From contig NC_035436.2 of assembly GCF_002127325.2 (NCBI RefSeq), positions 106,601,591-106,665,590 of the forward strand: a stretch of DNA of 64,000 bases, given 5' to 3'. The stretch is from Helianthus annuus. Taxonomy: Eukaryota > Streptophyta > Magnoliopsida > Asterales > Asteraceae. Below are positions 1 through 64,000 of this stretch, one piece after another. The notes under the pieces are model-generated. The model searched no databases and was not told the DNA's origin. It worked only from the letters and a program-made list of their open reading frames with translations. Made by a program: the position numbers and the translations under genes. The first letter of the stretch is position 1. Each line of letters starts with the position of its first letter.

Positions 1-1
1 C

Positions 2-3000
2 AACGGGGGAAACAACAACAACAATGGCAATGAGGCAAGGGGTCGAGCTTTCGTGCTGGGACGAGGAGACGCAATGAACGATCCCAATGTGGTTATGGGT
101 AAGTTTCTCCTCGACGATATTTATGTTACTGTTTTATTTGATTCGGGTGCGGATACAAGTTATATTTCTGTGAAAGCCAGTAAATTGTTAAAACGTACAC
201 CAACACCCCTAAACACCAAACACGTCGTAGAACTAGCTAATGGTAAGAGTTTAGAAGCCACGCAGATAGTCAGGGGTTGTAGTATCGTCTTAGCCGGTCA
301 AGTTTTCTCCATCGACCTTATTCCCATAGTCTTGGGAAGCTTCGACATCGTCATAGGGATGGATTGGTTATCCCAACATCAGGCAGAGATCTTATGCAGC
401 GAGAAGATTATTCGCATTCCCCGTTCTGGTCAAGAACCTCTCGAAGTTCAAGGTGACAAGAGTGGTGCAGTGGTAGGCATCATCTCTTTCTTGAAGGCTC
501 AGAAGTGTCTGCGGAAGGGTCACACCGCAATCTTGGCACTCATTTCAGATGCATCAGTGAAGGAAAAGAAACTGGAGGATATTCCAGTTGTACGCGACTA
601 CCCTCAGGTGTTTCCTGAAGACTTACCTGGCTTACCGCCTCATCGTCAGGTCGAATTTCAAATCGAGCTCGCTCCAGGAGCAACACCCATAGTTCGCGCA
701 CCATATCGTCTAGCTCCATCAGAATTGGAAGAATTGTCAAAGCAGCTACAAGAGCTCTTGGAAAAGGGCTTCATTCGTCCAAGCTCTTCGCCTTGGGGAG
801 CTCCAGTGTTATTCGTGAGAAAGAAGGACGGTACCTTCAGGATGTGCATAGACTATCGGGAACTGAACAAGGTAACGGTGAAGAACCGTTATCCTCTTCC
901 ACGCATAGACGACTTATTCGACCAGTTGCAAGGGTCGTGTTATTACTCCAAGATAGACTTGAGGTCTGGTTATCATCAGCTGAGAGTCCGAGAGGAGGAC
1001 GTCTCCAAGACAGCATTTAGAACTCGCTACGGCCACTACGAGTTTCTTGTCATGCCGTTCGGGTTAACGAACGCGTCTGCCGTATTTATGGACCTTATGA
1101 ACAGGGTGTGCAAACCCTATCTTGAAAAATTCATCATTGTTTTCATCGACGACATTCTAATCTACTCCAAGAGTCAGGAGGAGCACGAGCAGCACCTACG
1201 CCTTATTTTGGAACTCCTTCGGAAGGAACAGCTGTATGCTAAGTTTTCGAAATGCGACTTCTGGCTTCGTGAAGTCCACTTCTTAGGCCATGTGGTGAAC
1301 AAGGATGGGATCCATGTTGATCCGTCCAAGGTAGACTCGATCAGAAACTGGCCTGCACCACATACGCCAACGGAAATACGCCAATTCTTGGGTTTGGCGG
1401 GTTACTACAGACGGTTTATTAAAGACTTCTCGAAGATAGCACAGCCGCTTACACTACTGACACAGAAAGGTGTCACGTACCGCTGGGGAGATTCCCAGGA
1501 AACCGCTTTTCAGTACCTAAAGGATAGGCTTTGCAGCGCGCCTATTCTCTCATTGCCAGAGGGCACGGACGACTTTGTGGTTTATTGTGACGCGTCGATA
1601 CAGGGTCTTGGGTGTGTATTGATGCAGCGGGATAAGGTTATTGCTTACGCTTCACGTCAACTCAAGGTTCACGAACGGAACTACACGACGCACGATTTAG
1701 AGCTGGGAGCTGTTGTTTTCGCGCTTAAGATATGGCGACACTACCTGTACGGTACCAGGTGCACGATTTACACCGATCACAGGAGTCTCGAGCATATCCT
1801 TAAGCAAAAGGATTTGAACATGCGTCAACGAAGATGGGTTGAACTACTTAACGATTACGAATGCGCCATCAAGTACCATCCAGGCAAGGCCAATGTTGTG
1901 GCTGACGCCCTCAGTCGAAAGGACACTCTACCTAGACGTGTACGAGCTTTGCAGCTCACTATACAGTCCAGTCTTCCAGCACAGATACGAAATGCTCAGG
2001 TAGAGGCATTGAAACCTGAAAATGTCAAAGCTGAAGCCCTACGCGGCTCAAGGCAACGAATGGAACAGAAGGCAGACGGCGCCTACTATGTAACGGGGCG
2101 TATTTGGGTCCCACTTTATGGCGGTCTACGCGAGCTGGTAATGGATGAAGCTCACAAGTCTCGTTACTCGGTACATCCAGGATCGGATAAAATGTACCAC
2201 GACATCAGAACTACTTATTGGTGGCCTGGCATGAAGGCCCACATTGCCACTTATGTCGGCAAATGCTTGACCTGTGCAAGAGTCAAGGTTGAATACCAGA
2301 AACCATCAGGCCTACTTCAGCAACCTACGATACCGCAATGGAAATGGGAAGAAATTTCCATGGATTTCGTTACAGGCCTACCTAGATCCCAGCGGGGGAA
2401 TGATACCATATGGGTGATCGTGGATCGACTCACCAAGTCTGCGCACTTCCTAGCTATAAAGGAAACGGATAAGTTCTCCACTCTCGCAGACATCTATCTC
2501 AAAGAAGTTGTTTCGAGGCACGGGGTGCCCACCTCCATCATTTCGGATCGGGATGCACGATTCACGTCAGAACTATGGCAAGCAATGCACAAATCTTTCG
2601 GCTCACGGTTAGACATGAGCACATCATATCATCCTCAGACGGATGGGCAGTCTGAGCGTACGATCCAAACTCTTGAAGACATGCTTCGGGCATGCGTTAT
2701 TGATTTCGGCAACGGCTGGGAAAAGCACCTCCCTTTGGTGGAGTTCTCATACAATAACAGTTATCACACCAGCATACAAGCTGCTCCATTCGAGGCATTG
2801 TACGGGCGTAAATGCCGGTCACCTCTCTGTTGGGCAGAGGTGGGGGATAGTCAGATTACGGGTCCAGAGATTGTAGTGGACGCCACAGAAAAGATTGCGC
2901 AAATACGACAACGCATGGCGGCAGCACGCGACCGTCAGAAAGCCTACGCGGACAAGCGTAGAAAGCCCTTGGAATTTCAGGTCGGGGACCGGGTTTTACT

Positions 3001-3499
3001 TAAAGTCTCACCCCGGAAGGGTGTGGTTCGTTTTAGCAAACAGGGCAAACTAAATCCGCGGTATGTCGGACCGTTCGAGATCATTGAGAAAATAGGCAAG
3101 GTGGCCTACAAACTAAACCTACCAGCTGAACTCGGTGTAGTTCACAATGTATTTCACGTGTCGAATCTGAAGAAGTGCCTGTCAGATGAGACCCTCATAA
3201 TACCCTTGAAAGAGCTCACTATCGACGAACAGTTGCACTTCGTCGAGGAACCTGTAGAAATCACGGACCGGGATGTTAAGGTCCTCAAACACAAGAGAAT
3301 CCCTCTTGTTCGAGTTCGTTGGAACTCCAAACGTGGCCCAGAGTACACCTGGGAACGCGAAGACCAGATGACAGAAAAGTACCCCCAGTTATTCAGAACC
3401 AATGCAACCACTACTGAGGCTGAAGCTACTACTGCGGAATTTCAGGACGAAATTCCAGATCAACGGGGGGAGGATGTGACACCCCAGGAAAATCAGTGA
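2..3499 (+). CDS. Gag C-terminus and Pol polyprotein (protease, RT, RNase H, integrase, chromodomain), 5'-partial
   Basis: The frame is open to the left edge, so the true start is outside; the GTG at 53 is not a start. Residue numbers here count from position 53. In order it shows: an aspartic protease with [10 protein letters not shown] at about residue 30; reverse transcriptase with the FIDDILIYS catalytic box at about 363; RNase H at about 508-620 ([13 protein letters not shown]); an integrase HHCC zinc finger at about 700-745; an integrase core with D at about 770, then D and E separated by exactly 35 residues (IISDRD ... QSE); and a C-terminal chromodomain ending YTWEREDQM...YPQLF, expected to guide integration into heterochromatin. 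That order and the chromodomain are those of chromoviruses; Tekay/Del-like is my reading from memory. No stop or frameshift interrupts about 1,160 codons. It makes the enzymes for proviral copying and could supply the defective Gypsy relatives here in trans (inference). Confidence 0.95.
3436..3483 (+). repeat. Second, upstream copy of the hairpin / purine tract / LTR-start module, inside the pol 3' end
   Basis: A GAATTTC...CGAAATTC inverted repeat (one mismatch), then a G-rich tract, then GATGTGACACCCC. This resembles the true boundary about 100 bp downstream, including the TGTGACA of the LTR start. It lies inside the reading frame. Confidence 0.6.
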
Positions 3500-3538
3500 A
3501 CGATACGACTTACCTAGCTTCCTCAGTGAGTGCGTACC

Positions 3539-3575
3539 AAATTTCGGGACGAAATTTCTTTTTAGTTGGGGATAA
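3539..3575 (+). promoter_or_regulatory. Polypurine-tract region of Gypsy-A with a perfect hairpin
   Basis: AAATTTCG and CGAAATTT form a perfect 8-bp inverted repeat around a GGA loop (3539-3557), followed by a purine-rich stretch (AGTTGGGGATAA) that ends at the LTR start. This is the position of the plus-strand primer. The same hairpin with compensated stems precedes the 3' LTR in Gypsy-B, Gypsy-C and Gypsy-D. Confidence 0.8.
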
Positions 3576-5071
3576 TGTGACAACTCGTACTTTAGACCTA
3601 TCTTGTAACGTTACGTGAGCTACTCTAATTGAATAAATGCATGTTTATGTGATATGTGTGGATTTAATGTTAGTATAGTAAACGAGCCCAAACCGTACAC
3701 CATAACCCGATCGCACAAGGCTCAACCGGTCGCACAAGCCCATTTGGGCCGCACCTTGTAATCGGACACCATAGGGCAGCCGAGTTGGGCTCGGCCCACT
3801 CCCCTTATACGCAAACAAACACTCTCTAGGGACTTGTTTTCTCATTTGTTGCAAAACATAACACACACAAGTTCACAAACCCTAGGAGCTCTCATTCTCT
3901 CTCTCGTCTCCTCTTGAAACCGGCGACAACTCCATTGTTCACCCGAGACCTTTCTTGTTCATCCTCTAATCCGGTTAGTGTCTTATTATCGGCTCGTATT
4001 ATATGTGATATTGTTAATAATCGGATTACATGATCGGTTAGGGTTATGCTAGTAACTCGGTTGATATGTTGTAATGATATGTGTATGCATGATAACCGGA
4101 TTGAAGTTTGCTATCCTTGTTATTGTTCTTGTTGTAAATCGGATTGCATGATTAGAACCGAATGGATATGTATAATCGGCTGTATGCATATGATTGTGTT
4201 TAAGAAATCCGTTTGGAATGATTTAGGTTGCATGATAGTCTATGTATTTGTTAAGCACATGATCCGATCATATGTTCTGTGTAATAGTGATTAATTGTTC
4301 TTGATGATGATGATAAGAATGTGCATGAATGTGAATAATTGTTAATTGATCTGATTAGTGAAACTGCCAAACTTGTTAGCTGATATCACGGAAATCATGT
4401 GCATGAAATCAGGAAATCTGTTACAAATTGATAGACTCGACACGGTTGCGAGTCGAGACCGTGTGATCTCGACCTGAGCATGATAACCCGAGAGCGACAT
4501 TGCGAGTCCCGTTGCAACTCGAGACCTCACACCGACACACAGCAGCACCAACCGAGACCGAGGTTGCGGGTCCAGTTGCGACTCGAGATCATTCTTGTTG
4601 CGACTCGAGACCTCGGAACCAGCTCAACTCGAGACCGCTTGGTCTCGACTCGAGACTGTGAGCACGGGCACCTTATTATTGGACTGTTTAATCTTATTGG
4701 GCCGATATTGTATTATTGATTTGTTATGATATTTGGGCCGGAGGTTATTGGACCGACTCCTAGTTTCACAAGTTGGATATGTTATGACAGTTAACTGATG
4801 TTACGTGTTTGTCATGATTATTACGTGCACGTTACCTACTAGTCTATGTGATACATATGTGCGCTACTTGAGTCAAAACCTGACTTGTGTGGTAACCCTG
4901 TTAGGACGAGATTGACCACTTAAGTTCAAGGAACCTTTTTGTGTATCTGCCGAGCAAACCAAGGTGAGTTCACACAGCCAAGGCATGGGATTCCCGGGTT
5001 GGGAATTAGGTTGGAATGTTTGATATGGAATGATTACTCGTACTTACGCAATCACTAGACTATAGACCATC

Positions 5072-5315
5072 GTCCTCAGGATAGTCAGGACACTTACGTA
5101 AAACCTACGTAAACTAGTATCTACCATTGTCTCCCGGGTCGGGAGGAACTTACGTAAATCCTACGTAACCTAATACCCGCTACTGTCTTCCGGGTCGGAA
5201 GGACACTTACGTAAATCCTACGTAAACCCCACGCATACCACTGTCCTCGGGGAAGGGCACTCACGTAAATCCTACGTGACCTTGTACGTATTCCTGTTCT
5301 CGGATTAAGAAGAAC
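5072..5315 (+). repeat. Tandem array in the Gypsy-A LTR; each unit carries a hairpin
   Basis: Units of about 55-60 bp each contain ACTTACGTAAATCCTACGT (itself an ACGTA/TACGT inverted repeat) and then a short hairpin. The hairpin arms differ but stay complementary: GTCCT/AGGAC (5072/5087), CTCCCG/CGGGAG around GGT (5131-5145), CTTCCG/CGGAAG around GGT (5187-5201), and GTTCT/AGAAC (5296/5311). One unit near 5241-5258 is less well paired. Confidence 0.8.
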
Positions 5316-5345
5316 ACATGGTTGCAAATAGTCTAGTAAGTACCA

Positions 5346-5470
5346 TAATGGGAAGCCCCCATTAGTAAAGATAAACGTGGGAATCCCCCACTAGTAATAT
5401 ATATATAAGCATGGGAAACCCCCACCATTAGTACATACATGCATGGGAAGCCCCCAACTAGATGAACGTA
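5346..5470 (+). repeat. Short interspersed repeats in the Gypsy-A LTR
   Basis: Four copies of GGGAAnCCCCCA followed by an ACTAG/ATTAG-like word, spaced about 30-40 bp apart (near 5350, 5379, 5413 and 5452). No function is evident. Confidence 0.65.
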
Positions 5471-6626
5471 CTCATTACTATTACGAACTTATTTTCTGTG
5501 AACTCGCTCAACTAGTTGTTGATTATCTGCTGCATGCCTTGCAGGACCTTAGGTACATTATGGAGCTTGCACAGGGAGGAGCAGGTCGTTGTGGGATACA
5601 GATCGTGAACGATATTTGAACTTATAACTTATTTTGGGTTTTCATTAATATGCTTCCGCTACTTAAACAAAGTTTGGTTTGAACATCAATCGTATTGATT
5701 TGGGTTTTTGAACTACTTTAACTATTATATGCTTGTTCAATATGATTGGTGGCTTGATCCTGGTCATGTCACGCTCCCAAGCAGTGGTACTACACGGGTG
5801 GATTTTGGGGGTGTGACAAGTTGAATGTGCAGGTGCTCAAGAAAAATGAAGACTGTGAGAATGGAAACTGGAGCAGCCTGACACAACGGGAAGAGGAGGC
5901 AGCTGGACCCTGTGTTGGTTGAAACAGGGAGTTTGTTTGTTTTCTGTAAATAAATAAACAATATTTCAAAAACCATAAAAATTTGAAAAATTAAAAACCA
6001 AAAATATGTTTGTTTTTAATTTTCCTCAAAAAATAGAAAATTTCAAAAATATGTGTTGATTGAATATGCCGAAACCCTCACGACGGAACAAACATGATTA
6101 CTTTCACAAGATTGAAAAACGGTTTTCAAACTGTCGAAAATCAATGGGTTGTAAATCATGGGGGTACTTTATGTTAGATTTTCTGCGAAACAGAGCACAG
6201 TAAGCAGAAAATGGATGGCGAGACAAAGCTATCAGTATCGGTTTGTCAAATTGTCTTTTAATGGTTTTGCATTTTAGGGGGAGAAAAATTGTCAGAAAAT
6301 TCAAAAACATTAGAAAATTTGAAAAAGCCAAAAACATGATAAAATTCGAAAATTTGAGTTTTGTGAAAAAAAGAGGAAATGATAGTACATCAGTAGACAA
6401 TCACAGTATGCTAAAGAAATGTAATGATTAAATAGCGTTAAATAGTCTCACTGATGATATGCCAATAGGTTTTTATACATTTAGTAAACTTTTTCGGGAT
6501 ATAAATCTAAATTCAAACTTGCTTATTTCGTGGGGAACACTACTTGGATATAGGTAACCCCTGGAATCTCGTTTGAAGGATCCCTCTTTCTGAGATACTA
6601 GTTCTTTATACTCAGTGATATCTGGG

Positions 6627-6683
6627 GTATTATTCCAGGACTTCTGATTTTGCGGAAGCAATGGCCTAGTCCCCGTATAATAC
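6627..6683 (+). other. Hairpin H1, Copia-D copy
   Basis: Outer arms GTATTATTCCAGGACT (6627-6642) and AGTCCCCGTATAATAC (6668-6683) pair at about 13 of 16 positions. The inner stem is TTGC/GCAA around GGAA (6650-6661). The inner stem sequence differs from every other copy but stays fully paired. Confidence 0.8.
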
Positions 6684-6802
6684 TTTCTGTTTGCTTGAAA
6701 TATAGTGCCGCCCTTAGCTTAAAAATGATGAAACATTGAAAAAATGCTAATCATGTGCTATTGAAGAAAAGATCCCTCTAAAGGGGACACACCTAAAGTC
6801 GA

Positions 6803-6850
6803 ACCGTCATCTCTCTGCTGAACGGAAGTTCTGACCTGAGCTCTCACGGT
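6803..6850 (+). other. Hairpin H2, Copia-D copy
   Basis: Outer arms ACCGT (6803-6807) and ACGGT (6846-6850); inner stem GAAC/GTTC around GGAA (6820-6831). Most other copies have GCCGT/ACGGC and ATAC/GTAT, so both stems have covaried. Confidence 0.78.
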
Positions 6851-7269
6851 TTCGCATCTAACCCCTTACAGATATCATCTAGGTATACTCACCTGTAAGA
6901 CTGAATATTGGGATCTGGATACAGGAGTATATTCAAGACGTGGGACACATGAATGAGTTTAAGTTCTTAAAACACCTAATTCGTATCCTGAATCAGTTGA
7001 AGTTTGTGTGAAAATTTAAGTGGATTAGTATATCGACAATCTAAGGGAATTGTTTAATTCTTAATGTGAAACTAAGCTCAACGGTACTTGTGACTTGTCA
7101 AAAACTGATATGATCCTCTGACGCATACTCAAACAAAAATATTGTCTGTAAATATGTTTGTAAATATTTCTTTACTGCTTTATGTTTTCAGAAAATACAA
7201 AAAGATTTTTGATTCTGCTTTATTTTCGACAACCGATGTCTGAGATGCTGAGTGTCAAAATCTAAGTAA

Positions 7270-7717
7270 TGTTGGACCGTGTTCTGACCCTAAACAGTCA
7301 GTTGAGAACGTTCATCTTCACGTACGAAGGCGGAATCAACGTAAATGAAGTTACACAGCTTTTCCTATTCAATTCCTTCTCTTTTATTGCTTTTTGATTA
7401 CAATTTGACAGAGTTTCATTACAAAAGCAATCCACAAGTTCTGCTCCAACGTACACGAATGATTGATCAGGTTTCGCTCAACCCGACTATTTATAGTCCA
7501 AATGCTTTCGCTTATACGACATGCCGTATAAGCGAAACTACCTGCTAAACCACATGAGCGAAACCATATTGACACATAAGCGGAACTACTTCTACACATG
7601 TTCACAAAAGCGAAACTACAACATAAACTTCTAATTTGACTTTCAAGAACCTATGTTGACCTATCTTGACCTAAGACGTAATGCAGACGTAGTCAATAGA
7701 CATTCCATGCCTCAACA
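7270..7717 (-). repeat. 3' LTR of Copia-A
   Basis: 448 bp, 15 bp longer than its partner because of a 5-bp and a 10-bp indel. Minus-strand TATA box at 7497-7506 (CTATTTATAG on plus). Several AAGCGAAA-type motifs and a TTTCGCTTATACG/CGTATAAGCGAAA inverted repeat lie just upstream of the TATA box in the element's sense. Confidence 0.93.
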
Positions 7718-7740
7718 GACTCTCCCTTGGATGTTGACGA
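7718..7740 (-). promoter_or_regulatory. Polypurine tract of Copia-A
   Basis: In the element's sense this reads CATCCAAGGGAGAGTC directly before the LTR, the same position and wording as in the other Copia copies (CATCCGAGGGGGAGTC). Confidence 0.75.
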
Positions 7741-8745
7741 AGTTTTCAGCTCCGAGTCTTCAGTCTTGATCTTTTCTCCAACTCTCTGTCTTCTCATCAT
7801 AAGCACTCTATCTTCACAGGTTTAGGATCACAACCTAACTCTATCTTCAAACTCCCCTTGGACTGATGATCCAGACTCCCCTTTCACAGACTCCCCCTCT
7901 CATTATGCTAGAATCTGAGATATCTGGTTCAAGCTTTGACAATTTGCTTTCGTTGGGAATAATGAAGTCCAAACCTGTTACTCAACCAATAACATTACAA
8001 TTCTATCTTTTCAAACAATAAATCATAAACTCAATCAGCTTTAGAAATCCACTCAAGTATTCAGGTCCAAGTTAATGACCCTGATTACTCAATTAATCTA
8101 CCAAGTTCAACTCAATGACCTTGGTTGATCATTTGACGAATCAAACTGATTTTGTAAAAACATTTTCACATTTTCTAAAAAAGAATGTAACAAGCATCAA
8201 CTTAATGAACTTGTTTTAACTTTGAGAACTTCTCAATCTCTGACAAAGTAAGCTCTCCTCATTCTTTAGTTCAGAACTTTCCTGCATCTGCTTCAATCTC
8301 TGAGAATCCAACAATCAACTCTCCACTTTGGTTTGTCAAAAATAAAACAGAAATGAAATCTTTTTGGATTTTATTAAAGTGTTCTAAACTAAGAAATAAA
8401 ATGCAGTAAACTTAAATTGTAGAAAATAAAGAAATTGAACTATTTACAAACTTATTTTTGGCGAGCGTGTTAGGGAATCATATCAGCTTTTTAGAAAAAT
8501 TACTAGTACCATTAAGCTTTATCATGCTCAGACTTAAACAATTCACCTCGATTGTCGATATACTGATCCATCTTAAATTTTCACACAGATTTCAATCTAT
8601 TTAGGATACGACTTAGATGTTTTATGAACTTAGCTCAATTCATGTGTCCCACCTCTTGAATATACTCCGGTATCCAGAATCCCAGATATTCAGTCTTACA
8701 GGTGAGTATACCAAAAATGATATATGTTAGGGATTAAATGCGAGG

Positions 8746-8794
8746 GCCGTGAGAGCTCAGGTCGATACTTCCGTATACGCAGATAGATGACGGC
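8746..8794 (-). other. Hairpin H2, Copia-A copy
   Basis: Outer arms GCCGT/ACGGC; inner ATAC/GTAT around GGAA in the element's sense (plus strand ATACTTCCGTAT at 8765-8776). Confidence 0.78.
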
Positions 8795-8912
8795 TTCGAC
8801 TTTCTGGTGTGTCCCCTTTAGAGGATCTTTTAGTTACAACAGCAGCGACTATCAATTTTATTGTTTCATCAGCTTGCTGAGGGCGATGCTATGTTTCAAG
8901 CATTTGCAGAAA

Positions 8913-8968
8913 GTATTATTCGGGGACTACGTCAGTACTTCCATACAGCAGAAGTCCCGGAATAATAC
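8913..8968 (-). other. Hairpin H1, Copia-A copy
   Basis: Outer arms pair at 15 of 16 positions. The inner stem is GTAT/GTAC around GGAA, with a U-G wobble where Copia-C has U-A. Apex on the plus strand at 8935-8946. Confidence 0.8.
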
Positions 8969-9333
8969 CCCAGATGTCACTGAGTATAAAGACCTAGTAT
9001 CTCAGAATATGGGACCTTTCAAACGAGATTTCAGGGGTTACCTATATATCCAAGTAGTGTTCCCCACGAATTTCACAAGTTTGAAATTTTAGGTTTATAT
9101 CCCGAATAAATCTACTAAATGTGCGAAAACCTATCGACACATCATCAGTAAGACTGTTTAACTCATTTAAACTTTACAATTCTTTAGCATACTGTAATTG
9201 TCTAGCCGATGTACTATCAATTTCCCTATATACACAAGCTCTTTTTCAAATTTTATATTGTTTTTGGATTTTTGCATTTTTTACTGTTTTTGTATTTTCT
9301 GAAAGATAAACAATATACATCTATCTACTCCCC

Positions 9334-12300
9334 CTAAATACCAAAACAGGTAAAAAATCGACAAACCATTGCAAATTGTTTCTCATCTTCATCCGCAACA
9401 GTACTCTCATCAACGCCAATTATGCCATCCGACACTGACAGAAGCTTCATACCATTCAGTTTTAACAAATATTTAAACCGATTTTTATCAAAAGCTTTGG
9501 TATGTAAATCAGCTTTCTGTTCGTCAGTGTGGATTTTCTCAATTCGTATCAACTTTTTCTCAAAGCAATCGCTAATAAAGTGATGACGAATCTCTATATG
9601 TTTAGTTTTAGCGTGATGTACTGGATTCTTTGTTATATTTATTGCGGCCTCATTATCAACAAAAAGAGGTGTGTTAAGAAACTGCAAACTGTAGTCGCGC
9701 ATTTGTTGCTGTATCCACAAGATCTGAGAGCAGCAACTGCTAGCAGAAACATACTCCGCTTCACATGTAGATAGCGCCACAGACGTTTGTTTCTTACACT
9801 GCCAGGTAACCAATCTAGGTCCAAAGAACTGGCATCCTGCAGTTGTTGATTTTGTATTGACTTTGCAGCATCCGAAATCCGAATCGGAATACCCTTCGAG
9901 CGTAAAGTCGCCTTTTCTAGGATACCACAACCCCAATATAGGTGTTCCTTTCAAGTAACGTAATATCCTCTTCACAATAATCATGTGCGAAACTCTCGGG
10001 TTAGATTGATATCTTGCTGCGAGGCACGTTGGGTACATAATATCAGGACGTGAAGCTGTTAGATACATCAATGAAACTATCATGGATCGATAAAACGTTT
10101 CATCAGCCCTATCTCCGGTGAGATCTGGGTGAATCCCATGATTTGTCGCAAGTGGCGTAGCAGCTGGAGTAGAACTTGACCTTCCAAATTTCTCTAGAAT
10201 ATCATGCACGTACTTCGTCTGGTGAATGAAAATTCCCTCAGGTAGTTGTTCAACTTGTAGACCCAGAAAGAATTTCATCTCCCCCATTGATGACATTTCG
10301 AATTTTTTCTTCATCACCTGTTCGAAATCTTTTCATAGTTTCTCATTCGTTGACCTAAAAATTATATCGTCTACATAAATCTGAACTATCAGAAGATGTC
10401 CGTCGACCTCTTTAGTGAAGAGAGTGGCATCCACTTTTCCACGAATGAACTTGTTGGCTAGTAGGTGTTGAGACAAAGTCTCATACCAAGCTCTCGGGGC
10501 CTGCTGTAAACCATACAGCGCTTTGTCCAATAAGTAGACCTTGTTTTTGTGGATTGGGTCAGTAAAGCCCGGCGGCTGACCGACATAAACCTCCTCTTTG
10601 ACCTTCCCATAAAGAAACGCCGAGTTTACATCCAACTGATAAACTTTGAAGTTCTTCCAAGACGCAAATGCTAGGAAAATTCTGATTGCCTCTAGTCGTG
10701 CCACAGGAGCATAGACTTCTGTAAAATCAATCCCTTCCTGTTGACTAAAGCCCTGAACAACAAGTCGAGTTTTGTTCCTTACAACCACTCCTCTGTCCTC
10801 TCTCTTACACTTGAACACCCATTTTGTATTGATTTTCCTTTGACCATCCGGTAAATCCACTAGCTTCCACACTCCCAACTTTTCAAACTGACTCAACTCT
10901 TCTTGCATCGCAATGACCCAAGAGTCTTCAGTAAGCGCCTCCTTATACGTTCTTGGTTCGATCTGCGAAATGAAACAACTTAATGAAAATTCAGTTTGTA
11001 AAGGTGCTACTGTAGAATAAAAACATGTTAAGCCCTGGTCTATTTGACGTCTCGTGCGAACGCCTGAATGCAATTCTCCTATGATCAACTCCTCTGGATG
11101 ATAAGAAAGAGTTCGCGGCATCACTTCGCTTAGAACATCCACATCACCTTCCAGATTAGTAACATTTTGATTTGCACTTTGTTCACCAATTTGGTTTATT
11201 TGACATGAATCCTGAATCTGCTCCACCTCAGAATCTGAATCTCCATGATCAAAGATCGGCATGTTCTCTGATTCTTGATTATTATCCTGATCTGACTGAT
11301 TATCTTGAGCAACTTCATTCTGTTGGACATCATCGTGTTCACCAGCATTACTCGGACCTGCTTCATTGTCATTCGAAGTTTCCCGTGGTCGTCTTGAATA
11401 CTCAGCTGGGAACCTTTGCTGTGACTCGTACTCACGCAAAATATCCAGCTCATCAAAGAAATCTTCTTCTTCTTCTTCTTCTTCTTCTTCTTCCATCATG
11501 TCAAACGATTCCCACAACTTGTCATAATGATATCACCATGAATCTCCTGGACTTTGTGGCGGCATATAATAACCTTGACATTCAACATTTGCAGCTTCAA
11601 TAATGCGCTTCTCCCTTGGAACGAAGACACGTCGCATCGGATTTGCATAACCAACAAATATTCCCTCAATGCACTTCGGACCAAACTTTCCATGAGGCTC
11701 TATAACAGTACAGGGTGACCCGAACGGTTATAGATACTTCAAATTTGGTTTGCGATTATTGATCAGCTCAAAGCATGTTTTGTTGAACTTACTGACAGTG
11801 AGAACACTGTTGAGCGTATAGCATGCGGCGGAAACAGCTTCAGCCCAGAAATTAATTGGTAACTTTGAATCTGCAAGCATAGTTCTAGCCGTCTCGATTA
11901 GTGTCCGGTTTTTGCGTTCTGCGACTCCATTCTGCTGTGGAGTGTACGGAGCACTAAACTCATGCAATATACCTTTTTCATCACAAAATTCTTCCATTCT
12001 GCTGTTCTTGAATTCAGTACCATTATCACTTCGAATTCTTTTGATACGCCGTTGGTACAAATTCTCAATCTTCTTGAACAACGCCATTAAACTGTCAAAC
12101 GTTTCGTCTTTCGTCTTCAAGAAAGAAACCCACGAAAATCTGGAATAATCGTCAGTAACCACAAGACAATATTTATCTCCCGTAATGCTCTTGACATTCA
12201 CCGGACCAAACAAATCCATGTGAAGTCTCTCCAAGGGTCTTGAGACTGAATTGACTTGCTTTGTAGGGTGTGACTTTTTCTTCTGCTTGCCTTTAACACA

Positions 12301-12860
12301 ACTAATGCACTCCCCTTCCAGATGAAAACCTTTGACATGAACTCCTGTAACCAAATCGTTATGCACCAAATGGTTCATTTTTCTAAGATGTATATGCCCC
12401 ATTTTCCAGTGCCACAATCTCGATTCTTTCTCAGTTGCTCTGGACACAAAACAATGAGCCTGACCCGTGGTTGTAGTAGCTACGCTCATATCCAACACGT
12501 ACAGATCATTAACTCTCGGTGCCCTCATGATAATCCATTCCTCAGGGATAACAAATCCTTGTTTCAAGATCAAACATTCTTTATCAGTGAAGTGAGTGGT
12601 ATACATCCTATCACAGATCTACGAGATACTCAGCAAATTGTTCTCCAGCTCAGCGATGTAGTTAACTCTCTCAAACGTTACAATCCCATTGGATAACGCT
12701 CCTTCACCAATAATCCTTCCTCCTTGATTACCCGCAAAACCTACGTATGCTCCATTTATGTTTCTGACGTCATACAACAACGCAGTCTTCCCTGTCATAT
12801 GTCGAGAAGCTCCACTATCCATGATCCATCTGGATACAAGTTTTGGAAGATCCTGCACAT
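9334..12860 (-). pseudogene. Copia-A pol: protease, integrase, RT and RNase H, broken by four stops
   Basis: One frame on the minus strand runs from about 12860 to 9334. In order: a retropepsin-like protease with WIMDSGASRHMTG; an integrase zinc finger (HWKMGHIHLRKMNH ... CISC) and core (DLFGPV; RSDNGTEF; TPQQNGVAERKN); reverse transcriptase with YGLQQAPRAWYE and the box IYVDDIIF; and RNase H with STCEAEYVSAS and KTKHIEIRHHFI. Protease-integrase-RT order defines Copia. Stops interrupt the frame at 12619-12621, 11725-11727, 11533-11535 and 10333-10335. There is no ATG near the start; a TAA lies about 30 bp upstream and gag ends in another frame, so expression would need splicing or recoding. 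A glutamate run is encoded by the (TTC)n repeat at 11461-11493. The fragments overlap known domains along their whole length, so this was recently complete. Confidence 0.92.
11461..11493. repeat. TTC/GAA trinucleotide microsatellite
   Basis: About eleven TTC units on the plus strand. They encode a poly-glutamate tract in the linker between integrase and RT of Copia-A pol. Confidence 0.9.
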
Positions 12861-13202
12861 AACAAACTTTAACTTAACTAACTTCAATAAAGATGCCGAT
12901 TCATGCTTCGCGATCAAGGAAGCTCCGAAAATTCAAACTGCTTAGTCAAACATTGTGTCCACCCAGGCCTCATCAGCCTTAGATGTAACCTTGACTGTTT
13001 TAACTCTCGCAACTTGAATTTTAAAGTTTTCAGCCTTCAGAGGTGGAAAATTTGCATCATAATCAACTTGAATTGATTTCTCAGAAGGTGAAACCTTTTT
13101 CTCTGTTTTTGGTTTCCAAATTTGTTGAGATAATGCAACCCGTTTGTAAAATTTGTCATTTTTAGTTACCGACTTCTTTACGGGTTCATTTTTCACTTTG
13201 AT

Positions 13203-16200
13203 TGTGACATCTGTGCCTCCAAGACCATCGAACAAATACCAAATCAATGAAATATTGTATTTCATACTTGGAATTTGTATAAATATGTGTATCGTTTGCA
13301 CATATCAATTCTCGTTCGATTTCAAGCTCTAAATCGCTTTCTTGAAAGTTATATGCAAACTGGTGTGTAAACGCAGTCAGTTTAACGCGACAAACACTCC
13401 GGGATAGTGAAATAAGCCTAACATACCATAAATAACCTTTACATAACTTAGAAATAAGTTTTGGAAGGTTTGGTGTGTCGAAATCAAGTTTATTCGCTTA
13501 CAGGGACTAATTTCGACAAACTGCGAAAGTATGCCGATTCATACTGTAACGAACATTCCGGAACTTTATCATAAGTTAAACATGCCCTAAATATCCTTTA
13601 CATAGCTTAGAAATAGGCTTTGAGGTGTTTGGTGTGCAAAAATAAACTTATTGGTCATTCAGGGACTAAAAGCGTCAAAAAGTGCACAAGTTTGCATTTT
13701 CGCGCATATCTTATGTTCTGAATATATCCGGACATCCAAAAATTTATTTAATCATTAAAATATTATATTTTAGTGATTTGAATGATAAAATTCCATTCGT
13801 CGCTCAATTTGGATCGTTTTTGCGTTTGTTACGACTTCCGTCGTAATTAACCGAACAACGCAACCGTACGACCAAACGAACCGACATCCGAGATATTTTT
13901 GAGCATGTTTTGAGTTCCCAATACTTTAACATCATTTTAGAGCCTTGAAATGAGGTTAACGGGGCTTAAACGTGTCAAAAATGGGCCGAAATGCAAGTTT
14001 CTAAGCTGCAGGGACCAAAACTGACAAATCTGCCAAACTTCCTCAGGCGGGGCGCGTAAGCCTTAGCCAAATCTTGCGTGGGGCGTGTGGACCTGTCAGA
14101 CAGAAACAATGAATCTGGTCATTTTGCACGATTTTGATGGTTTTGATGGGTGGTTTTCATTACTAGTGGCTGGTGTGTGTGCTCTCCAAGTCCCCCAATC
14201 AGCCTATGACACTTGTATGGCTTGGATCATTGCCTCCTCTCCAAGAAATTATCCTAACGGTTGCGAAAAACTATATATAGGCCATCCCTTCACTTGTTTC
14301 ATTGCTCATTCACTTCTCATCTCTTCTTCATCTGATTTGGAAGGCTCCCTCAAGTGTTAGGAGCTCTCTAAGTCTGATTGGGAACTTGGTTTTCTTGTAG
14401 AAAAGATAGCAAGGACCCATTTGTGAGCATTCTTTCATTCTTTTTATTGTTTTCCTAGCTTGGAAGTCAAATATAGTTTGACTTTCAGCTTTGACCACGA
14501 GTTGGTCAACGAGAAGTTCGTTTGAACTTCGCAACGTGAGCGTAATCACGTTGGTTATAGTCCTTAGTGACTATACCAATTGATTAACACGTTGACTAGG
14601 TGTAGTGACGAGTCAAAGTTTCGGTCAAAATGCGTTTTAGCACGCATTTTGCAACGGGACTACTATTAGGTATCAAAACACTTTGTTTTGATACCAAATC
14701 AGTAGGTTAAACATGCTTTGACATGTTTAAACTCGTCACTAATAGTTAGTGCTTGTTTAGAGTCGTAAGTCGAGCGGTCTAAACCACCGCTTAGACTTTC
14801 GAACTCGACCCGTTTGGTCGATCTTTAGGATCCGACCAAGCATGGTTAGTGACCATAGATGCATAGGGAATAACCTTCCGAGGTTATACCTTATGGTCAC
14901 CGAGTTTAAGTAGTTGTATGATAGGTAGATTATATGCCTTAGGTAAATTACCAAAATGCCATTTTCATGCATAATTGGACTTTAAGCATATGTAACCTAA
15001 CTTTTGTCACCTAAACTGATTATGCAACCTATTTAAACATGTTTAGGCATATAATACTTGTCATAGGACTAGTTAGACGTCTCGAACGCGCGTTTGCGCG
15101 CACGACGCGTTAAAGTGGCGTAAGCTACCTTAATGGGTCGCGATGGGTCGAAAGCACTTAGGTTAGGTTCCGATTTAGAATGTAGGCTTTGTTAAACCAT
15201 ATCACATGAGTTCCTACACTCATTTGGTTTACAAGACCTCATTCTTTCCGATATTCCGATTTAGGCGTCTGTTGTTTGACTAGCGATCCGATACTAGGTA
15301 CCACTTGATTCCTTGATTGCCCGAGCCTTGATAGTTCACAAAATCAGGGATATCCTACAATCTCAAGTGAGTACATAGTTCCCCTATTTATTGTTTTCAA
15401 TTGTTTTGGGGTGATTCATATGTACAAAACGAATATCAAGGTTTAAACGAGGATTTCAAAAACGATGGTTTATACTAAACTAATAACGATTTCAATAAGG
15501 TGAACAAGACTTGTTGGTTGTATTTACATAACAAATGACATTCATTAGCTCTGATCAAGCCGACCAGTATTAGGTTATGGTACCATAGGATCTGACAAAT
15601 CCCGTTATCAGACTACACCCATGGTTATGTGTGGGGGGTTATGTAGGTAACGACCGAATCTGTTATTGTTAACTTACCCTTTGGTGGTTTGTTAATGCGA
15701 GAAACGAGTTAGACGAGTCACAAAGGTTTGAATGTTGTTAGCAAGATGACCAAAAGTAGTTTCACTATTAAAACGAATACGATTTTGGGACGAGTTAAAC
15801 AATTTGAAACGAGATACACGATTTGAAACGAGTTAGACGAGTTAAACGATTGGTTTTGGGTAGTGATTAGATAATGGGACGGGTGTAGTATGATAGAATC
15901 ATGGTAGACACGCCGCTGGTACATCTTATATATAAGTGCTTCTATCATATTACATTGTGTGTCATTATTTAGTTCACTAGGGAAACGATTTTGAAACGAT
16001 GTCACACAACGAGGTTTTCAAAACGATATAAACCATACGAGTTTTATTAACGAGTTTTTTTCGAGATGTTTACAAGTTGTTATACTAAAACAAATGTTTT
16101 TGAGTTAAGAGTCATGGCTATGAGATTTTATAAACTATAACCAATTTGATTTGAGTTGGTTAATTATGTTGCAATACACTTTTCTAAACGAGGTTTGTAT

Positions 16201-16571
16201 TTTGACTCATGTAGTCTAACGAGATACTGCAACATATAAACAAGCCATGAATCCGATACTCCCATAAAACCTATGTACTCGCCAGCATTTCTTTGCTGAC
16301 TTTACTTTTTACAAATGTTTCAGGTGGTATTGCTTGATGTTGCTTGCTAGGAAGCTTGTGTCACACAGGACCTGGACGAGGCCTTAGTGATTTAAAAACA
16401 GTTAAAAACAATATGTAGTTTGTTTGTTTTGATTTAAAGACAATGTACATTACATAATAATTCAATAAAACAAAATATTTGGTTACCATGGTTGTGAAAC
16501 AATAATTCTGTTGCAACACTCCCCGACGTTTCCGCCACGGTTTGTTGTTTTAACGTGGTCGGGGTGTGACA
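13203..16571 (+). repeat. 5' LTR of Gypsy-B
   Basis: TGTGACATCTG...GGGTGTGACA, 3369 bp, nearly identical by eye to the 3' copy. TATA box TATATATAG at 14272-14280. No coding sequence. Near 15720-15850 there is a run of ACGAGTTAnACGA-like words. Confidence 0.93.
14272..14280 (+). promoter_or_regulatory. TATA box in the Gypsy-B 5' LTR
   Basis: TATATATAG, followed by a C/T-rich stretch typical of a transcript start. Also present in the 3' LTR at 29168-29176. Confidence 0.7.
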
Positions 16572-16578
16572 GAAAAGT

Positions 16579-16590
16579 TTGTATCAGAGC
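16579..16590 (+). promoter_or_regulatory. Primer binding site of Gypsy-B
   Basis: TTGTATCAGAGC, 7 bases after the LTR end, is close to the initiator-Met site TGGTATCAGAGC. The first bases differ (TTG for TGG). Confidence 0.75.
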
Positions 16591-17211
16591 CAATGGTTAT
16601 AGGGAATTAGGTTATTAGCATTGCTTTGACCTAGACTATAACTTTAGGACCCTAACACAAGTTTACTTGTGTTTAGAATTTTTAAAACAATACCGTCACC
16701 TATCCTTAGGTGATAACCACAACGAGAACACAATAACGAATCCGCTTCGAAAATTAATCATCTATCCTTGGATGATTGATTACTAGGTTTTGAACCCTTT
16801 GTTATATGGTTTTGAACCCTTCCGGTTTGATCCATTTTGGTTTAAGTGCCTTCAGAATTTTCTAAATCTCGTCAAAGTTTGGGTCTAAATAATGTGAACA
16901 CGTGCAAACTGGAAGAGTGAATGCCTGTACCCTGAGTTTTCTGTCTAAGGCTAGAGTGTTCGTACAAATCCGCATTATCGGACCAGTCACTCTTACCTGG
17001 GAACTCTGGGGTGAGTGTTCACTTATAAGCGAGCATGTCTTCGCGATACATTATACTGACCCATTTACTTTGATTGGTCACTGCGTGTCGTTTGTTTGTT
17101 CGAGGTAACGAACAAATGATCGCCTTCCTTGTGTTGTGTCGATATTTTCAGTGCCTCTTTTGTTTTCCCAATTGTCAACCTCACTTGTTTCCCATGTTTC
17201 CTTTTTAGACA
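16591..17211 (+). other. Gypsy-B leader
   Basis: Noncoding stretch between the primer site and the gag ATG. It ends in a pyrimidine-rich region before ATGCCTCCACG. I see no other feature. Confidence 0.7.
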
Positions 17212-18441
17212 ATGCCTCCACGACGCAATACTCAAACCGATGCTCGAACTTATACTGCTAAGGAAGTCGCAACCCGTGTCTCTCAACAAATGGCTGCTGT
17301 GCTTCCAGGCATTGTGACCCAAATCCACGAGTTATACAACAACAACAATAATAACAACAATAATGCTCAGTGTAATTTGAAGAATTTCAATTCTGCGAAG
17401 CCGCTTAGGTTTTCTGGGTCACAAGGAGCAACCGCGCTCCTGCAATCGTTTGAGAGTATCGAGAGCACATTCAGACATGTGCAGTGTCCGAATGCGCGCA
17501 AAGTTGAGTTTGCTTCAAGCGTATTTGAGAAGGGAGCTCTTACATGGTGGAACGGAGTGATGCGTGATAGGGGTGCCGAAGTGGCACTAGGACAGACTTG
17601 GGATGAGCTCCGAGCTCTCATGATGAGAGAGTTCTGTCTCGGACACGAGATTCGAGTGTTGGAACGAGAATTTGACGATTTGAAACAAGTCGGGGGAGAA
17701 CACCGTGCTTATACGGATCGATTTGAGGAGCTTATTTTGTTGTGTCCCACGATGGTTACCCCGTTGGATAAGGCAATCGAGAGGTATATCGATGGTTTAC
17801 CCGACTCCATTCAGGACATCCTGACTGGCGTTAATCCTACTACTGTTCGTCAAGCGATCGAGTTGTCTGCTACCCTGACTGAATCTCAAATCAGGAAGGG
17901 TAAACTCACCCGCAAGGGTGATAAAAAGAAGTCAACCGATTCTGACAAGGGTAAGGGTAAGAAGCAGGATGAGGCTTCAAAGAAGTCAAGGAAGCGCAAG
18001 GCTTCCCAAAACATTGCTGTCACCAATCAAACTGCTCAGAACCCTCAAAACCCACCGACTCAACCTCCTGCGAAGATAGCATATGCTGGTACCGCACATC
18101 ACTGTATTCGATGTAATGGTCACCATGTTGCCCAACAGGCCTGTAAACAGTGTGCTACGTGTGGTAGATTTGGGCATTTGGCCAACATTTGTCGTTTTGG
18201 TCAAAATCAAGCTGCCCAGGTCCCAGCACAAGCTCAAGGGAATGCTGCAAGATTCCCACCTGGTTCGTGTTTCAATTGCAGAGAAATGGGTCATTTCCGC
18301 AACAATTGCCCGAGATTGGTAAACGCGAATGCAAATGCGAATGTCAATCCGAATGTCAACGCAAACACAAATTTGAATCTCGCTCGTGGGCGAGTGTTTA
18401 ACATCAATGAGGCAATCGATGATCCGGCAATGAACAATTAG
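17212..18441 (+). CDS. Gag polyprotein of Gypsy-B (409 aa)
   Basis: Structural capsid and nucleocapsid protein of a chromovirus-type Gypsy element. The start MPPRRNTQTDAR is the usual form for this group. A poly-asparagine run at about residues 44-52 comes from an AAC/AAT microsatellite (17337-17364). The Retrotrans_gag capsid core spans about residues 65-200 (ALTWWNGVM, TWDELRALMMREF). A lysine-rich linker follows. Two zinc knuckles of the CX2CX4HX4C type are intact: CATCGRFGHLANIC at about residue 313 and CFNCREMGHFRNNC at about 353. The frame is uninterrupted although pol is gone, so either loss of pol is recent or gag is maintained. The 3' end has ANANVNPN-type Asn/Ala repeats. Confidence 0.92.
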   Translation: MPPRRNTQTDARTYTAKEVATRVSQQMAAVLPGIVTQIHELYNNNNNNNNNAQCNLKNFNSAKPLRFSGSQGATALLQSFESIESTFRHVQCPNARKVEFASSVFEKGALTWWNGVMRDRGAEVALGQTWDELRALMMREFCLGHEIRVLEREFDDLKQVGGEHRAYTDRFEELILLCPTMVTPLDKAIERYIDGLPDSIQDILTGVNPTTVRQAIELSATLTESQIRKGKLTRKGDKKKSTDSDKGKGKKQDEASKKSRKRKASQNIAVTNQTAQNPQNPPTQPPAKIAYAGTAHHCIRCNGHHVAQQACKQCATCGRFGHLANICRFGQNQAAQVPAQAQGNAARFPPGSCFNCREMGHFRNNCPRLVNANANANVNPNVNANTNLNLARGRVFNINEAIDDPAMNN

Positions 18442-18659
18442 TATTTTATAATCCCTATGGTTGTTATCTTTTAACATTTAAAGACAATGCGGTTGTTATA
18501 TAAATAAAATTTGTGGTTTTATATTAAACTACTGCAATTGTATGAATGTTTGATGCAACTTTGTGATGTCAATACAAAGACAAACTACTCGTGTGATTCT
18601 GTCATTCTCATGATCACTTGTGATCTCCCCTAGAACCTTAAACGCTCGTTTCTTTTAAA

Positions 18660-19230
18660 AACCCACTATTATTTAAGAAAAGGATTCATCCGTCCTAGCT
18701 TTTTCACCTTGGGGAGCTCCTGTCCTCTTTGTGAAAAAGAAAGATGGATCTTTTCGAATGGGTATCTATTATCGTGAGCTTGATAAGCTTACCATCAAGA
18801 ATCGATATTCCCTACGTCGAATCGATGATTTCATTGTCTTTTGTGACGCGCCGAATCTAGGCCTTGATTATGTTCTTATACGTTGAGGTAAAGACATAGC
18901 ATATACATCAAGACATTTGAAAGTTCACGAAAAGAACTATACAACTCATGATCTCGAATTGGGAGCTGCAGTCTTTGCTCTCAAAACCTGGAGACACTAT
19001 CTTTATGGCACGAAGTGTATGGTTTTCACAGACCACAAAAGTCTCCAGCATATTCTCAATCAGAAGGAGCTGAACTTGAGTTAAGCTCTTGAACAATTAC
19101 GATTGCGTGATTCGCTACCTTCCTGGTAAGGCGAATGTTGTAGCCGATGCACTTAGTCGAAAGGAACAAGTCAAGCTTCACTCTGTTCAAACTCTAATTG
19201 ATATTCAATCACTTGTCCTTCAAGCATAAC
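18660..19230 (+). pseudogene. Remnants of Gypsy-B RT and RNase H
   Basis: Translation of three frames recovers [25 protein letters not shown] RT finger sequence near 18690-18830. It then jumps, with the whole catalytic core missing, to RNase H pieces near 18830-19170 ([50 protein letters not shown]). A stop (TGA) lies near 18883 and another (TAA) near 19082. The YxDD box and the integrase are absent. This is a deletion derivative, not a gene. Confidence 0.85.
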
Positions 19231-20242
19231 GATCTTGTGAAAACGAAGGCTTTTTGATATGTGAGCTACCGCTTCAATTCGAGCTTAAACTTGAAACAAA
19301 AGGGACGATGGGTTGCTCTATTTTAAAAATCCTCGTGGATGATTCCCTGATTGGATTCTTGTACATCCTAATATGTACATTACAACTCAATAAGGACAAA
19401 CCGAATTCCTATTAAGATCTTCCTATCTTCATAGTTAGACTCTTGGAAATATTTAAAGTGCCAAATGAGATCCACGGATTAGATTCCTGGTGTACTTTAA
19501 ATACCCGGGTCCAAAGATAACAAATTAAAGGTCGAATAAATCAATTATGCGATTTTGTGATTATGTGTTTATGTGTTCTCCTTTGTGTTTTGTTCGATCC
19601 GATTTTTTTTCGAAATCCTCATAGAATCTTCCATATCTTCATATGAGGGATTCATAGTAGGATATTTAAAGGTACTACCTTAAATCCTGATTGGGCTTCT
19701 ACATGGTAGTTAAGACCCTTGGATTATATAAGTGCCATTTCATAATTCGAAAAAGACCCCTTGAGTGGTCTAGTTAAAGATTGATTCAACATCTGGTCAG
19801 GAATGACATGTGATATAGCTGGAAAGACTTCTAGGTAGTCTGTTTTAAAAGATCATTTATTGATCTAAAGGACTCAATGATGGTCTAGTCACACTCATCA
19901 CAGGTTGGTTTTGGTTCATCACTACACATTATCAAATACACTGTGTGGACTATGCAAGGAATTACGTAATTATGGACGCGTACATAATTATGAAATTCAG
20001 TGCACGGAAACCACAGTAAGATTTATCATGTGTAAGAACTGATAGTGGCAACAATAACGGAATGTGAACGATGTAATGGAGGTACGGTGGACGCACCAAT
20101 GGCACTTCATATACTTGTATATAAGTGTCCCTCTTACATTGCAAGCATAATGTTATTAAAGTTACTAGAAGTTCAGAACACAACCAGTATTGTCTTATCT
20201 TTTCAATTTCATGTTTCGAGCTCTCACAAGTTTCCTTTAATT
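19231..20242 (+). other. Gypsy-B 3' interior, no recognisable coding sequence
   Basis: A+T-rich. The first 150 bp have a faint resemblance to the region between RNase H and integrase (LETKGTMG). The rest holds nothing I recognise. Confidence 0.6.
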
Positions 20243-20278
20243 AAATTTCGGGACGAAATTTCCTGAAGTAGGGGAGAC
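20243..20278 (+). promoter_or_regulatory. Polypurine-tract region of Gypsy-B with hairpin
   Basis: AAATTTCG/CGAAATTT around GGA (20243-20261), then GAAGTAGGGGAGAC up to the LTR start at 20279. Same layout as Gypsy-A and Gypsy-C. Confidence 0.8.
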
Positions 20279-21118
20279 TGTGACATCTGTGCCTCCAAGA
20301 CCATCGAACAAATACCAAATCAATGAAATATTGTATTTCATACTTGGAATTTGTATAAATATGTGTACCGTTTGCACATATCAATTCTCGTTCGATTTCA
20401 AGCTCTAAATCGCTTTCTGAAAAGTTATACGCAAACTGGTGTGTAGACGCAGTCAGTTTAACGTGACAAACACTCCGGGATAGTGAAATAAGCTTAACAT
20501 ACCATAAATAACCTTTACATAACTTAGAAATAAGTTTTGGAAGGTTTGGTGTGTCGAAATCAAGTTTATTCGCTTACAGGGACTAATTTTGACAAACTGC
20601 GAAAGTATGCCGATTCGTACTGTAACGAACATTCTGAAACTTTATCATAAGTTAAACATGCCCTAAATATCCTTTACATATCTTAGAAATAGGCTTTGAG
20701 GTGTTTGGTGTGCAAAAGTAAACTTATTGGTCATTCAGGGATTAAAAGCGTCAAAAAGTGCACAAGTTTGCATTTTCGCGCATATCTTATGTTATGAATA
20801 TATCCGGACATCTAAAAATTTATGTAATCATTAAAATATTATATTTTAGTGATTTTCATGATAAAATTCCATTCGTCGCTCAATTTGGATCGTTTTTGCG
20901 TTCGTTACGACTTCCGTCGTAATTAACCAAACAACGCAACCGTATGACCAAACGTACCGACATCCGAGATATTTTTGAGCATGTTTTGAGTTCCCAATAC
21001 TTTAACATCATTTTAGAGCCTTGAAATGAGGTTAACGGGGCTTAAACGTGTCAAAAATGGGCCGAAATGCAAGTTTCTAAGCTGCAGGGACCAAAACTGA
21101 CAAATCTGCCAAACTTCC

Positions 21119-22813
21119 TGATATGTGTAAAATGCAACACATAAATGACATCAATTAAGGCATAAAACTAACCCTTTTTAAGTTCTAATGTTGGAAAAAG
21201 AGTGTTTTTGTCTTCCTTTTTGTATTTTCAGGATGAAATGAGCTCAAATTCACAAAAGAAGCAAAAAGACAGCTAATTCTAACATAAATACAAGAAAAGG
21301 AATAAAAGTAGACTGTCCGAACCCTCAACGACATCTCCCCAAGCAAAGAAGAGAAAACAGAAGCCTGAACACGCCCCGTGCTCAGCCAGCACGGGGCCGT
21401 GCCCAAGAAGCAGCAGAAAAGACAAACCTGTAGAAGCTTCTATTGCCCACCACAGGGCCGTGTCCAGTGAGCACGGGGGCGTGGTGAAAGTACAGCAGGC
21501 GCATTAATTGTAATTGCGAATTACAATTAATGAAGAAAGATAGTGTCAGACGGGCACGGGGGCGTGTCCAGCGGACACGGGGCCGTGCCCAGCCTTCTGT
21601 TCAGCCTATAAATAGGAGTGCTTGGTTTCATTCCAACTCATCCCTTGGCACACCACCTCTCTCATACTTCATCCACCACCCACCACCACCATAACACCAT
21701 CATCCACCACCATCATCCATTGTCCATCGTAGAGTGTGTGAGTCGTCTCGGGATCCAAGATTGATCGTAAGAGTTCTTGACAATCAAGGCCATGTTTGCC
21801 TAAGTCTCTTACATCACTTGGTGAAGACAAGTGTTTAGTATAATACTTTTTATTTTTAATCTTTTGCACTTTTTATTTGGTTTTGTATTAATGACTTTAA
21901 TAACTAGTTGCTTATGTTGAAGGTGATCTTTCCTTATCGTTTGTCCGTGGTGTCTTGGCATTATTTTACTGTCTATATAAAATAAAAATTTTCACCATTC
22001 ATATCTCCACGGTCTATATGGAGGTATGTTGGCTACCTGGTCGGGGGTTAAGGGAACGGTTTGGTAAGGGTCTTGCCCTTGTTCAGCGTTTAGAGGTCCT
22101 GCAAGGGACCTGGGTCAAATTTAGTAGGATCTCCTTCAATGCCCATAGGTATTGGATGGTGGGGATCCAAACTCTTTGACCCCCTCATAAGTTAACTACT
22201 ATTAATACTATAACCCGGCTATTTAGGACTGTATCCCTGCTGACTCAGAATACTTAGCCAAGGGTAACGTCACCGCCAAAAGCGGGGCCTACCATAATTT
22301 GCATTAATAACTTAATTCATTATCTTCCAATAATCCAACCCTTTAGGATTGTATCCTTGCTGACTCAAACTACTGGGTTGAGGGTAACGTCGCCTTCAAA
22401 AGAGGGGCCTACTACAATAACTAAGATAATCTCCTAAACAAGTGCAAAAGTGCGAAAATAATCAAAGGTTATACTAATACACGAGTCGGAACCAAGTGAT
22501 TCATCTTGTCTATCTGTTTTTATTTTATTTTTATTTTTCAGCATTTACTTAGTTTTTATTTTCTTAGTTTAAAAACATTTTTTCTAACTTTTTGATTTGA
22601 TTAGACGTTGAGGATAAACCGGTAGTAAAACCTCTTGTGTCCTTGGACGACCTCGGTATCTTACCAACACTATACTAAGTCCACGATGGGTGCACTTGCC
22701 CATATGTGTGTTTAGTGTTAGTAAATATCGTGTTTTATAAATTTAAAACTTGGCTAAAAGTGTAAAAAGGGCTTAATTATATATCTAAATTATATTACAC
22801 TACACACGCATCA
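21119..22813 (+). repeat. 5' LTR of the Athila-like element
   Basis: 1695 bp. TATA box TATAAATA at 21607-21614. Before it lie several CACGGGGCCGTG-type palindromes (21390, 21452, 21577 and variants). Two similar stretches of about 100 bp near 22200 and 22340 (GACTGTATCC/GATTGTATCC ... GGGTAACGTC) are an internal duplication. Confidence 0.92.
21607..21614 (+). promoter_or_regulatory. TATA box of the Athila-like 5' LTR
   Basis: CCTATAAATAGG context, about 30 bp before a C/A-rich start region. The 3' LTR copy is at 27726-27733. Confidence 0.75.
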
Positions 22814-22819
22814 AGTTTT

Positions 22820-22837
22820 TGGCGCCGTTGCCGGGGA
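22820..22837 (+). promoter_or_regulatory. Primer binding site of the Athila-like element
   Basis: TGGCGCCGTTGCCGGGGA, 6 bases after the LTR. It matches the primer-site form I recall for Athila-type elements (tRNA-Asp-like) and differs from the Met sites used by the other elements here. Confidence 0.75.
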
Positions 22838-23217
22838 CACAAGGATTTTAAGAAAGTTAGGAATCAACGGCCTAATCATATTTTTATTTTTCTTTTTAGT
22901 TTTTTAGGATTTTCTTAGTTTTTCAGCTTCTGCAGAGCTCAGCACGGGCCGTGCCTGGTCGGACACGGGCCGTGCCCAGCATCGTTACTGGCAGTTTTTA
23001 GTTTTCCAAGTTACAGAAGGCTGACCACGGGGCCGTGTCGGTGCAACACGGGGCCGTGTCCAACTTCCAGTAAGTAACTGGGATCTGGAAAACAATCACT
23101 GTAACTCCGACCACGGGCCGTGTTCACTGAACACGGGGCCGTGGTGAACCTTCTGACCAGCATTCTTTTCTGTTTTTATTGCAGGGCTTGGAACCAGACG
23201 CCAATCTTACATAGTGT
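22838..23217 (+). other. Leader of the Athila-like element
   Basis: Noncoding. Contains three pairs of CACGGG(G)CCGTG palindromes (22943/22964, 23026/23049, 23113/23136), each pair about 20 bp apart. Confidence 0.75.
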
Positions 23218-24114
23218 ATGAGCTCCAGTTCTAATAAGGACATAAAAGAACCTCTGGAAGAACCCGAACGCTTTCTCAGAAAAAGATTAAAAGCTAAAAA
23301 CCAAGAGAAGTTTTCGGGTGATCCACCTCCAATGGCGGACCAACGTACCCTCATGGATTATCTACGACCTACCGTAGGTAACCTAGGCGCTGCTATCAAT
23401 GCTCCGAATGTTGAAGCTAATAACTTCGAACTTCGGCCGCATCTGATACAAATGCTCCAAAACTCCGCAACCTTCCATGGGCTTGCGGACGAAGATCCCC
23501 ATCTACATATCACTAATTTCTTAGAAATATGTGATACCTTTCGGATCAACGGAGCATCAAATGACGCCATCCGCCTCCGAATGTTTCCTTTCTCACTAAA
23601 AGACCGAGCGAAAGCTTGGCTCAACGCCCTCCCAGCTGGATCGGTAAACACCTGGGATGAACTAGCCCAAAAATTTCTATATAAGTATTTCCCTCCCGCT
23701 AAAACGGCTAAATTAATGACTGAAATTAATACATATTCACAAGAGGACGGGGAATCCTTATATGAAATTTGGGAAAGGTTCAAGGAGTTATTACGCAAGT
23801 GTCCACATCACGGCCTTGCGATATGGCAACAAGTATCCACTTTCTATAATGGATTGTTGCCACACACAAGGCAGACACTTGATTCTAGCTCCTGGGGACT
23901 TTTAGGTAATCGACGCCCGCATGAAATATATAACCAAATTGAGGAAATTGCTCAAACCAATTTTCAATGGCACACCCCCCGAGGCAATAAATCTATTGCC
24001 CCGGGCGCCCATAAGGTCGATGAAAGCACTTCTTTACAAGCCCAAATCGAGGCCCTTTCTTCAAAAATAAAAAAAATTGGAAATGACAAAAACAGTCTTG
24101 GTTATGGCTTGTGA
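23218..24114 (+). CDS. Gag, N-terminal frame (298 aa), Athila-like element
   Basis: Capsid protein of the Athila-type gag family. The diagnostic stretch runs from about residue 105 to 200: LRMFPFSLKDRAKAWLNALP, then TWDELAQKFLYKYFP and RFKELLRKCPHHGL. The reading frame ends in an A-rich stretch (24064-24080) and gag continues in the +1 frame from about 24077. The simplest reading is one extra A in that homopolymer, a mutation within gag. Programmed slippage is possible but unsupported. Confidence 0.85.
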   Translation: MSSSSNKDIKEPLEEPERFLRKRLKAKNQEKFSGDPPPMADQRTLMDYLRPTVGNLGAAINAPNVEANNFELRPHLIQMLQNSATFHGLADEDPHLHITNFLEICDTFRINGASNDAIRLRMFPFSLKDRAKAWLNALPAGSVNTWDELAQKFLYKYFPPAKTAKLMTEINTYSQEDGESLYEIWERFKELLRKCPHHGLAIWQQVSTFYNGLLPHTRQTLDSSSWGLLGNRRPHEIYNQIEEIAQTNFQWHTPRGNKSIAPGAHKVDESTSLQAQIEALSSKIKKIGNDKNSLGYGL

Positions 24115-25426
24115 AGGGTGTGGTGGGTCACATGAAAATTGGAGTTGTATGAAAGAAACGGACGATCAACAAGAATTGGTAAACTACATTGATAATAGAC
24201 CTAGGCCGTCGGGTCCTCCAACGGGAACTTATAACCAAGGATGGCGAAACCACCCAAACCTTGGTTGGAGAGAACCCGACAATAGTAGCAACCAACAAAC
24301 CCAACGAACAAACTTTCAACAACCAAGAAATGAGTCACAAAATTTCTCTCAACAACCAAGTGGACGAGAAAGGCTTGAAGATACTGTATCTCGCCTCATC
24401 TCCGACACTAAAAAGAAAAACTCGGAAAGATTTCTACAATTAGAATCAAATTTTAGAAATCAACAAGCTAGTATTCAAAACATAGAAAAACAATTAAATC
24501 AAATAGCTCAAAATTTTGCCGAGAGACCGCAAGGCGCATTACCTAGCAATACCGAAACAAACCCAAAAGCGCAAGTTCACCTCATCACGCTACGAAACCG
24601 CAACGTAGGGCCTGCAGAAGCGCCACCGCCAACAGAAGAAACGGCACCCACACCTCTGCAGGAAAAGAACTCCCCTCCATCACCAGAGCCTACCAAAGCT
24701 CCTCGAGTCCCGTACCCTGGTAGGTTAATTCGTCAGAAGACCAATGAGCAATTCGCGAAGTTCGAAAGTCTATTAAAGCAATTGCATGTCAATATTCATT
24801 TTATTGAGGTCCTAACCCAAATGCCCAAATACTCTAAGTTCATGAGGGACTTCCTCACTCATAAAAAGAAAATTGAAAATTTGCAATTAGTCAATTTAGG
24901 CGAAGAATGCTCTGCCCTCGTACTCAATAAACTTCCCCAAATGAAAATCGATCCCGGAAGCTTCACGATTCCCTGCTCAATAGGGGAGTCCCCCGTTCGT
25001 AATGCCCTAGCCGATCTTGGGGCTAGCATTAACCTCATGCCCTCATCAATGTTTAAAAGACTTGGCCTGGGAACCACGAGTCCTACAAAAATGAGCATAC
25101 AACTCGCTGATCGATCCGTCAAATTCCCACAAGGTGTCATTGAAAATGTCTTGGTAAAAGTAAGCAGATTCGTCTATCCAGCCGACTTTGTCATACTCGA
25201 TATGGAGGAAGACACCGAGGTCCCCCTCATACTAGGGAGACTATTTCTTGCCACCGCACAAGCGGTGGTAGATATGAATGACGGAACACTCACCTTGAGG
25301 TATGGGGATGATGAAGTAAAATTCGGAGTTGGGAAGAGAATAGAGGACGACGACCCGGTCAACTACATGAAGGTTATTGATTCAAGCATGGATGCTGCTC
25401 TCCGACGGTGTAACATAGGACGCTAA
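24077..25426 (+). CDS. Gag C-terminus and aspartic protease domain (449 aa), Athila-like element
   Basis: Continues gag after the frame change. A zinc-knuckle-like CEGCGGSHENWSC lies at about residues 13-25. A Gln/Asn-rich linker and a proline-rich stretch (PPPTEETAPTP) follow. From about 290 to 400 is a retropepsin fold with ADLGASINLMPSSMFKRLGL (catalytic Asp at about 313; DLG in place of DSG is usual in this family) and the second half (VPLILGRLFLATAQAVVDM). After the stop at 25426 there is no RT or integrase, unlike autonomous relatives. The actual start is not the ATG at 24077 but the upstream frame. Confidence 0.85.
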   Translation: MEMTKTVLVMACEGCGGSHENWSCMKETDDQQELVNYIDNRPRPSGPPTGTYNQGWRNHPNLGWREPDNSSNQQTQRTNFQQPRNESQNFSQQPSGRERLEDTVSRLISDTKKKNSERFLQLESNFRNQQASIQNIEKQLNQIAQNFAERPQGALPSNTETNPKAQVHLITLRNRNVGPAEAPPPTEETAPTPLQEKNSPPSPEPTKAPRVPYPGRLIRQKTNEQFAKFESLLKQLHVNIHFIEVLTQMPKYSKFMRDFLTHKKKIENLQLVNLGEECSALVLNKLPQMKIDPGSFTIPCSIGESPVRNALADLGASINLMPSSMFKRLGLGTTSPTKMSIQLADRSVKFPQGVIENVLVKVSRFVYPADFVILDMEEDTEVPLILGRLFLATAQAVVDMNDGTLTLRYGDDEVKFGVGKRIEDDDPVNYMKVIDSSMDAALRRCNIGR

Positions 25427-27215
25427 GCATCCCACTCAGAAAATATATAACCTCACATTGGGTCTAGCCAAGGACCCTTATAAACGTGGCGCACCACGGA
25501 GGCATTCCGCGGAACTATCCTTAGTCTAGTTTAATCTTTTAGTTTTAATTTGCAGGAATAAAACACACTCGTGGTGATAATGGATGAAAAAGGGAACGAG
25601 AAAAATGACCCCTTGCACAAAGAACGAAGCAACCCGACACAAATCTCCATTACAGAAGGCTCAACACGGGCCGTGCTCAACCAACACGGCCCCGTGCTGA
25701 ACCACCTGCAGAAAAACGCCCAGTTCAGGTAACTGGACACGGGCCGTGTTCACCAGACACGCCCCCGTGTCCAGGCTTCTGTCTCATTTCCTTAATTTCT
25801 GTTACTGGCACCTGAACACGGGGCCGTGTCCTGTCCCCACGGGGCCGTGTCCAGACGGCCAGTAACATAAATCTTTGCTTTTTAACACCACATTGCACAT
25901 CCAATCAACCTAAAAATTTATTTTTGGGACACATTGAGGACAATGTGTAATTTAAGTGTGGGGGGGGGGGGGGAGCTAACACTTTGAAATTTTGCAAGTC
26001 CTAACAACAAGCCTTACACAAAACTCTATTGGAACCGCTAAACACCCCAAATTTTTTACAAAAAATTTTCATTTTTTTTACTTGTCTAAAGTTTAAGTTA
26101 GGAATCACAAGATTAATAAGGTTATATTTTTATAAAATTTACAACCGAGAGCGTCGTGATAACAAGAATCAACATAAGAAAATTATGAAACGGCATAACA
26201 AGTCTCGTTAAAATTTGATTATATATACTTGATCACATTAAAAACCCATTCCCACAAAAGTGAGTTTTGAGCCTTTATTGAGCATACAAATTTACATCTT
26301 TAGACTAAATGCTCATTTTTCGTTTCTCGTGTGAATAGCCGCTTGGTTCTTACAACTCTAGAACTTGCCACGACGATTCATTCCCGGTCCTTACCAACTT
26401 AAACCCAAGTAAGTAAATGATGGAGGCATTAGGACTAACCATTTTTCTTTCTACACCATTATTTTTCATTTTTTTTACCACCTACCCAAAATCCCCCTAG
26501 TTAACCCCTTTGAGCCTAAACCTTTCGTTTCTTTACCCTAAACCCTTTTTACCCACCGAAAACCCTTTTTATTTTTCACCCTTTATTTTAGTAACAAGCT
26601 CGGTTTTTCGCAAGCCCGTTCTTTTATGTGACTGAAAAAAAAATGATGAAGTTAAAAACAAACAAGGTATGCAAACAAAAGCTTGTTTGGAGAAATACTT
26701 CAAAATAAAAAGTCACTAAAAACAAAGTGTGTTACGAAAACCGACGCTTTTTACGCTTTTCGCCCTTTTACTAACCACTAACCCAACCACCTACCTTTAG
26801 CCCAAGCCTAACCCTTCACCCAAAAAGTCCTCTTGATATTTTACAAAGGTATAAAAGTTAAAAAGGAGGAGGATTGATTGCTTGGCAAGCCTATGGAAGG
26901 CGTAAGTTCCATGCCGCTCTCGAGTGATTCACTAAAAAATACACCTTCGGCCGAGTGTTGAGTGATTCCTCCCGTGAGGTATGTGAACTTGTATATAAAT
27001 GGAATTTTAAAAAAGGCATGTTATGCCCAAATAAGTAATTTATCCTATGAAACGTTCTAACTAAATCATAACGAATAGAATTGTAAATAAATAAAAATAA
27101 AACCCAAAAAGATCTTGGATTCCCGACACTCTATGACAAGCCAAAACCCTTCTCTTCTACCCATTCCATTTGGGAGTGTAAGCCACATTTAAAGAGTTTT
27201 GCTTGAGGACAAGCA
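25427..27215 (+). other. 3' interior of the Athila-like element, noncoding
   Basis: Three pairs of CACGGGCCGTG-type palindromes (25666/25685, 25738/25758, 25816/25838). A 14-G run at 25960-25973 follows TTTAAGTGTG and a GAGGACAA motif, resembling the real plus-strand primer at 27216. The remainder (26000-27200) is A+T-rich and shows nothing recognisable. Confidence 0.7.
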
Positions 27216-27237
27216 AAAGTTCAAGTGTGGGGGTATT
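27216..27237 (+). promoter_or_regulatory. Polypurine tract of the Athila-like element
   Basis: AGTTCAAGTGTGGGGGTATT directly before the 3' LTR, preceded by TTGAGGACAAGC. The same wording occurs at about 25934-25973. Confidence 0.78.
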
Positions 27238-28933
27238 TGATATGTGTAAAATGCAACATATAAATGACATCAATTAAGGCATAAAACTAACCCTTTTTAA
27301 GTACTAATGTTGGAAAAAGAGTGTTTTTGTCTTCCTTTTTGTATTTTCAGGATGAAATGAGCTCAAATTCACAAAAGAAGCAAAAAGACAGCTAATTCTA
27401 ACATAAATACAAGAAAAGGAATAAAAGTAGACTGCCCGAACCCTCAACGGCATCTCCCCAAGCAAAGAAGAGAAAACAGAAGCCTGAACACGCCTCGTGC
27501 TCAGCCAGCACGGGGCCGTGCCCAAGAAGCAGCAGAAAAGACAAACCTGTAGAAGCTTCTATTGCCCACCACGGGGCCGTGTCCAGTGAGCACGGGGGTG
27601 TGGTGAAAGTACATCAGGTGCATTAATTGTAATTGCGAATTACAATTAATGAAGAGAGATAGTGTCAGACGAGCACGGGGGCGTGTCCAGCGGACACGGG
27701 TCTGTGCCCAGCCTTCTGTTCAGCCTATAAATAGGAGTGCTTGGTTTCATTCCAACTCATCCCTTGGCACACCACCTCTCTCACACTTCATCCATCACCC
27801 ACCACCACCATAACACCATCATCCACCACCATCATCCATTGTCCATCGTAGAGTGTGTGAGTCGTCTCGGGATCCAAGATTGATCGTAAGAGTTCTTGAC
27901 AATCAAGGCCTTGTTTGCCTAAGTCTCTTACATCACTTGGTGAAGACAAGTGTTTAGTATAATACTTTTTACTTTTAATCTTTTGCACTTTTTATTTGGT
28001 TTTGTATTAATGACTTTAATAACTAGTTGCTTATGTTGAAGGTGATCTTTCCTTATCGTTTGTCCGTGGTGTCTTGGCATTATTTTACTGTCTATATAAA
28101 ATAAAAGATTTTCACCATTCATATCTCCACGGTCTATATGGAGGTATGTTGGCTACCTGGTCGGGGGTTAAGGGAACGGTTTGGTAAGGGTCTTGCCCTT
28201 GTTCAGCGTTTAGAGGTCCTGCAAGGGACCTGGGTCAAATTTAGTAGGATCTCCTTCAATTCCCATAGGTATTGGATGACGGTGATCCAAACTCTTTGAC
28301 CCCCTCATAAGTTAACTACTATTAATACTATAACCCGGCTATTTAGGACTGTATCCATGCTGACTCAGACTACTTAGCCGAGGGTAACGTCACCGCCAAA
28401 AGCGGGGCCTACCATAACTTGCATTAATAACTTAATTCATTATCTTCCAATAATCCAACCCTTTAGGATTGTATCCTTGCTGACTCAAACTACTGGGTTG
28501 AGGGTAACGTCGCCTTCAAAAGAGGGGCCTACTACGATAACTAAGATAATCTCCTAAACAAGTGCAAAAGTGCGAAAATAATCAAAGGTTATACTAATAC
28601 ACGAGTCGGAACCAAGTGATTCATCTTGTCTATCTGTTTTTATTTTATTTTTATTTTTCAGCATTTACTTAGTTTTTATTTTCTTAGTTTAAAAACATTT
28701 TTTCTAACTTTTTGATTTGATTAGACGTTGAGGATAAACCGGTACTAAAAGCTCTTGTGTCCTTGGACGACCTCGGTATCTTACCAACACTATACTACGT
28801 CCACGATGGGTGCACTTGCCTATATGTGTGTTTAGTGTTAGTAAATATCGTGCTTTATAAATTTAAAACTTGGCTAAAGGTGTAAAAAGGGCTTAATTAT
28901 ATATCTAAATTATATTACACTACACACGCATCA
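27238..28933 (+). repeat. 3' LTR of the Athila-like element
   Basis: 1696 bp, TGATATGTG...CGCATCA, very close to the 5' LTR. TATA box at 27726-27733. Confidence 0.93.
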
Positions 28934-31900
28934 CTTCCTCAGGCGGGGCGCGTAAGCCTTAGCCAAATCTTACGCGGGGCGTGTGGGCCTGTCAGACAGA
29001 AACAATGAATCTGGTCATTTTGCACGATTTTGATGGTTTTGATGGGTGGTTTTCATTACTAGGGGCTGGTTTGTGTGCTCTCCAAGTCCCCCAATCAGCC
29101 TATGCCACTTGTATGGCTTGGATCATTGCCTCCTCTCCAAGAAATGATCCTAATGGTTGCAAAAAACTATATATAGGCCATCCCTTCACTTGTTTCATTG
29201 CTCATTCACTTCTCATCTCTTCTTCATCTGATTTGGAAGGCTCCCTCAAGTGTTAGGAGCTCTCTAAGTCTTATTGGGAACTTGGTTTTCTTGTAGAAAA
29301 GATAGCAAGGACCCATTGTGAGCATTCTTTCATTCTTTTTATTGTTTTCCTAGCTTGGAAGTCAAATATAGTTTGACTTTCAGCTTTGACCACGAGTTGG
29401 TCAACGAGAAGTTCGTTTGAACTTCGCAACGTGAGCGTAATCACGTTGGTTATAGTCCTTAGTGACTATACCAATTGATTACCACGTTGACTAGGTGTAG
29501 TGACGAGTCAAAGTTTCGGTCAAAATGCGTTTTAGCACGCATTTTGCAACGGGACTACTATTAGGTATCAAAACACTTTGTTTTGATACCAAATCAATAG
29601 GTTAAACATGCTTTGACATGTTTAAACTCGTCACTAATAGTTAGTGCTTGTTTAGAGTCGTAAGTCGAGCGGTCTAAACCACCGCTTAGACTTTCGAACT
29701 CGACCCGTTTGGTCGATCTTTAGGATCCGACCAAGCATGGTTAGTGACCATAGATGCATAGGCAATAACCTTCCGAGGTTATACCTTATGGTCACCGAGT
29801 TTAAGTAGTTGTATGATAGGTAGATTATATGCCTTAGGTAAATTACCAAAATGCCATTTTCATGCATAATTGGACTTTAAGCATATGTAACCTAACTTTT
29901 GTCACCTAAACTAATTATGCGACCTATTTAAACATGTTTAGGCATATAATACTTGTCATAGGACTAGTTAGACGTCTCGAACGCGCGTTTGCGCGCACGA
30001 CGCGTTAAAGTGGCGTAAGCTACCTTAATGGGCCGCGATGGGTCGAAAGCACTTAGGTTAGGTTCCAATTTAGAATGTAGGCTTTGTTAAACCATATCAC
30101 ATGAGTTCCTACACTCATTTGGTTTACAAGACCTCATTCTTTCCGATCTTCCGATTTAGGCGTCTGTTGTTTGACTAGCGATCCGATACTAGGTACCACT
30201 TGATTCCTTGATTGCCCGAGCCTTGATAGTTCACAAAATCAGGGATATCCTACAATCTCAAGTGAGTACATAGTTCCCCTATTTTATTGTTTTCAATTGT
30301 TTTGGGGTGATTCATATGTACAAAACGAATTTCAAGGTTTAAACGAGGATTTCAAAAACGATGGTTTATACTAAACTAATAACGATTTCAATAAGGTGAA
30401 CAAGACTTGTTGGTTGTATTTACATAACAAATGACATTCATTAGCTCTGATCAAGCCGACCAGTATTAGGTTATGGTACCATAGGATCTGACAAATCCCT
30501 TTATCAGACTACACCCATGGTTATGTGTGGGGGGTTATGTAGGTAACGACCGAATCTGTTATTGTTAACTTACCCTTTGGTGGTTTGTTAATGCGAGAAA
30601 CTAGTTAGACGAGTCACAAAGGTTTGAATGTTGTTAGCAAGACGACCAAAAGTAGTTTCACTATTAAAACGAATACGATCTTGGTACGAGTTAAACAATT
30701 TGAAACGAGATACACGATTTGAAACGAGTTAGACGAGTTAAACGATTGGTTTTGGGTAGTGATTAGATAATGGGACGGGTGTAGTATGATAGAATCATGG
30801 TAGATACGCCGCTGGTACATCTTATATATAAGTGCTTCTATCATATTACATTGTGTGTCATTATTTAGTTCACTGGGGAAACGATTTTGAAACGGTGTCA
30901 CACAACGAGGTTTTCAAAACCATATAAACCATACGAGTTTTATTAACGAGTTTTTTTCGAGATGTTTACAAGTTGTTATACTAAAACAAATGTTTTTGAG
31001 TTAAGAGTCATGGCTACGAGATTTTATAAACTATAACCAATTTGATTTGAGTTGGTTAATTATGTTGCAATACACTTTTCTAAACGAGGTTTGTATTTTG
31101 ACTCATGTAGTCTAACGAGATACTGCAACATATAAACAAGCCATGAATCCGATACTCCCATAAAACCTATGTACTCGCCAGCATTTCTTTGCTGACTTTA
31201 CTTTTTACATATGTTTCAGGTGGTATTGCTTGATGTTGCTTGCTAGGAAGCTTGTGTCACATAGGACCTGGACGAGGCCTTAGTGATTTAAAAACAGTTA
31301 TAAACAATATGTAGTTTGTTTGTTTTGATTTAAAGACAATGTACATTACATAATAATTCAATAAAACAAAACATTTGGTTACCATGGTTGTGAAACAATA
31401 ATTCTGTTGCAACACTCCCCGACGTTTCCACCACGGTTTGTTGTTTTAACGTGGTCGGGGTGTGACATTGATGTTATCATTTTTCAAACTCTTTTTCTCA
31501 ACAACGATTGGTGTTTTACCCTTCACATCAACTTTCTTTTGTTGAGTCTTCACAGTTTCAGTCTTAGAGTTCATGTTGGTACACTTTCGTGCAATGTGAC
31601 CAACTTGGTTACATCTGAAACATGTTCGAGTATCAGCCACTCGACTTATGCCTTCAGACTGAGACTGAGAAGCTCTTTTCTCAAAGAACTCTTTGTTTGA
31701 TTTTGAAAAAATTTCTTTCTCTTCATCAGCAAGTGAACTCGAACTATTCACAAACTTTTTCTTCTCGACAAACCTCTTGTTTGGAACATTTCTTTTCTGA
31801 TACGGCTTACCCCCCGATAACCACCTGACCAGTTGTTTCTGTTGTTATTGTAAAAACGTGGTGGATTAACAGATTTCTTGTTGTAACCTTTTTCTTTCTC

Positions 31901-34900
31901 AAACCTCATTTTACTTTTATTTTGACTCAGATTGTTCACTTCTGACATTTCAACTTCAACCAATTTGAAAAAATTTGTCAATTTGTTCATGTTAACATTC
32001 TCAATCGGAAACTCTGAATCCGAAAACAACTTATCTGAACCCAACATCTTGTACATAACAAGATTTGATTCTTCATTTAAGTTGTTCTTGGACTTTTGTT
32101 TCGGAATGTATTTGTCCAAGAAACACCCATCTTCCTCAGTAGTGTCATTATCCGTTTTTAGCACATTTTCAACAACACCTTTTACAATATCATTTTGAAC
32201 ACTATCGTCATTGGAAGACATTAACGTGACATCAATGTTCTCCGGAAGTTTAACTTCACTTTCTTCCTCAATTTCAACCAACCCAGATTGTTTTTTCGTG
32301 TAGTTATCAAGAACAGGTGGTGGAACTCTATGAAAACCCACCCCGGTTCCATCAGAATAAACATCTTCGCCAGCTTTGTTTTTCTCTATGGGTTTGGGAA
32401 CAATGTGTTGCAAAACAAAGCTTGCAGAGCTGTAACTATTAAGCTTCAACTGGATTCGCTCGTTTTCAATTCCAGCCTCTTGAAATTTAAGTTTCAGTTT
32501 AGCGATTTCATCCAGTTGTTTGTTGATTGATTCTTCTTTTACTCTCAGCACTGCTTTTAAATGCTCGTTTTCTTTAAAAGTTTTATCATTTCGATCATCA
32601 CTATCTTTCATTGTGCTTTTGAGTTTTTCAAACTTTTCAGAAATTTGACGGTTTTCAAGAATTAACTTTTCATTTTCTTTTTTAACTTTTTCATGATCAA
32701 TTTTATCATTTTCAATTTGGCTAGTTAATTCTCTTATCCATTCAGTTGAAGCTTTAACTGTTTTGTCACGATTGAGAATTTGATTCTCAACGCTTCTGAC
32801 CTTTGCTCTCAGATCATCAACTTTCTTTCCGTTGAGATACGTGACTGTATTACAAAATTTGCACTCTTTGTTGCAATTTTTGCAATCAACATTTCCATCA
32901 GTTTTCTTACCTGACGCATTTGTTGACATGTTTGAACTGACCTGGCTTTTTGACTCAGACACGGAGTTAGAGTCTACCTCAAATGCCTTAGCAGCCAGCA
33001 CTTTGTCAGCCATTTTTCCCAAGTTCTCAGCAGTCAACTTCTGCGTTGTATCAATAACCCCAGTATCAATCTTCTTTGATTTCTCTTGCTCTTCTTTCTC
33101 CTTTCTCTCTTTCTCTTCTTTCTCCTTTTTCTCTTTCTCTTCTTTCTCTTTCTCGTCTCTAGTTTCCCACCATTTATTCTGCCAATACTCATCTTCTTCT
33201 TTTAACTCCTTGATTATGGCTTCGATATCAAGCGTTTTGTCATCGATCGCAATGTTTCCATATGGGTCAAGATAACACTCTCTTTCCGGATCCCATCTTC
33301 TCGCTCTCCTCGCTTCCAGATAGATACAAGAAATTCTAATGATTCTGTTCTCAGCAATCATTTTTCTGTATCTATACTTCTGCTCTCCAGTTCGATTATC
33401 TTTCCAAGGAATAGGTTCGTCGTTTTTCGCCATGAATGCGTAACCAATCGCATCTTCTTCTGGTAGAACCTCTTGACTCCAATCATACCCCTCATCATCA
33501 TAAATCACCGCAAGAGCTCTAGATTTCTCTTTGTTGTCTTCAACCTGCTTCAATCTAGGCGGCTCGGATTTATTCTGATGATAAATTGCCTTCTTGTAAT
33601 AATCATCTCTGAAAGGATTTTCCGATTCATCAGCATATGCATTTCTGCATTCTCGCTTGAAGTAACCTTTCTGCTTACACTTGTAGCACGCCACTTTGGA
33701 TTTATCGAACCCCAGCTTGGTAGATGGACCACCAATTGTCTTCTTGCCGATAATTTCCATAAAATGCTGTGCTCGACGAACGGCACTAGCCATAGCCCAA
33801 CGAATATCAATTAACTCCATTTTTTCAGGATCTATTTGATCATAGTCCTCTTTCATTAGGTTGGTGTTGCCTATCATCCCTACGACTAATCCTTCATACG
33901 ATTCCAACACAGATGCTAGGAAGATCATCTGCTGTTTAGCCGATTCTTCATCAAAATTCTGAGCATTCTTCAAGTCTATTGCAATGTTACATTGAAAACG
34001 ATTCTTTGCATCAGAATGACTTGTAGATGATGAAGATCCACTATGATAACCACTGTGATTTCCACTGCTTTGACCACTTTGACTTTCTTTGTTTGATGTA
34101 GACACATTCTCAGCAGAAAACGCAGTTTTGGGAGAAGTTGCTTTTGGCATCATGCTTTTTGGATAATACAAATCCAAATTCTGCTGATAGGATGAGTGAT
34201 TGACTTTGTACGTCTTCTTCAATTCCAACTCATGACATTCAAGTCTCTCAATCACCAAATCCACAGTCAACTTTGCAGGCTCAATTGTGTTTTTCAGCAT
34301 AAGCGCATAATATCTCTAATCCATCTCGTCTGGTAATGAATCGAACAGTTTGTCGACAAGCTCTTCATCAGGAAATCTGATATCATGTCTTGCTAATTCC
34401 AACTTCAGATGACCAAACCTTTCTATCATTTTACAGACTGACTCATTCTTTGGACAACCAAACATATCAAACTCTTTCTTAAGAAGTTTCTTTTTACTTT
34501 TTACAATTTCAGCACTTCCTAGACATTTTTTTCTAGCTTATTCCAGAGATCTTTTGCATTTGAATAATTGATCAATGAGATTATGTCTTCCCGAACGGAT
34601 TGAAATAACAATGCCACACATTTTTGCTCAGCTACAAATGCATCAATCTCTTTAGCTGATCTTAACGTTTCACCATTTTTGTTTCCATTTTCATAACCGT
34701 TTTTCAAACTTTTCCAGCTGGGAAATGCAAATGCCATCAACCAATCTTCAAACTTTCTTGACCACCGACTGTATTCCTCGATAGCCATTAGCTTTGGAGG
34801 TTTATTGAAGGTTCCAAAAGCACTTTCCGATTCCCAAGCTTCCTTTTTCTTCTCTTTCGGCAGATTCTCATTTTCTTTGCTTGATGAAGTATCATCGTTT

Positions 34901-34989
34901 CTGGAATTTCCCGTGAACGCGTACATGTCACTGAACATATTCAAAAATATATCATCCATCTTGAATATACCTACAAAATCAGCCAACAC

Positions 34990-35550
34990 TTAGAAAAATT
35001 TTCAAATTTTTGAAAAATGTGACAAATGAGCGAAACTATCAACTATTGTGACAGATAAGCGAAACCACCCTAGTCTGTATAAGCGAAAGTAACAAATTGG
35101 TCGTATGAGCGACACTATGCTTGTCAGTAAGAGCGAAACTATATAGTTCGTATGAGCGAAAGTCAAATGTCCGTTCAAGCGAAACCTGTATGTTCATTCG
35201 AGCGAAACTATCAAGTTCTTTCGAGCGAAAGTACCGTAAAAGCGAAACCTGTATGTTCGAATAAGTGAAACTACAGATTGTTTTCAAGCAAAAGCTATGT
35301 ATTACGAGCGAAACCTTCGATGTCCGGATAAGCGGAACCTAGTTTTTAACTGATTTTAACCCTTTTTAAGCCGTGTTTTAACCTAAAACTTTCTAGGGTT
35401 TGTTAATTGTATGTTTTACACGTTATACTCGATTTTTAGGCCATTTCAACCATAGGAACCAGTTCAATTCGAAAAAGTATGAGAGAAAGTGAGTAGAAAT
35501 GAGAGAATTCTGTAGAATCAAGCTGTAGTAGTATGAACTCCTCGTCCTGA
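34990..35550 (-). repeat. Copia-A leader with an array of TTTCGCTT-type motifs
   Basis: Noncoding 5' leader in the minus sense. About a dozen AAGCGAAA/GAGCGAAA words (reverse complement TTTCGCTT/TTTCGCTC) lie at 35030-35345, spaced about 20-30 bp, often with an ACA-type word between them. The Copia-B and Copia-C leaders carry the same array. Confidence 0.88.
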
Positions 35551-35562
35551 GCTCTGATACCA
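35551..35562 (-). promoter_or_regulatory. Primer binding site of Copia-A
   Basis: GCTCTGATACCA on the plus strand is the exact complement of TGGTATCAGAGC, the initiator-Met tRNA site, two bases from the LTR. Confidence 0.9.
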
Positions 35563-35564
35563 CT

Positions 35565-35997
35565 TGTTGGACCGTGTTCCGACCCTAAACAGTCAGTTGA
35601 GAACATTCATCTTCACGTACGAAGGCGGAATCAACGTAAATTACACAGCTTTTCCTATTCAATTCCTTCTCTTTAATTGCTTTCTGATTACAATTTGACA
35701 GAGTTTCGTTACAAAAGCAATCCACAAGTTCCGCTCCAACGTACACGAATGACTGATCAGGTTTCGCTCAACCTGACTATTTATAGTCCACATGCTTTCG
35801 CTTATACGACATGCCGTATAAGCGAAACTACCTGCTAAACCACATGAGCGAAACCATATTGACACATAAGCGGAACTACTTCTACACATGTTCACAAAAG
35901 CAAAACTACAACATAAACTTCTAATTTGACTTTCAAGAACCTATGTTGACCTAAGATGTAATGCAGACGTAGTCAACAGACATTCCATGCATCAACA
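35565..35997 (-). repeat. 5' LTR of Copia-A
   Basis: 433 bp. Minus-strand TATA at 35777-35786, with the TTTCGCTTATACG-type inverted repeat just upstream in the element's sense. Confidence 0.94.
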
Positions 35998-36235
35998 AGT
36001 AAGCTGATTGTGTTTCTGAAAATAAAACAAGTTCATTAATTTGAAACTTGAATTTTTTTTAAAAAAACAAAAATCAAAAACAGTTTGTGATATCTTCAAG
36101 GTCATTAGATTGGACTTGGATGATTAACTGTGAGGGAGTTGGATTCTCAAATTTTTGCCAAATCATAAAATTTGTTGATAGAGGAAATTGAATTACCAGG
36201 TTATGATTCCTGGAAGTCTAAAATGTTGTTACTTA
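35998..36235 (+). other. Copia-D 3' noncoding region, second segment
   Basis: Sits between Copia-A and Copia-B. Its reverse complement matches Copia-E near 62870-63040, continuing exactly where 5819-7269 stopped. Noncoding. Confidence 0.85.
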
Positions 36236-36687
36236 TGTTGGTGCACTACATCTGTTGATTTCGTCTTGGATCGAGTCATTCATTGTATTGTATAGATTAG
36301 GGAAAGTTTTACGAGAAAACTGGGAATTATATGTGTTTATAGTAAAGGTTTCGCTCATAGGGATATTTAGGAGAGGTTTCGCTTATATGTACCTGAAGGT
36401 TTCGCTTATATGAACACATGAGGTTTCGCTCATGTGTGCATGTACGTAAAAGCGAAACCTCCAGGCCTATATATAGCATGTCATTCGAGCGAAACCATAA
36501 GGATTCCTTGGTATTCCACGCCGAAGTGCTGCGGTGTGAAGAACAAGCTGTAATTAGTGTCATATTAATACAAACAGTAGATTAAGTGAATATTCAGTTG
36601 TCTCTACCTACGTTTCTTGTTATTCCGCACCTGAAACGAAGTTGAACGCCTCTGATCAACTCGTTCGGGTCGAACCATGATCCTACA
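36236..36687 (+). repeat. 5' LTR of Copia-B
   Basis: TGTTGGTGCAC...GATCCTACA. TATA TATATATAG at 36468-36476. Upstream are four GGTTTCGCT motifs and an inverted one (AAAGCGAAACC at about 36449), forming an imperfect palindrome. Confidence 0.94.
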
Positions 36688-36689
36688 AG

Positions 36690-36701
36690 TGGTATCAAAG
36701 C
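36690..36701 (+). promoter_or_regulatory. Primer binding site of Copia-B
   Basis: TGGTATCAAAGC, one base different from the initiator-Met site of Copia-A and Copia-C. Confidence 0.85.
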
Positions 36702-37268
36702 TTGGGAGGAGGAGTTCTGCAGAGATTAGCTGGATTTCATCATCATTTCTTTCTTCTACACCTTCTTTCATCAATTCAGAAAGTTTTATCGGTCGAAATC
36801 TGCTCAAAATTTCACAGACTGTGCGCAATTGAACATAGACAAACCCTGGAAAGTTTCAGATCAAAATACGGACTAAAAATGGATAAAATCACCTTCGGAC
36901 TTGGTTCCGCTCTTTCGGATATAGTGTAGTTTCGCCTTTTTGGACAACTAGTTTCGCTCCTGTGTCATGTTATTGAGAGGTTCCGCTCCAAATTACTTAA
37001 TATTTTCGCTCTTGAGTCACATTAAGTGAGGTTTCGCTCCAAGTGTATCTTTGAGGTTCCGCTTTTAAGACACATCAGTAGTTCCGCTCTTGTAAACATA
37101 GTAGTTTCACTCTTTTGAACTTGATAGTTTCGCTCCAAGTGCACATTAGGGTTTCGCTTATAGTGCAACATAAGGTTCCGCTCATTAGGACATCTGGTTT
37201 TCTCTTTTAGTGCACAACTCCTGGTTTCGCTTATTTGTCACATATTTTGAAATACGTGTTGAAAAGTC
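36702..37268 (+). repeat. Copia-B leader with TTTCGCTC motif array
   Basis: Noncoding. About thirteen GTTTCGCTC/GTTCCGCTT words between 36925 and 37240, spaced about 20-30 bp, up to 30 bp before the gag ATG at 37269. Confidence 0.88.
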
Positions 37269-38642
37269 ATGGATACCGAGTTTTATAACGCGTGCGCAAC
37301 ACCGTCTTGTCCAGCCACCATTGTTCAAGCCATAAATATAGAAAACAAGACGGGAACCACCCAAAAGCCCCCGAAATTGATGAATATCGAAGAATATTAC
37401 GGGTGGAAAGATAGATTCGAGAACTGGTTTCAGGCTAATCATCTTAGGTCATGGGAATGTATATTGAAGAAATACGTGTTGCCTCGAACAGATTTGCAGG
37501 TTCTTAAAGAGTTATCAGAGTTCACGGATCAGGAACGGGTTATATACAAAGCCGAGAAAATGATGATTAGTCTGCTGCAACAAGCAATCAAAGAGGACAT
37601 TTTCATTTTGTTACAGCATGACAAAACTGCAAAGTCGATCTGGGATGCACTTAAAGTCAAATTTGAGGGTAGTGAGAATATGATAAAAAGCAAAAAGGCG
37701 CTGCTTAAGAAAGAGTTTGATTTGTTCAGCAGCTTACCGGGTGAAGACACAAAGAAGTTGATTGAGAGATATTGTCACCTAGTGCGATCAATGTCAATGT
37801 TGAGTATTACAAAAGATCGTGAAGAGTGGGTGGACAAGCTAGCCGATGCATTACCACAGAAAGAGTAGGGAACATATCTGATGATTTTGAAGAACACGGG
37901 TGTTTATGATGGGTTAACGATTTCTCAGTTCATCGAAAAGATTGAAAGTCAGGATTTGGAACAGCAGAAGATTGCTAGGATGAACAGTCCGAGTGGTCAA
38001 CAGGATGTAAAGATGTATTACAAAGGCAGTGTTCCGGTTCCAGAATCTGAGAGAAGTCCGAAAATCCAAACTGCATTCAGTGCTGGAGATTCATCAGAAA
38101 AAGCTGATCAGGGTTCTAGCAAAAGCAACAGTGGATTCTCATCATTTCTGAGTGTGAATCCTAAAGAATCAAATTCAAGCTTTCAGTCTCAAAGCACGAA
38201 AACTGGAAATGGCTACGTAACTCAGTGCAACATCGCTCTAAATCTTTCAGAAGGTCAAAGTTTTTCAGAAGACACTGCTAAAGACCACATGGCTCTACTT
38301 GGTTCTGTATTGTTATCTTATGAGGGTCTAGTAGCTGGTCGGATCGGAAATCCTATGCTCACCAAAGAGGATTACGATCAAATAGACGCCGAGGAGATGG
38401 AATTGATGGATATCAAATGGTGTCTTGCTAGTGTTCTTAGACGTGCTGAAAAGTTTAAAACGATTACTGTTGGTGAACTACGTCTGTCGACTACGTCTTA
38501 CATCGAGTCTAGTGGTGTATAGGTTAGACATGGCACGAAATCCTAGAAACATGTTATTGTATAGGTTTCGCTTATAGGGCATAGTCTAGGTTTCGCTTAT
38601 GTGTCAGTCATATAGTTTCGCTTATATGTCTTGATGTAGTTC

Positions 38643-38670
38643 CGCTTATACGTACATGTACGTATAAGCG
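38643..38670 (+). promoter_or_regulatory. 28-bp perfect palindrome upstream of the Copia-C TATA box
   Basis: Arms CGCTTATACGTACA and TGTACGTATAAGCG with no spacer, ending 13 bp before the TATA box. It consists of the TTTCGCTTAT motif facing its own inverse. The 3' LTR copy (45393-45420) has changes in the centre. Confidence 0.85.
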
Positions 38671-38683
38671 AAACCTTTAGTCC

Positions 38684-38691
38684 TATAAATA
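38684..38691 (+). promoter_or_regulatory. TATA box of the Copia-C 5' LTR
   Basis: CCTATAAATAGG context; the 3' LTR copy is at 45434-45441. Confidence 0.78.
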
Positions 38692-38920
38692 GGCAGTTAT
38701 TTCAAGCGGAACTAGACAGATAGTTAGAGGTGTTTTCTTCCGGTGAGCCACGAAGTGCTGCCGAAGTGCTGTCAGAACGTGTACTCGTGTTATTGATCAA
38801 TACAACAACAATATTAAAGTGAATCCGACTGAAATAGCACCAAATCATTAGTTTCTGCCTCTTGATTTGGATAGGAATTCTTCTGATAGACTCAAACAGG
38901 TCTAAACACGATCCTACAAG

Positions 38921-38932
38921 TGGTATCAGAGC
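38921..38932 (+). promoter_or_regulatory. Primer binding site of Copia-C
   Basis: TGGTATCAGAGC, exact initiator-Met form, two bases after the LTR. Confidence 0.9.
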
Positions 38933-39518
38933 TCAGGAGGAGAAGTTCTTGCCATTTCAGCTGCATTTCATCTATTTTCTACACTTTCTTCAAAGTTTTA
39001 AAATTCTTCACAGTAAAACCAGCTCAATTTCACACGGTGTACTCGGAATCATGTATTAGTAAGCCCTTGAAATTTTCAGATCTAAAATCGACTTAGAACT
39101 TAGGATTTTTGGGGTTTCGCTTATACGGACTCGTGCAAAAAGTGACGTAATCAAGTAGTTTCGCTTCAAAGGACAATAGTTTTCGCTTCAGTGTCATCTA
39201 AGTTGATAGTTCCGCTTCAAAGGGTCCGCTTCAAAGACACTTTGTTGTAGTTCCGCTCAAGAGTTCCGCTTGAACAGACAGTTCCGCTTATCTATAGAAG
39301 ATAGTTCCGCTTCTGTGAACAAAGTGGTTCCGCTTTACAGGTCCGCTTATTGAGACAAGTGGTTTTGCTTTTGTGACCAATTAGAGGTTCGCTTATCTGG
39401 ACATATTGAAGGTTTCGCTTGGTTGAACAATCCAGTAGTTTCGCTTTTCTTGATCAATTTCGCTTCAAGGGTCATTCTGTCTAAACTTGAAAATTTTGTG
39501 AACTCAGAACTTTGAACA
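38933..39518 (+). repeat. Copia-C leader with TTCCGCTT motif array
   Basis: Noncoding. More than a dozen GTTCCGCTT/GTTTCGCTT words between 39110 and 39475. Here most are TTCCGCTT, while in Copia-B most are TTTCGCTC, so the arrays have drifted by element. Confidence 0.87.
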
Positions 39519-42500
39519 ATGGACAACGAATTTTTATAACGCCTTTGCTAGCCCGATCTCAATTACTCAGAATGCTTTGATTGACCATGAAACCGGAACG
39601 TCTCAGAAACCGCCTAAACTCATGGATATCGATGATTATAACGTGTGGTCTGAACGTTTTGGAAACTGGGTCGAGGCCTATCACTTAGATGCGTGGGAAC
39701 ACACTGAAGAGCCATATGAAAGACCCACAAGAAACAACAAAGAGTTACCAATTCGGGAAATGAGTACTGAGGACAAAAAGAAATATCGAGATGAGAAACT
39801 CATGGTAAGTCTGCTTCAGCAAGCGATAAAAGAAGATATTCTGATTTTGCTTCAACATGACGGAACTGCGTATTCAATTTGGACTGAATTGGAAGCAAAG
39901 TTTGTTGGGAGTGATGATATGCTCAAAAATAAAATGTCTCTTATGAAGAAAGAATTTGACTTATTCCGTGGTTTGAAATCTGACAACACCAAGCAGATAA
40001 TTGATAGATATTGTAACTTGGTGAGAAACATGTCAAAACTTGGAATTAAGAAAGATACTGATGAATTGGTTGAAAAACTTGCAGATGCGCTACCACATGA
40101 AACATGGGGAACGTTTCTGATGATGCTGAGATCCAACAGAAAAGATTACAAGAATATGACACTGGGAGATTTCATCAAACACCTGGAAGCTCAAGAGATG
40201 GAGCAGAGGAAGATTGCCAGGATGAAGAATTATGATGGAGAACAGGATATTAGTTTGTACTAAAAGAGTGGTGCTACTGGATCAACAAATCATTCTCCGA
40301 AAATTGAAACTGCTTTTAGTGTTAAAGATTCTTCTGAAAAGAAATCTTCCCAGGGATCTAGCAGCTCAAGATTTTCATCATTCGATCCAAATATTTCTGT
40401 AACAAAGAAAGGAAGAAAACTTCAGTGCAATATTGTTCTTAGTATTGAAAATGATCAAGATTACACTGAAGAGATTGCTAAAAATCAAATGTCTTTGTTA
40501 GGAATGGTTCTTGAGTCTTATAGTAGTTTTGTGGCCGGAAAGATCAGTAATCCAATGCTCACGAAAGAGGATTACTATCAAATTGATGCTGAAGAGATGG
40601 AATTAATAGACATTAAATGGTGCATAGCTAGTGTGATGCGACGAGCTGAAAAGTTTAAACAAATTACGGGAAGAGATGATTTCCGTGATGCAAATGTTTC
40701 AACTTTAGGCTTTGATAAATCTAAAGTTACGTGTTTTCGTTTTAGGGAAAAGGGGCATTTCAAGAGGGAGTGCAAAAATCGTGAAGCTACTGGAGCCCAA
40801 AATCCTTTTAGAAACAACGATTATCACAAAAACGCAATTTATCATCAAGTCACACCACCAGCACAGCATCAGGCGCAAACTGCACATGGGAGAGATGTGA
40901 TTGATGGGACAAAAAGAGCATGTCTAAGCAAATATGAAAATTTTTCATGGGATAAATATATTCCAACAAACAGCAAAGTGTGTTTGGCAGAACAAGATGA
41001 TGAAAAGTTGGCTGAAGGTTTTTGTTGGGACGATTTTTGCCCAGATAAGTATCTCATGACCAAAGAGATGTCCAAAAACACTTCAAATGTTAATGCTTTC
41101 ATTGCTAACGCCTATGATTTGAAATGTGCAGAAAGAAGCAGGAAAGTCATGGAAGTTGCATAATCAAGACGGAGAAAGCTTGAAGAAGAAGAAGAAGAAG
41201 AAGAGGAAGAGAGATTAAAAGCTGAAGCTGAAGCTGAGAGAAAGAGAAGAGCTGAATTTTTACAATCAAACAGAAAAGTCAAAAAGGTTCCTGAATTTGA
41301 AGTAAAAATTGATGCAGAACCAGTTAAAGTTCCCGAAAAATGCATGAACTGTGATTCTTTAATCAAGCAGAACAATGAGTTGCTGCATAATATAATCAGA
41401 CTGAAAGAATCCTATGATACAATGAACAGAGAAATTAATAAGTATACTGATTCAAGTGGTGAACAAGCTGTGGCAATGAATACACTAAAGATAGCGTACC
41501 TGAGACAGCTTGATGATGCTAATTTTCATATAAAGAAATGTGATGATCTGGAGTTGGAGTTAGCAACGCAAAAGATAGAAACTGAGAAAGTTAAAAAATT
41601 ATTAGAAAGTTACTCATGTTCTACTTTTGTTGTTGACAGGATTTATCCGGTTGTGGAGAATTTGAAGACGTTTGAAGAAGTGAAGACGTCCGATGAAAAG
41701 AAATCTGTGACAAAAGATGAAGAAAAAATGAAGACTTCTGGTAAGAAATCAAGTGTGGTCTACAATAGATGTCCGCCCCCGGTCGAAAATGGATATTCAC
41801 CTCGAAATCCAAATTCCGAGAGAGTCGAAAAAGCAATAAACTTAGAATGGGAGTCTGGACCGTCGGATAACTTGCCAGAAAGTATTGATGTCACGTATAC
41901 GTCATCTGACACTGATCATGAGTTAAAGTTGATAAAAAGTGTGGTCGATCAGGTGTTGGATAAAGATGACAATGAGGAGTCAAATCCGGAGTCCAAACCA
42001 GAGTCAAAGTCTGTGTCTGATACATCAAAGTTGACAAATAAAAAGGACAAACGAGTTTATGATAAAGAGTTTTTACTTTCGAAATCTAATTTGAATGATG
42101 AATCGGTCAAAGTAGCATATACTTTGAAAGGTTCTGACAAATTATATTCTGATGAGAATTTTCCAATAAGAAGTGTCAGATTTGAAATGATTCAAAAGGT
42201 TTTCAAAATAACAGAAATTAATTTTTCTGAAATAAAAGAATTAAATCTTTCCGGAAAACCTAAACAATACACTTCAAGAGATCAACAAAGAATTAACAAG
42301 AAAATGGGTTACAATTGTGGTTATAGTTTCCAAAAGAAACCAAACCATAATCGTAATTTCAAAAAGAAAGGTCTTGGTTTTGTTCCACCGAAAAATTATA
42401 AAAATGAAAAAGTTTATAAACCAAGAACTATGTTTGTTTCAGGTAAGACGACAGAAGCTGAAAAAGAACAATCATTCAGAAAACAGACAAATCAGGAATT

Positions 42501-43170
42501 CCTTGCCAAGAAGCAAGAAGAACTGAAGAAGAATGATGTTCCGAAGAAGATTGAAAAGAGAACCTGTTTTCAGTGCAAGATTGCTGGTCATGTTGCTAGG
42601 GATTGTCCGAAGACATTCAAGCCAAAACAGGAAGTCTCTGGTAAAATGAAAGAAAAGGTTGTCGAGAAGACTGAACTGTCAACCCGGAAGTTTACTGGCT
42701 TTGAAAATTCAACTTTTGAGAAAAGAGAATGTTCAAAGAGTGCTTCAAGAAGAAAAGATAATGTGCAAAATAAAAAATGGGTTGTGAAAGGTTCAGGTAA
42801 TAAGTCTGGTGATGAATCTGATTCCACAAAATCAGAGGAGCCACATGTTGAGAAGAAGGTTGAAAGAAAAGTTCTAACTATGAATGATGAAAATTTTCCA
42901 CCGTTGCGTGCTGAAAATTTTATGAAGAAAGTTGGAAAAGTTGAAATTTCAAATCAATTTTATTCTAACAAGAAGAAATTTGATGTTGAAAAGACATTCA
43001 ACAGAAATGTGAAACACATTTTTGGCAAAATGGTCAATGGTAAGGCCAAAGGTGTTAAAGAATTTTATGCTGCCAAAAGAGGGGTTCACAAGTCTGTTAA
43101 AAGTAAAGATGATGAGATTATTATACCCAAGGAAGGTCAGGCTTGGGTGGATATATTTTTCAAAGAATAA
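39519..43170 (+). pseudogene. Copia-C gag (about 1,200 codons), one frameshift and two stops
   Basis: ATG at 39519 aligns with the Copia-B start. One extra T in the run at about 39531-39535 shifts the frame. Stops lie at 40261-40263 and 41161-41163; otherwise the frame is open to 43170. The capsid-like part (QKPPKLMDIDDYNVWSERF) lies near 39605. The first zinc knuckle has lost its second cysteine ([14 protein letters not shown] near 40735). An EEEEEEEE run and a long coiled coil follow (41180-41640). A DUF-like segment conserved in Copia-A and Copia-B (CPPPVENGYSPR) lies near 41770. The second knuckle CFQCKIAGHVARDC near 42570 is intact, and the end reads AWVDIFFKE. With two knuckles about 600 residues apart and a coiled coil between, this gag is unusual for Copia. 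Confidence 0.9.
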
Positions 43171-44090
43171 AAACCTGACTCGCTGGAGATCCCAAGTTGG
43201 TAATCGTGGATCATGAATCAGCATCCTTCTTAATCTGTGTTTGAGATTTTGCAGGACTTGCCGGAACTCCCAGGTTTGTAAGCGAGGAGTAGGAATCGGC
43301 ACCTTGAGAATTCAACCAACAGATGGTAATTGGTTGAAAAACAGGTTTGAAATGCTTAATTGCTAATTTTACAAGTGGTTGAGATTGATCTTACAAGTGG
43401 TTAATCAAGGTCATTAAATTGAACTTGAATTAACTATCATTCAAAATATTGGTAAAACAATGTGATGATTTGATCCCTAATTTTACAAGTGGTAAAATCA
43501 ACAAAACTTATTTTCCGGAAAAACTATTTTGATTAAAACAAACTTAAGTGTTTTGAAATCAATATGGGAAAATAGTTTGTTGTGAGGGGGAGTTCTGATC
43601 GTTTAAGCCAAACGGATGGAGAATTGAAGCATTTTTGATATCAGTTGTCAAAGTTTTTTTACAGTTTGTTTTGTGTTTCAAGTGTGTCTAGAGTTTAGAT
43701 ATTTGTCAAATTTCTTTAATGTGTTTGCATTTTAGGGGGAGTAGAAAATTTCAGAAAATCCAAAAACATTAGAAATTTTGAAAAAGTCAAAAACATGATA
43801 AAATCTAAAAATGAGTTTTTGTTGCATAAAAGAGGAAATGATAGTACATCAGTGGACTATCACAACATGCTAAAGAAATGTAAAGTCACAATGTGATAAA
43901 CAATCTTACCGTGGATGTGTCAGTAGGTTTTTGCACATTTAGTAAACTGTAACGAGATATAAACCTAAAATCAAACTTGCTTATCCTGTGGGTTAACAAA
44001 ACTGCTTGGATATATAGGTAACCCCTGAAATCTTGTTTGAAAGGTCCCTTATTCTGAGATATTAGGTCTTTATGCTCAGTGATATCTGGG

Positions 44091-44146
44091 GTATTATCCC
44101 AGGACTTCTGTTGTATGGAAATACTGACCTAGTCCCCGGATAATGC
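44091..44146 (+). other. Hairpin H1, Copia-C copy
   Basis: Arms GTATTATCCCAGGACT (44091-44106) and AGTCCCCGGATAATGC (44131-44146); inner GTAT/ATAC around GGAA (44113-44124). Confidence 0.82.
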
Positions 44147-44265
44147 TTTCCGCAAAAAGCTTTGGAATATAAGCTCGCCCTCAGCATGCTGATGAAACAA
44201 TAAAATTGATAGTCGCTGCTGTTGTAATTAAAAGATCCTCTAAAGGGGACACACCGAAAGTCGAA

Positions 44266-44314
44266 GCCGTTATCTCTCTGCGTATACGGAAGTATCGACC
44301 TGAGCTCTCACGAC
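44266..44314 (+). other. Hairpin H2, Copia-C copy
   Basis: Arms GCCGT/ACGAC (one mismatch, the only uncompensated change I found in H2) and inner ATAC/GTAT around GGAA (44284-44295). Confidence 0.72.
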
Positions 44315-45201
44315 CCTCGCACATAACCCCTTTACAGATATCATCTGTGGTATACTCACCTGTAAGACTAAATATTGGGATCTGGATACGGGAGTATATT
44401 CAAGTAGTGGGACACACGGATAAGTTTAAGTATCTAAGACACTAATTGCGTATCTTGAAACAGATGAAATCTGTGTGAAAATTTAAGAGGACAAACATAC
44501 TGAGAATCTAGGTAAATTGTTTAGAGCTTAAAATGAAATCAAGCTTAACGGTGTTGATGATATGCCTCAGAAACTGATATGATCCTCTTGCACGTACTCA
44601 CAAAAATAGTGTTTGTAAATATTTCATTTCTGCATTGTTTCGTGTTTTTACATGTGGTATTAGTTTCTTTGCTTTTGAAAAATCCAAAAAGATTTTCGAC
44701 AACTGGTGTTGAGAAGCTGATTTTCGAAGTTCAACGTGCTAAACATGAAGAACAGGTTTGGGAGAGAGTATGTGATGTTGTTAAGTTTGCTTGAAAAGAG
44801 TCAGTAAAAGATTCTGAATGCAAAATCATTTCTATAAGTTACCAACATTGTTTCTTAATTGTTGAAAAGATTTAATCTTTGAAGAAATTTATGTTTGGGT
44901 AGAGATTGTGCAGGTATATTTGTGCCAGGTGATGATCCTGAGATAGTATAGAGTCAGATAACGATCTTGAACCTGATGGAAGCCTGTCCACGATCTTAGA
45001 ATGAAGCTGTGAATTCCAAACTATGATCCCAGCAGATTGAGAGGGGGAGTTTGAAGACACCGTGTCAACATTCGAGAGAGAGGAGTTTGTTGATGATGAA
45101 GATAGAGTTTGCGGATTCTTGCAATGATAAATTCTTCAGAGGAAAATTGAAGACTGATAAAGATTATAGGTTGACAATCGAAGACTCGAAGACTCCGTCA
45201 A

Positions 45202-45217
45202 CATCCGAGGGGGAGTC
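45202..45217 (+). promoter_or_regulatory. Polypurine tract of Copia-C
   Basis: CATCCGAGGGGGAGTC directly before the 3' LTR. Confidence 0.82.
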
Positions 45218-45668
45218 TGTTGGTGCACTACGTCTGTCGACTACGTCTTACATCGAGTCTAGTGGTGTATAGGTTAGACATGGCACGAAATCCTAGAAAC
45301 ATGTTATTGTATAGGTTTCGCTTATAGGGCATAGTCTAGGTTTCGCTTATGTGTCAGTCATTAAGTTTCGCTTATATGTCTTGATGTAGTTCCGCTTATA
45401 CATACATATACGTATAAGCGAAACCTTTAGTCCTATAAATAGGCAGTCATTTCAAGCGGAACTAGACAAATAGTTAGAGGTGTTTTCTTCCGGTGAGCCA
45501 CGAAGTGCTGCCGAAGTGCTGTCAGAACGTGTACTCGTGTTATTGATCAATACAACAGCAATATTAAAGTGAATCCGACTGAAATAGCACCAAATCATTA
45601 GTTTCCGCCTCTTGATTTGGATAGGAATTCTTCTGATCGACTCAAACATGTCCGAACACGATCCTACA
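45218..45668 (+). repeat. 3' LTR of Copia-C
   Basis: 451 bp, TGTTGGTGCAC...GATCCTACA. TATA at 45434-45441. Confidence 0.95.
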
Positions 45669-46200
45669 ATTACTAGAAGAAATGACTTTCTTGATGCTCA
45701 TGTATCTACTTTAGGTTTTGATAAATCTAAAGTTACTTGTTTTCGATGCAGGGAGAAAGGCCATTTCAAACGGGAATGCAAGAACAGGGAAGCTAGTGGC
45801 GTTCAGAATCCGTTCGGAAAAAACGACTTCTATCGGAAAGCCATTTATCAGCAGGTTGGTCAATCATGTAACATCCGTTAAAAATCGACCCGTTTCCAAA
45901 ATCCGACCCGTTTTAAATTTTAGATCCTAATCCTTGAAACTCGAGAGCTTCGCAAAATAATTAATAATTTAAGTCGTTTATAAATATGATAATTTATTCG
46001 TTTAAATAATTAAACTAATTAATGTTGTCATTAAAAGTTTTTACTTTTATAAAAATAAGTTAGTTAAACTATGTTAGAAAGTTAGTTTTGTTTAAGAGTT
46101 TAACTTAATGAAAGTTTACCTAACTAAATAATTATCCTTCTAAAAGTTTAGGGACCTTGGTGTTATTTGGGAAAGTGTAAAAGATAAAAATAACAAAAAA

Positions 46201-46278
46201 AGAGCAATGCCCAGGATTCGAACCTGCGGCCACCCTGCTTTCACATCCACATCATATACCAGTTGAGTTATAACAGTT
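46201..46278 (-). other. tRNA-like sequence with Pol III A/B boxes, 5' LTR copy
   Basis: On the minus strand the B box GGTTCGAATCC is exact (46214-46224). The A box has one change (46259-46270, TAACTCAACTGG). Spacing fits a tRNA, but the acceptor arms do not pair. Confidence 0.65.
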
Positions 46279-46517
46279 TTGGTACAAACGTTGCAATCAA
46301 ATAAATTATATTCGCTTTCTTTCAGCGAGTTTCCTTTTGAATCAATCTTGCCGCCAAGACAGAAAGTTGACAACCCTTTGTTTCCATCCTTCTCCTCCTG
46401 ATTTCTCGAGACAATGATTGATTCCGCGTTTCCTTTTTGTCAATCAATCATCAACTCACTTCCTAACTTACGACCAATCAACAACTCATTTCTAAATTTC
46501 GCGAGATCTTAGAATGC

Positions 46518-46525
46518 TATAAATA
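46518..46525 (+). promoter_or_regulatory. TATA box of the Gypsy-C 5' LTR
   Basis: GCTATAAATATCACC; the 3' copy is at 53016-53023. Confidence 0.72.
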
Positions 46526-47182
46526 TCACCACTCCACCTCGACATCCTCACACCACCCCCAACACTCTTTGCTCGTTACCGGAATTTGAGCATCGCCGGA
46601 GAGAACCACATCATCGCCGGAGAGAACCACAGCATTGCCAGAGAACTGGAGCTCCGCTTCCCGTCTGAACCGCACCAGAACCCTTTTGTTTTGGTATATC
46701 CTCCGATCATCCCACTCGGTTGTACTTCTTGATACGCTTAAGCAAAACAAACTGTGATGCGACCTGGTCTTGTTGAGAATGATTAAATAATGAAGATGAT
46801 AACAAGCCGCCAGAAACCGATGTCGCGGGAACCAAACGGAGAACGCGACAGGGAACACTTCATTTCGTTTCGGTAAACATTTCGTTATTCCTTTTGTTTC
46901 TTTCCAGTTGGTTTTGTCTAAATCTTCTGTCAACACATTTTTTTGTTCCATTCATTTTGTTTAACTGATGTTATTGAATCATATATGATAACAGCAAAAT
47001 ACAGTACATGTCTATTCATTATTCTATTTTGAATGATGAAGAAGATGACTTATAACTAGGAAACATAGTTTTTATTTAACTAGACCTAATGTTATAGTAA
47101 ATGCTGTTTATATTTTCTACATATATATTCCACTAGTTAGTTTATATATATAATTTTTATTGAATGGCAACTATAGCCTATT

Positions 47183-47656
47183 TGTAGGATCGAATACCGA
47201 CCTATTTGAGTCGTTCAGAGAAGTTCGTATCCGAATTAAGAGGCGGAAACTAATAATTCGGTGCACTTGAAGCTGAATTCACTTTAATCTTGTTGTTGTA
47301 TTGCTATTGAACTCGATTACAATGTTTTACAGCACTTCGGCAGCACTTCGTGGCTTACCGGAAGAATTCACCCTTAACTATGTGTTTGGAACCACTCTTA
47401 TGACCTATATATATACTTCTGGAACCGCTTATACGTCATGTCCGTATGAGTGGTTCAACAACTTGACGTAAAAGAGGTCCAAGATCATGACACAAAAGCG
47501 GTCCTAGACTAGATATGACACAAAAGCGGTCCTAGATCATGTAAACATAAACAATCCTATACAAATCACTATTTCTAGGATTCCGTGCCATTTCTGATCT
47601 GTTTAATCTTCAAGACTCGATGGAAGACATAGTCAGCAGACGTAGGTGCACTAACA
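47183..47656 (-). repeat. 3' LTR of Copia-F
   Basis: 474 bp. TATATATA near 47406-47414. Here the family motif reads AAAAGCGGTCC in place of AAAAGCGAAAC, and the palindrome before the TATA box has changed to match (CCACTCATACG...CGTATAAGCGG). Confidence 0.9.
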
Positions 47657-48564
47657 AACTCCCCCTCGGATGTTGACGGAGTCTTCATCAATGTCTTCAT
47701 TACAGTCTGCAATCTACAATCTTCATCAGTCGACAATCTACCTCTGGAAAAATTTGTCGTTCCAAGAATCCTGGTTCTCTATCTTCATCATCAACAAACT
47801 CTTCTCTCTTGAATGTTGACTCGGTGTCTTCAGACTCCCCCTCTCACACAGCTGGGATCGTAGTCTGAAAGTCAATCTTTCACTGGTTCTGAGATCTTTA
47901 ACAGGCTCTCATCAGGTTCTAGATCGAAACCTGGCTCTTTAACACCTGCACAATCTCTACCCAACCATAAGTTTCTATAAAGATAAACTTTTCAACAATT
48001 TTAAAAACTATATAGAACCAATTAGCAATAATGATTTTGCATTCAAGAATATTACTGGTTTTTATCAAAAAACAACTTTATCATCAACTCTCAAACACTC
48101 TCCAAACCAGTTCTTCAAGTTTAGCACTTTGAATCTTGAAAATCAGTATCTTAACATCAGTTGTCGAAAATCTTTTTGATTTTTTTCAAAATTTATGCTA
48201 AAACACACCAAAAATCTTTTTGATTTTTCTGAATGAAAGATAAATGCAGAAATGAAATATTTACAAACAATATTTTTGTGAGTTTGTGCAAGAGGATCAT
48301 ATCAGTTTTGAAACATATCACAAACACCGTTAAGCTTGATTACATGTTAAGTTCTAAACAATTTACCTAGATTGTCAGTATGTTTGTCCACTTAAATTTT
48401 CAACACAGATTTCAATCGATTCGAGATACGATATTAATGTTTTAAAGACTTATAATTAATTGTGTATCACTCCACTTGAATATACTTCCACATCCAGATC
48501 CCAAATATTCAGTCTTACAGGTGAGTATACCACAGATGATATCTGTAAGGGGTAATGTGCGAGG

Positions 48565-48613
48565 GCCGTGAGAGCTCAGGTCGATACTTCCGTATACGCA
48601 GAGAGATGACGGC
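48565..48613 (-). other. Hairpin H2, Copia-F copy
   Basis: Outer GCCGT/ACGGC; inner ATAC/GTAT around GGAA in the element's sense. Confidence 0.75.
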
Positions 48614-48732
48614 TTCGACTTTTGGTGGGTCCCCTTTAGAGGATCTTTTGTTACAACAGCAAAGATTACCAATTTTATTGTTTAATCAGTTTGCTGAGGG
48701 CGGCGCTTATATTTCAAAGCTTTTTGCAGAAA

Positions 48733-48788
48733 GTATTATTCGGGGACTAGGTCAGTATTTCCATACAGCAGAAGTCCCGGGATAATAC
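48733..48788 (-). other. Hairpin H1, Copia-F copy
   Basis: Outer arms pair at 14 of 16 positions; inner GTAT/ATAC around GGAA (plus strand GTATTTCCATAC at 48755-48766). Confidence 0.8.
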
Positions 48789-49612
48789 CCCAGATATCAC
48801 CGAGCATAAAGACCTAGTATCCCAGAATACGGGACCTTTCAAACAAGATTTCGGGGGTTACCCATATATCCAAGAATAGTTACCCACGAATTAAGCAAGT
48901 TTGATTTAGATTTATATCTCGTTTCAATTTACTAAATGTGCGAAAATCTACTGACACATCCGCAGTAAGATTGTTTATCACATTTAAACTTTACATTTCT
49001 TTAGCATGTCGTGATAGTTCACTGATGTACTATCATTTCCTCTTTATCGCAACAAAAACTGATTTTTCAATTTTATCATGTTTTTGTCTTTTTCACATTT
49101 TCTGATGTTTTTGGATTTTCTAAAAAATTCTTACTCCCCCTAAAATTCAAATACATCTAAAGAAAATTGAAAACAAACTGTAGAAAACTTGACAACTGAT
49201 ATCGAAACACTTCAATTCTCCATCCGTTTGGCTTAAACAATCAGAACTCCCCCTCACAACAAACTATTTTCCCATAATGATTTCAAAACACTTATGTTTG
49301 TTTTAATCAAAATGGTTTTTCCGGAAAATAAGTTTTGTTGTTTTTACCTTTTGTAAAAATGGGGCAAAATCATCACATTGTTTACCAATTCTTGAATGAT
49401 AATTAAATCAAGTTCAAATTAATGACCCTGATTTAACCACTTGTAAGATCTACACCAATCACAACCATACAACCACTTGTAAGTTTAGCAATTCAAGCTC
49501 TTCAAACCTGTTTTTCAACCAATTACCATCTTTTGGTTGAATTCTCAAGGTGCCGATTCCTACTCCTCGCTTACAAACCTGGGAGTTCCGGCAAGTCCTC
49601 GCTTACAACCAC

Positions 49613-49816
49613 TCATACGGACATGACGTAAAAGAGGTCCAAGATCATGACACAAAAGCGGTCCTAGACTAGATATGACACAAAAGCGGTCCTAGATCAT
49701 GTAAACATAAACAATCCTATACAAATCACTATTTCTAGGATTCCGTGCCATTTCTGATCTGTTTAATCTTCAAGACTCGATGGAAGACGTAGTCAGCAGA
49801 CGTAGGTGCACTAACA
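49613..49816 (-). repeat. Truncated 5' LTR of Copia-F
   Basis: Matches 47455-47656 almost exactly, including AAAAGCGGTCC repeats, and ends GCACTAACA. The half carrying the TATA box and the primer-site junction is missing. Confidence 0.88.
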
Positions 49817-50467
49817 CTATTGCTTCCCTGTGTTCGTTTACAAATTGAAAGTAAAATGCTTTGACCAAATTCCCAAAATAATATATATATAAATCTTCTT
49901 AATCATAAACACTTTTCTTTAACAGTGGACTTATCCTTTTCATAAATTTACATTCTTTTAAATTAAAATCCTACTAAACCTACACATAAATAAATAACAG
50001 TTCTTTTGTATTTTATTTTTTTAAACTCAATAACAATTTAAATAATTAACAATTTATTATAAATCTTTTAAAACATTAAATAACTTATAAACAATAGATA
50101 TTAAGATTATATTTAATCTACAACTTTTAACAGGTTCGTTACGTGTTATTCTAATCATCTAGGATAATTGCTCCTGTTCGTTCTCTTGGATTTTCTCCGT
50201 CCTTACTCGTACGTTACTTACAAGAAATCGCAACGTAATCACTGTTGATGTTCAAGAAATAAAGCAATCAAGCTAGGATGGAACTAGAAACCCATTTTAG
50301 CATAGTATTTTATTATGTTTAAATTATGATGTACTTGAAAACAATGTATTCCCATTTGATATTTATGAAATGAATTTAATTCATATTGTCACATTAGTGT
50401 TATGTTGTTTTGAGCAATTTGTACGTCTCATCCCGATGTTTCCGCCATCGGTTGGGGTGTGACAGAT

Positions 50468-50479
50468 TTGTATCAGAGC
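50468..50479 (+). promoter_or_regulatory. Primer binding site of Gypsy-C
   Basis: TTGTATCAGAGC just after the LTR. A second copy with the exact TGGTATCAGAGC lies at 50552-50563. Confidence 0.78.
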
Positions 50480-50537
50480 CATAACTATAGGGAATTAGGA
50501 AGATTGCCATACTTTTCCCTAGACTATAGTAGGAATA

Positions 50538-50562
50538 CTCTGATACCAGATTGGTATCAGAG
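50538..50562 (+). promoter_or_regulatory. Second primer-site copy held in a perfect hairpin
   Basis: CTCTGATACC (50538-50547) and GGTATCAGAG (50553-50562) are perfect 10-bp complements with a 5-base loop. The downstream text (CATAACTATAGGGAATTAGG) repeats that after the first primer site, so the region is duplicated. Confidence 0.8.
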
Positions 50563-50563
50563 C

Positions 50564-51229
50564 CATAACTATAGGGAATTAGGAATGCCTTGCCTAGTCT
50601 ATAGTTTAAGAGCTTATTCACTATGTGTTTCTTAAAACAACCTCCTTTCTATCTTCTTTGCTTCCCCTACTCTCTTTTGGACTTTTAATATACAAGTCTT
50701 TCCTAGGGCTAACACAATACACACTTGGAAGCCTTGAAGACACTCTTACAACACAATCGAAAAGATTCATCAAGATAGGGGTGATTCCCACACTTGGTGA
50801 TGATTTTCACTCAGCTATACTTTGATTTTTGCACGAAATCTACCCTCAAGTTAGGAGTGATATCCAAACCTTGATGGGAGTTTTCCATTTCATATTCTAG
50901 TGGACCCTTATCTTATGATAAGTACCAACCACATTAGGGTACGATGTTGTCAAGTTAGAGGTGATACTCGCATCTTGTTAACTAGTCCCACTCTTCGATT
51001 TTCAATCTCGCCAAAGTTTCGATTTTCCCAATCGATTAAGGACGTGTAGTAACTGGAAGGACAAATATCGTTAGTCGCTTCTCGATGAGAGTATTTGTCT
51101 ATTAGGCCAAAGCATGTTTCCTTAATTTGAAAAGGACTTCGATTTACTTTGGAATAGTCTTATGTTACGTTCATTGACGATCCACATTTGCATTGAATCT
51201 CTTTTATGTTATAATCTATATGATTTAAC
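50564..51229 (+). other. Gypsy-C interior, 5' part, noncoding
   Basis: No gag. C/T-rich stretches with TTAGGAGTGATAT-like words recurring near 50780, 50860, 50960 and again near 51840 and 51905. No domain recognised. Confidence 0.6.
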
Positions 51230-51672
51230 ATTTACGACCTCGGTCACTTCGGTGTCGAGGGAAGCAAATTTACGACCTCTGTCACTTCGGTGTCGAGGGA
51301 CGCACATTTACGACCTCGGTCACTTCGGTGTCGAGGGACGCACATTAAACATTTACGACCTCGGTCACTTCGGTGTTGAGGGACACACATTAAACATTTA
51401 CAACCTCGGTCACTTCGGTGTCGAGGGACGCACATTAAACATTTACAACCTCGGTCACTTCGGTGTCGAGGGACGCACATTTACGACCTCGGTCATTTCG
51501 GTGTCGAGGGACGCACATTTACGACCTCGTTCACCTCGGTGTCGAGGGGCGCATATTATAACTTTACGACCTCGGTCACCTCGGTGTCGAGGGGCGCACA
51601 TTATACTTTACGACCTCGGTCACCTCGGTGTCGAGGGGCGCACATTATAACTTTACGGCCTCGTTCACTCTG
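51230..51672 (+). repeat. Tandem array of eleven hairpin units in Gypsy-C
   Basis: Eleven units of about 38-46 bp. The core reads CCTCGGTCACTTCGGTGTCGAGG: CCTCG/CGAGG outer stem, CAC/GTG inner stem, and a TTCG loop closed by C-G. Later units have CTCG in the loop. Any reading frame through it is a by-product of the repeat. Confidence 0.92.
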
Positions 51673-52099
51673 GTGACGAAAGATGCACAATACTCTAGTA
51701 ATTCTCCCTACACGAGCCACATACATACATAAACATATCATACTAATCCTTTTCATACACAATCTATATCTATGAATTCAAAATATCACCACAAGATTTA
51801 ATCCACTCATATTCCCAAAAATGGAAGCTTATCATCCAGATAGGAGTGATTTCCTTCCCTTGATGATTAGCTCCCCTCACTTTTCAACTTAACCAATGAG
51901 CTAGGGGTGATTTCCTTACCTCGGAGGTAGTTACCAACTCTTCTTCGTTCTCAATGATACTTTATATTTGAACGTTTATTTTATTTCAAACTTGGAGATA
52001 CGATACGCACTATCTTCGCAATTTAAATCTAATAATAACAATATCTCGAGAACAAACTAAATTTATAATGCTTTCATTATCTATGTTACACTACGGGAA

Positions 52100-52210
52100 A
52101 TTCATGATTATGCTATGTGAAACTAGTGGAACCTTTTATATGCTATTTGAAACTAGTTGAACATTTTATATGCTATGTGAAACAAATTGAACCTGTTATA
52201 TGCTATGCTA
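52100..52210 (+). repeat. Three tandem 36-38-bp repeats in Gypsy-C
   Basis: Three units containing TATGCTATGTGAAACTAGT or close variants, followed by a TTGAACnTTTTA-like word. Confidence 0.75.
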
Positions 52211-52326
52211 CGTGACGCATTCATGAAAACAATTTTCCTTAAACAAAGACATTATGATCAAGTGTCATTCATTCTACGTTTTCTTTTAAATCTTTAAATG
52301 TCATCTTTTCAAAAGTCTTTTCTCTT

Positions 52327-52363
52327 AGATTTCGAGGACGAAATCTCCTAAAGTAGGGGAGAC
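52327..52363 (+). promoter_or_regulatory. Polypurine-tract region of Gypsy-C with hairpin
   Basis: AGATTTCG/CGAAATCT around AGGA (52327-52346), then AAAGTAGGGGAGAC up to the LTR. The stem differs from Gypsy-A by a paired change and stays perfect. Confidence 0.8.
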
Positions 52364-54323
52364 TGTAACATCCGTTAAAAATCGACCCGTTTCCAAAACC
52401 CGACCCGTTTTAAATTTTAGATCCTAATCCTTGAAACTCGAGAGCTTCGCAAAATAATTAATAATTTAAGTCGTTTATAAATATGATTATTTATTCGTTT
52501 AAATAATTAAACTAATTAATGTTGTCATTAAAAGTTTTTACTTTTATAAAAATAAGTTAGTTAAACTATGTTAGAAAGTTAGTTTTGTTTAAGAGTTTAA
52601 CTTAATGAAAGTTAACCTAACTAAATAATTATCCTTCTAAAAGTTTAGGGACCTTGGTGTTATTTGGGAAAGTGTAAAAGATAAAAATAACAAAAAAAAG
52701 AGCAATGCCCAGGATTCGAACCTGCGGCCACCCTACTTTCACATCCACATCGTATACCAGTTGAGCTATAACAGTTTTGGTACAAACGTTGCAATCAAAT
52801 AAATTATATTCGCTTGCTTTCAGCGAGTTTCCTTTTGAATCAATCTTGCCGCCAAGACAGAAAGTTGACAACCCTTTGTTTCCATCCTTCTCCTCCTGAT
52901 TTCTCGAGACAATGATTCATTCCGCGTTTCCTTTTTGTCAATCAATCATCAACTCACTTCCTAACTTACGACCAATCAACAACTCGTTTCTAAATTTCGC
53001 GAGATCTTAGAATGCTATAAATATCACCACTCCACCTCGACATCCTCACACCACCCCCAACACTCTTTGCTCGTTACCGGAATTCGAGCATCGCCGGAGA
53101 GAACCACATCATCGCCGGAGAGAACCACAGCATTTCCGGAGAACTGGAGCTCCGCTTCCCGTCTGAACCGCACCAGAACCCTTTTGTTTCGGTATATCCT
53201 TCGATCATCCCACTCGGTTGTACTTCTTGATACGCTTAAGCAAAACAAACTGTGATGCGACCTGGTCTTGTTGAGAGTGATTAAATAATGAAGATGATAA
53301 CAAGCCGCCAGAAACCGAAGTCGCGGGAACCAAACGGAGAACGCGACAGGGAACGCTTCATTTCGTTTCGGTAAACATTTCGTTATTCCTTTTGTTTCTT
53401 TCCAGTTGGTTTTGTCTAAATCTTCTGTCAACACATTTTTTTGTTCCATTCATTTTGTTTAACTGATGTTATTGAATCATATATGATAACAGCAAAATAC
53501 AGTACATGTCTATTCATTATTCTATTTTGAATGATGAAGAAGATGACTTATAACTAGGAAACATAGTTTTTATTTAACTAGACCTAATGTTACAGTAAAT
53601 GCTGTTTATATTTTCTACATATATATTCCACTAGTTAGTTTATATATATAATTTTTTTTGAATGGCAACTATAGCCTATTGCTTCCCTGTGTTCGTTTAC
53701 AAATTGAAAGTAAAATGCTTTGACCAAATTCCCAAAATAATATATATATAAATCATCTTAATCATAAACACTTTTCTTTAACAGTGGACTTATCCTTTTC
53801 ATAAATTTACATTCTTTTAAATTAAAATCCTACTAAACCTACACATAAATAAATAACAGTTCTTTTGTATTTTATTTTTTTAAACTCAATAACAATTTAA
53901 ATAATTAACAATTTATTATAAATCTTTTAAAACATTAAATAACTTATAAACAATAGATATTAAGATTATATTTAATCTACAACTTTTAACGGGTTCGTTA
54001 CGTGTTATTCTAATCATCTAGGATAATTGCTCCTGTTCGTTCTCTTGGATTTTCTCCGTCCTTACTCGTACGTTACTTACAAGAAATCGCAACGCAATCA
54101 CTGTTAATGTTCAAGAAATAAAGCAATCAAGCTAGGATGGAACTAGAAACCCATTTTAGCATAGTATTTTATTATGTTTAAATTATGATGTACTTGAAAA
54201 CAATGTATTCCCATTTGATATTTATGAAATGAATTTAATTCATATTGTCACAATAGTGTTATGTTGTTTTGAGCAATTTGTACGTCTCATCCCGATGTTT
54301 CCGCCATCGGTTGGGGTGTAACA
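52364..54323 (+). repeat. 3' LTR of Gypsy-C
   Basis: 1960 bp, TGTAACATCCG...GGTGTAACA. TATA at 53016-53023. Confidence 0.94.
52700..52778 (-). other. tRNA-like sequence with exact Pol III A and B boxes, 3' LTR copy
   Basis: Minus strand: A box TAGCTCAACTGG (52757-52768) and B box GGTTCGAATCC (52712-52722), 34 bases apart. Both fit the tRNA promoter consensus. The T-arm stem pairs at four of five positions, but the acceptor stem does not pair, so I do not call a tRNA gene. Confidence 0.7.
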
Positions 54324-57300
54324 AATCACAAGACTCACAGACGGCTCATGGTAGGAAGATTGAAGATTCTAAGAGAGCATGTTTAGTGGATTTCAACTGG
54401 AGCAACTACATATCTCCCGATAGCAAAGCATGTTTAGTTGATCAAGATGATGAATGACTACCTGAAGGCTTTAGCTGGGATATGTTTGTTGATGAAAAGG
54501 GAGAGTTCCAAGCTTTCATTGCCAAGATTGTCAGAGAACCAGACATGTTTACCACATGGATGAACTCTATTGGTGTGACTGAAGAAAGTGTGGAGGAACA
54601 GTCTGTTACGTCTAATGAAAGTTTAGAAAGTGCTGATGAAAGTTCTCAGAGTGCTAATGAGAGTGTTCAGAATGATGCTACTTCGGAAAAAGAAGTTGTA
54701 TTTGATCAAACACCATCTGATTCTGGTGTATCAGATATTGATTCTGAAAACTCTGTACAATTTGATCAATCACCAGTTGATAGCAGTAGTGATGATGAGG
54801 AAGAGAAACATATCAATATTGCTAAAACTCATCTTTCTCCTTAAAGTTTTCATTTTTATTTTGCAGATCGCAAGGAAAAGTTGAAGGCAAAAAGAGCTGC
54901 AAAAGAACACATGGAAATGAAGACTGAAAGTGTTGCTGAGGAGGATGATAAGACTGAACTGGTGAATGAAGAAAAGATGTCTGAAGCTGAGAAGGTGATA
55001 GAGACAGAAAAGGTAGTTGAAGCAGTGAACACAATCGAAGTTGAGAAGATTGTTGAAGTTGTAAAGATTTGTGAGAAGTGTTTGGAAGCTTGCAAGGGAT
55101 GTGCAGCAAAAGATGACATAATTGCTGAATATGAGAAGAAAAAGGAGCAGTTACTGTTCAATCTCAATTATGTAAAAGAATCTTATGATGTCTTGAACAA
55201 AACAGTAACTGGTCTCCAAAACACAAACTCAGAAAGAGAACAAGCACTAACGATGATGAATGATGTGATGATGACTAAGAAGAAAGCTATCAATTTCTAC
55301 ATCGAAGAGAGTGCTAAGTGGAAGCAAGAGTTGGAGACAGAAAAAATCGAAAATGAGAGAATTAGACGTTTGTTACAAAGTTATTCTAGTTCTGATTATC
55401 TCATTGATCGTATTTACCCAACTGTTGCAGGTATGGAAGCTTTTCAAGACGAGAAGCCAAAGAAAAAGAAAGACTGTGGTAAGAAACCGACTGTTAGCTA
55501 TAACAAGTGTCTGCCTCCAATTTGGGAAGGATATTCTCCTAGAAAACCAAACGAGGAGCAACTTGAAAAAGCAGTCAATATAAAGCTAAAAACCGACATA
55601 ACTGACGTTTTACCAGATAACATTGATGTCACGTTTACCTCATCCGATACTGATCATGAGTCTGAGTTAATCAAAAAGGTGGTCGATCAGGTGTTGGATA
55701 CTGATGAGGATGAGTCAAAATCTGAGTCCGGAGGGTCAAATTCGTCAGTCAACTGTCAAAAATCGTCGGTTAAACGGTCTTACAGTAAAGAGTTTTTATT
55801 ATCTAAGGCAAATTTAGATGATGAAACATTTAAATGATTGGGACAAATTATATTCTGACAAAGAATTTCCAATAAGAAGTGTTCGTTTTGACATGATCAC
55901 AAAGGTTTTCAAAATGACAAAAATTAATATTTCTGAAATAAACAATTTAAATCTTATTGAAAAACCTAAAAAGTACACTTCAAGAGTTCAACAACGATTA
56001 AACAAGAAAAAAAGTTACAATTCTGGTTCTGGTTTTCAAAAGAAACTTAACCAAAATTGTAGCTACAAAAAGAAAGGTCTTGGATTTATTCCACCAGAAA
56101 ATCATAAAAATGAAAAAAATTCTAAAACAAAAACAGAATTTGTGTTAGGTGGAAGTTCAGAAGATGAACAGAAGAAACCGTTCTGGAGACAGTCAAACCA
56201 GGAGTTTCTTGCTGAAAAGAGGAAGAACGGATCTGAAATGTCATATCCAAGAGAAACTCGTACCTGTTACAAGTGCAATGAAGCTGGTCACATTGCATGG
56301 AACTGTCAGAAAAATGCCAAAACAAAACAGGGAGTTTCTAGGAAATTGAAAGAAAAGATTGTTGATGTTGAACCACCAACAGAAAAACTTAAAGTTTTTG
56401 AAAACTCAACTTATGAGGTTGGTGAGTGTTCAAAGAAGAATTTTTACAAAAAGAAAGAAAAAGACAACCAAGTGTGGGTTGCTAAGAAGGTTAATGTGAA
56501 TGTCGGCGATGAATCTGGTTCCACAAAGCCAGAAGAGCCACAGGTTGAGGTGAAAATTTCAGTGAGTGATGATGATTTTCCATCACTGAAATTTGAAGAG
56601 GTTAAAAAGAAAGTTTGAAATGTTGATATCTCGAATCAGTTTTACAAAGAGAAAAATGAATTTAATGTCGAGAAAACTTTTAATGGAAGTGTTAAGAAAA
56701 TTTTTGGGAAGATGTTAAATGGGAAAGCTAAGGGGGTTAAAGATTTTTATGCGACTAAAAAGGCAACATACAACCCCACTGCGCAAGAATTGAAAGCCAT
56801 CATGTCTGAGAAGACTTGGATGGAAGTCTGTTTCCCATGAAGTCTTAGGACTACGCCGGAGATCCCAAGTTTATATCGTGGATCAGGAATCGGCATCATT
56901 CATGTTTTTGATAAGTTTGTATGAAAATTTGTTCAAAATGTTTGAATGTTTACGGATCTTCCAGGTTGGTAATGGAGAAGCAGGAATCGGCACCTTTGTG
57001 GATAATTTTACAAGTGGTAAAGAGGTTAATGTAGATGATTCATACCTACAAGTGGTATTGATTGTGATCTTACAAGTGGTTATTTTTGCAAGTGGTAAAA
57101 AGGTTGTTTATCTGCAAACGGTAAATCAGGGACATTAAGTTGTACTTGATTTACTAACATAAAACTGACAAGATGATGAACAATAACCCTGACTTTAACC
57201 CATGTGTAATCTACAAGTGGTAAAAACAAACTCATTTTCCGGAAAAATCATTTTGATTAAAATAAACTTAAGTGTTTTGAGATCTAAATGAGAAAATGGT

Positions 57301-57812
57301 TTGTGAAAGGGGGAGTTCTGATTGTTTATGCATAGTGGATGGCGAATTGATGCAATCCGATGTCAGTTGTCAATTTTGTACAGTTTGTTTTGTGTTCACG
57401 TGGGTCTAGAGCTTAGTTGTTTTTAAATTTCTTTAATGTGTTAGAATTTTAGGGGGAGTAGAAAATTTCAGAAAATCGAAAAACATTAGAAAATTTGAAA
57501 AATCCAAAAACATGATAAAATAAAATAAAAAAAACGAGTTTTGTTGTGAAAAGAGGAAATGATCGTACATCAGTAGACTGTCACAACATGCTAAAGAAAT
57601 GTAATGAGAAAATGTGATAAACAATCTCACTGAAGATATGCCAGTAGGTTTTTACACGCTTAGTAAATTGTGACAAGATATAAACATAAAAATTTCAAAC
57701 TTGCTTGTTCTGTGGGTTAACAACTTCTTGGATATATAGGTAACCCCTGAAATCTTGTTTGAAAGGTCCCTTATTCTGAGATAGTAGGTCTTTATGCTCA
57801 GTGATATCTGGG

Positions 57813-57868
57813 GTATTATCCCAGGACATCTGCTGAATGGAAATTCTGACCTAGTCCCTGGATAATAC
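57813..57868 (+). other. Hairpin H1, Copia-B copy
   Basis: Arms GTATTATCCCAGGACA and AGTCCCTGGATAATAC pair over the first nine positions and again near the loop. The inner stem is GAAT/ATTC around GGAA (57835-57846), compensated relative to Copia-C. Confidence 0.8.
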
Positions 57869-57986
57869 TTTCCGCAAAAGCTTGAAACATAGCTTCGCCC
57901 TCAGCATGCTGATGAAACAATAAAATTGATAGTCGCTGCTGTTGAAATTTAAAAGATCCTCTAAAGGGGACACACCAAAATTCGAA

Positions 57987-58035
57987 GCCGTCATCTCTCT
58001 GCTTATACGGAAGTATCGACCTGAGCTCTCACGGC
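57987..58035 (+). other. Hairpin H2, Copia-B copy
   Basis: Outer GCCGT/ACGGC; inner ATAC/GTAT around GGAA. Confidence 0.77.
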
Positions 58036-58980
58036 CCTCGCATCTAACCCCTAAACAGATATTAGTTGTGGGATACTCACCTGTAAGACTGAATATTGGG
58101 ATCTGGATACGGGAGTATATTCAAGAAGTGGGACACGGATAAGTTCAAGTGCTTAAAACATTAATATAGTATCTCGGAACAGTTTAAATTTGTGTGAAAA
58201 TTTAAGTGGACAAATATACTGACAATCTAGGTGAATTGTTTAAAACTTAAAATGAAATAAAGCTTAATGGTGTTGGTGACATGTCTCATAATTTGATATG
58301 ACCCTCTTACACAAACTCACAAAAATATTGTTTGTAAATATTTTAGTTTTTTGCTTTATTCTGATTTTACAAATAGTGTTTACTTTCTTTCAGAAAAATT
58401 CAAAAAGATTTTGTGTGTGTTTTAGCATAAACCTTAAAAAAAAAAAGAAAAAGTCAAAAAGATTTTCGACAACTGATGATGGAAAGCTGATTTTCAAAAT
58501 TCTATGTACTAAACATGATGATATTGTTTTGAGGGGGAGTGTGTTTTAATTGTCAAAATATGTTTTTAAATCAACAAGTGGTTCATCATGTGGGTGTGAT
58601 TTGAGGAAGAGTAGGTTTTGGTGCAGATAGTTAGTTTTGAGAGGGAGTTATCTGACTATGTCAGGAGTTGGTGCACTACAAATTGTTAAATTTAGAATAT
58701 TTACTTCTGGGTTAAGTATGTGCAGGTTTAGTCAAGTTTCGATCCTGGAAATTGAAGAATCTATAGCTTGAACCAGGTTTCGATCTTGGAACATGAAGAG
58801 CCAGAAAATGATCCTGTATCAGATATTGCTGAAGAACAAAGGAATGCCAGCAAATCGAGAGGGGGAGTCTGAAGATATTCAAGTGTTGAAGAAGATAGAG
58901 AGAGAGAAAAGCCCAGAGACTAATCAAGACTGAAGATGTGAAGACACAGCATTGTCATGACTCGATGAACGACTCCATCA

Positions 58981-58997
58981 ACATCTGAGGGGGAGTT
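58981..58997 (+). promoter_or_regulatory. Polypurine tract of Copia-B
   Basis: ACATCTGAGGGGGAGTT directly before the 3' LTR. Confidence 0.8.
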
Positions 58998-59448
58998 TGT
59001 TGGTGCACTACATCTGTTGATTTCGTCTTGGATCGAGTCATTCATTGTATTGTATAGATTAGGGCAAGTTTTACGAGAAAACTGGGAATTGTATGTGTTT
59101 AGAGTAAAGGTTTCGCTCATAGGGACATTTAGGAGAGGTTTCGCTTATATGTACCTGAAGGTTTCGCTTATATGAACACATGAGGTTTCGCTCATGTGTG
59201 TATGTACGTAAAAGCGAAACCTCCAGGCCTATATATAGCATGTCATTCGAGTGAAACCATAAGGATTCCTTGGTATTCCACGCCGAAGTGCTGCCGGTGA
59301 AGAACAAGCTGTAATTAGTGTCATATTAATACAAACAGTAGATTAAGTGAATATTCAGTTGTCTCTACCTACGTTTCTTGTTATTCCGCACCTGAAACGA
59401 AGTTGAACGCCTCTGATCGACTCGTTCGGGTCAAACCACGATCCTACA
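58998..59448 (+). repeat. 3' LTR of Copia-B
   Basis: 451 bp; TATA at 59230-59238. Confidence 0.94.
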
Positions 59449-59755
59449 ACTTATAAACGTATGAGTGTTGTAGATATTGTACCAGACTACGATCCTGACA
59501 GCAGAGTCTAAGGGGGAGTCTGAAGACGAGCTCAAAGCAAGGGGGAGCCTGTAACCAGAAAGCTAGGTGTCGATCCCTAAAGCACAGAAGCTTGATGAAA
59601 GGGGGAGCCTGAAGAAGCTGTGAAGAAAGGAAAAAGATTGATAGATGTTAACAGTGTTAGACAATTTGGGAAGAGCATGAAGACTGATCAAGACTGAAGA
59701 TATGTCATGATAGAGACTTGACACTGAAGACTTCGTCAACATCCAAGGGGGAGTC
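59449..59755 (+). other. Copia-D 3' noncoding region, last segment and purine tracts
   Basis: Four AGGGGGAGYCT tracts (near 59507, 59542, 59600 and 59743), the last one touching the LTR. Noncoding. Confidence 0.8.
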
Positions 59756-60163
59756 TATTAGTGCAGTATGTCTATTGACTTCGTCTTGTATCGAGTCATG
59801 TAATGAGATAGGATAGGATAACCAGTGCTCGGGGTGCTAGAAACTGAGTTTTAAATAAATGGTGGTGATTCTGCTTGAAATAGCCAAAGACCATTTCAAG
59901 CGAAATCATATTAAGCTGATTCTGTTTGAAAGCGTCCTTGACCATTTCAAGTGAAATCACAATAGTATATATAGGGGCACTTGGTTTTTCATTTGTAACT
60001 TTCGGATCTGAGTAGAGAAGCTTTGCCGAATTGTCTCCAGGTTGTAATAAATAAATAATAGAGACATTATAATTACATCGAGCGTCTGTTTCATTGATTC
60101 CACCTTTGATTCGGATAAACAACTCTTCTAATCGACTCATTCGGGTCACACAACGATCCTACA
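59756..60163 (+). repeat. 3' LTR of Copia-D
   Basis: 408 bp, ending GATCCTACA. It starts TATTAGTGCA where relatives start TGTTRGTGCA, so the terminal G has mutated. TATA-like TATATATAGG near 59965. Motif words here are TTTCAAGCGAAAT-like. It abuts the Gypsy-D hairpin directly. Confidence 0.85.
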
Positions 60164-60164
60164 G

Positions 60165-60183
60165 GAATTTCGTCCCGAAATTC
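60165..60183 (-). promoter_or_regulatory. Pre-LTR hairpin of Gypsy-D
   Basis: GAATTTCG/CGAAATTC around GGA in the element's sense, a third paired version of the hairpin in Gypsy-A, B and C. Confidence 0.78.
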
Positions 60184-62068
60184 ACTAGTTGCATTTGATC
60201 TAGACTTGCCCAGATTTGACTTGTCCTTTGGGAATAAATGTGGATACTTGAGCTTCATCTGATCCTCACGTTCTCACGTGAACTCCGGTCCAGGTCTTGA
60301 GCTCCAACGAACTCGTACAATCGGAATACGGCTGTGCTTACGGACCTTGACCTCCCGGTCCATAATTTCTATTGGTTCCTCGACAAACTGTAACTTGTCG
60401 TTTATCTTCAGCTCTTGAAATGGTACGACCAGTGTTTCATCAGACAAACACTTCTTTAACTGTGACACATGGAACACATCATGGACGTTACCCAACTCAG
60501 CAGGTAGCTCCAACCTGTAGGCCACTTTACCAATCCGCTCCAGAATCTTGAATGGCCCTACATAGCGAGGGTTTAACTTGCCGCGTTTCCCAAAACGCAC
60601 CACACCCTTCCAGGGCGAGACCTTCAACATAACGCGATCATTAACTTCGAATTCCAATGGTTTCCTACGCTTGTCAGCGTAGCTTTTCTGGCAGTCTCGC
60701 GCTGCGGCCATACGGTTTCTGATCTGAACAATCATTTCTGAAGTTTCAAGTACAAGCTCAGGACCTGTGATCTAATTGTGACCCACTTCAGCCCAACAGA
60801 GAGGAGAACGACATTTCCGCCCGTACAATGCTTCGAACGGAGCTGCCTAGATACTAGTGTGGTAGCTGTTGTTGTAGGAGAACTCTATCAACGGCAAGTG
60901 TTTCTCCCATCCTTTCCCAAAATCAATTACGCATGCCCGCAACATGTCTTCAAGCGTCTGAATGGTGCGCTCACTCTGAACATCCATCTGTGGGTGATAA
61001 GCAGTAACAATATCGAGTTGTGAACCAAACGATTTATGCATTGACTGCCATAATTCAGAAGTGAAACGTGGATCTCGATCTGGGATGATAGAAGTTGGCA
61101 CCCCGTGCCTAGAAACCACCTCCTTAAGATAAACTGCTGCCAGCTATGAAAACTTATCTGTTTCCTTGATTGCCAGAAAATGCGCTGACTTCGTGAGACG
61201 GTCAACAATCAACCAAATAGTATCGTTTCCAGCCCGAGTCCTCGGTAACCTTGTAACGAAATCCATGGCGATCTGCTCCCACTTCCACGTGGGTAACTCT
61301 GGCTGCTGAAGTAGACCCGAGGGCTTCTGATGCTCTGCTTTGACTTTAGCATAAGTCAAGCATTTGCCCACGTATGTGGCGATGATAGCTTTCATATTCG
61401 GCCACCAATACAAAACTTTAAGATCCTGATACATCTTATCCGATCCCGGATGAATAGAGTATCGTGACTTGTGCGCTTCATCCATCACAAGTTCTCTGAG
61501 ATCACCAAATAGAGGAATCCATACTCTTTCCATAATATAATAGATGTCATCAGATCTCTGCTGGAGCTGCTTTTTCATACCTCTCAAACCCTCAGCTTCA
61601 ATGTTTTCTTCCTTTAATGCCTTAGTCTGAGCCGTACGAATCTTATCAGGAAGGTTCGAATGAATAGTAAGTTGCAATGCGCGAACCCGTTTAGGCTTCG
61701 TCTCCTTTCAGCTAAGTGCATCAGCTACTACATTAGCTTTACCCGGATGATACTTGATAGCACATTCATAATCGTTCAAAAGCTCTATCCAACGCCATTG
61801 CCGCATATTCAATTCTTTCTGGTCGAAGATATGCTGAAGGCTTCTGTGATCGGTGTAGATGGTGCATTTGGTACCGTACAGATAATGCCTCCAGATCTTC
61901 AACGTGAAAACTACAACTCCTAACTCCAAGTCATGAGTCGTATAATTTTTCTCGTGAACCTTCAACTGTCGAGAAGCATATGCTATCACTTTGTCGCGCT
62001 GCATCAATACGCAGCCGAGACCCTGAATAGATGCATCACAGTATACTGCGAAATCTTCAGTACCTTCA
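60184..62068 (-). pseudogene. Gypsy-D pol remnant (RNase H, integrase, chromodomain)
   Basis: Close relative of the Gypsy-A protein, same frame throughout, with stops at 61708-61710, 61144-61146, 60847-60849, 60772-60774 and 60274-60276. RNase H carries [19 protein letters not shown]. The integrase zinc finger has lost one cysteine (KCLTYAK where Gypsy-A has KCLTCAR). The integrase core keeps [18 protein letters not shown] and QSERTIQ. The last stop falls on the conserved tryptophan of the chromodomain. By comparison with Gypsy-A, at least three stops are C-to-T or G-to-A changes at CGA, CAG and TGG codons, as expected from decay of methylated cytosines. Confidence 0.9.
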
Positions 62069-62453
62069 TGTAGGACCGGTTTTGAATCCGAAACGATTGC
62101 GAAACGAACGTATAACGTGCGGAATCCGTACACGAACGTGACCTAACACACGTGATGTAATATAAACGTGATTCTATATAAAATCTGAAATCGTACAATA
62201 CCTTGAATCACTTTCTCTCTCCAGATTCTCTTTCTAGATCTAGAAAGCTCTCAATGACAAATGTGACAAAAGTTCTAAAACAAAGGCATTAGCCTCCTAT
62301 TTATAGGCAAAGGGATTAATGAGGTTTCTCATTAATTACAGTTATGCCACCTTGCCTTTTTGACTAACTATCACTAAATATAACAATGTAAATCTCTTCT
62401 GTTTCTCGCTACGGCTCGGATTGACGAAGGCTATAGACATGAATGTACTAACA
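62069..62453 (-). repeat. 3' LTR of Copia-E
   Basis: 385 bp, minus-strand TATA at 62297-62306 (CTATTTATAG on plus). It lacks the clear TTTCGCTT repeats of Copia-A, B and C, although CGAAACGATTGCGAAACG occurs near 62090. Confidence 0.88.
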
Positions 62454-63456
62454 GACTCCCCCTTGGATATTGCCGCAGTCAATCTCGTAGCTTCTTTTCT
62501 TTCTCTCTTTGAGCCTTCTTGAAGCTTTAACACGTCTTTATCAACGTAGACTCTCTCTTGTTTGAACAGAATCCCCGTGGATCTGTTTTCAGCTTCAGCT
62601 TCTCCTTTTTGTATAGACTCTTTTCTTCATCAGGCTTCCCCTTTCGTCAAGCTTCCGTGCTTTGGGATCGACACCTTTCTTTCCGTATACAAGCTCTTTC
62701 AAGAACAATACCTGGATCTTTGCACGCTTCTGTTTGCGTTGAGCTCGTCTTCAGACTCCCCCTTAGACTTGGCTTTCGGGATCGTAGTCTGGTATAACAT
62801 CTGCAACACTCAGACATTTATAAGTAACAACGTTTTAAAAAAAACCATCAATCAAATTCTCTAATCCACTCCCCCTATCAACTAACTTTACAGATATGGC
62901 AGCGTTAAAGAATCCAACTCCCTCACAGTTAATCGTCCAAGTCCAAACTAATGACCTTGGAGATATCACAAACTTTTTTTGAAATTTTTGATTTTAAATC
63001 AAGTATCAAATTAATGAACTTGTTTTATTTTCAAAAACACAATCAGCTTACTCAGATTTTGAAACTCAGCAACTCAGACATCGGTTGTCGAAACTAACGC
63101 AGAAATCAAAATCTTTTTGTATTTTCTGAAAATATAAAGCAGTAAAGAAATATATACAAACATATTTACAAACAATATTTTTGTTTGAGTATGCGACAGA
63201 GGATCATATCAGTTTTTGACAAATTACTAGTACCGTTAAGCTTTAATTCATACTCAGAATTAAACAATTCACATAGACTGTTTCTAAATTCTCACACAAT
63301 TTTCAATTTACTCAGGATACTATTTAGATGTCTTATGAACTTAGCTCATTCATGTGTCCCACCTCTTGAATATACTCCCGTATCCAGAATCTCAATATTA
63401 AGACACACAGGTGATTGTACTAAAATGATGTCTGTACATAATTTAGGACATGCGAA

Positions 63457-63507
63457 AACTGAGGGATCTCAGGTCGATACTTCCGTATGCGCAGAGAGAT
63501 ATCAGTT
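63457..63507 (-). other. Hairpin H2, Copia-E copy
   Basis: Outer AACTG/CAGTT, completely different from GCCGT/ACGGC yet fully paired; inner ATAC/GTAT around GGAA. Confidence 0.8.
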
Positions 63508-63618
63508 TCGACTTTGGTATGTCCCCTTTAGAGGATCTTTTAGCTACAACAGATGATTATCAATTTTATTGTCTAATCAACTGAGGGCTAATGCTGTGTT
63601 TCAAGCATTTGAGGCAAA

Positions 63619-63674
63619 GCATTATCCAAGGACTAGGTCAGAACTTCCGTTCAGCAAAAGTCCCGAAATAATAC
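63619..63674 (-). other. Hairpin H1, Copia-E copy
   Basis: Outer arms pair with several U-G wobbles; inner GAAC/GTTC around GGAA (plus strand GAACTTCCGTTC at 63641-63652). Confidence 0.8.
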
Positions 63675-64000
63675 CCCAGACATCAATTAGTAGAAAAACC
63701 TAGTATATCAAAATAAGAAACCTTTCAAACGAGATTTCAGGGGTTGCCTATATATCCAAGTAGTGTTCCCCACGAATTTCACAAGTTTGAAATTTTAGGT
63801 TTATATCCCGAATAAATCAACTAAATGTGTGAAAATCTATCAACACATCATCAGTAAAACTGTCTAAAACTTTATACTATACAAATCTTTAGCGTACAGT
63901 AACTGTCTACTGATGTACTATCATTTCCTCTTTTTTACGCAACAACTCAAACTTTTGAATTTTATCATGTTTTTGGCTTTTTCAAATTTTCTGACAATTT

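Follow-up and report, generated by a model that had tools for sequence, protein, structure and literature searches.

The window that we analysed, a stretch of 64,000 nucleotides from sunflower (Helianthus annuus, contig NC_035436.2, positions 106,601,591 to 106,665,590 of the forward strand), is a nest of LTR elements, among them two gag-only elements (E1 and E2) and a pol-bearing one (E3), whose coordinates are collected in Table 1. E1 contains three consecutive gag frames (39502-43170), parted by two stops, in which Pfam detects a Copia gag domain and one CCHC knuckle; RT, integrase and RNase H domains were not found by Pfam in the three frames searched, and with two LTRs around gag and without pol the element is of the TR-GAG type. 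E2 likewise has Pfam matches to both of these domains, gag and CCHC knuckle, while E3 carries integrase and reverse transcriptase domains, together with a knuckle in which, as read from the translation, Y stands in place of the H of CCHC. At 47179-49816 (minus strand) we additionally observed an LTR piece, about 2 kb resembling the post-gag region (including the noncoding block described below) and a second LTR piece, probably the product of a deletion after insertion; the LTR pieces, 196 nt each, match each other at 99% identity.

These elements belong to a high-copy Sirevirus-like plant Copia lineage. Multiple AGGGGGAG tracts, a linker feature given for Sireviruses in the available portion of PMC2829016, are present both in E1 (four, at 43585, 43734, 45042 and 45208, with the 3' LTR at 45218) and in E2 (five, at 57308, 57451, 58532, 58860 and 58988, with the 3' LTR at 58998), the last lying 10 bp before the 3' LTR. 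The 5' junction described in the same portion, CA/ATTGG (or AGTGG) followed by TATCAGAGC, appears in E1 as CA/AGTGGTATCAGAGC. The AT/TG attachment site reported there for 20 elements was not found in either element, E1 having TC/TG and E2 TT/TG, and we therefore call the lineage only Sirevirus-like. Other features of the window include a tandem array at 51185-51692 with units of about 45 nt, each containing an inverted repeat (CCTCG...CGAGG); an Rfam match to the plant snoRNA R71 at 23710-23816 (minus strand; 45.3 bits, gathering threshold 40), which sits between LTR-like repeats at 21119-22813 and 27238-28933; and many loose GTTTCGCTTATACGGAC-like words in the 5' leaders of E1 (38919-39518) and E3 (34990-35565, minus strand), also seen in the E1 LTR.

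Table 1. Elements, conserved noncoding blocks and RNA hairpins in the window
Feature	Position	Strand	Details
E1, gag-only element	38468..45668	+	LTRs 97.1% identical; target duplication ATTAC
E2, gag-only element	36236..59448	+	split by nested insertions; LTRs 97.6% identical; duplication ACTTA
E3, pol-bearing element	7270..35997	-	interrupted; LTRs 93.8% identical; duplication AGTAA
Conserved noncoding block of E1	43734..~44660	+	starts at internal AGGGGGAG
Block in E3	8430..9330	-	begins ~30 nt past the end of the pol frame
H1 of E1	44091..44146	+	outer stem 44091-44106/44131-44146; inner stem 44113-44116/44121-44124; loop 44117-44120
H1, 6627 copy	6627..6683	+	inner stem TTGC/GCAA
H1 of E3	8913..8968	-	
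H1, probable deletion derivative	48733..48788	-	~2 kb internal part between LTR pieces, aligning to post-gag region
H1 of E2	57813..57868	+	
H1, copy truncated at window end	63619..63674	-	inner stem GAAC/GTTC
H2, second GGAA hairpin of E1	44260..44320	+	inner stem 44284-44287/44292-44295; outer stem 44266-44270/44310-44314
H2 inner hairpin, 6627 copy	6820..6831	+	GAAC-GGAA-GTTC
H2 inner hairpin of E3	8765..8776	-	ATAC-GGAA-GTAT
H2 inner hairpin, 48733 copy	48584..48595	-	
H2 inner hairpin of E2	58005..58016	+	
H2 inner hairpin, 63619 copy	63477..63488	-	
Predicted RNA domain, ~360 nt	44031..44393	+	RNAalifold, 121 copies

A noncoding block in the 3' part of these elements is shared by six copies in the window, with a mean pairwise identity of 70-90% per 50-nt bin across 43750-44650 (E1 coordinates) compared with 17-64% in all remaining bins looked at, a drop that partly reflects nested foreign DNA in the flanks of the 6627 copy and perhaps of others. 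The comparison of E1 with E3 does not suffer from this: 893 bp of the block align with 81% identity, and the other DNA alignments between the two elements comprise an LTR stretch of about 105 bp, 44 bp at the primer-site end, a 287-bp patch within gag (68%) and two further short patches, with Gag proteins 28-46% identical over longer stretches (49% in one 37-residue patch). The block is the best-kept DNA between the full and the dependent element, which suggests that it may be readable in cis by the replication machinery. A protein-coding block was considered and rejected, the longest stop-free sense run reaching only 41-90 residues in the six copies. Searching Rfam with 43700-44700 at E-values up to 1 gave no matches. 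A degenerate pattern for the hairpin H1 likewise gave none in a viral contig collection, where a pattern for the C-terminal gag frame returned 600 pattern matches and no relative.

Within this block lies H1, a hairpin with an outer stem and a four-pair inner stem, of which the window holds three copies on each strand. The first-pass annotation had placed all six copies correctly, and the inner stems that it listed (TTGC/GCAA, GTAT/GTAC, GTAT/ATAC twice, GAAT/ATTC and GAAC/GTTC) match the sequence exactly. Its outer stem of 16 bp does not hold, as the number of paired positions is never 16 and ranges from 13 (6627 and 57813 copies) through 14 (44091 and 48733) to 15 (8913 and 63619). Position 10 of the outer stem is C.C or C.T in all six window copies and, in the same register, is paired in none of the 121 copies of the wider set defined below. 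Directly under the inner stem, a U.U mismatch (44112/44125) is constant in 121/121 copies, and the pair below it is canonical in 119 of them (C-G 86, U-G 32, U-A 1). Taken as a whole, the initial observation of positions, stems and loop is thereby partly confirmed.

For comparisons beyond the window, we searched one 3.01-Gb assembly of 334 contigs and assembled three overlapping sets of copies. The largest, of 121 copies, combines 65 best-match loci (68 minus three that repeat window copies), the 6 window copies and 50 places drawn from 100 listed of 16,681 arm-pattern matches; the first and third batches of these 50 were picked for inner-sequence variety, which may raise the variant count, and all four inner pairs form in 45 of the 50 and fewer in 5. 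A set of 77 copies joins the same 50 to the 6 window copies and to 21 of 23 places beyond 23.43 Mb found with a downstream anchor, so that 71 of the 77 were found by patterns leaving the inner stem free; the two anchor places without H1 (L120 and L126) were left out. The smallest alignment, of 36 copies, adds to the 6 window copies a subset of 30 from the 50 arm-pattern places. Compensation was assessed with purpose-written scripts and a tree-based null, within one genome.

The first-pass annotation had argued that H1 changes in sequence while its pairing does not, as expected of a selected structure, and for the inner stem this holds far beyond six copies. Searching with exact arms and the 12 inner positions left free, we obtained 16,681 genome matches (8,313 + 8,368), against 0 for a reversed control. 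Inner position 2 in these copies is T-A 7,920 times and A-T 7,989 times, with T.T in 5 and A.A in 8; these four counts total 15,922 of the 16,681 because the patterns also fix the position-1 pair, they are biased to young copies, they exclude the 6627-type subfamily (which has different letters beside the stem), and they come from non-independent copies, most of which inherit their state. At position 2, both paired states have reached thousands while the unpaired intermediates stayed at a handful, so that natural copies amount to a mutagenesis experiment on one base pair, with about 8,000 for each paired form against 5 and 8.

Phylogenetic analysis of the 121 copies pointed to the same pair. 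The pair 44114/44123 is canonical in 121/121 copies, and the tree branches on which its two columns change, 12 in number, are identical, giving a co-change overlap of 1.0, the highest among 6,244 pairs of columns that lie 4-45 columns from each other and change at least six times each (99% quantile 0.33), followed by column pairs of the H2 stem. Counting, in windows of four pairs, the double changes that replace one standard pair by another, we found 21 in the H1 inner stem, compared with a maximum of 7 in 60 simulated alignments, and in the 77-copy set 14, compared with a maximum of 6 in 200 simulations, the simulated null being one without recombination between copies. The 36-copy alignment (33 distinct rows) shows two-sided changes in four of five inner pairs, two of the four resting on one row, where shuffles average 2.1 and 6/500 are as high; its 27 compensated cells stand against 8.2 +/- 2.9 in shuffles (0/500 as high), and the count of further pair types does not exceed that of shuffles in these 36 copies (417/500 as high).

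Copies located independently of the hairpin arms behave in the same way. An anchor sequence situated some 90 nt 3' of H1 has 6,677 + 6,599 genome matches, and H1 is present at 21 of 23 consecutive anchor-found places; of the two exceptions, one has lost most of H1 by deletion and the other carries different DNA there. Loss of pairing in most copies, which had been named at the outset as an outcome that would count against H1, is not seen here: all four inner pairs form in 21/21 copies, as they do at 13/13 further anchor-found places absent from the arm-pattern matches listed. The inner stem is thus conserved by compensation, in gag-only and pol-bearing elements alike, and we regard it as near certain that H1 is a real, selected sense-RNA hairpin. 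Support for this selection is comparative and not energetic, the single-copy folding energy of H1 being unremarkable (z between -1.6 and -2.0 for either strand, in the two folding windows holding all of H1).

The outer stem presents a different picture: the expectation that covariation would appear in both stems of larger alignments was borne out above the null for the inner stem and failed for the outer one, which is kept almost without compensation. Among 36 copies two-sided change occurs in 0/14 outer-stem pairs, and among 121 copies we found one double change, at 44101/44136, with the pair 44098/44139 formed in only 86/121. Pairing of the outer stem is maintained by near-constancy and tolerance of G.U. 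The top score of a raw column-pair scan (20 simulations) and many other scores do not belong to base pairs (e.g., 44084/44305), so that subfamily history or exchange inflates that statistic, and helices with at least two two-sided pairs were not above the null (10, compared with 2-22 in eight simulations).

The loop of H1, described at first as an invariant GGAA, is GGAA in all six window copies and varies beyond them. Among the 121 copies we counted GGAA in 102, GGTA in 9, GGTG in 3, GAAA, AGAA and CGAA in 2 each, and GGAT in 1. A GNRA tetraloop has the loop sequence G-N-R-A; the proposed assignment to this class fits GGAA (102/121) and GAAA (2) and does not fit GGTA, GGTG, AGAA, CGAA or GGAT. 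Because GGTA and GGTG loops recur at many places among the genome-wide H1 matches listed, GNRA is not a family-wide rule, and what most H1 loops have in common is a leading GG and a final purine. The initial interpretation of H1 as a selected structure with a GNRA loop and two covarying stems is, as a whole, partly supported.

We also asked which molecule carries the structure. G.U pairs exist only in the RNA of one strand, the opposite strand showing A.C in their place, and at inner position 4 the genome copies contain T.G, a pair in sense RNA only, 7,916 times and C.A 18 times. Single changes in the H1 and H2 stems run the same way: on internal branches 20 lead to G.U and 3 to A.C (two-sided p 0.0005), and on terminal branches, whose changes should be dominated by post-insertion decay, 40 lead to G.U and 22 to A.C (p 0.03). 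The selected molecule is the sense RNA. Selection on DNA instead (a cruciform or protein-binding palindrome, as in Sirevirus LTRs), or on an antisense RNA or small-RNA precursor, could appeal to folding scores that are similar on both strands, to a stop-free antisense run of about 134-136 residues in the 63619 copy, and to the LTR-concentrated maize Copia hairpins that attract small RNAs according to the available part of PMC10760457; yet H1 lies outside the LTR, the antisense run reaches only 78-101 residues in the other five copies, and the T.G and C.A counts together with the 20:3 bias on internal branches leave a DNA palindrome or antisense RNA strongly disfavoured and, in our judgement, barely credible. 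The antisense frame itself (63146-63556) is probably a chance feature of the 63619 copy, given the shorter runs in the other five.

A further explanation dispenses with structural selection and supposes that a few ancestral hairpin variants were spread by recombination between subfamilies, both close arms moving together. The arms are indeed only 4-10 nt apart, clade-linked non-pairs do score high, a non-pair within H2 (44285/44295) has the second-highest co-change (0.92), and some of the 12 co-changes at 44114/44123 may be exchange and not new mutation. Exchange, however, cannot give rise to novel paired variants, yet two or more paired forms occur at each of the four inner positions of H1 among the 121 copies; nearby columns do not generally co-change (99% quantile 0.33, compared with 1.0); and the unpaired forms number 5 and 8 against about 8,000 for each paired form among exact-arm copies. 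Pure exchange between subfamilies was rejected on the co-change of 44114/44123, which stands far above nearby columns, and we consider it very improbable.

H1 is accompanied by a second hairpin, H2, built on the same plan of a four-pair stem, GGAA and an outer stem. Its inner stem is paired in 120/121 copies at 44284/44295 and in 120/121 at 44285/44294, its loop is GGAA in 113/121, and it shows 20 double changes among 121 copies (simulated maximum 7 in 60), while the 6 in the 77-copy set only equal the null maximum of 200 simulations. The outer stem of H2 also covaries, with three two-sided pairs and five double changes. H2 is very likely a real covarying hairpin.

RNAalifold places H1 and H2 in a larger predicted domain, in which closing stems formed by 44031-44088 with 44335-44393 would enclose H1, hairpins at 44179-44224 and 44236-44249, and H2. 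Within the first of these two hairpins, 44186-44189/44215-44218 shows 11 double changes among 121 copies (simulated maximum 7) and 8 among 77 (maximum 6), and the second (44237-44240/44245-44248) shows 8 among 121 (maximum 7). The register with double changes in the 44179-44224 hairpin, 44188-89/44215-16, differs from that of RNAalifold. Most closing-stem pairs are invariant or vary through G.U; two-sided ones include 44047/44378 (CG 69, TA 36, TG 13) and 44084/44339 (AT 72, GC 36, GT 13), and we consider the modelled closing stems likely. A third hairpin at 44386-44397, with the loop GGGA in most copies (also AGGA and GAGA), is paired in 116-119 of 121 copies at each pair and gives no covariation because it is nearly invariant; its formation would exclude the outermost closing stem, so that the two may act as a switch. 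Four-pair stems with a GGNR loop number three in the 10.5 kb of E3 searched, including H1 and H2, and eight in the 7.2 kb of E1, three of them in the block (H1, H2 and the GGGA hairpin), and are hence not confined to the block.

To our knowledge, little is understood of the way in which LTR retrotransposons of plants select their genomic RNA, or of the spread of gag-only elements. The stem sequence of these hairpins is free, the pairing is constrained and the GG is nearly always kept, which suggests a protein reading a loop on a stem, and the presence of one block in gag-only and pol-bearing elements fits packaging or trans-mobilisation. We propose, with somewhat less than even confidence, that the 3' structured RNA domain contains a putative packaging signal recognised by Gag, which would let gag-only elements use the pol proteins of full elements. 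H1 and H2 would present loops beginning with GG (GGAA in most copies, GGUA or GGUG in others) at the tip of short stems of indifferent sequence, the CCHC knuckle region of Gag, the most obvious candidate reader, would read these loops, and this reading would mark full-length genomic RNA for packaging, whereby gag-only elements could enter particles carrying the pol proteins of full elements. The location at the 3' end may moreover separate genomic RNA from short gag mRNAs, which, if produced through splicing and early termination, would lack the signal. A more specific version, a 3' packaging signal common to full and gag-only Copia elements, made of two GG-loop hairpins with drifting stems, by which Gag would tell genomic RNA from early-ending gag mRNAs in a mirror image of the retroviral 5' layout, is one that we hold only tentatively. 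Precedents for two of these steps come from the parts of the literature available here: the knuckles of HIV-1 NC bind the exposed G of a GGUG tetraloop, and NC also binds a GGAG tetraloop (PMC7599994), and plant elements produce short GAG mRNAs via splicing and early termination (PMC7730604).

The same domain might serve other ends, among which we rank effects on export or stability first and effects on translation or 3'-end formation second. Some retroviruses have a constitutive transport element that lies past their last gene and ahead of the 3' LTR, and the chief rival to packaging, which we think unlikely though it deserves attention, is that the domain acts as an RNA export, stability or unspliced-RNA element: it too sits between pol and the 3' LTR, it has a predicted long-range stem with several arms, and splicing yields several isoforms from each of two sunflower Copia elements (from the part of PMC7730604 available), so that full-length RNA may depend on a route of export. 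The occurrence of one kind of GG-loop on two hairpins, on the other hand, suits repeated binding of one protein, though possibly a host protein. We also know of no clear NXF1/TAP counterpart in plants, which we count against export, and constitutive transport elements resemble the domain in position and in being structured RNA, whereas the block has no match to any Rfam family in the search given above. A role in translation or 3'-end formation, such as gag-pol recoding or the shielding of long 3' tails from decay, strikes us as improbable; the block forms part of the 3' region of the transcript and in E3 follows the pol frame closely, but in E1 it begins roughly 560-580 nt past the end of gag, so that a fixed distance to the stop codon is not conserved. 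For the packaging proposal, the H1 counts give exact and cheap predictions for binding and probing, and the block is a possible marker linking non-autonomous elements to their partners.

The first-pass annotation knew of no described element of this kind, and, judged by titles and the beginnings of abstracts in mostly open-licence literature, no such element in the 3' region of plant Copia elements came to light among the papers listed; in the part of PMC12218528 available, none of six looked-for words is present. Likeness to Sireviruses lies also in the CA/AGTGG-TATCAGAGC 5' junction and a large gag (available portion of PMC2829016), and a further difference in LTRs that here measure about 450 bp. 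In that same portion, Bousios et al. 2010 describe an inverted repeat that folds into a stem loop enclosing the LTR-proximal terminal tract, and cite another at the gag/pol boundary, whereas H1 lies in mid-linker, more than 1 kb upstream of the LTR. Maize Copia elements likewise contain hairpin-forming sequence, which, unlike H1, is found mainly in the LTRs and has a CACCGG palindrome as its commonest motif; the word 'compensatory' does not occur in the part of PMC10760457 available.

Gag-only LTR elements have been reported from sunflower (PMC9784723), and, according to PMC7730604, BARE-2 takes its Gag from BARE-1. TR-GAG and BARE-2 types are dependent elements of a comparable kind, the former gag-only as here; a shared structured RNA block is undescribed in the available parts of these two sources, whereas the block of E1 and E2 is also present in the pol-bearing E3. 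The closest parallels to H1 and H2 themselves are retroviral packaging hairpins. Those of HIV-1 (SL2/SL3) are likewise small and have G-rich tetraloops, and GGUG, a loop variant here, is among them (part of PMC7599994); here, there are two per domain. Murine leukaemia-type viruses have paired GACG hairpins (a reference title in PMC7599994). The retroviral hairpins lie in the 5' leader, those of HIV-1 being bound by NC, whereas the putative packaging hairpins H1 and H2 lie 3' of pol in a Copia lineage.
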